A program made the position numbers and the translations under genes. Shown here one piece after another: positions 1 to 64,000 of a stretch of 64,000 nucleotides of DNA. Origin of the DNA: Candidatus Nezhaarchaeota archaeon (GTDB lineage Archaea > Thermoproteota > Methanomethylicia > Nezhaarchaeales > WYZ-LMO8); contig JASFYF010000001.1 in the NCBI GenBank assembly GCA_030055465.1, positions 351,179-415,178 on the forward strand. The letters run 5' to 3'. The notes under the pieces are model-generated. The model saw only the letters and a list, made by a program, of their open reading frames with translations, ran no database searches and had not been told where the DNA came from. Every line of letters starts with the position of its first letter. Position 1 is the stretch's first letter.

Positions 1-1992
1 CTCAGCAGCTATCATTAGTGTGCACCTGACAGCATCGGCCCCGTAGCGGTCTATCATGTGCTTCAATGTCACGAAGTTGCCTTTAGACTTCGACATTTTC
101 TCTCCTTCAACCTTCACTATACCGTTAACCGTGACTCCTCGAGGCCAAAGCTCCTGGGGGAACAGTGCTACATGCTGAAATAGAAAGAACGTTAGATGGT
201 TCGGAACTAAGTCTTTACCTGAGCCCCTGAGGTCCACGGGATACCAGTAGGTGAATTCCTTCCTTATCTCCTCTACAAGTCCCGGATCTAGGCTGCTCAT
301 CTTCGCAGCAAGCTCCAAGGAACCCTCGCCTAGGAAGACGTAGTTGAAGAATTCCTCAGTCAAGTTCTCAGGCCTTACAAGACCTTTATTGACGTACTTA
401 GCTATAGTGTAAAATGCCATGTAAATCGTGGAGTCGCTTAATGTTTCAACTATCCACGATGGGTCCCATGGAAGCGGCGTCCCCATGCCAGTTCTTCTGG
501 CACAAGCCCAATCTCTAAGCCAGTCCACCACCTCGAGAAAGAAGCTTCTAGCCGAGTCCGGGTAGATGTTGGCCTTCATTATCAGGCTCTTCGTTTTCGA
601 CTTCCACTCCGGGTCGGAATACCTTAAAAACCACTGGTTCTCAAGTATCTTGACTAGGCACCTGGTCCCACACCTGCACACTACATTCTCGACTAGATCG
701 TACATGTGGTCTGCAAGGCCCTGTTTCTCCATGTCTACAGCTATCTTTTCCTTGGCCTCCGATACTTTAAGCCCCGAATAACTGGAGCAGTTATCTTTCA
801 ATATCCCTGAATGATACTCCTTTTTGTACACGAGCCTCGTGGCTTCATCGGCTTTCGGATCCAGTTGGTCTTTGACTCCAAGCTTATCCGCAACTTCAAT
901 AGCTGGATAGTCTCCGAAGCCTTCAACTTTTATAATGGATATGGGCTTTAAACCCTCAACTAAACCGGGGTTTAAGCCAAAGGCCCTGAGGGTCTCGGGT
1001 TTATTGGTTATATCTCTCAGGGCAAGCCAGTCATATGGGGCGTGGGCCGGCACGCTGAACACTACCCCAGTTCCATTGTTGGGGCTCACAAACGTCGCTG
1101 GCAGTATGGGCAACGATCTATTAGTTAGAGGGGCCGTGCAGTTTAAGCCTAAAAGCTCCCTCCCCTTAATGTAGCGGATGGGCTCAACTTTTTTGAGTTG
1201 CTCCTTCAGCTTTTCCACTGCCAACCTGCTTACGATCCATCTCTCTCCGTTGACTAACGCCTCGACGTAATCCGCCTCAGGGTTAACCCACAGATTGGTG
1301 GCTCCAAATATCGTCTCCGGCCTGAAGGTGGCCGCCGGCAAGAAGGCATCCCCGCATCTGAATTTGAGTAGAACGTAAAGTTCAGGTGACACCCCTTCCC
1401 CTTCAAGCCTGTCATGGTCTCCTGTAGGGCTTTGACAGTGCGGGCACCATACAACCGGATGCGTGCCCTTTACTATGTAGCCGAGCTTCCTTAGCCTGTT
1501 GAACTGCCACGTCACAAATCTGGAGAAGGCTGGATGGTGACTAGTCGTGTGAAACTCTCTTCTCCAATCTATGGAGAGCCCCATGTCCATGACGGTCTTC
1601 TTGTTCTCCTTCATATAGTAAGAGGCCATGTAGACCGGGTCCGTAAACTTCTTTATCTCTTCGTCAGGTATTCCGTCTATAAGCTTCAGCGTCTTTATCA
1701 GCTTTTCATCCCCTTTGCCTATCCTTTCCGCGGCGCCAACTATTGGCTCCCCGGTCCAATGCCACGCAAATGGGAAGAGTACGTTGTAGCCTTGCATGCG
1801 TTTGAAGCGGGCGTAAACATCGAGCCTCGTAGCCGAGAAGCCATGACCTACGTGAAGCCTTCCATTCACATAAGGGAATGGAAATGTAACGAAAATCTTC
1901 GGCTTTCCCGATTTTGGGTCGGCCTCGAAAACTCCTTCGGTAAACCACTTCCTCCTCCATTTCTCCTCGATATCCTTCCAGCAAACCTCCAT
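1..1992 (-). CDS. leuS: Leucyl-tRNA synthetase, archaeal type (3' end beyond left window edge)
   Basis: Reverse strand from ATG at 1992 reads MEVCWKDIEEKWRRKWFTEG...FVTFPFPYVNGRLHVGHGF (HIGH-like) and ends near the edge with KMSKSKGNFVTLKHMIDRYGADAVRC (KMSKS). Absent from the ORF track because the frame is open at the window edge. Confidence 0.95.
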   Translation of the reverse strand, partial: MEVCWKDIEEKWRRKWFTEGVFEADPKSGKPKIFVTFPFPYVNGRLHVGHGFSATRLDVYARFKRMQGYNVLFPFAWHWTGEPIVGAAERIGKGDEKLIKTLKLIDGIPDEEIKKFTDPVYMASYYMKENKKTVMDMGLSIDWRREFHTTSHHPAFSRFVTWQFNRLRKLGYIVKGTHPVVWCPHCQSPTGDHDRLEGEGVSPELYVLLKFRCGDAFLPAATFRPETIFGATNLWVNPEADYVEALVNGERWIVSRLAVEKLKEQLKKVEPIRYIKGRELLGLNCTAPLTNRSLPILPATFVSPNNGTGVVFSVPAHAPYDWLALRDITNKPETLRAFGLNPGLVEGLKPISIIKVEGFGDYPAIEVADKLGVKDQLDPKADEATRLVYKKEYHSGILKDNCSSYSGLKVSEAKEKIAVDMEKQGLADHMYDLVENVVCRCGTRCLVKILENQWFLRYSDPEWKSKTKSLIMKANIYPDSARSFFLEVVDWLRDWACARRTGMGTPLPWDPSWIVETLSDSTIYMAFYTIAKYVNKGLVRPENLTEEFFNYVFLGEGSLELAAKMSSLDPGLVEEIRKEFTYWYPVDLRGSGKDLVPNHLTFFLFQHVALFPQELWPRGVTVNGIVKVEGEKMSKSKGNFVTLKHMIDRYGADAVRCTLMIAAE

Positions 1993-2036
1993 CGCATAAC
2001 GCCCCACGAACAGTTGGAGACAGTATTGTATACCTG

Positions 2037-3380
2037 TTAAGCTTTACTTGACACCTGAACGTCGGATAAAAGTAGCGGCGGAGAGTACAGGTTGTAGTGC
2101 CTGCTCACCTCTTTACCTACGGCCTTCGCTTTCTCCATAAGCTCTAAAATGTTTAGAGCGAACAGCGTCTCCTTAACTTGAGTTCCAATCTCCCCTTTAT
2201 CAATTATATAACCGTGAGTCACCATAGCTGAGAGGTCGCCGGTGGCTATGTTTGGAACGTCGCTGGTGTTAAGGATGAGCAAGCCGTTCTTTACTTCGCT
2301 TATCATCTCATCTAAGCTCCAGTCGCCCGGTTTCACCAGCACATTTGATGGGGCTACGGTAACTTGGCCCCTGAAGTCGAGTTCCCCTCCACTTCTAGAG
2401 GCGTTGCCGGTGCTTTCAAGCCCAGCCTTTCCGGCCGTGTATGAGTTATGAAGGAGGTTTTTAACCACGCCTTTATCCACCAACACAGTGCTCTTTCGAG
2501 GACACCCCTCCACATCGAATTTCCTTGTAAGAAGGCCCCCATCAATAAGTCCATCATCTATTATTGTCAGCTCTTCGGGGCCAACCTTGCTGTTGAGCTT
2601 AGAGGCCATGAAGCTCCTGCCCCTCTGAACGAGGTCCGCGTTTAACGCCGAAGCTATGCCCCCGACGATTACTGGTAGCATCACTTCTCCAGCCAGTATT
2701 ACTGGAACCCTTGAGGTTCGGTAGTGCTGAGCCTTCAAGCCTTCAACGGCCTCCCTCGCCGCCTTAACTGCAAGCTCCTCCGGGCGAATAGCGTCTATGG
2801 ATCTAACGGCATTGCCCTCGTAGCTTGAGGACATGCGCGTTCCATCTTTAGCGGTCACGTAAATGGTGACTTGGAAGCTTGTTCCCTCATCTGTCCCTTC
2901 CACACCATTCGAGTTGACAACGAAGCATTTGAAGACAGAGGACTCAGCGAGTACATTAACGGAGAAGACGCCAGCAATGTTCGCTTCCCTTGCCAAGAGC
3001 TTGCAGAGCTCTACGAGTTCATATTGGGTCATCGAGGCTATTCTTTTATCGTAGGTTCCGCGCGGGGTTTGGTAGCTCGATGGATTCGTTAATCCAACGA
3101 AATCGGGATCAGGGTAGCCAGCCTTAGCCGCTTTAACCGCCTTTTTCGCTACATCATGCAGGTCTACGTTTAGGCTTGTGGTATAAGAGTAACCGAGCGA
3201 GCCGCGGACTAAAGCTCTGAAGCCAACTCCAACATCATGCACAACTTTCGCTGTCCTAATCTCCCCCTTCCTTAGATCGATTCTAATGGACTTCACATCA
3301 ACGCCGTAAGCCTCGCACGCGTTGGCCCCCTCTTTTAAGGCTTCATCGATCATGTTCCTGCAAGCATCCAGCAAACTCAT
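2037..3380 (-). CDS. pmbA: PmbA/TldE-like subunit of TldD/PmbA metalloprotease family
   Basis: 447 aa; TldD/PmbA-type sequence, start overlaps stop of the TldD gene; lacks the HExxxH motif found in the partner. Confidence 0.85.
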   Translation of the reverse strand: MSLLDACRNMIDEALKEGANACEAYGVDVKSIRIDLRKGEIRTAKVVHDVGVGFRALVRGSLGYSYTTSLNVDLHDVAKKAVKAAKAGYPDPDFVGLTNPSSYQTPRGTYDKRIASMTQYELVELCKLLAREANIAGVFSVNVLAESSVFKCFVVNSNGVEGTDEGTSFQVTIYVTAKDGTRMSSSYEGNAVRSIDAIRPEELAVKAAREAVEGLKAQHYRTSRVPVILAGEVMLPVIVGGIASALNADLVQRGRSFMASKLNSKVGPEELTIIDDGLIDGGLLTRKFDVEGCPRKSTVLVDKGVVKNLLHNSYTAGKAGLESTGNASRSGGELDFRGQVTVAPSNVLVKPGDWSLDEMISEVKNGLLILNTSDVPNIATGDLSAMVTHGYIIDKGEIGTQVKETLFALNILELMEKAKAVGKEVSRHYNLYSPPLLLSDVQVSSKA

Positions 3381-4786
3381 TAGGCCATTCCTCCCACCAA
3401 CACATTTCTAACAGCTATGTGAGGAGAACCGCTAGTAACCCTCACAAACTGGTCTTCCTTACCGCAGAGCCCGGGTCTAAACGATAGGTCGTCCGCAACG
3501 GCCTCAACGTTCATTAAGACTTCGAGCGTGTGACCTGATAAGGCTGCATCCCTGCACAGTTGTATAGGCTCGCCATCCTCAATTAGGTAGAGCATCGAGC
3601 ATTTAAAGACAAATTCCCCCCTCGCGGGGTCAACGTAGCCATAGCTGCTACCCTTAGCATAAACTCCCTTTCTGATCGACTCGAAAAGCTCTTCCACGCT
3701 GCACTCACCTTTATCTATGAATGTGTTCGTCATCCTCACGAGGGGAAAGCTTGCATATCCTTGAGCTCTACCGTTACCAGTTGGCTGGACACCCATACGA
3801 GAAGAAGTTTCGAGAGAATGCATGTAAGACATCAAGACTCCCCTATCCACAAGGGTCGTGCCCCTGCCAACTACTCCTTCACTATCTGCAGGCACGTGCC
3901 CAAATAGTCCCTTCAGTGATGGGTCGTCCTTTACCGTAACTTTAGGCGAACCCACAATTTTGCTCGTCATTCCTTCAAGTATGCTTGCTCCGCTCAACAC
4001 CAAGTCTGCTTCGCAGGCGTGACCGAAGGCTTCATGAATGAATACTCCAGCCAATTCTGGATCCAGTATGCACGTGTGTCTACCCGCCGGCGGGCTCTTT
4101 GCGGCTAGAAGCTCTATGGCTTTCCGAGCTGCATCTTCAGCTATGTCTAGGGGCTTTCGGTGCTTCAAAAGCTCTAAGCCTCCCGTGCCGCCATGGCTTT
4201 CATAACCCCTTTGCACGAGCCCAGCCTCGCTGGCGTAGGCTGATGCCTGCACTATTAACCCTGGAACCAAGTACTCAGATTTGAGCCCTAAGCTGTTGAC
4301 CGTATAAGCATTTTCAGAGAACTCGGAGTAGATCGCGCTTGTGCTCTTCACCCTATCGCTGAAAGAGAGCATTTCCCTCTCCATTTCACGGCACATCGCC
4401 AGCTTTTCGGCAACAGTCATGTTAGAAAGCGGTTCAATAGGTTTGAGGATAACAGCAGATGTGGCAGCGGTGTTGCTGCAGGAAAGCTTGAGCTTGTCCT
4501 TAGCACCATCACCTATGTTCTTTGCAAGCTTATAGGCTTGCAAGCAAGATCTCTTGACCTCGTCCACTACCAAGGCTGAAGTTGACGTGAAGCCCCACCC
4601 ACCAGCCACCAAGCATCTAAAGGCTAGGCCAACTTCATCCATAAACTTTAGTTCCTTAACTTTTCCGTCAGCTACCTCAATCCTCAACCCCTCGATGGAG
4701 AGCAGCCTAACATCAGCAAAGTCCACGCCCAAATCCAATAACATCTCTAATGCGCTATCCGCTAGGCTCTTATAGTGCTCCTGCAA
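3380..4786 (-). CDS. tldD: TldD family metalloprotease
   Basis: 468 aa with HEAFGHACEADLVLSG (HExxxH) and GTGGLELLKHR-type motifs; tandem with PmbA-like gene. Confidence 0.88.
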   Translation of the reverse strand: MQEHYKSLADSALEMLLDLGVDFADVRLLSIEGLRIEVADGKVKELKFMDEVGLAFRCLVAGGWGFTSTSALVVDEVKRSCLQAYKLAKNIGDGAKDKLKLSCSNTAATSAVILKPIEPLSNMTVAEKLAMCREMEREMLSFSDRVKSTSAIYSEFSENAYTVNSLGLKSEYLVPGLIVQASAYASEAGLVQRGYESHGGTGGLELLKHRKPLDIAEDAARKAIELLAAKSPPAGRHTCILDPELAGVFIHEAFGHACEADLVLSGASILEGMTSKIVGSPKVTVKDDPSLKGLFGHVPADSEGVVGRGTTLVDRGVLMSYMHSLETSSRMGVQPTGNGRAQGYASFPLVRMTNTFIDKGECSVEELFESIRKGVYAKGSSYGYVDPARGEFVFKCSMLYLIEDGEPIQLCRDAALSGHTLEVLMNVEAVADDLSFRPGLCGKEDQFVRVTSGSPHIAVRNVLVGGMA

Positions 4787-4931
4787 CTTTCATCCCGAAA
4801 CATACATAAACCTGCTTATTTTAAGTTTAACACTCCGCAATTTGCATTACAAGCCGACGTTTTGCTCGTTGATGCGGAGCGTGCAGTTAAGCATCAAAAG
4901 CTTTACGACTTCAATATCGCTAAGTGATCGC

Positions 4932-5597
4932 TTAGGAGGCGCGTCTACCTCGTTTCGGTTCCGCCGCGAGCGATGCTAACTCCTTTAAGAAGCACACCCT
5001 GCCCTCAATAATCTCCTTCAACTTATCCCTAACCTCCCATCGCGATATCGCCCCCTTAACTTTGCTCAGCTCCTTTGAAAGGTACTTGTCGCCCAAAGCG
5101 TATAGCCATTCGACTAGGCTACCGGACTTCAAGTGTTTATAGAGACCCTCAACATCTGCTTTATCTATAACTGATAGTAACCCTTCTAGGTTTCTAACAA
5201 CAACCTCGGATTCGCTTACCTTTACTTTCAGGGGCTTCCCCTCCTCTTTAAGGGCCTTTAAGGCCTCAAGAGGATCCATGAGGCGCTCGGCGAGCTGTCT
5301 TCCCTTATCAGTTAGCTGGTATTCCCCCGTTAGCACCCTCTCTATCAATCCAAGATCCATCAACTTATGTAGACAATTATAGAATTTAGTCCTTTTAAAT
5401 TTCACACTAGACATCAGCAACCTTGTATCAACCTTGTTCCAGTTACTCATAACCTTGAGCAAAAGCACATCATCTATCTTCAGTTCCTTAAACACCAGGA
5501 TTAAACCCCTTAAGCAGCTTTCAACAAAGTCTACGTCATCAATATTTAAAAAGCTTTTGACGTTGAAGTAGGAGCTTTTTAAAAATAGAGGGTTCAA
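4932..5597 (-). CDS. Winged-helix DNA-binding transcriptional regulator (archaeal)
   Basis: 221 aa; central region MSSVKFKRTKFYNCLHKLMDLGLIERVLTGEYQLTDKGRQLAERL is wHTH-like. Confidence 0.65.
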   Translation of the reverse strand: MNPLFLKSSYFNVKSFLNIDDVDFVESCLRGLILVFKELKIDDVLLLKVMSNWNKVDTRLLMSSVKFKRTKFYNCLHKLMDLGLIERVLTGEYQLTDKGRQLAERLMDPLEALKALKEEGKPLKVKVSESEVVVRNLEGLLSVIDKADVEGLYKHLKSGSLVEWLYALGDKYLSKELSKVKGAISRWEVRDKLKEIIEGRVCFLKELASLAAEPKRGRRAS

Positions 5598-5692
5598 GCC
5601 GCTGAGGCTCAGTTACTTCAGCTGCAAATGAATGCCAAAGCACGAAGGAAGCAATTAAAGTTTAAGTGAAGGAGAAACTTAAGCTGTAGTGA

Positions 5693-5768
5693 AGCCCGGT
5701 GGTGTAGCGGCCAAGCATGACGGGCTCTGGCCCCGTCGACGGGAGTTCGAATCTCCCCCGGGCTACCA
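5693..5768 (+). tRNA. tRNA-Gln (anticodon CTG), CCA encoded
   Basis: Cloverleaf: acceptor AGCCCGG/CCGGGCT, anticodon arm ACGGG-CTCTGGC-CCCGT, T arm GGGAG-TTCGAAT-CTCCC, 3' ACCA. Confidence 0.93.
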
Positions 5769-5907
5769 CCTTATTTGGTGGAAGCTCCATCCGGTTAAGA
5801 AGAAGAGATGCAAAGCGCTATTCAAATGCTGGAACAAGCAGTGAAAGCTAGGTGAACGGGCAGAAAGATATTATCTTTCCCCTTCAACTTGTAAGGCTGG
5901 TCTCCGT

Positions 5908-6432
5908 ATGAGCGGAGAGATAATCCCGGTTTCAGCGTCTTCCTTTTTCAGCGTCTCAAGAAAGGGTGAATTTTGCCAGTACCTAGCCTACGACTATTAC
6001 GACCCCGAAGGGTATTACAGCAATTTGCTTGGCAAGCCTAGAAAATGCAGGGCTGAGCTTAAAAAACTATGCGTGAACATGCAATACTTTCTAGACCAAG
6101 AGGAAGTCAAGGTCAACAAGATGAGGGTTTACCCTCGAGTGGTAACCGCTTATCTAGGTCATAGAGGGTTCATGGATTCGCCTTATATAGCTTGGATCAT
6201 AAAATTCAATGGTAAGTTCAAGAAAGGACTCAACCTCTTCGAGAACATTAGCGAACGGGAAAAAGCAGAATATAACTTCGAGATAGTTTGGCAATTCCCT
6301 GCGAGGAGCAAAATAATTAACGCTCAAGTGTCCTCAGAAAGCCAGCTCGTTGGCAGAAACGTGCTTTTCGTTTGGGCTCGTAGGGGAGAGGTAGTAGGCG
6401 GATACGAGAGGATAGAGTTCATGCTTTATTGA
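5908..6432 (+). CDS. Hypothetical protein
   Basis: 174 aa open frame with coherent composition and no competing gene; no family recognised. Confidence 0.6.
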   Translation: MSGEIIPVSASSFFSVSRKGEFCQYLAYDYYDPEGYYSNLLGKPRKCRAELKKLCVNMQYFLDQEEVKVNKMRVYPRVVTAYLGHRGFMDSPYIAWIIKFNGKFKKGLNLFENISEREKAEYNFEIVWQFPARSKIINAQVSSESQLVGRNVLFVWARRGEVVGGYERIEFMLY

Positions 6433-6891
6433 CCACTCCATTTGATTGATGGCGATTGTTTGAGGCTGAAGGTAAATTTGGTCTTGAGTTCCTACAGCCT
6501 AGGAGCATAGGGGCAACGCGGTGCGGGTTTAGCTTTGAACAAGTTGGACGTAGCCGGTCTCGGGTTACTACATGTTGATTCCGCCTTTAAAGTTAAAGAG
6601 TCCCCTAGAAAGAAGAGGTCAACCACTCTTTCCTTTCTGCTGCAAGATTCATTGGTTGCAATGACATGGTGGGCAGCCGTCCTGAAACACGCGAAGCTTG
6701 GCGCTCGGGCTGGGTTAACCCGAGCTTAAAGGGATTATCACCCTCCTTAAAGAGGGGCTTTAACTACATAACCTCCGCGTTGCGCGTTGTGCAACAGCCG
6801 TTTGGGATGCTACCCCTAAGTTCTTGGTGCTATGGATTTTGCGCGTCCAAGCTGGGAATACCCGCACCTTAGTGGCGCTTTGGCGTAGCGC

Positions 6892-7695
6892 TCAAACTAC
6901 TCGTATCCCGGCGCGCATGAGGGCTTCCTTTATCGCCCTCAACAACGTTGACTTTGCTTGAAGCCTTTTCTTAGGGTTAACAACTTTGACGACTACTTTT
7001 ATCTTAGAGCATTGACCATTAATGTCGACTAGGTAAACCTCGGGCTCCGGCTGCGGAGCGACTTCTCTGCATTGCTTTACAGCTTCCTTTACTATTTGTT
7101 CAACCAGCTCTACATCTGCATCGACTTCTACGTTGAAGTGCAAGGTCATCTTCGACAAAGAGTCCATCGGCTTAACCACAAAAGAGCGCTTAACAAGTTC
7201 AGCGTTTGGAATGTAATGTACGCCATCTTCCCTAACTATTTCAGTATATATCGTCGATACATCTCTTACGTACCCTAGCTTACCATCAACTAGTATCATT
7301 TCGCCCCTTTTAAATGGCTTATAGAGCATTAAGGCATATCCGGAAAGGGCATTCATTATCACATCCTTTGAGCCCAATATCAACATGAACACTATAGCCC
7401 CAAGGATTATGCCTAAAATCACGTAAATCGTTGCCCTAAGCTCGCCGAAGAATGATATTGACATGATGGTAGCCATCAGCATTATTACGACTAATGCAAC
7501 GTACCTCCAGAATACCGCTACGCTGCTTTCAACGCTAAACCTCCTGAAAATGTTATCCATTATTCGGGCCACTACTAGCCTGTAAATGGTGTAAGCTAGA
7601 CCCAGGACGACAAATACCATAATTAGGCTTATCACGGTTTCCGGGGTGCCAGAAGGCCACCCACCTAAATTACCCTCTAAAAAGCCTCTGGACAT
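6892..7695 (-). CDS. MscS-family mechanosensitive ion channel
   Basis: Multiple N-terminal TM segments followed by MscS core GSKDVIMNALSGYALMLYKPFKRGEMILVDGKLGYVRDVSTIYTEI...YIPNAELV. Confidence 0.85.
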   Translation of the reverse strand: MSRGFLEGNLGGWPSGTPETVISLIMVFVVLGLAYTIYRLVVARIMDNIFRRFSVESSVAVFWRYVALVVIMLMATIMSISFFGELRATIYVILGIILGAIVFMLILGSKDVIMNALSGYALMLYKPFKRGEMILVDGKLGYVRDVSTIYTEIVREDGVHYIPNAELVKRSFVVKPMDSLSKMTLHFNVEVDADVELVEQIVKEAVKQCREVAPQPEPEVYLVDINGQCSKIKVVVKVVNPKKRLQAKSTLLRAIKEALMRAGIRVV

Positions 7696-8332
7696 CGTCC
7701 AGCACCTCTGTCCTAGCGAGGACTAGGACTCTATCGCCTTCACGAAGCTTTAAGTCACCTTCAGGGGCCTTTAGCTTCCCATCTTCTAACAAGGCAACAA
7801 CCAACCAGTCGCCATCCATGGGGAGCTCGCTTAGTTTTCTATCGACAACGAGAGAGTTTGAGGTTATGGTAATCTCTAAAAGAGAGAACGAACCGCTGGG
7901 AGTAGTAGCCTTCACAAACTCTGAAAGTAGGGGCTCCCTCATTATGATTGAGGCTATGTGCTCGGCTGCTATCTCTTCGGGTGCTACCGCCCTTGTTATT
8001 CCAAGCCTTTCCGCGATCTCTGCTAGCTTCTTATCGCTAACCCTGACTATTATGTTCTGGATCCCGTACTCCCGGGCTATAAGCCCCATAAGCACGTTGA
8101 CCTCGTCGTGTTTTGTAACGGCTGCAACAGCATCAGCCTTGTCAATGCCAGCGCTTTCTAAAGTATTGATGTTTGCAACATCGCCTTTGATGACTGTGGC
8201 GTCAAGTTCCTCTGAAAGCTCCCTGCACCTCGTCTCATTGATCTCTATTATTATGACTTCATGTCCAGCTTCTATCAGCTTTCTTGAAAGCAGCGACCCA
8301 ACCCTTCCCCCACCTGCAACGATGATTCGCAA
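7670..8332 (-). CDS. trkA: TrkA family potassium uptake regulator (RCK/TrkA-N + TrkA-C)
   Basis: MRIIVAGGGRVGSLLSRKLIEAGHEVIIIE Rossmann NAD motif and C-terminal TrkA-C; 220 aa. Confidence 0.9.
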   Translation of the reverse strand: MRIIVAGGGRVGSLLSRKLIEAGHEVIIIEINETRCRELSEELDATVIKGDVANINTLESAGIDKADAVAAVTKHDEVNVLMGLIAREYGIQNIIVRVSDKKLAEIAERLGITRAVAPEEIAAEHIASIIMREPLLSEFVKATTPSGSFSLLEITITSNSLVVDRKLSELPMDGDWLVVALLEDGKLKAPEGDLKLREGDRVLVLARTEVLDDVQRLFRG

Positions 8333-8399
8333 GCAGCTTCAGCCTCCAGGCGCTAGAAAAGAAAACTATTTCCTCAACATATAAAAGTTAAAGCCAGAG

Positions 8400-9953
8400 G
8401 TGGAGCTTATTCACCTTCAGCCCAGAAACGTCATCAGCGGCTTATCAATAGTATTGCTCAGCTTAGGGCTAATACTGATAGCGCCTATAGTTATTGCCTT
8501 GGTATACCAAGAGCTTCGCTCATTAACTTACTTTTTAACCTCCATGTTTTTGGGGCTTGGCGTCGGCGTCCCACTTTATCGAAAACTTGGAGCTCCAAAC
8601 AAGCTTACCCTAGTTGAGGCTATGGTGATATCGAGCATAGGTTGGTTGTTGACCGCCGCTTTAAGTTCCATCCCTTACATGGGGATTCTGGGCATGGGAA
8701 TCGTCGATGCATACTTTGAGGCGTTCTCGAGCTTAACGACAACAGGGATGACTTTGATACCAATGTTGGAGGGGGCTCCTCGAGCCATACTTTTCTGGAG
8801 AGCGCTAGGCGAGTGGATAGGCGGTGCAGGTATCATGCTTTTCACGACCCTCCTCCTGTTGAGCCATGGTGGAATAGTGGCATGGCGACTCTACGTTGCG
8901 GAGGCTAGGGAAGAGAGGGTCTCCCCAACAATGAGGGGAACCATAAGAAACTTGTGGTCAATATACGTAGCCTATACCACCATTTGCGCTTTAGTGCTAA
9001 TGTTATCGGGACTCGAACCGTTTGACGCGATTTGTCATGCTCTTGCATGCCTCTCGACAGGGGGGTACTCAACGAGAACCAGCAATGTAGGCGCATTCAA
9101 CAACCTCGCCGTCGAGGTCACCCTCATGATATTTATGGTTATGGGGGCCACCAGGTTCTCACTGCATCACAAGCTGCTTACAGGAAACGTTAAGGGCTTC
9201 ATAAAGGATCCTGAGCTCAGGTTTTTCTTGCTCCTGATTACCGCATCTTCGCTGATAGTTTCATTAGACCTAACCCGCGCTTACGGCATGGGGATCCCTG
9301 AGTCCCTTCGCGTAGGATTTTTTCACACGATCTCGGTCGGGACGACTACTGGCTTCACCACGTTGGATTTGAAGTTCATGCCGCCCTTAAGTAAAGGCAT
9401 CCTGCTCTCATTAATGGTTGTAGGTGGCTGCATGAATTCAACAGCTGGAGGGATCAAGGTGTGGCGCTTTCTCGCTGTTTTAGAGGCAGCTAAAAGCGAA
9501 ATCGAAAAAACTTTAATGCCACCTGAGGCCGTGAAAAGCCTTAAAATAGATGGAAGGGTCCTAAAGGAAGAGGTAGCCTTAAAGATCACGACGTTCTTTT
9601 TCATGTACATAGCCATAGGGTTTACAGCCAGCTTGATCATGACTTCGCTTGAGGGCGATCTCTTGGGAAGCACGTCAGGCGTGTTTTCAGCCATGGCCAC
9701 TGTGGGTCCATTCTACATGTCTCCGTTGCAGCTTAGCCCAACATCAAAAGTAGTCCTAATAACGTGCATGTGGATTGGCAGGCTTGAGCTCATCCCAGTG
9801 CTGATACTCTTCATGCCTAGGCTTTGGAGGATGGTTCACCTGAAGGTTCGTGGCTTGCACGAAGATCTGAGGGAAAGCAGCTTAATGCTGCTCTACCCTA
9901 GAGTCTCGTTGAATTACAGGATGGTGGGTCGGCACCTCCTACGCATAAGATGA
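8400..9953 (+). CDS. trkH: TrkH family potassium uptake transporter
   Basis: 517 aa polytopic; filter-like repeats SSLTTTGMT, CLSTGGYSTR, SVGTTTGFTT, SAMATVGP; divergent from trkA. Confidence 0.9.
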   Translation: MELIHLQPRNVISGLSIVLLSLGLILIAPIVIALVYQELRSLTYFLTSMFLGLGVGVPLYRKLGAPNKLTLVEAMVISSIGWLLTAALSSIPYMGILGMGIVDAYFEAFSSLTTTGMTLIPMLEGAPRAILFWRALGEWIGGAGIMLFTTLLLLSHGGIVAWRLYVAEAREERVSPTMRGTIRNLWSIYVAYTTICALVLMLSGLEPFDAICHALACLSTGGYSTRTSNVGAFNNLAVEVTLMIFMVMGATRFSLHHKLLTGNVKGFIKDPELRFFLLLITASSLIVSLDLTRAYGMGIPESLRVGFFHTISVGTTTGFTTLDLKFMPPLSKGILLSLMVVGGCMNSTAGGIKVWRFLAVLEAAKSEIEKTLMPPEAVKSLKIDGRVLKEEVALKITTFFFMYIAIGFTASLIMTSLEGDLLGSTSGVFSAMATVGPFYMSPLQLSPTSKVVLITCMWIGRLELIPVLILFMPRLWRMVHLKVRGLHEDLRESSLMLLYPRVSLNYRMVGRHLLRIR

Positions 9954-10004
9954 GGTGCATCATTGGTTTGAGGTGAACAATTTTAACCAGCATCTTCAGC
10001 AACA

Positions 10005-10850
10005 CTAAGCTCCCTTGACAACTCTATGTCGAGCTAAGTCCCCGCATCTTCTCCTCTTTGGAGATGCTACTAGAGCTAGCAGGTAGGCTGCTGAGACGGC
10101 TATGCCTATGAGGGGGCTTGGGGCTAAGTTAACGGCCAACGACAGGAAGAAGCCGAAGAAGCCAGATACCATTGATATTGCAAGCGATAGAAGTATCATG
10201 CCTTCCAAGTTGTGCGAAAACTCATAAGCAGCGGCTGCAGGAGCTATGAGTAACACCGTGGCCAGTATCACGCCAACAACTTTCACCGCCACAACGGAGA
10301 ACAGCGCCACAAGTGTTGTCATAAGGTAATGATAGGCTGAAACCCTTAAACCCATGGCTTCAGCAGCTTCGGGGTCAAACGTTATAAACTTGAACTCCTT
10401 GTAGAAGAGGCATGTACTCCCCACGCTGATTATTGAAACGGTTAAAAGAGTGAGTAGGTCGCTCCACGAAACTCCAAGCACGTCCCCAACTATGAAGGAC
10501 CAAGCGGCTGACGCATAGCTACCGGCCATGGACAGGAAAAACACGGCAAGCGCTGTGGAAAAGCCGAATATCATCCCCACCATCACATCGGCTTTGCGTT
10601 CGTTGGCGGAGCTAGCGTAGGCCGTCAAGCCCGAAAAACCTAAACTCAGCGCCAGAGCCCCGAGCAACGGATTCACGCCGCATATTATCGCCATTGATGC
10701 TCCAGCAAAAGATGAATGCGTTATAGCCGCGCTCAGAGTGGAGAAGCCTCGGAGCACCGCAAAGGTTCCCACAGTGCTTGAAACGGCGGCTGCTATGGCT
10801 ATTGCTATAATTGCCCTCCATATAAATGAGTGAAGAATCACGTCAAGCAT
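10005..10850 (-). CDS. Metal ABC transporter permease (ZnuB/MntB-like)
   Basis: 281 aa, multiple TMs, AVLRGFSTLSAAITHSSFAGASMAIICGVNPLLGAL typical of ABC-3 permeases; operon with ATPase and SBP. Confidence 0.85.
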   Translation of the reverse strand: MLDVILHSFIWRAIIAIAIAAAVSSTVGTFAVLRGFSTLSAAITHSSFAGASMAIICGVNPLLGALALSLGFSGLTAYASSANERKADVMVGMIFGFSTALAVFFLSMAGSYASAAWSFIVGDVLGVSWSDLLTLLTVSIISVGSTCLFYKEFKFITFDPEAAEAMGLRVSAYHYLMTTLVALFSVVAVKVVGVILATVLLIAPAAAAYEFSHNLEGMILLSLAISMVSGFFGFFLSLAVNLAPSPLIGIAVSAAYLLALVASPKRRRCGDLARHRVVKGA

Positions 10851-11622
10851 GATGATCGAACCCCGATATTATGAGCTTTCCATCGGTTTTCGCGATGGAG
10901 ACCCTCCTGTTAAACGCATCGCTCAATAGCTGTTCGCTCAAAACTTCCCAGACCTTTCCAAAGGCCACGACTCTCCTGTTAAGCAACATAACGTAGTTGG
11001 ACAGCTCTACAACCGGGTTCAAATCGTGGACGACCATTATCAACAATACGCCCTCATCTGCCTTAGCTTTTAAAGCCCTTAAGATTACTTCCTGGGTTAC
11101 AGCATCAACTCCTGAGAGGGGTTCATCGAGTAGAAGCAGCTGAGGGTTTACTGCTAGAGCTCTAGCAATCAATACTCGTTGCTGCTGGCCACCAGACAAG
11201 TGCGCGTAGGGCTCGTCCCAGAAGTCCTCCATTTGAACCGCTTTTAATGCATCCATAGCTGCCCTGTAGTCTGCCTCAAGCAATGGATGACCCCATCCCC
11301 TTAAGGCTATCCTCCCCATGAGGACTACATCTTTAACTAGGACAGGCTTCGATGGATCCACCCTTTCCCTTTGAGGGACGTAGCCTACGTGTTTTCTAAG
11401 TTTATACCTCTCAGTTGGCACCTTGTAACCTAGAACCTCCACGTAACCCGCAATGGGCTTGATTATGCCTAGCAATGCCTTGAGAAGTGTTGTTTTACCC
11501 GACCCGTTAGGTCCAACAACCGAGAGGAATCCAGGCTCCAGCATTTTGAAGCTCACATCTTCTAACGCTAACTTGTCCCCGTAGGCTACTGAGAGATCCT
11601 CCACGATTATTGTCGGCCTCAT
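10843..11622 (-). CDS. Metal ABC transporter ATP-binding protein (ZnuC-like)
   Basis: Walker A GPNGSGKTT, signature LSGGQQQR, Walker B LLLLDEPLSGVD. Confidence 0.92.
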   Translation of the reverse strand: MRPTIIVEDLSVAYGDKLALEDVSFKMLEPGFLSVVGPNGSGKTTLLKALLGIIKPIAGYVEVLGYKVPTERYKLRKHVGYVPQRERVDPSKPVLVKDVVLMGRIALRGWGHPLLEADYRAAMDALKAVQMEDFWDEPYAHLSGGQQQRVLIARALAVNPQLLLLDEPLSGVDAVTQEVILRALKAKADEGVLLIMVVHDLNPVVELSNYVMLLNRRVVAFGKVWEVLSEQLLSDAFNRRVSIAKTDGKLIISGFDHHA

Positions 11623-12626
11623 CTGCGTCTCAACCTCACTATAATTATCCCTTCAATAACCGTTGCTGAAAGAAGGGCTACCAACAGGTATCGGCAGATT
11701 TCTTCGCTTGAGCTCGCCAAGCTCATCTTCCTCTCACCTATAAGGTGAGACAAGATTATCATTGTGTTGTACTTTATATACTCCGAGTAGCTGTCGACCA
11801 TTGAAGGAGGTACCCCATATACATACGCCATGGGTATCCCCGAAGCATCGGAGACCTGCTTAGCGTAGGATGCCTCGTACCCTTTGCTTTGGGTTGCCGA
11901 GACTATCATTATGTCCGAGGTGCGCGCCGCCATTATGGCATCCTTGATCCTCTGGGGGCCGGGAAGGCTTTCATGACCCACCATTATCACGTAAGATACG
12001 TTAAGACCCATCCATTCAACAAGTGGTTCAAAGTGATCCCCCGCTAGGAGGATGTTCTTGCGTTGCAGAGTCCTAGTTGTCTCGTGAAGCCAAGCTTCCA
12101 TGTTTTCTATAACATCGCAGAAAGCTTCGCATCGACTTCTATAGTATATGGCGTTGCTTGGATCTAGGTTAGACATCGCTTCCGCCACGAGCCATGCCAC
12201 ATTTTTAGCGTTAGGGGGGTATAACCATAGGTAATGTGGATTGTCGTTCCTAACGTAGATGCCACAACCAATCCAAGAGTCCCACCCCAGCACTAATCCA
12301 TGCTCTGGACTTGGAAGTTGACCTAGGAATTCCTCTTTGCCAGAGCAAACGAATAGGTCGCATGAAATAACCTTTAACGCATCAGATGGGGTTGGAGCGT
12401 AAGAATGGGGATCTACGCCAGCCGGTGCCAGGACATGTATCCTCGCACGTGAGCCAGCAACTTCCCTGACAATCATGTAGAGAGGACTTATTGTCACAAC
12501 AACGTCAAGCCCGTCATTGGACGATGCCTCAACATTGACTGGCGGGATTCCTGCTGAAGCCACCACGATTAGGAGTAAAATAGCGAGAACTAAGAGCTTC
12601 CTCATCTTCTGGGCCTCCAAACCCAA
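11619..12626 (-). CDS. Metal ABC transporter substrate-binding protein (ZnuA-like), N- and C-terminal hydrophobic segments
   Basis: Signal/TM at N-terminus; VVTISPLYMIVREVAG, DPHSYAPTPSDALKV, NPHYLWLYPPNAKNVA, LLAGDHFEPLVEW; C-terminal TM plus RLRRR. Start may be the internal Met at 12605. Confidence 0.85.
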   Translation of the reverse strand: MGLEAQKMRKLLVLAILLLIVVASAGIPPVNVEASSNDGLDVVVTISPLYMIVREVAGSRARIHVLAPAGVDPHSYAPTPSDALKVISCDLFVCSGKEEFLGQLPSPEHGLVLGWDSWIGCGIYVRNDNPHYLWLYPPNAKNVAWLVAEAMSNLDPSNAIYYRSRCEAFCDVIENMEAWLHETTRTLQRKNILLAGDHFEPLVEWMGLNVSYVIMVGHESLPGPQRIKDAIMAARTSDIMIVSATQSKGYEASYAKQVSDASGIPMAYVYGVPPSMVDSYSEYIKYNTMIILSHLIGERKMSLASSSEEICRYLLVALLSATVIEGIIIVRLRRR

Positions 12627-12661
12627 GGATAACCTCGGAGGACTAATATATTAAATTTACC

Positions 12662-12704
12662 ATAAAATTTTATCAAAAAAATTTAAAAATTTTTTACGTA
12701 AAAA
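12662..12704. promoter_or_regulatory. Cluster of three AT-rich palindromes between the metal ABC operon and NikR-like gene
   Basis: ATAAAATTTTAT (12662-12673), AAAAAATTT-AA-AAATTTTTT (12676-12695), TTTTTACGTAAAAA (12691-12704), read directly in the divergent intergenic region. Confidence 0.5.
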
Positions 12705-12710
12705 TAATAT

Positions 12711-13121
12711 ATGGTGTTAAGCTTGACAATAGTTACGTTTTCGCTCCCCCAAGACCTTGAAAAAAACCTGAACGACATCGTGAAATGCATGGGCTTCCTC
12801 AACAGATCCGAGGCAATCAGGCATGCCCTTAGATTGCTGGCCTCAGAGCTCATGGTCCTTGAAAGCCTTAAAGGCAAGGTTTTAGCGATAATAGCCGTGG
12901 TTTACAGAAGGGACTCGCAGAAAACCAAGGTCCATAGAATTCAACACGAACATGGCGACATCATAAACGCCTATTTCCACGCTCATATAGATAACAAGAA
13001 GTGCCTCGAAATAATGGTCGTCCACGGTGATGCCGAGAGGTTAAGGGGGCTTGTTAACGGGCTTAGAGGCTCAAGGGGGCTTGAGCAGATGAAAGTTGCA
13101 GTTTTAAACCGTGTAGAATAG
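12711..13121 (+). CDS. nikR: NikR-like nickel-responsive RHH transcriptional regulator
   Basis: RHH N-terminus SLTIVTFSLPQDLEKNLNDIVKCMGFLNRSEAIRHALR; C-terminal HRIQHEHGDIINAYFHAHIDNKKCLEIMVVHGD matches the NikR Ni-site pattern (H..., HxH, C). Confidence 0.85.
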   Translation: MVLSLTIVTFSLPQDLEKNLNDIVKCMGFLNRSEAIRHALRLLASELMVLESLKGKVLAIIAVVYRRDSQKTKVHRIQHEHGDIINAYFHAHIDNKKCLEIMVVHGDAERLRGLVNGLRGSRGLEQMKVAVLNRVE

Positions 13122-13222
13122 CAGTTTGTAATCGTGCTGACGCCTGAGGTTTAAGTTGATGCCAACATGAATTTCGGTAAAAGGGCGAAAAGCAAGTTTC
13201 CAGTGCTAGGTAAGCTATTTAA

Positions 13223-14500
13223 TTGGGTTTCCTAGGAATACCGTTGAGAGCTAAGATGTACGATTACGCCAAGGTTCTAGAGCTGGAAAGAGAGCTTATA
13301 AGAAAGGAGAGGCAGATAGAGTACCTTCAACTTGAACTTAAAAGGTATCAGACAGCAATAGAAGAGCTCAGGCAGGGCATGAGGCCTGTGGGCCTAGTCC
13401 AAGATGTTGTGGAGTCCAATGCCTACGTGAGGCTTGAGGCTGGGCAGCTGTACGAGGTAACCATACCCCCAAATTTGAAGGATAAAGTGCAGCCAGGCTT
13501 GCTTGTAGTTTTAACCCCTAATAAAGGGGCTGTCTTAAACGTCGTTGAGAGAAGGCTCACGGAGAAAGATCTGTGGAGCTTAAAGATCGAGAAGAACATA
13601 AACGTATTCTACGAAGATGTTGTTGGCCTCGATAAAGAGCTTAAAGAATTAAGGAAAGCAGTAGAATGGGTTCTAAGCCCGGCTATCAGGCACAAAAGAG
13701 AGAGCATAGTTAGAGATTCAAGGCTGTTAGAGGAGGCTGGAACCGTGCTATTGTTTGGCCCTCCGGGCACAGGTAAGACTTACATGGCTAAGGCCGTTGC
13801 GGGTTCACTAAACAAATATGGTCAGAGAACGGCATTCATAAAGGTTGAAGCTTACGAGCTCGTCTCTAAATGGCTTGGAGAGTCAGCTCGAAACGTGAGG
13901 GAACTCTTCAGGCTGGCGAGGGGAGAGGCACCGTGCATACTCTTCATCGATGAGGTGGATGCTATAGCAAGGGCTAGGACCGAAATAACATCAGATGCAG
14001 GAAGGGATGTTCAAGGAATGCTTAATCAGCTATTAACGGAGATCGGTGAAGGATTCCACGCCAACAAGGACATGGCTATAATTTTTGCCACAAACCTACC
14101 TTCAGTTATCGATCCAGCGCTTCTCGACAGAATCAGGAAAGTCATCTACGTGCCTCCGCCGAGGAGCAAAGAAGATGTTAAAAAACTATTTGATTTTTAT
14201 CTATCCAAAGTTTCAGTGGATCCCAACATATGGAAGGATGGAAAGATGACCATGGATGCCTTCGAGGAGCTCTGGAAGCTCATTAGAAGTAGAAGGCTTA
14301 TCTACGAAGTCAGCATACAGCCCCGAAACATCAAGGTTTTCGATGAGTATTGGATTACACCCAGAGACATCAAAAACATAGTGCAGGAGGCGGCTAGCGA
14401 TGCTGCCTTCCAAGAAGAAGAGCACGTAACGTTGGAGAGGCTTGTGGAGTACGTAAAGGGACTAATATCCGAGAAGCCTTCCCACATGTCGTTTTTGTGA
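13223..14500 (+). CDS. PAN/ARC-like AAA+ ATPase (coiled coil + OB-like region + AAA domain)
   Basis: N-terminal coiled coil, OB-like MRPVGLVQDVVESNAYVRLEAGQLYEVTIPPNLKDK, Walker A GPPGTGKT, Walker B ILFIDEVDAIA; C-terminus ...PSHMSFL. Confidence 0.82.
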   Translation: MGFLGIPLRAKMYDYAKVLELERELIRKERQIEYLQLELKRYQTAIEELRQGMRPVGLVQDVVESNAYVRLEAGQLYEVTIPPNLKDKVQPGLLVVLTPNKGAVLNVVERRLTEKDLWSLKIEKNINVFYEDVVGLDKELKELRKAVEWVLSPAIRHKRESIVRDSRLLEEAGTVLLFGPPGTGKTYMAKAVAGSLNKYGQRTAFIKVEAYELVSKWLGESARNVRELFRLARGEAPCILFIDEVDAIARARTEITSDAGRDVQGMLNQLLTEIGEGFHANKDMAIIFATNLPSVIDPALLDRIRKVIYVPPPRSKEDVKKLFDFYLSKVSVDPNIWKDGKMTMDAFEELWKLIRSRRLIYEVSIQPRNIKVFDEYWITPRDIKNIVQEAASDAAFQEEEHVTLERLVEYVKGLISEKPSHMSFL

Positions 14501-14570
14501 ACAGCTAAAGCGTAGGGTCTACGCCCTTTCCCATAATCATAGAGTTCGCGCCTCCGCAAGTCTCCGCTCC

Positions 14571-15701
14571 CTAAAAAGAGTTCAGCAGGTGTAGGTTACC
14601 TACTGTGACCCTCTTCAGGTGTCTCCTCGCTGCAGCTAGGCACTCCTCCACCTGCCTTCTAGGGGTTATTGTCATATCACTCATATAGTGATCCGGGTGG
14701 AACACTAGGAGTGAATACGGGATTTCGGGGTCCAAGTTAGCGATGAATCCCGCTATCTTCTCAATTTCATCAGGTGTCACGTAGCCGGTTATAAGCGGCG
14801 TTGTGGCGCTCAATAAAGGCAAACCACGCCTTTCGCCATGAAAGGCCTCAACTATTATTTCAAAGTTCTCGTAAGCCCTCTTGTTGGGGACCCCGCTTAA
14901 TGCGTAGCTGAGCTCTTCGCTGAAGCATTTCAAGTCGAATTTTATGTTGCCTCCGCTGACCAGAGCTAGTTCAGCGGCTTTCTTGACTAAAGCGCTGTTT
15001 CCGCAACCGTTCCACTCAAAACAAATCCTTAAAACCCTGTTGCTCGGCTTTTCCTCAAGCATAATCCTAGAAACGCTTATGGCGAAGGGCAGCTGGGGCT
15101 CAGGTGAACCACCAAAAAAGCATACACATGTGCACCTCTCATTCCCTAAGACGTTGCCTAAGAGCTGGGCTGAAGACGTTTGAGGAGCCTCTGAGAGGCG
15201 TTTATGAGAAGCGTTTTGGCAAAAGAGGCAGTTGAAGTTGCAACCATAGAAGAAGACGGCGTAGTTCAGGTAGCCAACCTCGCAAAATGAGCTAACAGCA
15301 TAGCGAGGGTAACCCGCACCTGTAGCAGCCGGACAGAACCAACTTGCACAACAATTTGTTACGTGAGGGTCGTAGTACCCGTATAAGAGTGCCATACCGG
15401 TTGAGGTCTTTGACATTAATTTTCCGTTCACGTTTCTCCTCAGGCCGCAATAGCCTATCTCCCCTTCAGCCATTGAGCACTCGTTTGAACACAACGCACA
15501 CTTAACCCCGCTAGGGCTCCTAGGTGGCTTGGAGGGTAGACCGTAAGGGCTCCTAGAAGCTCTATGGGCCCTTTCAATGAAGGGAAGGGCCTCGTCGAAT
15601 CTACTTTTTATGCATTCGGCGCAGATCCTTAAAGCGCTCGAAAGATGCTTAGACCTCTTACCGCAAAGCTCGCATTTAACCTCAAAGGAGGAATTGAGCA
15701 T
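14571..15701 (-). CDS. Radical SAM protein, PflA-like, with N-terminal zinc-ribbon-like extension
   Basis: GCNFNCLFCQNAS radical SAM CxxxCxxC; CALCSNECSMAEGEIGYCGLRRN; N-terminal CELCGKRSKHLSSALRICAEC. Confidence 0.82.
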   Translation of the reverse strand: MLNSSFEVKCELCGKRSKHLSSALRICAECIKSRFDEALPFIERAHRASRSPYGLPSKPPRSPSGVKCALCSNECSMAEGEIGYCGLRRNVNGKLMSKTSTGMALLYGYYDPHVTNCCASWFCPAATGAGYPRYAVSSFCEVGYLNYAVFFYGCNFNCLFCQNASHKRLSEAPQTSSAQLLGNVLGNERCTCVCFFGGSPEPQLPFAISVSRIMLEEKPSNRVLRICFEWNGCGNSALVKKAAELALVSGGNIKFDLKCFSEELSYALSGVPNKRAYENFEIIVEAFHGERRGLPLLSATTPLITGYVTPDEIEKIAGFIANLDPEIPYSLLVFHPDHYMSDMTITPRRQVEECLAAARRHLKRVTVGNLHLLNSF

Positions 15702-15749
15702 GTAAGGGCATCTCCCCTTTCCGTTTCGGCCTAGCTCTAACTTTCATTC

Positions 15750-15790
15750 CTTCCCTTCCCCATTCATGGGAGGGCTTTAGCCCTGAACCC
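15750..15790 (-). repeat. Tandem small hairpins, candidate IS605/IS607-family end
   Basis: Minus strand GGGCTAAAGCCCTCCCATGAATGGGGA forms GGGC..GCCC and CCCAT..ATGGG stems, immediately downstream of an IS607 tnpA relic. Confidence 0.35.
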
Positions 15791-15849
15791 GATGAAGCGA
15801 GTACCTCTACCTAACTACATAATATCTTGGGAAGGGGTTTAATACAGCT

Positions 15850-16070
15850 AGTCCCTCCAATCCTCCTTCTGGTCAGTTGAGCTTTGCCCTAGCATAAACC
15901 ACAACTTATCCCTCGGAGCTTGCTCGCCAAGAAGCCGCCTCACCTCGCTCTCAGGAAAACTCGTACTTCCTGCTAGGCGTCTTAATGAACATGATCTTCC
16001 CGGAGTAAGCCCACTTCTTAACGGCAACATAGGAAACACCGAAAATCCTCGCAACATGACCCAGTAGTGT
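15850..16070 (-). pseudogene. Frameshifted relic of IS607-type MerR-HTH serine recombinase (tnpA N-terminal part)
   Basis: Minus strand one frame: VARIFGVSYVAVKKWAYSGKIMFIKTPSRKYEFS*; next frame: FPESEVRRLLGEQAPRDKLW; then VYAR / SSTDQKEDW split across frames. Confidence 0.7.
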
Positions 16071-16172
16071 GGATGACGTATCAATTGCATATTGTGGGCG
16101 CTGCACCTCAGCTCATAGTTGTGCAGATTGAAAAGCGATGAAGGCCTCGCCGCTCGTTTGCTGGCCAATTCA

Positions 16173-16598
16173 CTAATTGTCCATTCCAAGCCTCGCGCAC
16201 CCTCTACTTAAAGGCGGCCTCCTAGGCGGGAAGCCCTCTTCAACGTGGTTGTAGTACCTCCAGCAAACCGCGTTGCCTTTGCGCAGCTTAACTTTGTCGC
16301 ATGTGGTATCCGGAAATGTCCAGCCCCCAATGCTCTCATCATATAGGTAGAAGACCCAGCTGTGATGTAGATTTGCCCTCACGCCTTCTATTGCTATGAT
16401 CACCGCGCCCCTATGGCCAGAGGCCTCATCGGATGGGAAGAATTCAACTTCATAGGCCCCGCGAGTAGCATCAAAGACTGTGCACTCGCCTTCTCCTATT
16501 TTGACTTCCTTAACCTCTATCCTGCCTCTCCCAAAGTTGACGTAGACTGGAACCTTGAATTTCCTGCCGAAGATTCGGGGAAGCAAGTAGCGATTCAT
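16173..16598 (-). CDS. Hypothetical protein
   Basis: 141 aa open frame; C-terminus abuts the IS607 relic and may be altered. Confidence 0.5.
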   Translation of the reverse strand: MNRYLLPRIFGRKFKVPVYVNFGRGRIEVKEVKIGEGECTVFDATRGAYEVEFFPSDEASGHRGAVIIAIEGVRANLHHSWVFYLYDESIGGWTFPDTTCDKVKLRKGNAVCWRYYNHVEEGFPPRRPPLSRGCARLGMDN

Positions 16599-16645
16599 CT
16601 TCCGGGCCCTCCAGATAAATGTATATACGTTGCTATCAATAAGTT

Positions 16646-18568
16646 TTGACTCAGAACGGTAAGGTGCGATACGTGCCTCACATGTGGAGGGTTTCAGCTG
16701 ACATATATTGGTGTCTAAGCTGTAATCTGCCGCTTATAGCTCCTAGATGTTACATGTGTGGATCCCACGCGGTCAAAGTTCATGCCTCACCGCCCAAAGA
16801 CCTGAGGCCAGCCTTCAAATACGATCTGAAGCTCCTAGAAGAAGTGCTTCGAGAGGAGTTTGGATTCAATGCTTGGAGGGCCATACTTGGATATGGGGTC
16901 GTCCTGCTCAACAAGGTGCCCTACGTAGATCAGGCAAACGAAGTGATTGTTGACGGATGGGTTATGGGCACCCTTTACTACAACCCCGAAGTGGGCAGGT
17001 GGAGATTTAGGCCATCCTACGAGGGTGCTGCAAGGCTTTTGATTAGTGGCGCCACTCCTTACATAGAGGTTGAAGGAAGTGAGGTTAGGCTGTGGGATAC
17101 ATTATCGATTAGCGGCGCCCGAGGCTGTGTGCCACATGAAGGTGGCAAGTACGTCGTTGTGGCAAATCAAAGAGGCATGGCTATAGGAGTTGCAGTGACG
17201 TTAAACGATGGTAGGGTTAAGGTTATTAAAAGGTGGGAGCCACATAAGCCTCACCTCCTCGAAAAGAGGACTACGTGGGACAAGGTAGTCAAGGCAAACG
17301 AACCCCATATAGAAGCCGAGGAGAGGAGGGCCACGGCAATCATATCCAATGTCGTAAAGTCGCCTGAGGCCTTCATATCTTTTTCAGGAGGCAAAGACAG
17401 CCTTGCGACGCTTATCCTAAGCCTCAAGGCTTTGGGTGATAAACCAATGCTGTTCAACGATACCGGAATAGAGGCTCCTGCAACGGTTGAACACGTTTGG
17501 AGTGTAGCTAGCAAATTCGGCTTAGAGCTAATACTTGCTGGCGCCGGAGAATCCTTTTGGAATAGCCTTCCAGTTTACGGCCCCCCCGCAAGGGACTACA
17601 GGTGGTGTTGCAAGGTGTGCAAGCTCATACCGATAGCGAAAACAGTTAGAGAGAGGTTTCGGGGAGACGTCTACGCTATTCTCGGCCAGAGAAAATACGA
17701 ATCCTTTGCGCGTTTGAGGGCTCCGGCCGTGGATAAGAGCAGGTGGATACCAAACCTCGTGAGCCTAAGCCCCATAAGGAATTGGTCTGCACTTCACGTT
17801 TGGCTGTACTTAATGAAGGAACGCGTTGAGGGCAACCCCCTCTACAATGAGGGGTTTGACAGGATTGGTTGCTGGCTTTGCCCAGCCTGCGAGCTGGCTG
17901 AGCTTAAGAGAGTGGAGGAGGTTTACCCTCACCTCTGGTCTAAGTGGAGGGGGAAGGTCCTCGCCTGGTGCGAGGAAAAAGCAATCCCACAGGAGTGGTT
18001 TGAGCTCGGCTTGTGGCGGTGGAGAAGGTTTCCAGGCGACATCAAGAAGTTCGCTTTAAGAGCTAAGGCAGATTTAGCCGCCATCGAGAAGTGCTTCGAT
18101 AGCAACAAAGAAGTTGAAGTCACTCTGTTTGTAAAGCCTTGCGAGAACATCTACGAAGCTCAGGGTGTAGTGAAGGGGTCCCTTGATGTTAAAAGGTTGG
18201 CCAATCTGCTTCGTTGCACCGGAGGCAAGATCTCGCTAAACGAGAGGCTGGGGCTTTTGGCCGTTAGAATCGATGAAGGATTTATGAGCATCAGCACAAA
18301 CAATAATATTTCGGTAAGGTCAGAGAGTGGAGAGGACTTAAGGAGGGCGTTGAAGCTCCTCGTGAAAAGCGTGTTGAGAGCCAAGCACTGCAGCCTATGC
18401 GGATCCTGTATAAACTGGTGCCCATCAAAGGCCGTAACGGTGAGCGACCATGTTAAAATAAGCGACGTGTGTGCAGGGTGTAGAACGTGCATTAATGTTT
18501 GCCCCGTTGCAACGTACATGTACAAGAGCTCAGTGCTAATTGAGGGTGAAGAGCATATTGAGGGATAA
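16646..18568 (+). CDS. PP-loop (PAPS reductase-like) protein with N-terminal zinc-ribbon/PUA-like region and C-terminal 2x[4Fe-4S] ferredoxin domain
   Basis: CLSCNLPLIAPRCYMCG; SFSGGKDSLATL PP-loop; CWLCPAC; CSLCGSCINWCP and CAGCRTCINVCP clusters. Confidence 0.85.
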   Translation: MTQNGKVRYVPHMWRVSADIYWCLSCNLPLIAPRCYMCGSHAVKVHASPPKDLRPAFKYDLKLLEEVLREEFGFNAWRAILGYGVVLLNKVPYVDQANEVIVDGWVMGTLYYNPEVGRWRFRPSYEGAARLLISGATPYIEVEGSEVRLWDTLSISGARGCVPHEGGKYVVVANQRGMAIGVAVTLNDGRVKVIKRWEPHKPHLLEKRTTWDKVVKANEPHIEAEERRATAIISNVVKSPEAFISFSGGKDSLATLILSLKALGDKPMLFNDTGIEAPATVEHVWSVASKFGLELILAGAGESFWNSLPVYGPPARDYRWCCKVCKLIPIAKTVRERFRGDVYAILGQRKYESFARLRAPAVDKSRWIPNLVSLSPIRNWSALHVWLYLMKERVEGNPLYNEGFDRIGCWLCPACELAELKRVEEVYPHLWSKWRGKVLAWCEEKAIPQEWFELGLWRWRRFPGDIKKFALRAKADLAAIEKCFDSNKEVEVTLFVKPCENIYEAQGVVKGSLDVKRLANLLRCTGGKISLNERLGLLAVRIDEGFMSISTNNNISVRSESGEDLRRALKLLVKSVLRAKHCSLCGSCINWCPSKAVTVSDHVKISDVCAGCRTCINVCPVATYMYKSSVLIEGEEHIEG

Positions 18569-20129
18569 GCTTCAACTTGTAGTACTCACTGTGATCTTCG
18601 CCTTAGCCATTACTCTTCTGCTTTGTGCCCCTGCAGCTGCCGAGAAGAACTTTAGCTTCAAGTTTCACGTTGATAAGGACGGGTTTACGAGGGTGGCCAT
18701 TTTCTTCTACGATGATGAGAGCGGCGGATCGTGGCTCCTCATCCCTAAGGATCAGATGAATTGCGTAAGGTTGATTGTCTACGAAGGCAACGTAACCGAC
18801 GTCTACTACAATAGCTTATTCGAAGGCGAAGAAGAGGATCCCTTTTATGTCGTGATGAATTTCACATACGTGGCTCATGGCTCAGCTAATTTTTCCGTTG
18901 AGTATGTGATGAGGAATGGGGGGCTCATAATAGAGCCGAAGGCCATCTTTGTTTCGCCTAGGATCATGCATGAGGATGCTGGATATACCAAGACGTTAAC
19001 CTTTCTACCTGCATATGCGACAATCAATGAGAAGAAAGTGGCGGCCATCTCCGGAACAATTAAAGACGTTAAAGTACTTCGACAGGTGGACCACGTTGTT
19101 GTGGAGGCCTCAGTGAGCTCAAGCGATAGGTTAGTGGTTGAGTACGAGGTGCCTTCCCCATGTAACGTGACCACTGTCGCCTCGGAGAACGTCGTGTTTG
19201 AGGTGCCTTACAGGTACTTGGACTTTGCGTATGATGTGCTCAATGCGCTCAACGAAGGATATAGACTGTACGCAAACGTGTTCGGCACAGGGTTAGAGAA
19301 CGTAAAGGTTCGGTTCTTCGTTCCCTCAATAAACGACATCCTGAGCGGACTGCAAGGCTATGTGCCCTTTGAGGCTGGCAAGCTAGGCGCCATACATCTA
19401 AACCTGTTGTACATAAGGGGCATTGAAGGGTTCGCGAGCCTCATAGCATTACACGAATTGGCACATCATTTCCTATGGCACATAGGCGTGCCACAGTCAA
19501 AGCTGTGGATCCACGAAGGTGCTTCCGAATACCTTAGCTTATACGTTGGGAGAAGGCTCGGCTACGCTAAGGCTGCTGCTCTCCGCGAAAACACACTGAC
19601 TCAAGCACTTGGAGGGCTTGAAAGCTTGGAGTTCATCCAGCAGTGGACTCCCTTTAATACTCCGCCTCAAGGATTGCAAAGGTGCTATGCCGCCTCCTAC
19701 TACGTGTTTAAGACGCTCTGCGAGAAATATGGGGAAACGCGTTACCTTGAATCGCTTTTCACAGCCTTTAAAAGCGTAGATTGGAGCAACAACACCCAAG
19801 TGATTGAGGCTTTCGGAGTTGCCGCCGGCAACACCTCAGAAGTCATCTCCATGTTCAATAAATGGGGCTTCAGGGATGGGGCCTTAAAAGTTCCCTCGAT
19901 ATTGTATGTAGAGAGGGCCTTGGATGCTATGCCTTTCTGGCTTGAGCCCTACAGGGGGGCTGCCCGACTCCTAGTATTAGCAGCGAAGGTCTTGCTACAG
20001 CACGGAGTTGTTCGCGGCTCAACTCTTATGGTTGGGGCCGCCCATTTTATATGCTTTTTAAGCCCTTATATGTTCTTGATAAGCTTGGCGTCGGCTATCG
20101 CAGGCATTCTCCTCTTTAGGCGGCTCTGA
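18540..20129 (+). CDS. Membrane-anchored gluzincin-type (MA clan-like) peptidase
   Basis: TTG start; N-terminal hydrophobic signal; ALHELAHHFLWHIG...LWIHEGASEYLS (HExxH plus downstream E); C-terminal TM. Overlaps the upstream gene by 29 nt. Confidence 0.7.
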   Translation: MRVKSILRDKLQLVVLTVIFALAITLLLCAPAAAEKNFSFKFHVDKDGFTRVAIFFYDDESGGSWLLIPKDQMNCVRLIVYEGNVTDVYYNSLFEGEEEDPFYVVMNFTYVAHGSANFSVEYVMRNGGLIIEPKAIFVSPRIMHEDAGYTKTLTFLPAYATINEKKVAAISGTIKDVKVLRQVDHVVVEASVSSSDRLVVEYEVPSPCNVTTVASENVVFEVPYRYLDFAYDVLNALNEGYRLYANVFGTGLENVKVRFFVPSINDILSGLQGYVPFEAGKLGAIHLNLLYIRGIEGFASLIALHELAHHFLWHIGVPQSKLWIHEGASEYLSLYVGRRLGYAKAAALRENTLTQALGGLESLEFIQQWTPFNTPPQGLQRCYAASYYVFKTLCEKYGETRYLESLFTAFKSVDWSNNTQVIEAFGVAAGNTSEVISMFNKWGFRDGALKVPSILYVERALDAMPFWLEPYRGAARLLVLAAKVLLQHGVVRGSTLMVGAAHFICFLSPYMFLISLASAIAGILLFRRL

Positions 20130-20438
20130 CCCCTGAGACTTCAGCTTCTCTTCAAGGCTCTTTACCTTATCATACATGGTTCTCTCAACATCTCTCCTGT
20201 CGTCTATCAGGAGCACTGTGTACACCCTCTTGGCGCCGGCTCGGAACAACGATTCATGGCATTTTTCGATAACTTCAAATAAATCCTTTAAGCTTCCAGC
20301 TTCGATTACCGTGCCCATTGGCGTTATCGTGAAATTGAGGCGCGACGACCTGATGATCTTTACAGCCTCAGCTACGTAGCCGCTGAGACTTGTCGATGAG
20401 GTTCCCAAGGGGGAAGTTGAGACTTGAGCTATAACCAT
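20058..20438 (-). CDS. MTH1187/UPF0045-family thiamine-binding-like protein
   Basis: MVIAQVSTSPLGTSSTSLSGYVAEAVKIIRSSRLNFTITPMGTVIEAGSLKDLFEVIEKCHESLF; start trimmed from the track ORF (20603) to the internal ATG at 20438. Confidence 0.8.
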   Translation of the reverse strand: MVIAQVSTSPLGTSSTSLSGYVAEAVKIIRSSRLNFTITPMGTVIEAGSLKDLFEVIEKCHESLFRAGAKRVYTVLLIDDRRDVERTMYDKVKSLEEKLKSQGSEPPKEENACDSRRQAYQEHIRA

Positions 20439-20495
20439 GCTTTCACCTCCACGTAAGCGATATAACCCCGCTCTGTAATATAGTTGTCTTGAACG

Positions 20496-21737
20496 ATGAT
20501 GATCCAAACAAATAACATAAGGTATATAAAGCTTGAAGATGCTTACGATATCATCAATAAGTTCTTGGAACCCAAGGGAGTTATAGATGTTGTGCCTCTC
20601 CAAGACGCTTATGATCGCCTCTTAGCTGAAGATGTGGTCTCAAAGCTTAGTTTACCGCTTTCGGACGTAGCCCACTTTGACGGCTACGCCATCAGAAGCA
20701 TCGACGTTGCATCAGCTTCGCCTAAAACCCCTGTTAAGTTGAAGATAAGGGGGAGGGCTTACCCTTCGACTAGTAATCGAGGAACCTTAAGCCCAGGTGA
20801 GGCGATCTACGTTTCAACGGGTTCTTTAATGCCCCTAAATGCTGATTGCGTTTTACCCGTAGAGGCCTCCATAGTTAAGGGCGATGAGCTAGAAGTCAAA
20901 TATGCCGTTAAACCCTTCGAACACGTTGTCAAGGCCGGTAGCGACGTAAAGTCCGGGGAAGAAGTGCTGAGAAGAGGGCATAGGCTTCGAGGACAGGACC
21001 TGACGCTGCTCGCCTTCATGGGTTACGGAAACCTGAAAGTGCTCTCGAAACCAAGGGTGGCGGTGATACCTGTAGGCGACGAACTGACCGATAATTTTGG
21101 AGAGGTCAAACCCGGTAAAACTCCTTGCGGACATGCCTTGATGATAAGCAGTTTTGTGTTGAGAGACGGCGGGATACCGATTCGTTTTAGGGTTGTCCCA
21201 GATAACGTTAATATGATAGCAAAAAACCTCGTTGAGGCTGCCCGTACGTGTGATATCATCATAACGATAAGCGGCGTCTCGAAGGGTGAGAGGGACTTTG
21301 TTCCGCGGGCACTCAAAGATATATGCAAAGGCGAGATACTATTTCACGGTATAATGATAAGGCCCGGAAGGCAGACAGGCCTAGGTCTCGTTGAGGGAAA
21401 GCCAGTGGTCATGCTACCTGGGCTCGTTCACTCAACCATTACTGGATACCACCTCGTAGCTAAAAGGGCCATGTATAGACTCATGGGTTTAGAGGCAGGG
21501 GAGAGGCCTTTAAAAGCTGTTCTCGCCTCCGACCTCGATTTGCCGCAGCCCAGGGGCTTTAAGCGCCTTGTCTTCATGAGGTTGGAGGATGATGGAAGCC
21601 GCCACCTCGCTTGGCCTTTAAAGGGGGAATCAGCTCTCCTCAGCATTCCGGTCAGAGCCCACGGCTATTCCGTCTTCAATGAGGGGTTTGAACGCATAGA
21701 TGAGGGAACCGTTATTAACGTGTACCCCATCCTGTGA
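20496..21737 (+). CDS. moeA: Molybdopterin molybdotransferase MoeA (copy 1)
   Basis: HFDGYAIRS, STGSLMPLNADCVLPVEAS, VIPVGDELTDN, SGVSKGERDFVP, C-terminal domain. Confidence 0.9.
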   Translation: MMIQTNNIRYIKLEDAYDIINKFLEPKGVIDVVPLQDAYDRLLAEDVVSKLSLPLSDVAHFDGYAIRSIDVASASPKTPVKLKIRGRAYPSTSNRGTLSPGEAIYVSTGSLMPLNADCVLPVEASIVKGDELEVKYAVKPFEHVVKAGSDVKSGEEVLRRGHRLRGQDLTLLAFMGYGNLKVLSKPRVAVIPVGDELTDNFGEVKPGKTPCGHALMISSFVLRDGGIPIRFRVVPDNVNMIAKNLVEAARTCDIIITISGVSKGERDFVPRALKDICKGEILFHGIMIRPGRQTGLGLVEGKPVVMLPGLVHSTITGYHLVAKRAMYRLMGLEAGERPLKAVLASDLDLPQPRGFKRLVFMRLEDDGSRHLAWPLKGESALLSIPVRAHGYSVFNEGFERIDEGTVINVYPIL

Positions 21738-22525
21738 GTCGATATCGCATTAGAGCTTGGGGGGAGAAGGCGTTGAAAATAGCCATTTCGGGCAAGGGAG
21801 GTTGCGGAAAGAGCACTTTAACGGTGCTCCTCTCCAAAGCATTCTCCAAAATGGGATTTAACGTTACCGTAGTCGACGTCGATGAATCCAATGTAGGCCT
21901 TAGCAAGATGCTGGGCCTTGAGGAAGGCGGAAAGTCGCTAATGGAGCTGTTGGGTGGTAGAGAAGAATTCAGGAGAGCCCTAAACAAGGGCTTACCGGAT
22001 ATACCGAGCCTAAACCACGCAGCAACTACGCGAGACCGCGTAAGGCTAGTTAAGGTTGGTAAGATAGAGAGGGGAGGGGAAGGGTGTGCATGCCTTATGG
22101 GGATCTTGGCTAAGGAGGTCCTCAGCAACGTGAGGGATGAAGGGGATTTAATCATAGTGGACATGGATGCGGGAATAGAGCATTTAGGCAGAGGTGTGGA
22201 CAAGGCGGTGGACGTTTTGCTGTTCGTGGTAGACCCGACTTATGATTCAGTGGTCCTGGCCGAGAGGGCCAGTAAAATGGCGGCCGAACTAGGAATTAAA
22301 AGATTCGCCGCGGTGCTAAACAAGGTAGACGATGAGGCCGCCAACATATTGTCCAGTAAGCTTTCAGCTTTGGGTGTTAGGATCATAGGGGTCATACGAC
22401 AAGACCCTAAAATCGCGCGCTCAGCGTTGACAGGTGAAGCTATAGATTCGGGCGCCGCGATGAGTGATGCCATGGCTTTGGCCAGTGCCCTGCTGGAGGA
22501 GGTTAAAGATGGGAGTGGTGGGTGA
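21734..22525 (+). CDS. CooC/MinD-like P-loop ATPase
   Basis: KIAISGKGGCGKSTLTVLL deviant Walker A; CxC in GEGCACLMG; IIVDMDAGIEHLGRG; overlaps moeA stop. Confidence 0.82.
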   Translation: MSRYRIRAWGEKALKIAISGKGGCGKSTLTVLLSKAFSKMGFNVTVVDVDESNVGLSKMLGLEEGGKSLMELLGGREEFRRALNKGLPDIPSLNHAATTRDRVRLVKVGKIERGGEGCACLMGILAKEVLSNVRDEGDLIIVDMDAGIEHLGRGVDKAVDVLLFVVDPTYDSVVLAERASKMAAELGIKRFAAVLNKVDDEAANILSSKLSALGVRIIGVIRQDPKIARSALTGEAIDSGAAMSDAMALASALLEEVKDGSGG

Positions 22526-23291
22526 GCTTGTAAAAGCCTTAACTAGCTTGCATCCCCATATCGAGAAAATAAAGGTAGAAAATGTTATCATAGGGCTCAG
22601 CTACACATGCGTTCAGGTCTCCACGGGCCATGTGGGCTTATGCCATACCCTTCTCGGAGAGCTAAACATTTCTTGCTGCAAGATAGCTGAAAAAGCAGGC
22701 TCAATGGCAGGCTCCCGCGTTGCGGACCTTTTGGAGATGGCAAACTCCTGGGATCTAGGCGAGAGGGTTGTCGGTATGGCCACCATAAATGCGCTTTCAG
22801 CTCAACACATCGAAGGAGGAGGGGGCCTGAGGGTTACGAAGGGAAACATATTGGAGAGGCTTGAGGTGAAGAAAGATGACGTGGTAGTCATGGCTGGGAA
22901 CATGAGGCCTCTAAAGCAGGCCCTTAAAGCAAGAGGCTGTAGGCTCCTAGTCTTTGATAGAAATCCCCTCTTCAGAGATGAAGAGACCCTACCCGACACG
23001 CTAGTTGATGAAGCTATGGAAAAGGCTGATGTTGTCCTAGCCTCGGGCACAAGCTTGGCCAACGGCACCATTGACCGAGTTTTAAGGGCCTCCAGAAATG
23101 CAAGGTGTGTAGCCCTCATAGGGCCCTCGGCCGGAGCCTACCCCCAAGTGCTCCTGGGGATGGGTGCAACTATGATAGGCTGCATAAGGGTCCTTAACCC
23201 ATCAATGGTTATGAGGGTTGTCAGCGAAGGCGGCGGGACAAAGGCTTTGAAGCCCTACGTGGAGCAAGTGACAATAGAAAAGGCTAGCTAA
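22509..23291 (+). CDS. DUF364/DUF4213-like putative heavy-metal chelation protein
   Basis: MGVVGELVKALTSLHPHIEKIKVENVIIGLSYTCVQVS..., later VVMAGNMRPLKQALKARGCRLLVFDRNP; start trimmed to ATG 22509. Confidence 0.7.
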   Translation: MGVVGELVKALTSLHPHIEKIKVENVIIGLSYTCVQVSTGHVGLCHTLLGELNISCCKIAEKAGSMAGSRVADLLEMANSWDLGERVVGMATINALSAQHIEGGGGLRVTKGNILERLEVKKDDVVVMAGNMRPLKQALKARGCRLLVFDRNPLFRDEETLPDTLVDEAMEKADVVLASGTSLANGTIDRVLRASRNARCVALIGPSAGAYPQVLLGMGATMIGCIRVLNPSMVMRVVSEGGGTKALKPYVEQVTIEKAS

Positions 23292-23313
23292 GCATTATAA
23301 AGTTGCTGGGACC

Positions 23314-24699
23314 ATGGAGACGGGGTTCGTGAAGGAAGGAGGCATAATATCGCTCCTTAGAGCAATAGGTTTGACAGAGTATGAAAGCAAGGTGTACGTG
23401 GCCCTCATAAACTTGGGAGAGGCGAGAGCAAAGGAGGTAAGCGACGTCACCTCCATAGCTTATCCAAAGATATACAGCGTTTTAGCAGAGCTAAAGAAGA
23501 AGGGGTTTGTTGAGGAGAGGCTTGAAAGGCCTAGGAGCTTCACGGCCATTGATCCGGTTAGAGCTGTCTGGAACTTCATTGAAGAGAGGATAGCGGAGCT
23601 GAGGGGAGCTGGCGAGCAGGCGGTTAAAATGTTATCCGCTGTTTATGGTGCTTCGAGCTTGAAGGAGGGTAAAAGCTTCATAGTTGAAGGTAGAAGAAGC
23701 GTCCTCGCAAAGTTGAGGGAGCTGCTTTCCCAAGCGAAGATTGAGATATTGATCTCCGCACCAGACTTAGAGGCTATTGGAGTTAAGGCTTTGTTGCTCG
23801 ACCTGAACGCTGCGAGGAAAAGCGGTGTTAACGTCAGGGTTTTGACCTCTACGAAGAGCAAGCACATAGAGGACATAATGGAGGTATCTGAGGTCAGGGT
23901 GAAAGACGGTTTAGAAAGCTATTACGCGATAACAGATGTCGGGTCACTGCTGATCTCCGGTAAGCCTGATAGACCAAAGGGAATATTCATAGCTGATGAG
24001 ATGGGCGCAAAGCCAACACGGGAGCACTTCAACTACATCTGGCTTGAGGCCGTTCCCGCCTCATTGCATTTGGGCACCGCCCAGAGTAAGAGGGGGATCA
24101 TCATACTGGCGGGAGGCATGAGTAAACGAATGGGCAGAGACAAGACGTTCCTGACAGTCAAGGGGGTTCCGATGATAAAAAGGGTCGCCAACTCAGCATT
24201 AAGCGTTTCCCATGAAGTCATTATAGTTGTGGGTGGGAAGAGGGTGCTCAAGAAGTTGAGCAATGTCGTAGGTGGAGAAGTAACGATAGCTGAGGACGAG
24301 GAGAAGGGGTGGGGCCCGTTAATGGGAATACTGTCGGGCTGTAGAAAGTCGCGCGCCGAATACGTTGCGGTAATACCTTGTGATGCACCGTTCATTAATC
24401 CCAGGGTGTTGATGGAGCTCTTTAAGAGGGCTGAAGGGCATGACGCTGCCATCCCTCGCTGGCCCAATGGGTACATAGAGCCGCTCCACTCTGTGTACCG
24501 CAGGGAGGTGATAATAGGGGTGGCCGACGAGCTGCTTAAGAAGGGGTCGCGATCCATGATTCACATGGTGAACATGCTGAAGGACGTTGTTTTCGTCCCG
24601 GTAGAGGAGCTCAAGCTGATAGACTATAACCTCTTAACGTTCTTCAACGTCAATACCCCGAGGGATCTTCTTATAGCTGAAACAATGGAGAGTCCATGA
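23314..24699 (+). CDS. mobA: TrmB-like transcriptional regulator fused to MobA-like molybdenum cofactor guanylyltransferase
   Basis: N-terminal LTEYESKVYVALINLGEARAKEVSDVTSIAYPKIYSVLAELKKKGFVEE (TrmB wHTH); C-terminal RGIIILAGGMSKRMGRDKTFLTVKGVPMIKRV...VAVIPCDAPFINPRV (MobA). Confidence 0.88.
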   Translation: METGFVKEGGIISLLRAIGLTEYESKVYVALINLGEARAKEVSDVTSIAYPKIYSVLAELKKKGFVEERLERPRSFTAIDPVRAVWNFIEERIAELRGAGEQAVKMLSAVYGASSLKEGKSFIVEGRRSVLAKLRELLSQAKIEILISAPDLEAIGVKALLLDLNAARKSGVNVRVLTSTKSKHIEDIMEVSEVRVKDGLESYYAITDVGSLLISGKPDRPKGIFIADEMGAKPTREHFNYIWLEAVPASLHLGTAQSKRGIIILAGGMSKRMGRDKTFLTVKGVPMIKRVANSALSVSHEVIIVVGGKRVLKKLSNVVGGEVTIAEDEEKGWGPLMGILSGCRKSRAEYVAVIPCDAPFINPRVLMELFKRAEGHDAAIPRWPNGYIEPLHSVYRREVIIGVADELLKKGSRSMIHMVNMLKDVVFVPVEELKLIDYNLLTFFNVNTPRDLLIAETMESP

Positions 24700-25237
24700 A
24701 CATTTTTATAATCTTTAATAGCTCTGCCTCATCCCTAGGAAGGAACACGCAGGGAATCCCACGGTAGGTAGGTTCCATGTTCTGAACCATGAATGTGCAA
24801 GCCGCCAGAAGCGGTGGCTTTGTCCCATGAAGCCTTTCTTCTAGGTCTTTAATATCTTTGAAGGCTACAATTTTAGCTACGTCCGCCCTTTCAGCTACAA
24901 GCCTGTGGAAACCCTCAATTAATATTACGTCGACGTTGCCCGCGTCGACTATCCGCAGAGCCTCTTCAAGGGTTTTCGGTTCTCCATTCAGCTTTACGAG
25001 CTTACCGGCTTCACGAGGCGATATGTAGCCCACCACTCTGGCTCCAGCTTTAACGAATCGGCTTGTATCTGTTCCCTCCCTGTCAATTGTGAAGTTCTCA
25101 TGATGGATGTGCTTAAGCGAAGCTACAACAAACCCGACGCCCGTTAAGTACTTCGTCACAAGTTCAGCTACTGTAGTCTTACCGGACTTTTTGCTTCCAA
25201 TTATCGCAATCTTCTTCGTACAAATCACGCTCAACAT
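24671..25237 (-). CDS. mobB: Molybdopterin-guanine dinucleotide biosynthesis protein MobB
   Basis: KIAIIGSKKSGKTTVAELVTKYLTGVGFVVASLKHIHHENFTIDREGTDTSRFVKAGA. Confidence 0.9.
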   Translation of the reverse strand: MLSVICTKKIAIIGSKKSGKTTVAELVTKYLTGVGFVVASLKHIHHENFTIDREGTDTSRFVKAGARVVGYISPREAGKLVKLNGEPKTLEEALRIVDAGNVDVILIEGFHRLVAERADVAKIVAFKDIKDLEERLHGTKPPLLAACTFMVQNMEPTYRGIPCVFLPRDEAELLKIIKMFMDSPLFQL

Positions 25238-25416
25238 AAAACATTGGAAACCTGGAAAAATAACTTTTCAATCTACTGAGCATCCAACCACCTCATCACG
25301 TTCTTTTACTAACTCTTTTAAATTGAGTAGGACAGTATAATAAGGAGGTTACCGATGAAATGGCAACATACACCGCCAGAAGACGAAAACTCTAAGCCTT
25401 AGAGGGTGAACTATCA

Positions 25417-26367
25417 TTGATATTCGATAAGTACGGTAGACCAATAACAAACCTAAGAATAACCATTACTCATAAGTGCAATTACAGGTGTTTCTACTGC
25501 CACCGAGAGGGAGAAGACTGTTCCGATGCCCTAACCGTGGAAGATGTTGTTAGGCTTGTAAAAGTGGGCAAGAAGCTCGGAATGGATAAAGTCAAGCTGA
25601 CTGGAGGCGAACCGCTCACCCGAAGCGACCTTATTGATATGATAGAAGCCATAAACGAGATAGGTCTTTCTGAAGTTGCCATGACCACTAATGGATCGCT
25701 ACTCAAAGGTATTGCTCATCATCTAGCTAAAGCCGGTCTGAGTAGAGTAAACGTCAGCCTACCCTCTCTAAGGGAAGGGGTGTTTGAAAGAATAACAGGG
25801 GTCCAGGTTCTAGGGAAGGTAATGGAAGGATTATTAGAGGCAAAGGCCTGTGGATTAGAACCAATAAAGCTTAACGTCGTGGTGCTGAGGGGTTTAAACG
25901 ACGACGAGTTGTGGAACATAGTTGATTTTGCTAGGAAACACGAATTTATAGTTCAGCTAATAGAGCTCGAGCCCATAAACATCAATGACGAGTTTTACAG
26001 GATACACCACGTGAGCCTAGAGGAAGTAGAGCTGTGGCTCCAGCAAAGAGCTGTAAGAATTGAAGAAAGAAAGCTGATGCATAACAGGCGGCAATACGAT
26101 CTCGGCGATGTGAAGGTTGAAGTTGTAAGGCCAGTCAACAACCCAGAGTTCTGCATGCACTGTACTAGGCTTAGAGTGACGGCCGACGGGAAGCTGAAGC
26201 CTTGCATCATGAGGAACGATAACTTAGTCGACGTGCTGAGGGCCTTAAGGATCGGGCTGGATGACTCCGAGCTTATCAAAATATTTATGAAGGCGGTTGA
26301 GTTGAGGGAACCCTACTTCAAGGGTGCCTGCAATGCACAGGCGCACGGAAAAGCTAAGGTTTGTTAG
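25417..26367 (+). CDS. moaA: GTP 3',8-cyclase MoaA
   Basis: Radical SAM THKCNYRCFYCHREG, KLTGGEPLTR, C-terminal CMHCTRLRVTADGKLKPC; TTG start. Confidence 0.9.
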   Translation: MIFDKYGRPITNLRITITHKCNYRCFYCHREGEDCSDALTVEDVVRLVKVGKKLGMDKVKLTGGEPLTRSDLIDMIEAINEIGLSEVAMTTNGSLLKGIAHHLAKAGLSRVNVSLPSLREGVFERITGVQVLGKVMEGLLEAKACGLEPIKLNVVVLRGLNDDELWNIVDFARKHEFIVQLIELEPININDEFYRIHHVSLEEVELWLQQRAVRIEERKLMHNRRQYDLGDVKVEVVRPVNNPEFCMHCTRLRVTADGKLKPCIMRNDNLVDVLRALRIGLDDSELIKIFMKAVELREPYFKGACNAQAHGKAKVC

Positions 26368-26375
26368 TTGAAGCT

Positions 26376-27119
26376 TTATGGCTTAGCCCCAATTATAACG
26401 GCGTACCCTATTCTTCCCAGTAATGGCCTTATCTGTTCCGGATCTGCCGATCCCCAATCATATGCGTCCGATGCATCCTTCCAGTAAAGCACCTTCATCC
26501 CCGATCTCTCTAAGAGATTTATGTAGCCTTCTATGGTTTCCGCCCCAGCTACGCACAGGCACCAATTGGCAATGCTTTCAGCATTCTTTAGCGTTGGATC
26601 CTTCAACGTGACGTCTGTTATCAACGCCTTGCCGCCAACCTTGAGCACTTCAACCATTTTATTCAATGCCCTAAGCTTATTAGGAAAGAGGGAGAGGGAG
26701 CACTCACATATCACGGCATCGAAGAGGCCTTCCCTCAGAGGGAGGAATTCCGAGTCTGCGCGTATAAGCTCAGCGAGGTTTTCATGGCTTCTTCCCGAAA
26801 GCTTAGCCCTTGCCTTTTTAAGGATCCTAGCTGATAGGTCAATGCCATAGGCATGGCACTTGAAGCGCCTAGTTAATAGATGTAGCGTTGCGCCCGCTCC
26901 ACACGCAACATCAAGCACGCTCCAACCTGGTTGGAGGTTAACGAGCTTTAACGAGTCTTCTGTGAGCCTTAAACCTCCAGGCCTCATAGCTTCTTGAGTC
27001 GTGGAGTCGGATAAGGCGGCCTCGTAAAACATTGAACTCATCTTTTTGATCACGCAATCCACCGATTGTTCTGCGACTTCACGGCCGCAGCAACCTTCAT
27101 TCAAGGATGTTCCCCTCAC
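26376..27119 (-). CDS. Class I SAM-dependent methyltransferase
   Basis: WSVLDVACGAGATLHLL and FDAVICECSLSLFPNKLRALNKMVEVLKVGGKALITDV. Confidence 0.82.
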   Translation of the reverse strand: MRGTSLNEGCCGREVAEQSVDCVIKKMSSMFYEAALSDSTTQEAMRPGGLRLTEDSLKLVNLQPGWSVLDVACGAGATLHLLTRRFKCHAYGIDLSARILKKARAKLSGRSHENLAELIRADSEFLPLREGLFDAVICECSLSLFPNKLRALNKMVEVLKVGGKALITDVTLKDPTLKNAESIANWCLCVAGAETIEGYINLLERSGMKVLYWKDASDAYDWGSADPEQIRPLLGRIGYAVIIGAKP

Positions 27120-27175
27120 AAGGTTTATCTCTTATGCTTACTTAAAGAAGTGCTGAGGATTTAAGGTGATCGCTA

Positions 27176-28447
27176 TTGCCCCAGGGGAGGGTTAGGGAAG
27201 ACTGGAAAAGGGTTTTGAGGCTTACCTCGCCGCAGGAGGCTGCTGAGAGGTTGCTCGAGTACTTGAAGGTCAAGCCAAGGATTGAGGAAGTCAGCGTAGC
27301 TGATTGCCTTGGTAGGGTGCTAGCTGAGGATGTGGTTTCCTCGCAAGACATACCGCCATATAATTGTGCATGTTTTGAGGGTTATGCAATCAACTCTGAT
27401 GACACGGCGAAGGCCACGAGGGATAACCCAGCCGACCTGAGAGTGGTGGGCAGGGTCCTCCCGGAAACCAAGAACATACCAACCGTTAGAAGAGGGGAAG
27501 CAGTATTCCTCGTGACTGGCGCTCCAATCCCTCAGGGCGCCGACTGCCTAGTCAAGGTGGAGGAGGCAAGGCTTGAAGGCGACCGCATCCTTGTCTTCAG
27601 GAGCTTCTCGAAGTTTGAAAATGTTGCTTTAAAGGGTGAAGACGTGAGGTCTGGGGAGACGCTGCTGAAAGCGGGACGCGTGATTAGGCCCATCGACGTG
27701 GGGTTATTAATGGGTCTAGGGTTTTCAAAGGTGAAGGTATACGCGAAACCCCGTATAGCCATAATATCCGTAGGAAGGGAGCTCTACCTTAAAAGCTTAG
27801 AGTGCAGGGATCCACCACCCAACAATTATGCTTACGTGGTTAAGGGCTTGGTCGAGTGCTTTGGCGGGTCAGCTGATGTGCTGGGCGTGTTTCCAGATGA
27901 TGTCGAGTTGGTTAAAGGGGTGCTCTTACGAGCTTTAGAGGCTTATGACGCTGTTTTCACCATGGGCAGCTGTAGCATCGGGATCAACGACGCGGTGCCC
28001 GATGCGGTGAACGAGCTTGGCAAACCGGGGGTCCTAGTTCACGGCTTAGCATTGAATCCGGGGAAGCCAGCCGGCTTCGGCATAGTGTGGGGAAAGCCCG
28101 TCATAATGCTTCCGGGACACATAGTCTCAGCCGTGGCGGCGTTCTACGTTTTATGCCTTCCCTTGATAGGGGCCATGACTGGTAGAAATGCTGAAGAGCT
28201 TTCACCACATGTGTACGCGGAAATGGAAGACCACGAAGAAACGGGGGGCGCCTGCAGGTTTCTAAGGGCCAACGTGAAGGATATAAATGGAAGGTTTGTG
28301 GCTAAACCCATGCATGGTGGGGCCAACGTAATGGTGACTCTTCTGAGGTCGAACTACTTCGCCGTGCTGCCGCCAAAAACCGAAGTTAAGAAGGGCGAAA
28401 TGCTAAAGATGAAGGCTTTAACGCTCCTGGACGCTTTGCCTCGGTAA
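27176..28447 (+). CDS. moeA: Molybdopterin molybdotransferase MoeA (copy 2, divergent motifs)
   Basis: NCACFEGYAINS, TGAPIPQGADCLVKVEEA, SVGRELYLKS, MGSCSIGINDAVPD, MLPGHIVSAVAAFY. Confidence 0.88.
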   Translation: MPQGRVREDWKRVLRLTSPQEAAERLLEYLKVKPRIEEVSVADCLGRVLAEDVVSSQDIPPYNCACFEGYAINSDDTAKATRDNPADLRVVGRVLPETKNIPTVRRGEAVFLVTGAPIPQGADCLVKVEEARLEGDRILVFRSFSKFENVALKGEDVRSGETLLKAGRVIRPIDVGLLMGLGFSKVKVYAKPRIAIISVGRELYLKSLECRDPPPNNYAYVVKGLVECFGGSADVLGVFPDDVELVKGVLLRALEAYDAVFTMGSCSIGINDAVPDAVNELGKPGVLVHGLALNPGKPAGFGIVWGKPVIMLPGHIVSAVAAFYVLCLPLIGAMTGRNAEELSPHVYAEMEDHEETGGACRFLRANVKDINGRFVAKPMHGGANVMVTLLRSNYFAVLPPKTEVKKGEMLKMKALTLLDALPR

Positions 28448-28482
28448 GGCTGGAATCGATGATATTCTAAGAGAAAGGCTTA

Positions 28483-28498
28483 TCTTCTATATAGAAGA
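28483..28498. promoter_or_regulatory. Perfect 16-bp palindrome overlapping a TATA-like core upstream of the ferredoxin-Tfr operon
   Basis: TCTTCTATATAGAAGA, self-complementary, 24 bp upstream of ATG at 28522. Confidence 0.5.
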
Positions 28499-28521
28499 GC
28501 CTCTCTGAGGTTGATAAGCTT

Positions 28522-29046
28522 ATGCCAGAATACGGCATTATGGCGGACTTAGATAGATGCGTTGGCTGCAGGGCTTGCGAGCTTGCATGTAGGAACGAGA
28601 ACCAGCTGCCCGAGACGATGAGCTTCATAAGGAACATTAGAATAGGCCCAGAAATCATGAATGGCAAGATAGCCATGTACTTCGTATCGCTGCCCTGTAT
28701 GCATTGCGGTCGAGCACCCTGCTCTGAGGTTTGCCCAGCTCGTGCAATCAAGAAGCGGCCCGATGGAATAGTGCTGCTGGATGAAACTAAATGTATAGGC
28801 TGCAAGTACTGCATGTGGGTATGCCCCTTTGGGGCGCCGCAGTTCAACGCTCAACTTGGTAGGATGCAGAAATGTCGGCTATGCGTCCAAAGGGTTGAGA
28901 AGGGGCTTGATCCGGCCTGCGTGAAGGGCTGCCACGTAAAGGCGCTTAAGTTCGGCACCTTAGACCAGTTGTCCGAGCTTGCTAAGACAAAAGCTGCTAG
29001 GAAAGCGGCAATGTTCAAGATACCGGGAATTATGACGCCGGCCTGA
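28522..29046 (+). CDS. 4Fe-4S ferredoxin-type electron transfer subunit (DmsB/HycB-like)
   Basis: Four Cys clusters: CVGCRACELAC, CMHCGRAPCSEVCP, CIGCKYCMWVCP, CRLCVQRVEKGLDPACVKGC. Confidence 0.88.
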   Translation: MPEYGIMADLDRCVGCRACELACRNENQLPETMSFIRNIRIGPEIMNGKIAMYFVSLPCMHCGRAPCSEVCPARAIKKRPDGIVLLDETKCIGCKYCMWVCPFGAPQFNAQLGRMQKCRLCVQRVEKGLDPACVKGCHVKALKFGTLDQLSELAKTKAARKAAMFKIPGIMTPA

Positions 29047-29066
29047 AATGGAGGTTCCAAATAGAA

Positions 29067-30662
29067 ATGGAAGGAGAACAAAGGCTAATGGTAAAGGTGT
29101 ATAGGTGCAACCCCGAGGTCGGCGAGAAGCCTCACTATAGGAGCTATGAGGTTCCATGGCATGAAGGAATGACGGTGCTGGAAGTTCTCAGGTCCATATA
29201 CGAAAATCATGAGCCAATAGCTTTCCGGTATCACTGTAGATCCGGCGTCTGCGGCGCTTGCGGTGTTATGGTTAATGGGAGGCCTGTTCTAGCCTGCAGG
29301 ACCTACGTGGAAGGCCCAGGAGAGCTCGTGATTGAGCCGTTGAAGAACTTCAATGTGATAAAGGACCTAGTGGTTGATAGAAGGCCAATGCTGGAACAGA
29401 CCATCAAGTTGGAGCCTTGGCTCCTCAGAGGGCACAAGGCTGCAGTCGATTTTGAGAAGGTGGAGTGGTCTCTCGAAAGTAAGGATAAGTTCTACCTCCT
29501 TGCGTCGTGTAGGGAGTGCTACCTTTGCAGGGCGGCATGCCCCGCCGCTGAGGTGGGCTTCAGGAAGCCGGAGGTAACCAAGTATCCTGGAGCGAAATTC
29601 TACGTTAGAGATCTAGCCACTAGGCTTCTCGACCCAAGAGACGAGGGCAAACATACAAGGGCTGTAAAGCTAAAGGAGGATATAGACGCGTACGCCTGCA
29701 CCACATGCAAGAAGTGCTGGGAGGTTTGCCCAAGAGAGTTCGAGGTGCCGGAGGTTATGGAGGAGCTTAGAAGTCACATCGCCAATGTAGGTTTAGGACC
29801 CTTGGAAGGACATATGGTCTTCGCTGATTTCATTAAGAAGACGGGCAGGGCTGTTGACAGGCAGGCTACACCCCTCGTAGAGCAGGTGCCCGAGCTAATA
29901 GATGTCGCGAACCCGATTGACGAGGTGCTTTTCTTCACAGGCTGCCTAATTGATTTCAGGCTTCAAAGGGTAGGCCTTGGAATAATAGATGTGCTCAAGA
30001 GAAACAACGTTAGGGTAATAGTGCCTAAAGATCAACAATGCTGTGGATCACCGGCTATAAGATCTGGGCTCTTTGGCGTCGGCAAAGCCCAAGCAATGAA
30101 GAACGTTGAAGTTTTCGAGCGTTACGGCGTAAGCAAAGTAGTTATGGGCTGTCCAGGATGCCTCCTTACGTGGAAGACCAACTACCCCAAGTTCATTTAT
30201 GAAGAAAGAAAGAACCTGCCGAGACTAGAAGTCTACGAGATAACGGAGTACCTCGTCAAAATATTGGGCTTAGATAAAATAAACAAGAACTTCAGCAGCG
30301 TAGACATGCGCGTAACATATCACGACTCATGTCACTTGAGGAGAGGCTGCGGAATATGGAAAGAGCCGCGAGAACTAATTAGCATTATTCCTGGGCTAAA
30401 ATTCAGGGAAATGAACGAACATGATGTATGCTGCGGCTCGGGTGGAGGAGTGAGGGCTGGGAGAAGGGCCGTCTCGGTGGAGATAGGTAAAAGAAAAGTG
30501 GATAACATAGTGGCTGCCGAAGTGGATGGTGTCATAATGGAGTGTCCTTTCTGTTACATACAGATACGTGATGTGCTCCAGCAGTTCCACGGTGGCAAAG
30601 TCAAGGTCCTCTACCTGATTGAACTCATCGCCGATGCTTACAAAGGAGCTGAGGGCAATTGA
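29067..30662 (+). CDS. TfrB-like protein: SdhB/FrdB iron-sulfur domain fused to HdrB-like CCG domains
   Basis: [2Fe-2S] CRSGVCGACGVMVNGRPVLAC; CRECYLCRAACP and CTTCKKCWEVCP; CCG motifs CCGSPAIRSG...GCPGC and CCGSGGGVRAG. Confidence 0.85.
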   Translation: MEGEQRLMVKVYRCNPEVGEKPHYRSYEVPWHEGMTVLEVLRSIYENHEPIAFRYHCRSGVCGACGVMVNGRPVLACRTYVEGPGELVIEPLKNFNVIKDLVVDRRPMLEQTIKLEPWLLRGHKAAVDFEKVEWSLESKDKFYLLASCRECYLCRAACPAAEVGFRKPEVTKYPGAKFYVRDLATRLLDPRDEGKHTRAVKLKEDIDAYACTTCKKCWEVCPREFEVPEVMEELRSHIANVGLGPLEGHMVFADFIKKTGRAVDRQATPLVEQVPELIDVANPIDEVLFFTGCLIDFRLQRVGLGIIDVLKRNNVRVIVPKDQQCCGSPAIRSGLFGVGKAQAMKNVEVFERYGVSKVVMGCPGCLLTWKTNYPKFIYEERKNLPRLEVYEITEYLVKILGLDKINKNFSSVDMRVTYHDSCHLRRGCGIWKEPRELISIIPGLKFREMNEHDVCCGSGGGVRAGRRAVSVEIGKRKVDNIVAAEVDGVIMECPFCYIQIRDVLQQFHGGKVKVLYLIELIADAYKGAEGN

Positions 30663-32134
30663 TCGAGGTAAAGAGAATAAGCACTGATGTGCTGGTGATA
30701 GGCGGCGGTGCAGCCGGTATGAGGGCTGCTATTGCCGCCAGCGATATGGGGGCCCAAGTCGTCTTAATTGACAAGGGCCTCTTTGGCAGGAGCGGAATGT
30801 CTGGTACTCTCCCTTACTGGAACGTTCCCGCCCCGCCGTTCCCCGAGGATAGGGATGGATACTTCGAAGATCTGATGAATGGTTCCCATGGCTTGGCAGA
30901 TCCAAAGCTGATCAAGATTTTAGTCTCAGAGGGAAAAGACAGGGTTCTCGAGCTGGAAGAGTACGGGAACATATTCATCAGGGACTCTGCAGGCGAAGTA
31001 TCGCCAGCCCATGCTGATAGTCACTCTAAAGCTAGGATTTTCACTCCTGCATACTCGTGGATCATGTCCATGCAAGTGCTAAAGCGAGGGATTGTAGTTT
31101 ACGATGAGACCTTCGCTACAAGACTCATCAAGTCCAACGATAGGGTCTCAGGTGCAGTTGCCTTCAACCTTAAGGAGGGCAGTATCCTAGCGGTTGAAGC
31201 TAAGGCTACAGTTCTCGCCACTGGCGGTGCGGGGCACCTATTCGGCATGGACACGAGGCTTTGGCAATCAACAAATCCCATCGAGCTTACGGGCGACGGC
31301 TACGCCCTAGCATATGATGTAGGCGCTGAGCTCATCGACATGGAGTTTAACCAAATAGCACTTGAACCACAGTACTCCGCTTCTAGAGGGCAGACTTATT
31401 CAAGCACGGCTTTAGCGTTAGCTAGGACTTTAAGGTCGGCTACGACGTTTCAGGAGACGCCCTCCGTTCACCACTTCTTAGGGGGGGTTCTAATAGACGA
31501 GAACGGTAGAACAACCGTGCCCAGCCTCTACGCATGCGGGGAGGTTTCTGGGGGTTTACACTTGAAAGCCACGGACCAGTTTATTGGTTGCCTAGTTTTC
31601 GGTAGACGTGCTGGGGAAGCCGCTGCAATCGAAAAGGCAGGCGAGGGGATGCCAGAAAAGGAGGTTAAGAAGGAGGTTAACCGCGTCATCTCAATATTGA
31701 ACAACGCGCCGAATGATGGTGTACCACCGCACGTTCTAAGGAAGAGGTTAACTAGAAGCCTCTGGGAGGAAGTGGGCTTAAGAAAAGACGAGAACAGCTT
31801 AACCAACGCTTTAAGGATCCTAGAGGACACAAAGATTCTGCTTCCAAAAATGATTGTGAGAGATAAGAGCAAGTTGTTTAACAAGGAGTGGGTAGAGGCC
31901 CTAGAAACCTACAACATGGTTATCGTGGCGGAGATGATAGTGAGGTCTTCTCTTCTCCGAAGGGAGAGTCGAGGAGTATTCACTAGGGCGGATTATCCGA
32001 GAAGTGACGAGAGGTACCTTGGGCACTTTCACATTAAAAAGGTCGGAGGCCAAATGCATTTAGAGTTCAGGTCGCTTAGAGGTCCTCAGAGGGGTCTTGA
32101 AGTAGTTGTGGATCCCTCCGAGAAGGTAAAGTAA
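30659..32134 (+). CDS. FAD-dependent fumarate reductase/succinate dehydrogenase flavoprotein-like subunit (TfrA-like)
   Basis: LVIGGGAAGMRAAIAASDMGAQVVLIDKG; VHHFLGGVLIDENGRTTVPSLYACGEVSGG; overlaps TfrB-like stop. Confidence 0.83.
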   Translation: MIEVKRISTDVLVIGGGAAGMRAAIAASDMGAQVVLIDKGLFGRSGMSGTLPYWNVPAPPFPEDRDGYFEDLMNGSHGLADPKLIKILVSEGKDRVLELEEYGNIFIRDSAGEVSPAHADSHSKARIFTPAYSWIMSMQVLKRGIVVYDETFATRLIKSNDRVSGAVAFNLKEGSILAVEAKATVLATGGAGHLFGMDTRLWQSTNPIELTGDGYALAYDVGAELIDMEFNQIALEPQYSASRGQTYSSTALALARTLRSATTFQETPSVHHFLGGVLIDENGRTTVPSLYACGEVSGGLHLKATDQFIGCLVFGRRAGEAAAIEKAGEGMPEKEVKKEVNRVISILNNAPNDGVPPHVLRKRLTRSLWEEVGLRKDENSLTNALRILEDTKILLPKMIVRDKSKLFNKEWVEALETYNMVIVAEMIVRSSLLRRESRGVFTRADYPRSDERYLGHFHIKKVGGQMHLEFRSLRGPQRGLEVVVDPSEKVK

Positions 32135-32170
32135 GAAAAGAACATACATGGGTTTTTATTTGTCCACCTA

Positions 32171-34372
32171 TCATTCTACCTTGTAGACTTTGCATAGTAG
32201 GCCTGTATAATAGTAGCATCCGAAGGTTTGATCTAGCACTTCAGGGTCATCTTCTGTCAAGAGATTAGCGTTGGATTCGAAAACTCCGAAAAGCGATGGC
32301 TCTGATCCAGGCTTCTCGGGGAACCACCAGCTTGCCTCAGCGCACACGACTTGTGGATGTAAGCTCACATTGTAGAACGCCTTTTGCTTTATCTTGCCCT
32401 TAGGCGTCTCTATCCATATCCAGTCACCATTTCTTATACCGAGGGAGCCCGCGGTGTCTGGATGTATGTGACATAATGGGTCTGGGTGCATCCTTCTGAG
32501 GACATCTATTTGCCTTTGTTCAGAATGATGGAAAGGCATGAACTTCACTCCCGTCACCAATATCAATGGATATTCTTTAGCCAGCTCGGGGTTGCTGTAC
32601 GGCGTCATGGGTGGCTCCCTGTACACGGGTAGGGGGTCGTAGCCCATCTGCTCTAGTATTGTAGAGTAGAGCTCTACCTTACCGGTAGGGGTCGCAAATT
32701 TATTGGTTATTTGAGGTGTAGTGGAGTGCATCCTTATGTACTGGACGAAGTCGGATAGCGATAGGCCAAGGCCAAGCGGCTCAAGCCTGTATTCGTAGGC
32801 CTCCTCCAAGGTCTTCCACGGCCAATATTCCTCTTGACCTAATCTTAATCCCAGCTCCCTCCAAAGCTCAAAGTCAGTTCTTCTCTCGTGAAGTGGCTGT
32901 ATGGGTCGCTCGGAAAGTATCATGAAGTTCGAGGTTCCGAATGAGCTTGTTGCAACGGGCCTCTCAAGCCAGCTCGCAGCGGGTAGAACGTAGTCAGAGA
33001 GCATTGCAGTAGGGGTCATCCACAAGTCCATTGTTACCAGCAGCTCCACCGATTTAAGTGCATCATATACTAGCTTCGAGTTTCCATATGCTACAAGGGG
33101 ATTTGATGCCACTACTAATATGGCCTTTATCGGGTAAGGCTTATTGGTTGCAGCGGCCCTCCATATGTAGGATGGATGGGCTTCGCAGCACCATTCAGCT
33201 GGTGGAGTCTTGCCCCAGAAGGCCTTCGCGTGCCTGCACACCACTTCGTAGCCTGGCCACGACATCATCTTAAACCTGTCTGAGCCCAGCTGCTTGGCCC
33301 TCTGCTCCACCGGTAGAACATCGTTTAGCTCCAAGTCCGAGTCTATGTATATTTCGGTGTCCGGCCCTAACACCAGGTTGCCCCCCGGTCTGTTCAGGTT
33401 CCCGGTTATGGCTTTCAGTATTGCTCTAGCCCTCAGAAGGCATGGAGATGCCCATCCCATATGCTCATTCTTGGAGCCCCAGAGCATGGTGGCGGGCTTT
33501 ATTGTAGCGTACATCCTAGCCGTCTCTATTATATCGTCCCTCGGTATCCACGTAACCTTTTCAGCCCATTCTGGGGTATATTGCTGTACGTGCTCCCTAA
33601 GCCTCTCAAAGCCATAGCAGTAGTTTTCAACGTAATCCTTATCGTAGAGCCCTTCATTTATTATCACGTTAATCCATGCAAGAGCCAAAGCTCCGTCTGT
33701 CGCCGGCCTTATTCTGAGCCATATATCAGCCTTCGAGGCCAGCTCGCTTAACCTTGGATCCACAACTATAAGCTTAGCGTTGTTATTTTCCTTGGCATCT
33801 AGTATGCTTCTCATCTCTGGGAGGTTGTTGGAGCCGGAGTTCCTACCCCAAGCGACTATCAGTTTGGTGTTGACGGTATCCGGCACAGCATACCAACCAT
33901 ACGTTGCAGCCTCCGACATGAATGTGGGCAGCCAACAAACGTGTGCGATGTGGCATATGTTCGGGCTTCCGAAAAGGTTGAAAAACCTCCTTCGAGCCCA
34001 GTCGTCTGTCCTGTTAGTTCCGCCAATTGACGCCACGCACTCTGCACCATACTTATCTTTAAGCTCCCTAAGCTTTGAGGCGATCTCATCAAGGGCTTCG
34101 CTCCAAGGCACTCGCTTGAACTTCCCCTCTCCCCTCTCACCAACCCTCTTGAGGGGGTAGTTGAGCCTTTTAGGATGGTACAAGAACTCCTTCCACGTGT
34201 GTGGTCTCGGACACATCCCCCCCTTGTTTATGGGGTGATCAGTATCTCCTTCAACCTTCACTATCTCGCCATTTTTAACGTAGATGAGCATGCCGCAGTT
34301 CTGATAGCAGAACCAGCAAGCCGCCCTTTTTACCTCAACGTTTTCTTCAAGTGCTACACCCATCCCCTTCAA
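32171..34372 (-). CDS. Molybdopterin oxidoreductase catalytic subunit (DMSO reductase superfamily)
   Basis: N-terminal CWFCYQNCGMLIYVKNGEIVKVEGDTDHPINKGGMCPRP cluster; long MopB core; C-terminal molydopterin-binding SLGIRNGDWIWIETPKGKIKQKA. Confidence 0.9.
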   Translation of the reverse strand: MKGMGVALEENVEVKRAACWFCYQNCGMLIYVKNGEIVKVEGDTDHPINKGGMCPRPHTWKEFLYHPKRLNYPLKRVGERGEGKFKRVPWSEALDEIASKLRELKDKYGAECVASIGGTNRTDDWARRRFFNLFGSPNICHIAHVCWLPTFMSEAATYGWYAVPDTVNTKLIVAWGRNSGSNNLPEMRSILDAKENNNAKLIVVDPRLSELASKADIWLRIRPATDGALALAWINVIINEGLYDKDYVENYCYGFERLREHVQQYTPEWAEKVTWIPRDDIIETARMYATIKPATMLWGSKNEHMGWASPCLLRARAILKAITGNLNRPGGNLVLGPDTEIYIDSDLELNDVLPVEQRAKQLGSDRFKMMSWPGYEVVCRHAKAFWGKTPPAEWCCEAHPSYIWRAAATNKPYPIKAILVVASNPLVAYGNSKLVYDALKSVELLVTMDLWMTPTAMLSDYVLPAASWLERPVATSSFGTSNFMILSERPIQPLHERRTDFELWRELGLRLGQEEYWPWKTLEEAYEYRLEPLGLGLSLSDFVQYIRMHSTTPQITNKFATPTGKVELYSTILEQMGYDPLPVYREPPMTPYSNPELAKEYPLILVTGVKFMPFHHSEQRQIDVLRRMHPDPLCHIHPDTAGSLGIRNGDWIWIETPKGKIKQKAFYNVSLHPQVVCAEASWWFPEKPGSEPSLFGVFESNANLLTEDDPEVLDQTFGCYYYTGLLCKVYKVE

Positions 34373-34498
34373 TTCCTCCTCCGTTTCGACTCTTCAACTC
34401 CTCACCACAGTAGGCTTATTAACTCTTACTCTTAGACTGATGAATCCGAAATCAGAATCGCTATGTTCATAGAAGCACCGATTCGATGCCTGCCATTC

Positions 34499-35320
34499 TC
34501 AAGCGACGATTCTCTTTACAACTTCTTCTACAATTTCAATGCACCTTTTCAGGCATACATCACCAAGTGATGATGTTAGACTTATATTAAGAGGAGACAG
34601 CGAAACGTACCCAGACCTCACCGCCTCTACATCCGTATCTTCGTTGTCCTTTGGATACAAGCTGAGATCCCACTTGGCTATCCGGTAGCCACCTGAACCC
34701 TCTAAATGAATGTCAGGATAACCCTTCTTCGATGGCTTTGTTACTTTAACTCCCTTTATACCCGCCCGGTGATCCGGAACGTTGACTGAAAGCAAGTCTA
34801 CATCCTTCGGTAGGCCGCCGTCGACTACGGCCTTTGCCAAGACAAGCGCTATCTTTGCGGATAGCTTAAGGCCTACATCACCCTGCAAGGCCTCATCAAC
34901 GTTATCATCGAAGCGCCTAGATATGCAGTACGACACAGCTATGGAAGGGATGCCGTGCACGGCTGCCTCAATGGCGGCCCCGACAGTCCCGGAGTTCAAT
35001 ATATCGTCAATCCCCAGGTTTGGTCCCAAGTTTACACCAGCAACAACTATGTCTGGCTTTTCATAAAGCAGCTTGTTTAGCGCGAGTAGAACAGCATCAG
35101 CGGGTGTACCGTATACAATGTACGCTTTGTTCTCGTACAGCTTTGCTTCTTCTACCTTTACTACTTCATTTACTGTTAGGGCTTTGCCTATCCCGCTCTT
35201 CTCCTTATTGGGCCCCGTGATTACGCAGTCGAATTCTTCTCGTAAATGCTCGTATAGGACGCGTATACCTGTAGAGAAGATGCCGTCGTCATTAACCAAG
35301 AGCGCCAATGGCCTCTTCAC
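34499..35320 (-). CDS. surE: 5'/3'-nucleotidase SurE
   Basis: LLVNDDGIFSTGI, GPNKEKSGIGKALT, VAGVNLGPNLGIDDILNSGTVGAA. Confidence 0.92.
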   Translation of the reverse strand: MKRPLALLVNDDGIFSTGIRVLYEHLREEFDCVITGPNKEKSGIGKALTVNEVVKVEEAKLYENKAYIVYGTPADAVLLALNKLLYEKPDIVVAGVNLGPNLGIDDILNSGTVGAAIEAAVHGIPSIAVSYCISRRFDDNVDEALQGDVGLKLSAKIALVLAKAVVDGGLPKDVDLLSVNVPDHRAGIKGVKVTKPSKKGYPDIHLEGSGGYRIAKWDLSLYPKDNEDTDVEAVRSGYVSLSPLNISLTSSLGDVCLKRCIEIVEEVVKRIVA

Positions 35321-35958
35321 CTTTCACCACCAATAACGCCGAGTATTTCGTTAGCTTTCAATGCTTCTTCCCTTAACACCTTAACCTCACCGTTGATTTC
35401 AACAACGCTTGAGGATACTCCGAGTACGCAGTAACCGCCATTTATGGCTACCTCCACTTTACCCTCAACCCAAGAGTAAGCTTCCTCGAAGTTTCTGGGC
35501 GCCCGCTCCCCTGACCTATTAGCGCTCGTGCCAATTATGAGTCCACCTAAGCCTTCAGCCAAAATCCTTGCAACCTCGCTTCTCGGCACCCTGACTCCAA
35601 TCTTAGGTCTACTAAGGGTTATCTGATGCGAAAAACCCGTCTTAAGGGGCAGAACCAGCGTTAATGGTCCAGGCCAGAATCGCTCGATGAGCTTCTTGGC
35701 CTCGCGTGTAACCACTGCTATTCTCTCCACGATCTCAACGCTTGACGCTAGAAGTGGAAGAGGCTTATCCGATCTTCCTTTAAGCTTTAACAACCTTTTA
35801 ATGGCATCTTCATCCAGTGGATTGCAACCGATGCCGTACACGGTGTCGGTTGGATAGATGGCTATACCTCCTTCCTTAAGGATTTCGATGGCTGGCTTAA
35901 GGGCTTCCCTCACCCTACATGAATTTCTTATGTCCCTGATGTCCAATATTAACGTCAA
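35317..35958 (-). CDS. Sua5/YrdC-family threonylcarbamoyl-AMP synthase
   Basis: GGIAIYPTDTVYGIGCNPLDEDAIKRLLKLKGRSDKPLPLL; GTSANRSG. Confidence 0.9.
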   Translation of the reverse strand: MTLILDIRDIRNSCRVREALKPAIEILKEGGIAIYPTDTVYGIGCNPLDEDAIKRLLKLKGRSDKPLPLLASSVEIVERIAVVTREAKKLIERFWPGPLTLVLPLKTGFSHQITLSRPKIGVRVPRSEVARILAEGLGGLIIGTSANRSGERAPRNFEEAYSWVEGKVEVAINGGYCVLGVSSSVVEINGEVKVLREEALKANEILGVIGGER

Positions 35959-36066
35959 CTATGACCACCGACCTGCGATGCTGGCCTCTTAGGGTCTTGC
36001 TTGTAGGTGAAAACAAAAAAGTTTGGGGTTTGGGACATCATCTCTCATTAGCAGAGAACATTTAGC

Positions 36067-37014
36067 TTACGAAGTTATGGGTATCTTAAGCCTTCTTATG
36101 AGTTCCTTGTACCTGTTCCTCACGGTAACCTCGGTCACCTGAGCTGCTCTAGCTATCTCTTTTTGGGTTTTCCTCTCCCCAGTTTGAAGGGAGGCTATGT
36201 ATATGGCGGCGGCAGCTAGACCTGCAGGGTCCTTTCCAGCCGTTAATCCTGCCTTCCTAGCATATTGTATTATCTCGAGAGCCTTCCTCTGGAGGACGCC
36301 GCTTAAACCTAAAGCACTGACTATCCTGGGTACGAAGTCTATCGGATCCGCTATGGGTATGTTTAGTTTCACATGCCTCAACAGTAGCCTGTAGCACCTA
36401 GCTACATCCTTTCTACCAGCTTTCGTGTAGTCCGCTATTTCGTCGAGGGTTCTGGGCACCTTAAGAATCCTGCAAGCTGCGTATATAGAGGCGGCCATAA
36501 CGGACTCTATGGATCGGCCTCTTACCAACCCTACTTTGACAGCAGATCGGTAAATCTTAAGCGCTTCTTCCTTAACATTTTGGGGAAGGTTTAACCTAAA
36601 AGCTATGCGTTCAAGGTGGTTAGCGGCTTGCTGAATGTTTCTGTCCTGCGATGTTTGGATTCTACTTCTTATCTGCCACCTTCTCCACCTGGAGATTTCA
36701 AATGCTTTCTGTGGGCTGAGCTTGTGGCCGGTCGCGTCTCTACCAGACCACTGAATGACTGTAGACGAGACACCTTCAACCGATGTAGCCGATAGAGGCG
36801 GGCCAGCTCTCCCCCTCTTTTCCTTCTCTTCAGGGGTAAAGGCCCTCCACTCAGGACCTTGATCTATAAGCCTTTCATCTATAACCAAGCCACAATCAAC
36901 ACAGGTTAGCTCACCACGATCATAACTCCTGATAATGTTAGGGCTGCCACATTCAGGGCAGCGCTCAGCTTTGCTTTCTCCTCCTCTCTTGGAGAGGTTG
37001 TCTTCAACTATCAT
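36067..37014 (-). CDS. tfb: Transcription initiation factor IIB (TFB)
   Basis: [27 protein letters not shown] zinc ribbon, two cyclin-like repeats. Confidence 0.95.
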
Positions 37015-37219
37015 GTCTTAACCTCCTAAAGCTAGATTCACGCCTTTCCTATCTTGTAGGGGTGGAGCCCGAACAAGTAAGCCTAGCACCAAAGGGCGCC
37101 GGGTAGGCGTATTTAAGCTTTTCTCTACTTGTCTAGAGAGCTTATATATTTTTCGCTAGATCAACGATCAGCGTGAAAAAGCATTAAGGTTATAAAGCAT
37201 CCCCCTGGTCTTTTAGAGG

Positions 37220-37317
37220 GGGCCCGTGGCGCAGCAGGATAGCGCGGCGACAACTCAAAAGTTGCCGTAAGCCTCCTAAGCCGTAGGTCGCGGGTTCAAA
37301 TCCCGCCGGGCCCGCCA
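37220..37317 (+). tRNA. tRNA-Arg (anticodon CCT) with a ~21-nt intron at a noncanonical position
   Basis: Acceptor GGGCCCG/CGGGCCC, D arm GCGC/GCGC, T arm GCGGG-TTCAAAT-CCCGC, GCCA. Removing ~37250-37270 yields anticodon arm GCGGC-CTCCTAA-GCCGT. Confidence 0.88.
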
Positions 37318-37393
37318 ACTTCAATTCCTAGGATGAGCCCCAAAGCATGGCTTCTCTTATAAACGTGCAATTTTGTACACGAATGTTTTAAAA

Positions 37394-37409
37394 AGCTCTT
37401 AAAAGAGCT
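37394..37409. promoter_or_regulatory. Inverted repeat AGCTCTT-AA-AAGAGCT upstream of the symporter operon
   Basis: 7-bp perfect arms, located 22 bp upstream of the small ORF. Confidence 0.4.
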
Positions 37410-37431
37410 ATTTTAGCCATGGTGGCTCAAA

Positions 37432-37548
37432 ATGGAGCTAGACTATGCAATACTTAGTGGCTACCTAGTAGCATTGGCAGCTCTGCTGCTTGGAGTTGTT
37501 TACGGAATACATGAAAACTACAAGCAAAAAGAGGGGGAGCAAAAATAA
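37432..37548 (+). CDS. 38-aa single-TM protein, candidate symporter small accessory protein
   Basis: MELDYAILSGYLVALAALLLGVVYGIHENYKQKEGEQK*; TAA overlaps ATG of the SSS transporter (TAATG). Below the track length cutoff. Confidence 0.72.
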   Translation: MELDYAILSGYLVALAALLLGVVYGIHENYKQKEGEQK

Positions 37549-39077
37549 TGTTTGAGGTCCTCGACGCTTCGGTGCTAGCGGCTATAATAGTCGTCGTGGT
37601 ATTGCTAGGAGTCAAAGGTTATGGAGTAAGCGCATCGCTAAACGGATTCTTCTTGGCCAGCAGAAGCTTAGGAGCATGGGTGCTGGCGTTTTCGATTATG
37701 GCCACATATTTCAGTGCAGCGTCGTTTCTGGGCGGGGGAGGAGCTACTTACCTTTACAACTTAGGTTTCGGGGCGTGGTTAACAGCCTGGCACGTTATAG
37801 GTGTGGTGCTCACGTGGATTCTAGTGGCTGAAAGGCTCTTCAAGTATGCTTCTAAGACAGGTGTGGTGAGCGTGCCGGACTTTATAGAACGCAGGTATCA
37901 GAGTAAAAGTGCTAAGATCCTAGCAGCTACAGTCATAATGTTCCTGTTCACGTTATACCTTACAAGCGTCTACAAGGGCGGCGCCATAATTATGGCGACG
38001 GTCCTAAATACGAGCTTCGAGACCGGCCTACTTTTACTGACCTTGCCAATCCTAGTCTACGTTGGAGTAGGTGGTTTAAAGGCTACAGCACTCAACAACC
38101 TTGTGCTAGGCATATTGATGCTGTCAGCATCCATTTTAACCTTCAGCTATATAATGGTTAGCGTTGGGGGACCGTTAAACGGCATGGAAATGCTTGGGCG
38201 AATGAAGGTTGCAAATGATATACCCGGAGCACTATGGCTTAAGCTTGACGGCATGGGACCTCCTCCGGCCATAAATGTAGGTATGGTCCCTACATTAATA
38301 ATGAGCACTACGTTCTCCATAAGCATGGCTCAATTAGCGCTTCCCACACTATTAATGCAGTTCCACGCAGCCAGAAACATTAAAGCAATAAACGGCGGAA
38401 AAATCATAGGACCAATAGTCGTTGGACTCTACGCGCTCTTGACTTTCTCCTTAGGAGCATTTTGTCACCTGATATTAGATGCGAAGATTGGAAGCGAAGG
38501 GGTCTTAGCTCTCATCAAAGACTCGGATTGGGTTATACCAAAAACCGTGGAGCTCATTGTGCCAACGGGCATAAGAGGCCTCATACTTGCTGCGCCAGTT
38601 GCTGCCTCCATGTCGACGCTTGCCGTGACGTTTCTAGTGCTCTCAGCAGCCTTAGTCAAAGACGTTGTGTACACCGTCAAGCCAAACCTAGATGAAAGAA
38701 AGTTGGTGTTAACAGCTAGGATAGCGCCGGCAGCATTCGCCATGATAGCAGCATTTCTGACGCTCATTCAGAGCGGCATAATAGTTGAAATTGTAGGAGC
38801 CGCCTTCGGGACGATCTTCGCCTGCTTCGTGGGCCCAGTAACGATAGGCTTGTACTGGAAAGGGGCTACAAAGGCTGGATCTGTAGCGTCCATGATTTCT
38901 GGGCTCCTTACTGGCCTACTATGGTACCTCTGCCTATACAAGGCAAAGTGGGCCCCCCCAATCTTAGCTTGGACGTCCCCCGTGATACCTGCGCTAGCCG
39001 TCTCAATTCCAACGTTCTTCATAGTCAGCTTACTCACGGAGAAGCCGCCGCCCGAAACGTTGGAACCGCTCCACTAA
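37548..39077 (+). CDS. Sodium:solute symporter (SSS) family transporter
   Basis: 509 aa, about 13 TMs; FFLASRSLGAWVLAFSIMATYFSAASFLGGGGATY. Confidence 0.9.
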   Translation: MFEVLDASVLAAIIVVVVLLGVKGYGVSASLNGFFLASRSLGAWVLAFSIMATYFSAASFLGGGGATYLYNLGFGAWLTAWHVIGVVLTWILVAERLFKYASKTGVVSVPDFIERRYQSKSAKILAATVIMFLFTLYLTSVYKGGAIIMATVLNTSFETGLLLLTLPILVYVGVGGLKATALNNLVLGILMLSASILTFSYIMVSVGGPLNGMEMLGRMKVANDIPGALWLKLDGMGPPPAINVGMVPTLIMSTTFSISMAQLALPTLLMQFHAARNIKAINGGKIIGPIVVGLYALLTFSLGAFCHLILDAKIGSEGVLALIKDSDWVIPKTVELIVPTGIRGLILAAPVAASMSTLAVTFLVLSAALVKDVVYTVKPNLDERKLVLTARIAPAAFAMIAAFLTLIQSGIIVEIVGAAFGTIFACFVGPVTIGLYWKGATKAGSVASMISGLLTGLLWYLCLYKAKWAPPILAWTSPVIPALAVSIPTFFIVSLLTEKPPPETLEPLH

Positions 39078-39161
39078 AGGACGTCCTCATATTCATAGCT
39101 TTTCTTTTTATTTACCCGTCTAGACCCACGAAATTTTGCTGAAAACAAAACTTAAAAAGCA

Positions 39162-40100
39162 TTGGACCAGCATATACCTGGCTTTAGGCATATAAGGGTG
39201 GTGGAGCCGTTGGAGAAAGAGCCCCTAGTCTATATCGATGGAAGCCTTGTACCCAAAAGCCAAGCGAAGATTTCGGTTTTCGACCATGGCTTCCTGTACG
39301 GTGATGGTGTCTTCGAGAGCATAATGGTATTTAATGGGGTTGCCTTCCAAATTAAGGAGCACGTGGATAGACTCTATGATTCTGCCAAAGCACTATGCTT
39401 GGAGATTCCGTTAACTAAGGAGGAAATGCTTAAGGCTATAATCAATGCTGTGCGCGTTAATGGGTTGAGGGACGCGTACATAAGGGTGCTCGTGACAAGG
39501 GGGGTAGGAGATCTGGGATTGGATCCACGCAAATGCCGCAAGCCTACCTTGATAATCATAGTTGACAAGATAAAGCTCTTCAAGGATGAAGCTTGGTCTC
39601 AAGGTGTTACAGCGATAATCTCCTCCGTCAGGAGAGATAGAGTCGACGCCACAACTCACGAGATAAAGTCCATGAACTATTTGAATAGCATTTTAGCTAA
39701 ACTTGAGGCGAACGCTGTGGGAGCGGATGAAGCGATAATGCTTGATGAAAGGGGTTTTGTATCCGAAGGCGCAACGGATAACATCTTCATAGTTAAGGGC
39801 GGCGTCATATACACCCCTCAAAGATCAAGCGGCATACTTCCTGGCATAACTAGAAGGAGGATCATGATGTTGGCTGAGGAGCTTGGATACCATGTTGTAG
39901 AAAAAGACATAACGCCGGCTGAGCTCCTAACGGCTGACGAAGTTTTCTTGACAGGCACTGCAGCCAGCATAGTCCCAGTAGTCAAGATCGCTGGAAGAAC
40001 AATAGGTGATGGAAAGCCCGGAGTCATCACTAGGAAGCTCATGGAAAAGTTCAGGGAACTTAAAGAGAGCCCGGCTGAGGGGATCAAAGTTTTCGAGTAA
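39162..40100 (+). CDS. ilvE: Branched-chain-amino-acid aminotransferase (class IV)
   Basis: ISVFDHGFLYGDGVFESI, IKSMNYLNSILAKLEA, SEGATDNIFIVKGGVIYTPQ; true start may be downstream of the TTG. Confidence 0.88.
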   Translation: MDQHIPGFRHIRVVEPLEKEPLVYIDGSLVPKSQAKISVFDHGFLYGDGVFESIMVFNGVAFQIKEHVDRLYDSAKALCLEIPLTKEEMLKAIINAVRVNGLRDAYIRVLVTRGVGDLGLDPRKCRKPTLIIIVDKIKLFKDEAWSQGVTAIISSVRRDRVDATTHEIKSMNYLNSILAKLEANAVGADEAIMLDERGFVSEGATDNIFIVKGGVIYTPQRSSGILPGITRRRIMMLAEELGYHVVEKDITPAELLTADEVFLTGTAASIVPVVKIAGRTIGDGKPGVITRKLMEKFRELKESPAEGIKVFE

Positions 40101-40121
40101 ATAAAAGCAGATGGATGAGGA

Positions 40122-40832
40122 TTAAGCGCGCGCCTCACTTCGCTGGTACAGCAGCTGCAAGGAGGCCACGACTTCTATCGGGAAGTGATGCTCCATCCTG
40201 AGGTTTTGAACGTTGTCCTCGTTTATGCTTGCCAACGCAAATACACCGGCCACGCTAGCTTTAAACTTTTTAGCGATGTTTATGAGTGCTTGAATGGTGC
40301 TTCCGGTCCTTATAAGATCATCAACTATTAACACATCGTCTCTGCTGCTCAGAGAGTTTTTCGGAACGTATAAAGAAGCCATATACGGGCCAGATGGATA
40401 AGATTCCTCAATGTAGTCTCGTATACCCATTTCTTTATGTCTTTTGGCTATTATTAATGGTACTTCAAGTAATGTGGCGATGGAAGTTGCTATTGGAACG
40501 CCGTTAACAGCAGGCGTCAATATTTTTGTTATTCTCTTGCCCGCGAACCTGATCATTACGTGATGTGAAATCCGCATTAAAATTAGAGGATCATTAATTA
40601 GGCTTGTTGTATCAATATAGCCATAAGGATCGATTGATATCCTCTCGTATATTACCTGTTGAAACTGCTCTATCTTGTCTAAAGCCTCCCAAAGTCTTCT
40701 AGCGGTGTCTTCTCCAGGGAGAACGTCTCCTTTAACGTACCTGCAAAGAACTGTTTCGGGGATTCCTGTTCTCCGGCAAAGCTCGCTATAAGAGTAAAAC
40801 TTCTTTAGGAGGCGCAGCCTCTCTATAACCAT
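40122..40832 (-). CDS. HTH + phosphoribosyltransferase-like transcriptional regulator (GfcR-like)
   Basis: N-terminal HTH SYSELCRRTGIPETVLCRYVKGDVLPGEDTARRLWEA; PRTase DVLIVDDLIRTGSTIQAL. Confidence 0.82.
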   Translation of the reverse strand: MVIERLRLLKKFYSYSELCRRTGIPETVLCRYVKGDVLPGEDTARRLWEALDKIEQFQQVIYERISIDPYGYIDTTSLINDPLILMRISHHVMIRFAGKRITKILTPAVNGVPIATSIATLLEVPLIIAKRHKEMGIRDYIEESYPSGPYMASLYVPKNSLSSRDDVLIVDDLIRTGSTIQALINIAKKFKASVAGVFALASINEDNVQNLRMEHHFPIEVVASLQLLYQRSEARA

Positions 40833-41125
40833 AAATCTGAACCTGAGACTAGCCTCCCGTTTCCTCGTATCTCTAACCCCCAGAGATATTTAAACTATAT
40901 AAGCATTGCGTAATACTCTATGTTTTTGGAGTATTTTTATTTTTATCTGTCCACAAATCGCTTTTAGACAATGCAAGCATTAATGGTTGTGACGGTTAAA
41001 CAGTTTATACCGAGCTTTGAGAAGTTGAAATAAACGATTAAAAAAGAGGCGCGAGAAGATCTTGAATATTGCTTAGTTAAATGATAACTTGCTTTAAAGA
41101 ATAATCGAAGACGGTGCCTTCCCCA

Positions 41126-41141
41126 CCAATAAATTTATTGG
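41126..41141. repeat. Perfect 16-bp palindrome CCAATAAATTTATTGG
   Basis: Read directly; lies 24 bp upstream of a 31-aa ORF. Confidence 0.5.
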
Positions 41142-41165
41142 GAGAAGCATAACAGAAAATTCCCC

Positions 41166-41261
41166 ATGGGCGGAAGACAGAGAACTACGCTACTGGAAAT
41201 ATTCGAACACAAAAAGGTGAAGGAAGCTAAAAGCAAAGTGAAGCAGGCGGAAAAAACGTAG
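41166..41261 (+). CDS. Candidate 31-aa microprotein
   Basis: MGGRQRTTLLEIFEHKKVKEAKSKVKQAEKT*; unlisted short ORF in an otherwise gene-free interval. Confidence 0.3.
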   Translation: MGGRQRTTLLEIFEHKKVKEAKSKVKQAEKT

Positions 41262-41370
41262 CTATAGCAACTTGTTGGGTAGGACAATGCAACATAGAGG
41301 GCAAATCATCGCTTCCAGAAATATACGCGTTGATCCATCCAGTCTAAATCTCTAGTTACTTACAGCTGTT

Positions 41371-42000
41371 TCACGATTCTCGCTCTATCCATCCTGCTTC
41401 TTTACCTTTCCTCAACGCTCTTTCTTTGAGCTTCCTCTTCCATTTATAACTATGCGTGCCCCTGAGCCCTCTCGACTTCCTCAATCCCCTCATCTTCTTG
41501 CCAGCAGAGGTTAATCCCCTAAAAGCCCTACCCCTGTTTGCAGGGTTGCAAACCCAGTTTACTTCCGGATCGTTTTTAACGGCCGGGTGGCTTGGGTCAA
41601 CCATGATTATTTCATACCACTTGTAGCGTCCATCTTCCCCTACGTAGTAGCTGTTTAATACCTCCAAGTTGGAGTACTTCCTCATAGCCCTCTCTTCGGC
41701 TATTAGCCGTAGGCTCTTCCACGTAGCGTAACCATAGACGCCCATTCTCTTCGGTCTCCTGCCAGAGTCCGGCCTCGGTTTTCTTTGGCCACCCTTCCTC
41801 ACCCTGACCCTCACAATTACAAATCCCTGTTTTGCCTTGTAGCCTAGAGCCCTAGCTCTGTTAAGCCTCGTAGGTCGCTCTGTCCTAACAACTGCTGGTT
41901 CCTTCCTCCATACGATTAGGCGTTGCCTGACTACTTCCCTCATCTCTCCCCTGTAGGGGCTTTTCCAAGCTTCAGCTATATAGTGATAGAGAGACTTCAC
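41371..42000 (-). CDS. rpl15e: Ribosomal protein L15e
   Basis: [15 protein letters not shown]...[61 protein letters not shown]. Confidence 0.95.
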
Positions 42001-42161
42001 GTTTGCCCCCTCTTGACAGGCTTAAAGAAGGCTTCTAGCTCTTAAACGTTTTGTGGTGGAGGCTCACGTCTCCCAAACTGCGAAAATCCGTTGTTGGCAG
42101 CTTTTAATGACCAGTTAAGAGTTAATAGATAGCTTCGCCATCTCATTTAGAGAGATAGTGA

Positions 42162-43274
42162 ATGTCCAATTGGTTCCTGCTCAGGCCTGACTCCCTAGCG
42201 GTCTGGAGAGATCCAGAAGTGAGGAGTAGGCTTGCCTGGTATTACGACGTAATGAACGACGTTAAACCAGCCAAGTATAGGATTTGCAAGAGAATTGAAG
42301 TTGACGTCGACTTGCCCTCACTTAGCAGCGAAGAGTTATGGGGACTGCATAGAAGGGCTTCCCAAGAGTTTACAGGCGTTTGGAGGAGCATAGCCAACAA
42401 AGAGATGAAACTAGAGGATCTCAAGCCACCAAGAACAAGCCTGCTAGACGCCAAAATAGAACTTGCGAAGAGGATGACTAGGTTCTGCATTTTATGTGAG
42501 AGAAGGTGCGGAGTGGATAGAGTAAAGGGCGAAAGAGGATTCTGCAATCTCAATTCTAAGGTGAGGATTTCAAGCTTCTTCCACCACTACGGGGAAGAGG
42601 CTCCACTGGTTCCAAGTGGCACCATATTTTTCACAGGCTGCAACTTCAGGTGTGTGTTCTGCCAGAACTGGGATATATCGACCGATCCCCTCAACGGAGT
42701 TGAAGTCACCCCTAAACAACTTGCATCTATAGCTGTTGAGCTTAGAAAGGGTGGCTGTAGAAACATAAACTACGTGGGTGGAAATCCTGATCAGTCACTG
42801 CATGTAATAGTTGAATCCCTTAAATATATGGATGTAAATGTTCCGATACTTTGGAATAGCAACGCATATGCAAGCGTTGAAGTTATGGATATCTTAAAAG
42901 ACTTGGTTGATATATGGCTTCCAGACTTCAAGTATGGTAACAATAAATGTGCCGAGAGGTTGTCCTCTGCACCGCGATACTTCGAGGTGGTCACTAGAAA
43001 CATAAAGGTAATGCACGACCATGGCGACGTGATCGTTAGGCACTTAGTGCTTCCCAACCACGTAGATTGTTGCACCGAACCCGTTTTAAGGTGGCTTGCG
43101 GAGAATTGCCCTAGATGCATGGTCAATATAATGGAACAATACAGACCCGAACACATCGTTGCCAAGAAGCCGCATCTCTATGCCGATATAGATAGGAGGT
43201 CCAGCGCAAATGAAATGAGAAAGGCATACACCATAGCTGATGTGTTAGGAATAGTCTACAAGCCCCTATCCTAA
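42162..43274 (+). CDS. Radical SAM protein, PflA-like
   Basis: CILCERRCGVDRVKGERGFCNLN; FTGCNFRCVFCQNWDIS. Confidence 0.85.
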   Translation: MSNWFLLRPDSLAVWRDPEVRSRLAWYYDVMNDVKPAKYRICKRIEVDVDLPSLSSEELWGLHRRASQEFTGVWRSIANKEMKLEDLKPPRTSLLDAKIELAKRMTRFCILCERRCGVDRVKGERGFCNLNSKVRISSFFHHYGEEAPLVPSGTIFFTGCNFRCVFCQNWDISTDPLNGVEVTPKQLASIAVELRKGGCRNINYVGGNPDQSLHVIVESLKYMDVNVPILWNSNAYASVEVMDILKDLVDIWLPDFKYGNNKCAERLSSAPRYFEVVTRNIKVMHDHGDVIVRHLVLPNHVDCCTEPVLRWLAENCPRCMVNIMEQYRPEHIVAKKPHLYADIDRRSSANEMRKAYTIADVLGIVYKPLS

Positions 43275-43403
43275 CAACTATCACCTTAAAGTGAAGGTTA
43301 AGGGGCCTGTAAGCTGGCTACAACGGGAAAAAGCAAGCTTCAGAGCACATCCAAACAATGCTTAAGGAGTTATGAAGCGGGTGCCTCAACCAGCCTTCAA
43401 CGA

Positions 43404-43982
43404 TCAGCTCCAAGTAGGTCCGGAATCGCCCACCCGCAGGCGCGTCAAGCACGCTGCTATTCTCTCTGATATTACGCTTAGAAGAAGTCCCCTATTAGAT
43501 TCATCAATTGTCACCACTTCAAATCTTGATCTTATAAAGTCAATGATCGGATGCCTTAACCTGTAGTGAAGCGTTGCTAAAATCGGTTTACGCGAGCTCA
43601 ACGATTCCTCTACTATGTTAACGAAGCGTTGAGATTTAAGCTCCATGGGGCCTATTTCGTCTATTACTACCAATTCATCTTGCCTCAAAGAGGTTTCTAT
43701 AGCTCTCACCGCAACTAAGTCCAAATTCTTCACGTGGACCAGATATTTGCCAACGCGGGGGCCTGGAGCTGAACTTAGCGAGGCTAAAGGTGCTTCTGAA
43801 CCGCTCCCCACATCCACTATTTTGAAGCCCCTTCTCACGCCTCCCTCACGCAACTCCAGGGTTACCATCCCGCCAACCCTGAAGCCCCTTCTCCTTAGCT
43901 GATCCACAACGCCCATCGTCAGGGTAGTTTTGCCTATTCCAGGTCTCCCCGTAACGAAGATCTTGGATTGCAACGCCCACAC
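43404..43982 (-). CDS. THEP1-family nucleoside-triphosphatase
   Basis: IFVTGRPGIGKTTLTMGVVDQLRRRGFRVGGMVTLELREGGVRRGFKIVDVGSG; VIDEIGPMELKS. Confidence 0.88.
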   Translation of the reverse strand: MWALQSKIFVTGRPGIGKTTLTMGVVDQLRRRGFRVGGMVTLELREGGVRRGFKIVDVGSGSEAPLASLSSAPGPRVGKYLVHVKNLDLVAVRAIETSLRQDELVVIDEIGPMELKSQRFVNIVEESLSSRKPILATLHYRLRHPIIDFIRSRFEVVTIDESNRGLLLSVISERIAACLTRLRVGDSGPTWS

Positions 43983-44038
43983 CCGTCTCTACGATTTATA
44001 TTTTGCTCAAACCTAAAAACTAAGAGTCGGGATGAAGA

Positions 44039-44812
44039 ATGAAGATCTTGGAGAAGCCAGACTTCAATGAAGCTCGCCTAGTCATAAAAGAGGGCGTAGC
44101 TAACGGCGAAACCATTATTTTGGTTGGTGATGTCGAAGTTGAATATGATGGAAGGGCAAGCTCGAAGCTGGCAGCCGGCGAGAGAATAGTCATAATAAAG
44201 CAGGATAGATCCATCCTAGTTCATAGGCCTGAAAATTGTGAGCCGATCAACTGGCAGCCCCCAGGCTGTTCCTGTAGGGTTACCGCATCTAGTGATAAAC
44301 TTAAAATAACGGCTTGGAGGAAAAAGCCCTACGAAATTTTAACGCTTCTGTTTCAGAAGATACACGTTTTAGTGACCTTAAAGCTAATGGATGAGGGCTC
44401 TTTCTCCATGTATGCAAGCGAAGATGACATGAAAAGGGTTATTGCGTTAAACCCTTCACTTATCGAAGAGGGATTGAAGATATACTCCTCAGAGAGGAAC
44501 TTCGACCCTGCGGGCTACGCAGATTTTGTTGGCGAAGACTCTAAAGGCAATTTCGTGGTGGTGGAAGTTAAAAGGGTGCCGGCTGGCCCTGAAGAAGTTT
44601 TGCAACTTGCAAAATATGTTGGTGAGGCCAAGCAAAGAGTTAATAGGGTTGTTAGAGGTATACTCGTTGCTCCTTCACTTAGGAAAAGAGGGCAAGCGCT
44701 TCTCGAGCAATTGAGGCTTGAGTTTAAAGCATTATCCCCTGAAAAATGTGGGAGGGTACTAAAAGAGAAGAGGAGTGTGAGCCTCTTCGAGTTTATGGAA
44801 GGACGGACTTAA
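44039..44812 (+). CDS. nucS: Endonuclease NucS (EndoMS)
   Basis: GYADFVGEDSKGNFVVVEVKRVPAGPEEVLQLAKYV nuclease core; RGILVAPSLRKRGQALLEQLRLEFKAL; C-terminal SVSLFEFM. Confidence 0.9.
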   Translation: MKILEKPDFNEARLVIKEGVANGETIILVGDVEVEYDGRASSKLAAGERIVIIKQDRSILVHRPENCEPINWQPPGCSCRVTASSDKLKITAWRKKPYEILTLLFQKIHVLVTLKLMDEGSFSMYASEDDMKRVIALNPSLIEEGLKIYSSERNFDPAGYADFVGEDSKGNFVVVEVKRVPAGPEEVLQLAKYVGEAKQRVNRVVRGILVAPSLRKRGQALLEQLRLEFKALSPEKCGRVLKEKRSVSLFEFMEGRT

Positions 44813-46328
44813 CTGCTGCAAGAATGGCTGAGTTGATCTCCTCCGTAAGTATCGTTGGGTAGAGGCCGAGTAATAGCGATAGGACGGCCATAACCACTAA
44901 TGGAGCGAGGAGGCTCAGCTTCGCCTCTCTGATGCCGTTGAGGTGTTGCGGTGTTGAGCCGAAGAGGGTTCTCCTCACAGACCATAAGGCATATGCAAAG
45001 GTAAGTGCTGTGGCCACTATTGCTACTACAACCAGCAATACCTTGATGGCTTCTCCCGACAGCGATGCTGCACCTATGGCACCGGTGAATATCATCCACT
45101 CACTTATAAAGCCGCTTGTAAACGGCACTCCCATCAGCGTTAAGAACCCTATAAACATCATGACTGCAGTTAGGGGCATTCTGCCAGCTAAACCGCCCAT
45201 CTGGCTTATGTTCCTCGAGCCAACGTGAAGTGTAAACACGCCGACGAGCAAGAAGAGTATAGCTTTACCCATGGCGTGGGCTATGTAATGAAACATTGAG
45301 CCCGTAGCCCCTATAGCTGCAAGATCGTAGGAGCCCATGCTCAACGCTAGCGCTGCTGCACCAAGCCCTAGCATTATATAGCCCATTTGGCTTATACTAG
45401 AGTAAGCCAAAAGTCGCTTAAAATCATCTTGCCCTAGCGCGTTGACTGCTCCATATATCATCGTTATAACAGCCAAAACTACCATCGCAATTGCTATGTA
45501 GCGAAGCACTGGGAAGTACAAGAAGACTATTCTAACTATGGCATAAGCGGCTAAGCCACTCATGGCAGAGGATAGTAGGGCCGTTATGGGGGTTGGCGCT
45601 TCAACATAAGTGTCGGGAAGCCAGCTGTGCAGGGGTATTATCGCCATCTTAACGAAAAACCCTATTAGCATGGCTGATGCTATGGCTGCCAAAACTCCTA
45701 CATCCGGTTGTAGCTTGGCGATCCTAAGCGGGATCTCGGATATCTCAAGCGTCTGGAGGTAGCCATTGGTAGCAACTATCCCGGCTAGAAAGCAGAGGGC
45801 TCCAGCCTCCGTAAACAGGAAGTACTTCAACGCGGCTTTCTCCTTCTCTCCCGAGCCCCACCCGTTAACCAAAGCCCACGAGGCCACCACCGATAGCTCG
45901 AAGAAGACAAAGAACTCCACGAGGTTTGTGGCGAGTGCAATACCTATCATACCGGCGAAGAAAATCTGGTACAGGCTGAAGAACATACCCATGTTGTTCG
46001 AGTCCCTCATAATCCTCACGGTATAGAGGGCTGTTAACGCCGATACCACTGCTACTGTCAATGCTATCGGCGAGCTCAAGCCATCAGCCCTCAAGCCGAA
46101 CCTTAGGCTTACTACGTCTAGCATCATCCAGTCATGGATTTGCTCGTAGAAGCCTGCGGCGCCGCTAAATATGTTTAGCACAGCGGCTCCGAAAACCATT
46201 ACCGAAAATAACGAGGTTAAGAATGCCACAACCCCGTTCCACTGCCTCAACGCATTGTTGAGGGCTAACGTTATTAGAGAGGCCACAACTGGCACCACTA
46301 TCGTGTACGGTAATAGATCTCCTATCAT
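44793..46328 (-). CDS. Complex I antiporter-like subunit (NuoM/NuoN/MrpD-like)
   Basis: 511 aa polytopic; LSSAMSGLAAYAIVRI..., DDFKRLLAYSSISQMGYIMLGLG. Confidence 0.87.
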   Translation of the reverse strand: MIGDLLPYTIVVPVVASLITLALNNALRQWNGVVAFLTSLFSVMVFGAAVLNIFSGAAGFYEQIHDWMMLDVVSLRFGLRADGLSSPIALTVAVVSALTALYTVRIMRDSNNMGMFFSLYQIFFAGMIGIALATNLVEFFVFFELSVVASWALVNGWGSGEKEKAALKYFLFTEAGALCFLAGIVATNGYLQTLEISEIPLRIAKLQPDVGVLAAIASAMLIGFFVKMAIIPLHSWLPDTYVEAPTPITALLSSAMSGLAAYAIVRIVFLYFPVLRYIAIAMVVLAVITMIYGAVNALGQDDFKRLLAYSSISQMGYIMLGLGAAALALSMGSYDLAAIGATGSMFHYIAHAMGKAILFLLVGVFTLHVGSRNISQMGGLAGRMPLTAVMMFIGFLTLMGVPFTSGFISEWMIFTGAIGAASLSGEAIKVLLVVVAIVATALTFAYALWSVRRTLFGSTPQHLNGIREAKLSLLAPLVVMAVLSLLLGLYPTILTEEINSAILAAVKSVLP

Positions 46329-46329
46329 C

Positions 46330-48384
46330 TCACCATAACCCCCCTACCTTGAGTAACATTAAAGCTATCACGAGCAAACCGATGAGTATGCCAATTAAAT
46401 TGTAGTTAAGGAAGCCCGTTTGTAGCCTTCTAAGCCTTGAGGCGAAGCCTGCAAAGCTAAAGGCTAGACCTCTGATCGCACTTTCAAAGCCTTTCATTTC
46501 AACCCACTTGTACAGGCCTGAGGCTGAGGCCATTAACGGATAAACGAACGCGTTGTAGTACATTTTGTTTATGTACCACCGATTATAGAAGAAGGTTGAT
46601 AGAGCCCGCAGCAACATGCTTTTGGCTAGGAAGGCGGACGTGTCTAACTTCTTCCTTACGTAGATAAGGTAAGCAGGTACACCCCCGATGACCAGCATCG
46701 CTAAAGCTAAGGGCAGCGTCAATGGCGGTGCAGCGACGGCTTCAACGGCAACATCTGCCATGCTCGAGTGAAGCGAATAGTAGGGAGCCGCAACCGAGAA
46801 CACATGGTGCAAGGCGTCCTCCATCCATAGTCCTATGAAACCTATGCCCAGGGAGGCAACGGCAAGTATGCCGTAGGGTACATACATTATTGGGCTGGCT
46901 TCTTTGATTTCGTGTTCTCCATGCTCATGCTCGGTTTTCCTGCGGCCTTTTTCTCCATAGAATGTCAAACCCATCATCCTAATAGTGTAAAATGCCGTCA
47001 ATGCTGCTGTAACAAGTCCAAGCACAAATGGACCAACTAGACCTGACTCCAAGCTTACGGTCAGAACGGACTCTTTGCTCCAAAAACCGCTGAAGGGAGG
47101 TACGCCAGCCAGCGATAGGGCGGCAAGCCACATGAATAAACACGTTAACGGCATGAACTTCTTTAAACCGCCCATATGGTACATGAACCTCGACTCCACA
47201 GCGTGGATCACGGACCCCGCAGCTAGGAATAAAGATGCCTTAAACGCTGCGTGGCTCATCAAGTGAAACATACCTGAGGTTAGCCCCTCCACTAATCCGT
47301 TAGCCAATAACCCGCCGGCCCCTAGGGCAAGAAACATGTAGCCTATCTGGCTAACTGTCGAGTAAGCTAAAACCTTCTTTATCTCAGTTGATACCATAGC
47401 CTGAGTCGCAGCTAGGAATGCCGTGAACGCACCTATCCAAGCGGTTACCGTGAAGAACGTTGAAAGTTCGGTTACGCCCACAACGTGATAGGCGAACCAG
47501 AATATGGGCAAAACCCTCGCAATCAGGTATACCCCGGCCTTTACCATTGTTGCCGCGTGTATTAAGGCGCTGACGGAAGTTGGACCTGCCATGGCGTCTG
47601 GAAGCCACTCGTGAAGCGGGAACTGCGCTGACTTACCTATAGGTCCCATTAGAAAGAGAAGTGAAGCTGGAAGGAGGAGACCGGCGCCGCTTAGGGCGGT
47701 AGCCCAATGGCTTGCTGTACGTATTAGCTCCGAGTAACTGAATGTTCCAGCATAGGCGTATATCATGAATATGGCTGCTAGAAGGCACACGTCGCCTATC
47801 CTCGTGGTTACAAAGGCTTTCATGCCTGCATGTGATGGCGGGTATGCTTCATCACCCTCTCCGACCCAGCACTTAAGCCAATCATCCTTGGAGTCACGAT
47901 ACCAGAAGCCTATCAAGGCATAACTGCATATGCCGACTCCCTCCCATCCAAAAAACATGAGCAGAAGGTTATCGGCCATAACTAGGAGTAGCATGCTGCC
48001 TATGAAGAAGTTCATGAAGAACCAATACCTAGTTAACCCAGGTTCTTCATGCATGTAGCGGAGTGAGTAAACCATTATTAGAAAGCTTATCCAAGCAACT
48101 ATGTTAGCCATTATTATGCTAAGCGGATCAACAATGACGCCCATACCAACATTCATGGGCTCTATCCATCTAAAGCTCTCCGAGTTGTATAGGGAAGGAG
48201 GCTTGCTCAACAAGTGGGGGATAAGGGTTGCGGTGAAAACAGCCGCTAAAAGGGAGAAAACAACTGCGCCATAATCCCTAACTCGAGAACTTATCTTTGC
48301 AAGGGCAGGTGTTAAGACGGCACCGACCATTGGTAGTATCCAGCAGAGCCATGCACCCATGTAGTGAATCGACATAGACAACAC
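46330..48384 (-). CDS. nuoL: NADH-quinone oxidoreductase subunit L-like
   Basis: 684 aa; GWEGVGICSYALIGFWYRD, LPDAMAGPTSVSALIHAATMVKAGVYLIAR, TEIKKVLAYSTVSQIGYMFLALG. Confidence 0.93.
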   Translation of the reverse strand: MLSMSIHYMGAWLCWILPMVGAVLTPALAKISSRVRDYGAVVFSLLAAVFTATLIPHLLSKPPSLYNSESFRWIEPMNVGMGVIVDPLSIIMANIVAWISFLIMVYSLRYMHEEPGLTRYWFFMNFFIGSMLLLVMADNLLLMFFGWEGVGICSYALIGFWYRDSKDDWLKCWVGEGDEAYPPSHAGMKAFVTTRIGDVCLLAAIFMIYAYAGTFSYSELIRTASHWATALSGAGLLLPASLLFLMGPIGKSAQFPLHEWLPDAMAGPTSVSALIHAATMVKAGVYLIARVLPIFWFAYHVVGVTELSTFFTVTAWIGAFTAFLAATQAMVSTEIKKVLAYSTVSQIGYMFLALGAGGLLANGLVEGLTSGMFHLMSHAAFKASLFLAAGSVIHAVESRFMYHMGGLKKFMPLTCLFMWLAALSLAGVPPFSGFWSKESVLTVSLESGLVGPFVLGLVTAALTAFYTIRMMGLTFYGEKGRRKTEHEHGEHEIKEASPIMYVPYGILAVASLGIGFIGLWMEDALHHVFSVAAPYYSLHSSMADVAVEAVAAPPLTLPLALAMLVIGGVPAYLIYVRKKLDTSAFLAKSMLLRALSTFFYNRWYINKMYYNAFVYPLMASASGLYKWVEMKGFESAIRGLAFSFAGFASRLRRLQTGFLNYNLIGILIGLLVIALMLLKVGGLW

Positions 48385-48502
48385 CTTTTCTGCAGCGTTT
48401 TAACGAGTTTTATGGAAAAGATATTTAACGCTTACTCTTGATTTACATGTGAATGCCGCCACCATTCAAGAAAGGTGCTGAAGGTAAAAAGCAAGGAACG
48501 GA

Positions 48503-49165
48503 ATGATGCTAATGTTTGATATAATATCCGCAATGGTTGACCTAGCTTTAAAGTACTCTTACTTAGGGGTCTTCATAGTCTCAGCACTTTCAAACCTAGT
48601 GCTGTTCTTTCCGGTGCCTTACTTAGCGGCCTTACTGATCATAGTAACGGTTACAAAAATGGACCCGGTTCTTACAGCTATAGCCAGCGGCTTGGGATCA
48701 GGTATAGGCAAGTTGTTTGCGTATTTCGTTGGCTACAGCGGTAGAAAGGTCATCGGTAAGGGCACTAGGGCAGAGAGGCTTGATGCTCTCGCTAAGATGT
48801 TGAGCAAAGGAGGCCTAATAGCTGTCTTGATAGTCTCAGCTACACCGTTGCCAGACGACATCGTCTTGGTGCCCATGGGTCTTCTCAGGTACAGCCTCTG
48901 GAAATTCTGGGCTGCTACCACTATAGGTAAAACTTTCCTGGCCTTGCTTGTCTGCTACTTTGGTGTTGTAACATCAGCTATCTCCGAAGAGCTCGGCTTC
49001 AACTCTTGGCTTACAGCCGGCATCTCAATAGCCGTAACAGCGGTGGGCACCTATATTGTATTGAAAGTTAATTGGGTTAAAATAGCTTCGACCATAGCCC
49101 TAAAGGGTTTAAACGGAGTGATCCAAGGCTTAAAGGATGAAGGTGTGAAGTGGTTCTTCACGTGA
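48503..49165 (+). CDS. DedA/VTT-domain-like membrane protein
   Basis: 220 aa; VPYLAALLIIVTVTKMDPVLTAIASGLGSGIGKLFAYFVGYSGRK; ATPLPDDIVLVPMGLLRYSLWKF. Confidence 0.65.
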   Translation: MMLMFDIISAMVDLALKYSYLGVFIVSALSNLVLFFPVPYLAALLIIVTVTKMDPVLTAIASGLGSGIGKLFAYFVGYSGRKVIGKGTRAERLDALAKMLSKGGLIAVLIVSATPLPDDIVLVPMGLLRYSLWKFWAATTIGKTFLALLVCYFGVVTSAISEELGFNSWLTAGISIAVTAVGTYIVLKVNWVKIASTIALKGLNGVIQGLKDEGVKWFFT

Positions 49166-49317
49166 AAACCAAATAATCTGAGGCGGGGCCCGCCATCCAT
49201 TACTAGATTGATGAGAATCTACAAGTCTAGGCTCTCCAGAAACTTGGAGGACTTAAAGTCTCCAGGGGACTTAATTCTTTGGCTCAAAGTTCCAATAACT
49301 CTAATGCAAAAATGAGC

Positions 49318-50604
49318 TTAAAGGAAATCAGTAATAGTTGTTTGACCGCGTTCAGGCTTCGATTCTTCGCGTGGTGCATAGTCGATGATCAATTGGCCAT
49401 AAACCCCATCATAACCTGGCTTAACCCTGATTTCCCCTTTCCTCGCCTTCACTATGCACTCCGCGATCTTCTCAGGGACGACCCCCATAAGTTCGTTGAA
49501 TGGTGCCTCGAGTAGTACTTTGAATTCATTGCCAAACCTCCTTGTAAGGCTCGTGCACAACTCCCACACACGGCCTGAGTAAAGCCTCATTTCTCCCCTC
49601 ACACCTAAGCATGAGGCCACAATCTCTGCTAACGGTATAAGCCTCTTAAAGTCGATGGCTAGTGGTGGCCTGAAGCCCTTGGGCCTATCAGCGAGTTCCT
49701 CAACTCTTTGTTCAACACCTTTAGTTAACGGCTTTCCACACACGGGACACTTATTGCCCCTCTTTATTGCTTCGCTTGGAGGCATTGAAACGCCACACTT
49801 CCTATGGCCTGTCCAGTGATACTTACCGTAAGCAGGATCAACTTCAATGGTCATCAAGAAACGGCCCGAATCCCTCTCAGTTATGGCCCGTGTAACTTCG
49901 CTGTAAGAAAGCTCACCCAAGTTAAACACGTTTGCCTCTCTGCCGAGCCTATGTGGATAGGGACTGTGGCTGTCGCTATTGCTCAGCAAGGTTAACCTAT
50001 CAAGGAAGGAAACACGCCAATTCATTTCCGGGTCTGAGCTTAGACCGGTCTCCAACGCCTTTACTTCGCAGCTTTTATCTCCATAACAGTCCTCCAAGCT
50101 ATCAACCCCGCTGACCGATCCGAATATGGACCACCAAGGCGTCCAAGCGTGAGCTGGGAAAACCATCACGCTTTTATCTACGCTTAGAAGTATTTCAACT
50201 AGTTCCGCGGGCTCCATGGAGAACACGGGCCTTCCATCTGACTCCAAATCGCCCCTTTCACTTAAAATGTGGGCTGCCTGTTCCGCTACCTCTAGGCTCG
50301 GCATCAAGATTACATGGTGTATCTTCCTCGCTTTCCCCTCAACCCAATGGATTGTGCCCACCTCTGCTTGGACAACAAATAGGGGCTTAAATGAGGAGCC
50401 TTTAACCTTATAGAGACCTGTCCCCGGAACCTCTTCGAGGTTCTCTTTGAGCTCCCTTAACCATAAGGGATGAAGGGCGTCGCCGGTACCTAGAAGGTCC
50501 ACGCCCTTGATGGGAGCGTAAGTCGATAGTTCTCGGATACTCATTTTATCCGATGTTGCCCCGCTATACCTTGAATGTATGTGGAGGTCGGCATAGACTA
50601 TCAT
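49318..50604 (-). CDS. Endonuclease Q-like PHP-domain nuclease with C-terminal PIP box
   Basis: VYADLHIHSRYSGATSDKMSIRELSTYAPIKGVDLLGTGDALHP; zinc-ribbon CGVSMPPSEAIKRGNKCPVCGKP; C-terminal QTTITDFL. Confidence 0.87.
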   Translation of the reverse strand: MIVYADLHIHSRYSGATSDKMSIRELSTYAPIKGVDLLGTGDALHPLWLRELKENLEEVPGTGLYKVKGSSFKPLFVVQAEVGTIHWVEGKARKIHHVILMPSLEVAEQAAHILSERGDLESDGRPVFSMEPAELVEILLSVDKSVMVFPAHAWTPWWSIFGSVSGVDSLEDCYGDKSCEVKALETGLSSDPEMNWRVSFLDRLTLLSNSDSHSPYPHRLGREANVFNLGELSYSEVTRAITERDSGRFLMTIEVDPAYGKYHWTGHRKCGVSMPPSEAIKRGNKCPVCGKPLTKGVEQRVEELADRPKGFRPPLAIDFKRLIPLAEIVASCLGVRGEMRLYSGRVWELCTSLTRRFGNEFKVLLEAPFNELMGVVPEKIAECIVKARKGEIRVKPGYDGVYGQLIIDYAPREESKPERGQTTITDFL

Positions 50605-50672
50605 GTTAGACTACCTGAGGACCCTGCGGTTTAGAGGAAGAACATAAAAAATGGAGCGCGGGGTAATTCAAT

Positions 50673-52226
50673 TTAGGGCGCCAACAAGAGGTTCAAAGTT
50701 GCGTTCCGCGCTACCTCGACAAAGGGCCAAGGATAGCACCCTATGATTATTAGGGCTATCATCAGCAATACGAGCGGCAACACCATGATCGGCGATGCCT
50801 CCTTCACTATCTTAACTTTGTCGCCTCTAGGCCTTATAACGCACACCTGAAGAAGGCGTAGGTAATAGGCCACTGCGAATATGCTGTTCAGGAGCATTAG
50901 GGAGGTTGCCACATTCATGAATAAGTCGCCAACGCTATAGCCAGCCATTAACAGTAAGAGCTTGCTCACAAAACCTGCTAGAGGAGGAGCTCCAGCCAGC
51001 GACAATAGACCTATCGAGAAGGATGCTCCAGTCCATGGCATTGCTCTCCCAACCCCTTCAAGTTCGTAGATGTTTCTTGTCTTTGCTCTGGTCACAAATG
51101 ATCCCGCGGCAAGGAAGAGGAGGCCTTTACCTATCGCATGTGAAAGTAAGTGCATCAAAGCACCCATAAACCCTGTAACGGCTGCCGCCAAGAAGCTGCT
51201 GGAGCCTACAGTTGCCCAAATGTGCACGCTGTAGGCCGCCACTCCCAAACCGAATATTATGAAGCCTATGTTTGCCGTGCTCGAGAAAGCGAGCAATCTC
51301 TTCACATCTCTTTGAAGTAGAGCCTGCATATTCGCAACGGTAGCGGTTACCACGGCGAACACTACTAACACGAGACCATAGTTGAAGGTTGAAGGTGCAA
51401 ACACCGTAAAGGCCGTTCTGCTGATAGCGTAGACTGCTACCTTTATCACTAAGCCTGAGAGCATGGCGCTTATAGAGCTTGGGGCTGCTGGATGCGCATC
51501 CGGCAGCCATGTGTGGAAGGGCACGATCGAGGCAGTTACGCCGAAGCCGACCAATATTAGCGTTATCACTAGGTAGCAATACGCTGGGTCTACGGCTGAG
51601 CTTGAGAAAGCAACAGAAAGCGCTGAGAGGTTCACGGTGCCAGCGTACCCGTAAAGCAGTGCTATGCCTAAAAGGGCTATGAGTGAGCCCACAGTGCTCA
51701 TAACCAAATACTTGAAGCCAGCCTCTATGGGTTCCCATCTATACTTTCTGAAAGAAACAAGCGAATATGATGCTATGCTCATCAACTCCCAGAAGACGAA
51801 AAGCGTGAAGAGGTCTCCTGACACTGCTACCCCTGCCATACCAGCTACTAGCAGCAACAACATGGTATAGTAGCGGTCTAATCCGGTGTCGTGATCCATG
51901 TACCTAATTGAGTATATGGACACTAGCATCCCTAAACCGCAGAAGAGTAGAACCATAAACATGCTAAGGGTATCCACTATAACCTCCACGCCTATGGGTG
52001 GACTAAACCCGGGTAAGTACGCCCTGAAGCCATCAGCCGGCAAGTTCACGTACATCTGTATGGCAATTATGAAGGCTATTAAGAAGCCCAGAGTTGCGAA
52101 GGCCCCCGACAAATGCTTGTACTTCTTGCGACCTTCAAGGTAGCCCACGATGGGGGTCAATGCCGAGAATGCCGACAGCACTAATGTTGGCCCCAACACG
52201 TAGAGGAACGAGTCCATGGCTACCAC
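50673..52226 (-). CDS. Complex I antiporter-like subunit (NuoM/NuoN/MrpD-like)
   Basis: 517 aa polytopic; FVFWELMSIASYSLVSFRK, LPDAHPAAPSSISAMLSGLVIKVAVYAISR. Confidence 0.88.
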   Translation of the reverse strand: MVAMDSFLYVLGPTLVLSAFSALTPIVGYLEGRKKYKHLSGAFATLGFLIAFIIAIQMYVNLPADGFRAYLPGFSPPIGVEVIVDTLSMFMVLLFCGLGMLVSIYSIRYMDHDTGLDRYYTMLLLLVAGMAGVAVSGDLFTLFVFWELMSIASYSLVSFRKYRWEPIEAGFKYLVMSTVGSLIALLGIALLYGYAGTVNLSALSVAFSSSAVDPAYCYLVITLILVGFGVTASIVPFHTWLPDAHPAAPSSISAMLSGLVIKVAVYAISRTAFTVFAPSTFNYGLVLVVFAVVTATVANMQALLQRDVKRLLAFSSTANIGFIIFGLGVAAYSVHIWATVGSSSFLAAAVTGFMGALMHLLSHAIGKGLLFLAAGSFVTRAKTRNIYELEGVGRAMPWTGASFSIGLLSLAGAPPLAGFVSKLLLLMAGYSVGDLFMNVATSLMLLNSIFAVAYYLRLLQVCVIRPRGDKVKIVKEASPIMVLPLVLLMIALIIIGCYPWPFVEVARNATLNLLLAP

Positions 52227-52549
52227 CTTAACCTCCTAAGTTTCTTCAGGTCTAAAGTCTTGTAGTGGCGATAAGCGTTAACTACAAGCGATAATGCAAG
52301 CGCCGCTATCGCACCACCAATCACTATAGATATCACCACGAAGGCTTGGGCAAGAGGATCCACTATTCCGAGTGGGTAAGTCCTCATCCAGCCGAGGGAT
52401 AGGAAGACCATGTTAACAGCTATGGTTATCATTTCTATCCCTATCACAGTCTTTATCATGTTTCTCTTGGAGACTACGCAGTAGAGCCCTATGGCTATGA
52501 GGATCACGGAGGTTACGAAATACGCCTGAGGAGCCAGCGTCTCAACCAT
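52220..52549 (-). CDS. nuoK: NADH-quinone oxidoreductase subunit K-like
   Basis: VILIAIGLYCVVSKRNMIKTVIGIEMITIAVNMVFLSLG. Confidence 0.9.
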   Translation of the reverse strand: MVETLAPQAYFVTSVILIAIGLYCVVSKRNMIKTVIGIEMITIAVNMVFLSLGWMRTYPLGIVDPLAQAFVVISIVIGGAIAALALSLVVNAYRHYKTLDLKKLRRLRW

Positions 52550-52553
52550 TCAG

Positions 52554-52922
52554 TTACACCTCCTCAGTGGCTTCTTCAAGTGGGGCCTCCACCACCGTCT
52601 CCTCCTCTTCGATTATTTCCTTGGGAGGCTCGACCCTGAAAAGGGCAGTTACACCGCACGTTGCCCCCAACACCATAAATGCTTGGGCTAGCATATCGAT
52701 CGCCCTATAACCCCAAAGGGATGTACCCAGCATAAGGTTGCTCAGGAAGTCTGGATTGTACAGTTCTTGAGAGGCCCTGTCAAACCAGTCTACACCTAGA
52801 TCCTTGAGGCCTTGGGTTAAGGCTGAGCTGTCCAAGTAAGGCGATGGTATGGGTACAAAACAGAGCAAAGCTAATACTGCTAATGCGAGCAACGCCCCAG
52901 CGGCGGCGAGTCCCTTACTCAT
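52554..52922 (-). CDS. Split NuoJ C-terminal-half-like subunit with acidic tail
   Basis: Position between J- and K-like genes; two hydrophobic segments; ends EEEETVVEAPLEEATEEV. Confidence 0.65.
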   Translation of the reverse strand: MSKGLAAAGALLALAVLALLCFVPIPSPYLDSSALTQGLKDLGVDWFDRASQELYNPDFLSNLMLGTSLWGYRAIDMLAQAFMVLGATCGVTALFRVEPPKEIIEEEETVVEAPLEEATEEV

Positions 52923-53155
52923 GCGGTTCGCCTCCTTTTAATCATGTGAATTGTCACGGCAAACAGCACGGTGACAGCGCCCGCATATACCAACAGTTGA
53001 AACACTGATGCATAGAAAGCGCCCATGACATAGTAAAGGATGCCAACAAACACGCTCATGGCTGAGAAAGCTATTATGCTCTTGAACAAGTCCTCGGATT
53101 CAACTGCGAAGAGCGCTGAAAGTATTGCCAAGAATATTATTGCGATATCCCACAT
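52919..53155 (-). CDS. nuoJ: NADH-quinone oxidoreductase subunit J-like (N-terminal half)
   Basis: 78 aa; ILYYVMGAFYASVFQLLVYAGAVTVLFAVTIHMIKR. Confidence 0.8.
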   Translation of the reverse strand: MWDIAIIFLAILSALFAVESEDLFKSIIAFSAMSVFVGILYYVMGAFYASVFQLLVYAGAVTVLFAVTIHMIKRRRTA

Positions 53156-53487
53156 GGATCAACAACCTCGGCTTTCCTGTTGTAAGTCGCTAACTCGTAG
53201 AAAGGAGTCATTTTAATAGCTTTTCGGGGGCAGGACTCGGCGCATTGCGCGCAAAACGTGCACCTAGATATGTAGTACTTCGGCTTCTTCTTATTGTCCG
53301 ACGTGAGCACAAGTTCAATGGCGCTTGAGGGACAGTCCTTGGCACATAAGCCGCATCCAATGCAAAGGTTGTAGTCTATCTCGACCTTTCCCCTATAGTC
53401 CTCGGCAACTGCCCTTTTCTCGAACGGATAAAGCAGCGTAGCCCTCTTCTGGAGGGCGTTTCTCAGGGCTTCACCAAATATCGGCAT
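53137..53487 (-). CDS. nuoI: NADH-quinone oxidoreductase subunit I-like
   Basis: CIGCGLCAKDCPSSAI and CTFCAQCAESCPRKAI. Confidence 0.92.
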   Translation of the reverse strand: MPIFGEALRNALQKRATLLYPFEKRAVAEDYRGKVEIDYNLCIGCGLCAKDCPSSAIELVLTSDNKKKPKYYISRCTFCAQCAESCPRKAIKMTPFYELATYNRKAEVVDPCGISQ

Positions 53488-53498
53488 GGAAACTCACC

Positions 53499-54497
53499 TC
53501 AAAACGCAAGAAGGTTCGGGATTAGGACCGCCAGAGACAATTGAAGTATGGAGAGCGGCATGAGGTATTTCCAAGCGAAGTTGACCATTTGGTCTATCCT
53601 CAACCTCGACATGGCTGCTCTAAGCAGCGTTAGTATAAGTAGAACAACTATCGATTTAACCACGAAAAGCACGGTTGAAATGACGGTGCCAGCTGCGCCT
53701 GGAAATACAGGCTGCGGCCCACCCAGAAAGAGGGTTGCGCCAAGCCCACATAGGAATGCTAACTCCACATCTCGAGCAAGCCTTAGGAGCGCTAGCTTTT
53801 TGCCCGAGTACTCAGTCATCCATCCAGCGACTATTTCAGTCTCAGCCTCCGGTATGTCGAAGGGGGTTCTTTCGAGCTCAGCTTGAGCAGCCAACAAGAA
53901 TATTGCGAAACCCAATGCCTGAATCCCGAATATGCTCCACAAGCCGCTTTGAGCCTCCACTATTCCCCTTATGGATAGAGATGGATTAGCTTTCACTGTT
54001 ACCGCTGCAGCCCCTATCACCGACGCCACAAGCGGTATTTCGTATCCCAACAGCTGGAGTATCGCTCTCTCTGAGCCTATCTCGGAGTACCTGCTGGCTG
54101 AGGATATGCCTCCTAGGAAGATTAGAACTACAAATAGCGTCATTATAACCATTAAGACTACGATGTCGCCCTCGAAGGATATTATCCCTCGCGTGCCGTA
54201 AACTGGCAGGAAAAGCACGGCAAAGAGGCTTAAAGCCAAAGCAAAGACTGGGACAGCCGAAAATATGGGCTTTTCAGCTCCTTCGGGTACTACGTCCTCT
54301 TTAGCCATTAGCTTCACGAAATCCGCGAAGGGCTGCAAGAATCCGCTTGGACCGGTGTAGAGCGGGCCTACCCTATTTTGAAGGCGAGCGTAAAACTTCC
54401 TGTCAATCCACTCATAGAGGAGGCCCAGAATAGAGAAGAAGAGGAAGCCCGGAAACACTAGGACCTTCACTATGTCGATGACTTCTTGCAGCATCAT
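53499..54497 (-). CDS. nuoH: NADH-quinone oxidoreductase subunit H-like
   Basis: ARLQNRVGPLYTGPSGFLQPFADFVKLMAKED; ELERTPFDIPEAETEIVAGWMTEYSG; start trimmed to an internal Met. Confidence 0.92.
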   Translation of the reverse strand: MMLQEVIDIVKVLVFPGFLFFSILGLLYEWIDRKFYARLQNRVGPLYTGPSGFLQPFADFVKLMAKEDVVPEGAEKPIFSAVPVFALALSLFAVLFLPVYGTRGIISFEGDIVVLMVIMTLFVVLIFLGGISSASRYSEIGSERAILQLLGYEIPLVASVIGAAAVTVKANPSLSIRGIVEAQSGLWSIFGIQALGFAIFLLAAQAELERTPFDIPEAETEIVAGWMTEYSGKKLALLRLARDVELAFLCGLGATLFLGGPQPVFPGAAGTVISTVLFVVKSIVVLLILTLLRAAMSRLRIDQMVNFAWKYLMPLSILQLSLAVLIPNLLAF

Positions 54498-55681
54498 CGA
54501 CCACCTCCATGGCTCACTCGCTTTATCTGGCTTAGACTCCAAACCCAACTTTTGCCGTCGTTAACATCAACGAACTTTATGGCTCTATCCGTGCAGCTCA
54601 TGCATGGATCTATGCTTGCAAAAGCTATCGGAATATCAGCTATGTTCACGACATAATCCCCCTTTGAAGTGAGCATCACGGGTATCGAAAGGAAGTTCGC
54701 GAGGGTGGGCGCCCTAACCTTCCACCTGAATGGTTTATCGCTGTTGTTAGATCTAACGTAGTGTATCACTTCGCCTCTAGGAGCCTCGGTTCTTCCCACG
54801 CCTTCACCTGCGGGCACAACCCTAGGCAACCTCACCCTGATGGGGCCACTTGGCATTTTCTTAATGGCTTCCCTGATTATGTTTATGGATTCAAGGGTCT
54901 CATCAATCCTGACGAGGACCCTAGCCGTAACATCACAGGTGTCGTATGTTACAACCTTGAACGGTATCTCGTCGTAGGCGGCGTGGGGATCGTCAGCCCT
55001 CACATCATATGGCACCCCCGAGGCCCTAGCGGTTGGACCCACCGCGCACAGCGCTATAGCATCCTCCTTTCTCAAGAGACCAACACCATCGCAGCGCATT
55101 CTTAGGGTCTTCTCATCAATACACATTTTCTTGTACTTCTTGACCTTCTCCTCGAGCAAATCCATGACTCTCAGTACCTTCTCGGCTCTCTCCTGCGGCA
55201 GGTCTCTCCTAACCCCTCCTATCGTCACCAGAGCGTAGGTCACCCTGTTGCCCGTCACTTCCTCTATTAGATCCATTACTGCTTCCCTATCCCTCCACAC
55301 GTACATGAACAACGTGTCGAATCCAACCTCATGGGCTGCGACGCCAAGCCACAAGAGGTGGCTGTGCACCCTGTTAAGCTCAAGGCCTATTGTCCTTATG
55401 TAATCAGCTCTCCGGGGCAGCTCTTTACCTATTATATCCTCAGTCGCTTGGGCTAAGCTGAAGCTGTGAACTATTCCGCATATTCCGCATATCCTCTCAG
55501 CCAAGTATAGGTTCTGGATATAAGATTGATACTCGCCAGCCTTTTCTATTCCTCTATGGTTGTAACCCATCCTCAGCTTGGCTCCTACTACTTGTTCCCC
55601 ATCAACGTAGCACGTTATGTTTATGGGCTCCTTGAGGGCCGGGTGCTGGGGACCTATTGGTATGTCGATTGCCGTGCTCAT
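54494..55681 (-). CDS. nuoD: NADH-quinone oxidoreductase subunit D-like
   Basis: GPQHPALKEPI, YNHRGIEKAGE, ERICGICGIVHSFSLAQATEDI, IDPCMSCTDRA. Confidence 0.94.
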   Translation of the reverse strand: MSTAIDIPIGPQHPALKEPINITCYVDGEQVVGAKLRMGYNHRGIEKAGEYQSYIQNLYLAERICGICGIVHSFSLAQATEDIIGKELPRRADYIRTIGLELNRVHSHLLWLGVAAHEVGFDTLFMYVWRDREAVMDLIEEVTGNRVTYALVTIGGVRRDLPQERAEKVLRVMDLLEEKVKKYKKMCIDEKTLRMRCDGVGLLRKEDAIALCAVGPTARASGVPYDVRADDPHAAYDEIPFKVVTYDTCDVTARVLVRIDETLESINIIREAIKKMPSGPIRVRLPRVVPAGEGVGRTEAPRGEVIHYVRSNNSDKPFRWKVRAPTLANFLSIPVMLTSKGDYVVNIADIPIAFASIDPCMSCTDRAIKFVDVNDGKSWVWSLSQIKRVSHGGGR

Positions 55682-55682
55682 A

Positions 55683-56159
55683 TCAATCCCTCTCCTTGGT
55701 TATTCGCTTCATTAAATCTTGAAAGTCAACGTCCTTCCTCAAGGGATACAAGCCTTCAGGCCAATCGTCGGGGAGCTCGAGGTGGGTCATATCCGGATGA
55801 CCCTTAACGTCTATGCCGAACATCTCATGCACCTCTTTCTCGTAGAAGAAAGCTCCAGGAATAACGTCGACTATTGAGTCGATGCTCGGGGAATCCCTGG
55901 GAATAATCCCCTTTATCGCTATCACGATCCCTTTATAGGAGAACAACGGTATTACCTCAAACCTATCCCGAGCGTCGACGCCGGTTATCGTTGATAAGTG
56001 CGTCACTCCAAGCTCGTTTTTTAAGATTTTAACGACTTCCTTGTAGGCTTCGCCGTTTACGGTTATGAAGAGCCTTCGAGGCCTCTGAATCCTAGCTTCA
56101 AGTATCTTATCTCCAAGCTTAGACTTCAACGTGTTTACTACGTCTTCTTCGAGAGTCAA
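55683..56159 (-). CDS. nuoC: NADH-quinone oxidoreductase subunit C-like
   Basis: PGAFFYEKEVHEMFGIDVKGHPDMTHLELPDDWPEGLYPLRKD. Confidence 0.92.
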   Translation of the reverse strand: MTLEEDVVNTLKSKLGDKILEARIQRPRRLFITVNGEAYKEVVKILKNELGVTHLSTITGVDARDRFEVIPLFSYKGIVIAIKGIIPRDSPSIDSIVDVIPGAFFYEKEVHEMFGIDVKGHPDMTHLELPDDWPEGLYPLRKDVDFQDLMKRITKERD

Positions 56160-56584
56160 GATCCTCCACCACGCAGCTTTTCTATAAGCTTAACAACACC
56201 GTTGATTATGGCTTCGGGCTTTGGGGGGCATCCCATTACGTAGACGTCGACGGGTATTAATGAGTCAAGGCCAGGATAAACGTTGTAGCAGTTCCTGAAG
56301 GCCCCGCTGCTAGCACAGCAGTTTCCAACAGCCATCACGAACTTCGGTTCAGGCATCTGCTCGTATATCCTGATGATCCTCTTCTCGACCTGCTTTGTTA
56401 TGGGTCCTGTAACTACTAGGACGTCTGCGTGCCTAGGTGATCCCACCAGCTTGATGCCGAAGCGCTCGACATCATAGCGAGGTGTGAGCGCGGCTACTAT
56501 TTCTATATCGCAACCATTGCAGGCACCAGTGTTGAAGTGTATAACCCAAGGGCTCCTAATCCTCGCCCAATCTACAAGCCCCAC
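56156..56584 (-). CDS. nuoB: NADH-quinone oxidoreductase subunit B-like
   Basis: NTGACNGCDIEIVAALTPRYD; AVGNCCASSGAF; VMGCPPKPEAI. Confidence 0.94.
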   Translation of the reverse strand: MGLVDWARIRSPWVIHFNTGACNGCDIEIVAALTPRYDVERFGIKLVGSPRHADVLVVTGPITKQVEKRIIRIYEQMPEPKFVMAVGNCCASSGAFRNCYNVYPGLDSLIPVDVYVMGCPPKPEAIINGVVKLIEKLRGGGS

Positions 56585-56926
56585 CTACCATCTCCTCCTC
56601 GCCAACAATAGGATTGCTTCAAGCACTACTAGTGAGTACACCGCGATCAGGAGAGCGCTATCAGCCAATAATTTGGGGGAGAGCAACGCGAAAGCTATCA
56701 CCATAGCCACTATGTCGAATACCAAAAAGAGCGTGGCAAAGTTTATTAAGTGCAGTGTTAACGGGACAATTTCGGCCGGAACCTCCTCACCGCACGCATA
56801 AGGCTTGGCCTTTCCTGGAAGGAGTTTGGATTTAGGAGCTATCTTTGCGCCCCACCCGTAAACCAAGGCAGATATAATGAGGGCTATTACAAAAGATACT
56901 ATGGGAATTGTGATGGCTGAATCCAT
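56585..56926 (-). CDS. nuoA: NADH-quinone oxidoreductase subunit A-like
   Basis: KPYACGEEVPAEIVPLTLHLINFATLFLVFDIVAMVIAFAL; start trimmed to MDSAITIPIV. Confidence 0.88.
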   Translation of the reverse strand: MDSAITIPIVSFVIALIISALVYGWGAKIAPKSKLLPGKAKPYACGEEVPAEIVPLTLHLINFATLFLVFDIVAMVIAFALLSPKLLADSALLIAVYSLVVLEAILLLARRRW

Positions 56927-57023
56927 AGTGCAACCCTCGGTCAGCAACCCAGCTTTTCTCTGCACAACGCTTAAAATATAAATTCTTTGTTTGCGCTGAG
57001 ATAGGAAGACGAAGAGGCGGGGC

Positions 57024-58475
57024 ATGGTGCCTCAGCATATGGAGTTGCAAAAAAAGTTGAAGGTAGAGAATTTTGCAGAGTGGTTTGAGCAGACGACGCT
57101 CCACGCGATGATCTACGATTATCGATTTCCTGTTAAAGGGTGCGGTGTGTGGCCTGGCTACGGCTTTAAGCTTAGGAGAAACGTGCTTGAAGTAATGCGG
57201 AGCCTGCTTGACAATAGTGGACACGAAGAATGCCTTTTCCCTCTCCTCATACCCAGAGGCCTGTTGGAGAAGGAAGCCGAGCACGTGAGGAGCTTTCAGG
57301 AAGAAGTGTTCTGGGTTACAATGGGCGGCTCCAGCGAGCTTGGAGAGAAGCTTGCTCTAAGGCCCACCAGCGAGACGGCCATAATGCCTATGCTGAAGCT
57401 CTGGATTAGGGACTACAAGGACCTCCCGATCAAACTATACCAGGTTGTCAGCGTATTCAGATATGAAACCAAGGCGACGCACCCTATGATAAGGGTAAGG
57501 GAAGTGACCACATTTAAAGAAGGGCACTCTGCACACGCAACATATGAAGACGCTGAGAAACACGTGGGGGAGATGGTAGGGCTCTATAAAAAGTTCTACG
57601 AAGAACTGTGCATACCATACATTGTCTCCAAGAGACCCAACTGGGACAAGTTTGCCGGGGCTATCTGCAGTATAGCTTTCGACACAATAATGCCTGACGG
57701 TAGAGCACTACAGATAGGCACAGTGCACCATCTAGGCCAAAACTTCTCGAAGCCCTTCGACGTTAAGTACTTGAAACCCGATGGAACCCATGAGTACGTG
57801 TGGACTACCAGCTACGGAATCTCAGAGCGCGTAATAGCGGCCTTAATAGCACTACATGGAGATGATCGCGGCCTTGTCATACCGCCTAAGGTAGCTCCGA
57901 TACAGGCTGTCGTGATACCAATACCCTATAAGGGTAGGGAGGGCGAGGTCTACGAGGAAGCTAAAAAGGTCTATAGTGAGCTTACCTCAACGGGTATAAG
58001 GGCTATCATAGATGAGGACGATGAGGAAACGCCCGGATCCAAGTTCTTCAAGTGGGAGCTTAAAGGCGTGCCCGTGAGGGTTGAAATAGGGCCACGCGAT
58101 ATTGATAGAGGAGTTGTCACCCTCGTTCGAAGAGATACGCTAGAAAGGAAATCTGTTGCACGCAGCGAACTGCTCACATCATTCACGGCCTTACTTGATG
58201 TGTTGAGCAACGACATGAGGAGTGCCGCTTGGAAGTACTTGGATGAGAGGTTTTACAAGGTAAAGAGCCTCGACGAAGCTGGAGAGCTCATTAAAGCTAG
58301 GAGAGGAATAGTGGAAGTACCGTGGTGTGGCCGCGATGAATGCGGCTCCACGCTCGAAGACAACACCGAAGCCAGGGTTTTAGGGTCTCCCTTAGGGGCG
58401 GCCGCAGAAAAGGGAAAGTGCATATCATGCGACAGAGAGGCCAGCAACTCCCTGAGGCTCGCTAAGACGTACTAG
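57024..58475 (+). CDS. proS: Prolyl-tRNA synthetase, archaeal/eukaryotic type
   Basis: 483 aa; LALRPTSETAIMPMLKLWIRDYKDLPIKLYQVVSVFRYETKATHPMIRVREVTTFKEGHSAHAT. Confidence 0.96.
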   Translation: MVPQHMELQKKLKVENFAEWFEQTTLHAMIYDYRFPVKGCGVWPGYGFKLRRNVLEVMRSLLDNSGHEECLFPLLIPRGLLEKEAEHVRSFQEEVFWVTMGGSSELGEKLALRPTSETAIMPMLKLWIRDYKDLPIKLYQVVSVFRYETKATHPMIRVREVTTFKEGHSAHATYEDAEKHVGEMVGLYKKFYEELCIPYIVSKRPNWDKFAGAICSIAFDTIMPDGRALQIGTVHHLGQNFSKPFDVKYLKPDGTHEYVWTTSYGISERVIAALIALHGDDRGLVIPPKVAPIQAVVIPIPYKGREGEVYEEAKKVYSELTSTGIRAIIDEDDEETPGSKFFKWELKGVPVRVEIGPRDIDRGVVTLVRRDTLERKSVARSELLTSFTALLDVLSNDMRSAAWKYLDERFYKVKSLDEAGELIKARRGIVEVPWCGRDECGSTLEDNTEARVLGSPLGAAAEKGKCISCDREASNSLRLAKTY

Positions 58476-58550
58476 GATAATTATCCCAAAATCCTTATAA
58501 GAAGAGGGACCACGCTTAACTTAGCCCAAGAATCCAAGGGATGGTACAAT

Positions 58551-58892
58551 TTGCCTAAAAAGAGGAAGAATAGGGGAAGGTCAAAGGGGGACAAAGGAAG
58601 GGACTCCATGGTTTCATGTGATGGTTGTGGAAGACCAATACCCCGAGGTAAAGCCATAAAGGTCACCAGATATGTAAGCTTTTTAGATCCTCAGCTAAGA
58701 AAAGAGTTGGAGAGCAAAGGTACACTAATAAGCAAAACCATGGTAACAAGGTACCTATGCGTAAGCTGCGCTGTATTTCAAGGCGTGAGGAAGGTTAGGT
58801 CTGAAGGGGAGAGGAAAGGAGAGGAAAAGGGAACAATAGGTCAGACAAAGCTTAAAATAATTAGAGGCGAAGGTTGGAAGCGTTCAGCCTAA
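58551..58892 (+). CDS. rps26e: Ribosomal protein S26e-like
   Basis: KKRKNRGRSKGDKG...VSCDGCGRPIPRGKAIKVTR...VTRYLCVSCAVFQ; TTG start. Confidence 0.88.
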   Translation: MPKKRKNRGRSKGDKGRDSMVSCDGCGRPIPRGKAIKVTRYVSFLDPQLRKELESKGTLISKTMVTRYLCVSCAVFQGVRKVRSEGERKGEEKGTIGQTKLKIIRGEGWKRSA

Positions 58893-58903
58893 GCTGAACG
58901 CCA

Positions 58904-59497
58904 GTGATTTCCTTGCTTGGCAAGCTGAGAAGAAGATACGAGGAACTTGTGGATCCTATCGGTAGAAGCCTCGGAAAAATAGGCGTCAGCCCTAACTCCA
59001 TTACGGTCACAAGCGCATTGATGGGGGGCTTAGCCGGCCTCCTATTCTATCTTAAAGAGCCTTTATTGGGCGTGGTGGCGATAATACTGGTTGGAATAAC
59101 AGACATGCTGGATGGCGCCGTTGCAAGGGCAACTCACAGGGTTACGAAGTTTGGAGGAGTTCTAGATCACGTCTTGGACAGGTATTCTGAGTTCGCCATA
59201 CTGTTGGGCATGTCACTAGGAGGTTATATAAGCTCTTCATTAGCTGTCTATACTTTATTTGGCATGGTTATGGCAAGCTACACAAGGGCAAAGGCGGAAT
59301 CGCTAGGAGGCCTGAAAAGCTGTAGCGTGGGATTAATGGAAAGACAAGAGAAGTTTGTGCTGCTCATTGTTGGAGGCCTGTTAGTCGCGTGGTTTGAAGA
59401 AGCGCTTAACGTTGCAGCGGCCGTGTGCGGAACGCTATCCCATATAACTGTGGGGCAAAGGCTGCTTTACACGTATAGGCAGACACGTGGTGGTTGA
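58904..59497 (+). CDS. CDP-alcohol phosphatidyltransferase family (possible archaetidylinositol phosphate synthase)
   Basis: DMLDGAVARATHRVTKFGGVLDHVLDR matches DxxDGxxAR...GxxxDxxxD. Confidence 0.88.
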   Translation: MISLLGKLRRRYEELVDPIGRSLGKIGVSPNSITVTSALMGGLAGLLFYLKEPLLGVVAIILVGITDMLDGAVARATHRVTKFGGVLDHVLDRYSEFAILLGMSLGGYISSSLAVYTLFGMVMASYTRAKAESLGGLKSCSVGLMERQEKFVLLIVGGLLVAWFEEALNVAAAVCGTLSHITVGQRLLYTYRQTRGG

Positions 59498-60429
59498 ACA
59501 TGTTTACCGCTGTGGCTGTAGGGAATCCCGTATACGACATCATTAAAACGCCCTTCATTGAAAGTTTGGGCAGGGTCTTGTCTGGGTGCAGCGTCAATGC
59601 CGCCTTAACAATGAGCAGGCTAGGAATGAAAGGTATTGCCATTATCGGCTGCATCGGGCACGACTACGAGGAGCAATACCTTAAAGAAATGGAGAAGAAG
59701 AGTGTAACGCCCATAATAGTTAAGAAGAGTCGGGATACCACAGGGTTTAAGCTTACGTACTTGGATTTCAGCGGTAACAGGAAGCTTAAAGTTCTAGGCG
59801 TAAGCGATGGCATAGCGTCAGGGGATCTGCCTCAAGATTTGCTGAGCACTCCCGTGGCCATTATCGGGCCGGTTATAGGAGAAGTGGGGCCGGATGTACC
59901 GGCGGCCTTCAAGAGAAGGGGAGCCAAGGTCTTTTTGGATCCTCAAGGCCTTCTGAGGAGAGTTAAAAAAGGCGTTGTTGAGCATTACAGCAATCCTGAA
60001 GCTTTGGAGGCTTGCTGCGAGAGCCATGTAGTTAAGCCAAACGAGCTTGAGGCGAAATTGCTTTCAGGAGTTGACGAACCGTTAAAGGCCGCGATAAAAA
60101 TCCATAGAGCCAGCGGAGCCGTAACCGCTCTGACTTTAGCGGAGAAGGGCTCAATAATAGTCAACAACAACGAAGCGATAATAGTGCCAGCGTATCCCAC
60201 GTACCTCGTGGATCCAACAGGCGCTGGGGACGTTTACCTGGGCTCACTAGTATACTATCTTCATATGGGGTTAAGCCTGAAAGACGCGGCTGCTTATGCT
60301 TCAGCTATAGCGTCAATCAAAGTTGAGAATCTCGCCGGCCACTTCTCACTTAGAACACATGAAGTTGAGAGAAGAGCTTCATGGATTAAGGGCAGGATTG
60401 CGGTGAAGCGGCTTATCCCGGTAGGGTAG
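59494..60429 (+). CDS. PfkB family sugar/inositol kinase
   Basis: SVNAALTMSRLGMKGIAIIGCIGHD; DPTGAGDVYLGSLVYYL; ATGA overlap with upstream gene. Confidence 0.85.
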   Translation: MNMFTAVAVGNPVYDIIKTPFIESLGRVLSGCSVNAALTMSRLGMKGIAIIGCIGHDYEEQYLKEMEKKSVTPIIVKKSRDTTGFKLTYLDFSGNRKLKVLGVSDGIASGDLPQDLLSTPVAIIGPVIGEVGPDVPAAFKRRGAKVFLDPQGLLRRVKKGVVEHYSNPEALEACCESHVVKPNELEAKLLSGVDEPLKAAIKIHRASGAVTALTLAEKGSIIVNNNEAIIVPAYPTYLVDPTGAGDVYLGSLVYYLHMGLSLKDAAAYASAIASIKVENLAGHFSLRTHEVERRASWIKGRIAVKRLIPVG

Positions 60430-60439
60430 GGCGCTACGG

Positions 60440-60601
60440 CTAGAGGGGCCATTCGTGCCCGCAGTTTGGGCATTTAGCGTAGCTGCAACCCATAGCTGCC
60501 GATGGGCATGTGCCGCACGCAAAGGTCCTAGCGTAGGTTAAATCAAATTCGTGGCCACATTTAGGGCATCTAATGGTCTTTGAACTTGCCCTAATCTTCA
60601 T
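60440..60601 (-). CDS. 53-aa zinc-ribbon protein
   Basis: MKIRASSKTIRCPKCGHEFDLTYARTFACGTCPSAAMGCSYAKCPNCGHEWPL*; unlisted, below track cutoff. Confidence 0.8.
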   Translation of the reverse strand: MKIRASSKTIRCPKCGHEFDLTYARTFACGTCPSAAMGCSYAKCPNCGHEWPL

Positions 60602-60683
60602 TTTTTGCTCTCCTCCTCAGCAATACCCCACTGAAAAGGCCTTTAAAGGTTTCACCCAGAAAATACGCAGCAGGCAGATAAAA

Positions 60684-61493
60684 TTGCACTGGTTGCAATT
60701 GTCAGCGTTAGCTAAGATTGCGGTGTGCTGTTTAACGCTTAGCATCGCCTCGATCCAAGATTGGAGGAGGAGGGAGGTGGACGATGCTGTATGGCTATTT
60801 ATGGGCATAGTTGGGGGAATGCTGACCGCGATTGAGCTGTACATGAGCTTTTCGCTCCATAAATTGATTGTGGTGGCTCTCTCAGCATCCCTCTGCTTCG
60901 CTTTGGGCATCGGCCTGTACTACTTAGGCCTCTTTGGGGGGGCTGATGCGAAGTGCCTGTGGTGCCTCGGTGTGACGCTGCCCTACAACCCCCTGGAGTC
61001 CTTAGGGTTGAAGCTTGTAGAAAGCGTAAACGCAGTCTTCTCGTTGGCGATTTTCAACAATTCCATACTGACAGCGGCCTTCACGGCCTTAGGGGTCCTG
61101 TGCTTCAATGGTGCTAGGAGGATAAAGACTAGGAGGCCCCTTTTCTCGGGGGAGGAGAAAAATCCGTTGAAAAGGTTTTTAGCACTTATGTTGGGCTACA
61201 AGATCAGCGTTTCTGATGTGTTAGCCAAGAGGGACTTCTACTTTCCACTTGAAGTTTTCGTCTTTCAAGGTGGAGTCCTCCAAAGGAACTTTAAGATTTC
61301 AGCGAGGCTCACCGAGGATGACCCTTACAGGGAACTCGAAAGGCTCGTAAACATGGGCGTAGTTAATAAAAATGATGAAATATGGGTTTCACCGGCCATA
61401 CCGTTGATATTAAACATCTCCCTCGGCTTTCTTATTGCCCTACTTTACGGGGACCTGGTATTGCTTGCGGTTAGACTGCTCGTTGGGTTCTAA
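60684..61493 (+). CDS. A24-type prepilin peptidase-like membrane protease
   Basis: SIASIQDWRRREVDDAVW (first Asp) and GGADAKCLWCLGVTLPYNP (GxGD-like); start trimmed because the track start lies inside the divergent zinc-ribbon gene; TATA-like CCTTTAAAGG upstream. Confidence 0.72.
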   Translation: MHWLQLSALAKIAVCCLTLSIASIQDWRRREVDDAVWLFMGIVGGMLTAIELYMSFSLHKLIVVALSASLCFALGIGLYYLGLFGGADAKCLWCLGVTLPYNPLESLGLKLVESVNAVFSLAIFNNSILTAAFTALGVLCFNGARRIKTRRPLFSGEEKNPLKRFLALMLGYKISVSDVLAKRDFYFPLEVFVFQGGVLQRNFKISARLTEDDPYRELERLVNMGVVNKNDEIWVSPAIPLILNISLGFLIALLYGDLVLLAVRLLVGF

Positions 61494-61557
61494 ACGGCTA
61501 AAGAGCTTTCCTAGGCTACCACGAAAACCTTTTGAGTGAGTAGCCGCTGTAATGGCT

Positions 61558-62568
61558 TTAAAGCCTTGCCATTATCTCATTGGCGAGCCTTGCCACCTCG
61601 TGAGCCACGTCAACGGTTTTAGCATTTCCCCCCATGTCCGGGGTTAGAACTTTCTTTTCCCTTATTAGCCTGTCAACTGCTAGTTCTATGGCTTTGGCTC
61701 TATCGTATTCCCCTAGGTGGTTGAGCATCATGGCCGATGAAAGTATGGTCGCCAACGGGTTCGCTATGCCCTTGCCGGCTATGTCCAATGCCACCCCGTG
61801 CACCGGCTCGAAAAGCGCGTGGTCATCACCTACGTTTGCCGAGGGCGCTAAGCCTAAACTTCCAACAACGGCTGCGGCTACATCTGAAAGTATGTCTCCG
61901 AACATGTTGGAGGCAACTAGGACGTCGATCGTTTCGGGCGCAGTCACAATTCTGTAACCAGCAGCGTCAACTACTAGTTCGTCAGCCTGTATTTCCGGAT
62001 ACTGTTTAGCAACGTCAAAGAAGGTTGAGCGAAAGAGACCGCAGGATTCCTTCATAACATTCGCTTTATGAACCACCGTGACTTTTCTTCTCTTTTGCTT
62101 TCTGGCAAGCTCGAAGGCGAACCTTGAAATTCTTTTTGAGGCCTTTTCGCTTATCACTCTTATTGAGAGAGCGGTCGAACCGACTTTAAACTCCAACCCC
62201 GAGTACAGGTCTTCGGTGTTCTCCCTGACAATAACCATGTCCACGGGCCTAGCGCTTTCGCCGTAAGACTTGAAAGGCCGGATGTTAGCGTAGAGGTTCA
62301 ATTCTCTTCTTAAGGCGACGACGACCGACTTGTACGTTCCTGGACCGGGTGGTGTTAGCAAAGGTCCTTTAAGGGTACAGTGGCACTTCCTAATAACCTC
62401 CAAGGCTCCATCCTCAATTGGTTTCCCGGCCTGCTTCCAGTAATCGTAGCCAGCCTTTATCTCGATGAATTCAGCCTTGAAACCCACTTGGTTGAGAACT
62501 TCCAACGCGGCGTTTATGACTTCAGGTCCTATCCCGTCACCTCGCAGCAGCGCAATCCTATATCCCAA
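61558..62568 (-). CDS. Isocitrate/isopropylmalate dehydrogenase family protein
   Basis: LLRGDGIGPEVINAAL; VIVRENTEDLYSGLEF; VASNMFGDILSDVAAAVVGSLGLAPSANVGD. Confidence 0.9.
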   Translation of the reverse strand: MGYRIALLRGDGIGPEVINAALEVLNQVGFKAEFIEIKAGYDYWKQAGKPIEDGALEVIRKCHCTLKGPLLTPPGPGTYKSVVVALRRELNLYANIRPFKSYGESARPVDMVIVRENTEDLYSGLEFKVGSTALSIRVISEKASKRISRFAFELARKQKRRKVTVVHKANVMKESCGLFRSTFFDVAKQYPEIQADELVVDAAGYRIVTAPETIDVLVASNMFGDILSDVAAAVVGSLGLAPSANVGDDHALFEPVHGVALDIAGKGIANPLATILSSAMMLNHLGEYDRAKAIELAVDRLIREKKVLTPDMGGNAKTVDVAHEVARLANEIMARL

Positions 62569-62686
62569 GAGTTCGACCCCCTCCGGGTTTAGGAGGTAAG
62601 GTCTTATATGTATCTTCCTGGCTCACCGATGAGTCGGCGACCACGAAGCAGAAGCAATTTAAAAGACCCTATTTTTAGGCCGAGTA

Positions 62687-63661
62687 TTGGGTGCTCTTAG
62701 CTTGAAATATCGGGATTTATGTGAAGAACTGGATAAGCTAATGAGCGTGGACCTAGCCTTTAGGGGCGTGATTGGAAAGCTCTATGAGGCTGCAAGGCTC
62801 CACGCAGGCAAGCCGCTCAGCGAAGCCGCATCTGAAGCTATCGTCAGCAGGGATCCCGAGCACGTCATGATAGTGACGGGCTTCAAGGTTCTGCCGACAA
62901 TGGTGCAGGAAACGGACGGCCCTCCAGGGGCGCTGGTGTTAGCCAAAACTTTGAGATGCCTTGGAGTCGACGTATCGCTGGGCATAGAAGAAGAGAGCGT
63001 TTCCATTTTAGAGGCTGGCCTTGAGGTGCTTAACATCAAGTGCCCCATTATCCCCCTACCCTCCAACGTCGACCTAAGCGCCTTATCCCGTAGGGCATTC
63101 GAAGAGAAGGGCATTGACCTTTTGATATTCGTTGAGAAGGCCGGCTCCAACAACAACGGTGTATACCACAACATGCTCGGGGTCGACGTTACCAGGTACC
63201 ACGCCAGAGCTGAAGCACTACTCAATGAGGGTCGACTTAGAGGGTGCTGCGTGATCTCAATAGGCGATGGTGGAAATGAGGTGGGCTTCGGCTTAATTAA
63301 AGACGCCGTTGAGAGGCACGTCTCCAAGGGCAAAGACTGCGGTTGCCCATGTCGTGGAGGCATAGCGGCATGCTCCAAGGCAGACCTAGTTGTAACATCT
63401 TCAACCTCAAACATCGGTTGCTACGCTGTTTCATGTGCCCTCTCAGCTTTAAAGGGAGGCTCATGGTTCTACAGGGGGGATCTTGAGGTTAAGCTGATAA
63501 GGGCTTTAATAGAGGCTGGCGCCATCGACGCCATGACTGGCAGGGAAGAAATGATGGTTGACGGCGTCCCGGTGGAAGTTACGGCCTCAATCGTCGAATT
63601 GATGAATTACATGAGTGTTAAGGCTAAGTCAGCGCCCAACAACCAGGGATATAGGGGTTAA
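62687..63661 (+). CDS. DUF4392/D-glutamate cyclase-like protein
   Basis: VMIVTGFKVLPTMVQETDGPPGALVLAKTLRCLG; ISIGDGGNEVGFGLIKDAVERHV. Confidence 0.75.
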   Translation: MGALSLKYRDLCEELDKLMSVDLAFRGVIGKLYEAARLHAGKPLSEAASEAIVSRDPEHVMIVTGFKVLPTMVQETDGPPGALVLAKTLRCLGVDVSLGIEEESVSILEAGLEVLNIKCPIIPLPSNVDLSALSRRAFEEKGIDLLIFVEKAGSNNNGVYHNMLGVDVTRYHARAEALLNEGRLRGCCVISIGDGGNEVGFGLIKDAVERHVSKGKDCGCPCRGGIAACSKADLVVTSSTSNIGCYAVSCALSALKGGSWFYRGDLEVKLIRALIEAGAIDAMTGREEMMVDGVPVEVTASIVELMNYMSVKAKSAPNNQGYRG

Positions 63662-64000
63662 ACCGAGCTCCCTGTACACAGCTTCGACGAGCCTTAAACA
63701 GGCGTCAGCATGAGGGAACGGTAGAAGAGCTAAATGCGAGGGACACCTGCAGTCGCTGCATCCAAAACCCTCAACGTAGGAGGCGAGGCCGTTGAGGTGC
63801 GAGGCTACCATGCATTCAAAAGCCTTGCCAGCTACGGAGGCTACCACCCCCTCCACCCTTACAGAGCTGTTTGAGGTCAAGTAGTCTATATGCCACTTCA
63901 ATTTCTTGGTTCTTCTAAGATGTCTGGAGAGCCTACCTCTAAGGCTTAGAGGCCCTTGACCTAGGGCCGAGCCCGTATATGCATAACATCCCTTCTTTAT
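63629..64000 (-). CDS. DUF123 (GIY-YIG-like) protein, 5' end beyond right window edge
   Basis: Frame continues upstream of the track ATG: ...GCYAYTGSALGQGPLSLRGRLSRHLRRTKKLKWHIDYLTSNSS...VEGFGCSDCRCPSHLALLPF. Confidence 0.85.
   Translation of the reverse strand: MKKGCYAYTGSALGQGPLSLRGRLSRHLRRTKKLKWHIDYLTSNSSVRVEGVVASVAGKAFECMVASHLNGLASYVEGFGCSDCRCPSHLALLPFPHADACLRLVEAVYRELGLTPISLVVGR

Follow-up and report, generated by a model that had tools for sequence, protein, structure and literature searches.

What does a protein do that carries a DNA-binding module of the TrmB family and a MobA guanylyltransferase in one chain? The question is raised by a gene at 23314..24699 on the forward strand of a 64,000-nucleotide stretch of DNA (the window) from a Candidatus Nezhaarchaeota archaeon. 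The gene has an ATG start, encodes 461 amino acids and contains no internal stop. An initial annotation, made from the sequence alone, had described a single uninterrupted reading frame with a TrmB-type winged helix-turn-helix (wHTH) followed by MobA, and this description is borne out by the reading frame and by a Pfam domain search (TrmB, NTP_transf_3). The best reading of the fusion, at about even odds, is that it has a role in controlling molybdenum supply. It would be a bifunctional enzyme-regulator in which occupancy of MobA alters DNA binding and which stands in for ModE, a proposal to which we give a probability of about one half.

The fusion is a TrmB winged helix, a coiled coil, a PLD-like half, a linker and a complete MobA in one chain. 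The winged-helix domain (residues 15-81, 23356..23556) matches TrmB (PF01978) with an E-value of 3e-20 and 72.2 bits against a gathering score of 25.6. When it is aligned to structure 3QPH, Y54 of the fusion is the counterpart of TrmB Y50, the tyrosine of the recognition helix that contacts DNA, and it is invariant in four fusions. A long helix or coiled coil is predicted for residues 82-115 (23557..23658), based on a low-confidence model helix at 81-110 and on the anatomy of the TrmB family, and is presumed to mediate dimerisation. Residues 120-245 (23671..24048) follow and form the PLD-like half of a TrmB effector domain. They are recognised by a match of residues 123-221 to Regulator_TrmB (PF11495, E 1e-6), which is partial and spans profile positions 4-107 of 233, and by an alignment to TrmBL2 that reaches residue 178. 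The full sugar-binding effector domain, including the residues corresponding to G320 and E326 of TrmB, is missing, the profile match stopping at 107 of 233. The effector-like domain that had been proposed within residues ~1-255 is thus present as its PLD-like half and lacks the C-terminal half with the sugar-binding residues. Several TrmB family members have no sugar-binding domain or residues, and the domain is not required of all of them (PMC4158304).

After a variable linker (residues 246-258, 24049..24087), the remainder of the protein is a complete MobA domain (residues 259-455, 24088..24678). That the C-terminal half is MobA, as first proposed, is confirmed by NTP_transf_3 (PF12804, residues 263-417, E 2e-34), by the nearest solved structures (MobA for residues 261-457; TrmBL2/TrmB for residues 17-178) and by the MobA motifs LAGGxSxRMGxDK (265-277), GPLxGILSG (334-342), PCDAPF (355-360) and FFNVNTP (443-449), whose positions are mostly invariant in an alignment of four genomes. 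The NCBIfam MobA models are the best models for the C-terminal part (residues 259-457), yet all score under their equivalog cut-offs; TIGR02665, for example, gives 90.3 bits against 151.85. No ModE or Mop match is among the Pfam and NCBIfam families listed for the protein. Structure prediction gave a mean pLDDT of 33 from a single sequence and 48.6 from three sequences; the wHTH and part of MobA are readable, and the wHTH reaches mostly 78-84 per block (residues 21-80) within the otherwise weak model.

A fused frame of this kind could be produced by an assembly error or a missed stop. Here, the fusion is uninterrupted in three relatives as well, G002 (65% identity), G004 (62%) and G005 (60%), and since four genomes share an unbroken frame an assembly artefact is excluded. 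Homologues split into two genes would have refuted the fusion according to the initial annotation; they proved to be fused, and no split TrmB beside mobA was found among the loci examined in relatives. Unfused TrmB relatives showed no link to molybdenum genes, their identified neighbours being QueT, KaiC, HypF and UPF0182 proteins. In a further relative, G003, both halves are present at two contig ends. The fusion occurs in three genera of one family: that of the window's genome and two more, to which the other fusion genomes belong. Among 398 genomes of the phylum there is no match outside the family that spans both halves, and MobA and TrmB are separate proteins elsewhere in that sample. Two scans of a collection of 84,980 species found only family members and two weak wHTH matches; these scans used short peptide patterns, which divergent fusions could escape. 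No description of a TrmB and MobA fusion in archaea was found in the literature searched, a body of work that many subscription journals lie outside. That a TrmB module and MobA are fused is certain.

It is worth asking whether the TrmB half still does anything, as it could be a relic of DNA binding, or a scaffold for dimerisation, attached to what is simply a MobA. The missing sugar-binding half would fit such a view. The comparison of the four fusions does not: 55% of positions are invariant in the wHTH, nearly as many as in MobA (58%), compared with 38% in the PLD-like half and 15% in the linker, and the recognition-helix residues SIAYPK and the tyrosine that follows them are invariant in four genomes. 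We regard a relic as very improbable.

The MobA half, in turn, would probably make molybdopterin guanine dinucleotide from Mo-molybdopterin and GTP, as its sequence leads one to expect. In the window's genome, no NTP_transf_3 protein besides the fusion was detected. G002, G003 and G004 have other MobA-like proteins; those inspected, the rest being short, weak matches, are of the MocA type (next to an XdhC-like gene) or the CobY type, which makes the fusion the probable sole MobA of these cells. Judged by this sequence comparison, its MobA should therefore still be active as an enzyme.

The fusion lies in a run of molybdenum cofactor (Moco) genes that is conserved in the family in the order moeA1, ATPase, (DUF364), fusion, mobB on the opposite strand, moaA, (methyltransferase) and moeA2, where the ATPase, DUF364 and methyltransferase genes are each absent from some family genomes. 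The mobB, moaA and two moeA genes that had been listed as flanking genes are all there, with the correction that mobB (24671..25237, reverse strand) is convergent with the fusion and overlaps its 3' end by 29 bp. On the forward strand, moeA1 (20496..21737), the first gene of the run, moaA (25417..26367) and moeA2 (27176..28447) were each assigned from Pfam, NCBIfam and locus comparison. A MinD/ParA-like ATPase gene (21734..22525, forward; Pfam and locus comparison), missing beside the fusion in G005, overlaps a gene for a DUF4213/DUF364 'heavy-metal chelation' protein (22464..23291, forward; Pfam), whose true start is probably near 22509 and which is missing from the G003, G004 and G005 loci. 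This pair might provide a metal-delivery step for molybdenum or tungsten. The methyltransferase gene (26376-27119, reverse) belongs to the DVU_1556 family (160.4 bits against a cut-off of 155); it is kept in G002 and absent at the G003 and G004 loci.

A Thiamine_BP-family gene (20061-20441, reverse) is divergent from moeA1 and conserved in the family. Downstream of the run, at 28522-32134 and 32171-34372, an Fe-S protein, an SdhB/HdrD-like protein (2Fe-2S, 4Fe-4S and CCG domains) and a flavoprotein adjoin a MopB-type Mo/W oxidoreductase, a set that is conserved in G002 and absent at the equivalent place in G003 and G004. Elsewhere in the window, a NikR-type regulator (NikR_C, 12711-13121) adjoins an ABC transporter operon (10005-12626).

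The fusion promoters of G002, G003 and G004 contain the palindrome TTAACT-N6-AGTTAA, with N7 spacing in G004 and one different arm base in G002 (G002 CTAACTTTTTAAAGTTAA, G003 TTAACTTTTTAAAGTTAA, G004 TTAACTTTTTTAGAGTTAA). It ends 15, 18 and 23 bp, respectively, ahead of the start codon of the fusion. The arms were defined from these promoters first, and whole genomes were searched afterwards. Besides the G003 fusion site, the search with N6 spacing gave a single exact match per genome in G002, G003 and G004, each ahead of a molybdate-transporter (mod) operon: TTAACTACGCTTAGTTAA in G002, between modBA and an ABC ATPase gene, and TTAACTTTCTATAGTTAA ahead of modA in both G003 and G004. The sites agree in their arms; at the centre, G002 differs from the other two genomes. 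The G004 modA and G002 modB genes exceed the NCBIfam cut-offs for molybdate transport; modA of G003 and the truncated modA of G002 are slightly under them. As the G002 mod intergenic region makes up 141 bp of ~1.5 Mb, the probability of one chance match there is ~1e-4, a figure into which other meaningful targets are not counted. When the spacing was varied from 4 to 9, the matches away from fusion promoters that were examined, all but two in G003 (C39 and C68), were intracoding with the exception of an N8 site in G002. Three exact matches are present in the 35 genomes of the class that have no fusion, none visibly adjoining molybdenum genes. Shuffled promoters contain a palindrome of comparable quality in 5-16% of cases, which leaves the match at the mod operons to carry the weight, and G003 and G004 are of one genus, which reduces the independent cases to two. 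Taken together, TTAACT-N6/7-AGTTAA is probably the operator of the fusion in at least three relatives. Its ACT/AGT half-site resembles that of Halobacterium TrmB, TACT-N7-8-GAGTA (PMC4158304).

Other candidates for regulatory DNA in the window were examined and rejected. The perfect 16-bp palindrome TCTTCTATATAGAAGA at 28483-28498, which precedes the Fe-S / fumarate-reductase-like operon, differs in its arms, is without a conserved counterpart in G002 and was left unassigned. Footprinting by alignment of the regions upstream of moeA1, moaA and moeA2 was defeated by the divergence of the sequences, and a Moco riboswitch was discarded as Rfam gave no match in the window save one tRNA. The initial annotation had named 20400-20500, 27120-27180 and 28450-28520 as regions for DNA-binding probes; none has the TTAACT-N6-AGTTAA palindrome. 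The regulatory role that it had proposed gains a link to molybdenum through the palindrome at the fusion and ModABC promoters of three relatives, and the candidate regulon is a different one from the 'local Mo/W-enzyme operon' that it had in mind. Going by the distribution of the sites, we infer a regulon made up of the fusion's own gene and molybdate uptake, which is supported in the relatives and not in the window's genome: the palindrome is absent from the window's fusion promoter and from the tupA promoter of the same genome, as well as from the fusion promoter of G005, where no transporter was found.

These absences bear on whether the fusion itself recognises the palindrome. Another transcription factor might bind it, leaving the fusion with a different DNA target or none. 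Such a factor could explain why, in two of the five genomes with the fusion, the promoter of the fusion is without the palindrome despite a nearly identical recognition helix, and further TrmB-like proteins are present in the window's genome. It would not account for the site in the fusion's own promoter, which is what autoregulation predicts; the ORF lists show no obvious regulator gene adjoining mod, and no ModE was found in the fusion genomes. We consider a separate factor improbable, and propose that the fusion binds the palindrome itself.

The position of the site may also indicate the sign of regulation. In G002, G003 and G004 the fusion promoter is near-leaderless and its likely TATA region lies under the palindrome; at the mod promoters the palindrome precedes a TATA-like box by ~20-30 bp. 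Characterised TrmB regulators repress from sites that overlap the promoter and activate from upstream sites (PMC4158304), and this rule, together with the placement of the palindrome, predicts autorepression of the fusion and activation of uptake through ModABC. In the proposed mechanism, the N-terminal TrmB module would dimerise and bind DNA, and the C-terminal domain would be the MobA of the cell, producing molybdopterin guanine dinucleotide. GTP, Mo/W-molybdopterin or the product in the MobA site would alter DNA binding, so that transport and cofactor synthesis track the demand for cofactor, and the fusion would take the place of ModE. That the cofactor state is sensed at the MobA site is a plausible hypothesis. 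One reading, ModE-independent archaeal control of Mo/W in which MobA itself is a transcription factor that binds its own and molybdate-transporter promoters according to whether substrate or product occupies it, is put forward tentatively, at somewhat short of even odds.

It is possible, if rather unlikely, that the two halves work side by side: a functional MobA and an independently acting TrmB regulator of molybdenum genes, fused for co-expression only, with the MobA site irrelevant to DNA binding and any effector bound by the PLD-like half. Loose coupling of the domains is suggested by the variable linker, over a third of the positions in the retained PLD-like half are invariant, and Moco enzymes are fused to one another elsewhere, as in the MobA-MobB and MobB-MoeA models of NCBIfam. 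Against this, MobA is on its own in the rest of the phylum sample, and a regulator of molybdenum genes that stays joined to a cofactor enzyme over three genera most simply means coupling.

The suggestion that the fusion replaces ModE can be compared with the distribution of ModE itself. Of the 40 genomes of the class, 18 have a ModE-like HTH, and the five with the fusion are not among them (Fisher p 0.05, uncorrected for kinship), an association that is weak taken alone. The only other family member, G001, has a full ModE (HTH and Mop) adjoining a molybdate/tungstate-type binding-protein gene; no fusion was detected in this genome, which is 72% complete. The window's genome has a TupABC-type tungstate transporter (L111:6589-8812; G000:C1 about 212600-214800) beside a MopB-like oxidoreductase gene, and no ModA relative of the G004 type was found in it. 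Its relatives have ModABC or the ModE-linked binding protein instead, and uptake systems therefore turn over within the family. Among archaea, Methanococcales for example lack ModE (PMC9765008).

The fusion can be compared with several known systems. It shares with the TrmB family (TrmB, TrmBL1, TrmBL2; PF01978 and PF11495) the N-terminal wHTH, the recognition-helix tyrosine, the predicted coiled coil and the PLD-like half, and its relatives share a palindromic candidate operator with a position-dependent layout; it differs in that an entire MobA replaces the C-terminal sugar-binding half, and that the candidate regulon is molybdate uptake, whereas that of TrmB is sugar metabolism. It resembles MobA (E. 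coli MobA 1FRW and structure 3NGW) in its complete domain, nucleotide-binding signature, catalytic Asp region and NVNTP, and differs in being covalently attached to a transcription-factor module. ModE represses molybdate uptake. The fusion would share with ModE (HTH and Mop/TOBE) a role in coupling molybdenum status to molybdate uptake and Moco genes, but it has no Mop domain, its wHTH is of another family and it is predicted to activate uptake. BirA and NadR are trigger enzymes that also act as regulators. Like them, the fusion has a cofactor enzyme and a DNA-binding domain in one polypeptide, and is proposed to act on its own pathway; unlike them, it involves other folds and cofactors, and enzymatic control of DNA binding is for the fusion only hypothetical.

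If the proposal is true, Moco joins the few cofactors that are sensed by their own biosynthetic enzyme, and the TrmB family, mainly known for the control of sugar metabolism, extends to a metal cofactor. For the question of how archaea without ModE control the uptake of molybdate and tungstate, the fusion offers a definite candidate that can be tested at specified operator sites.
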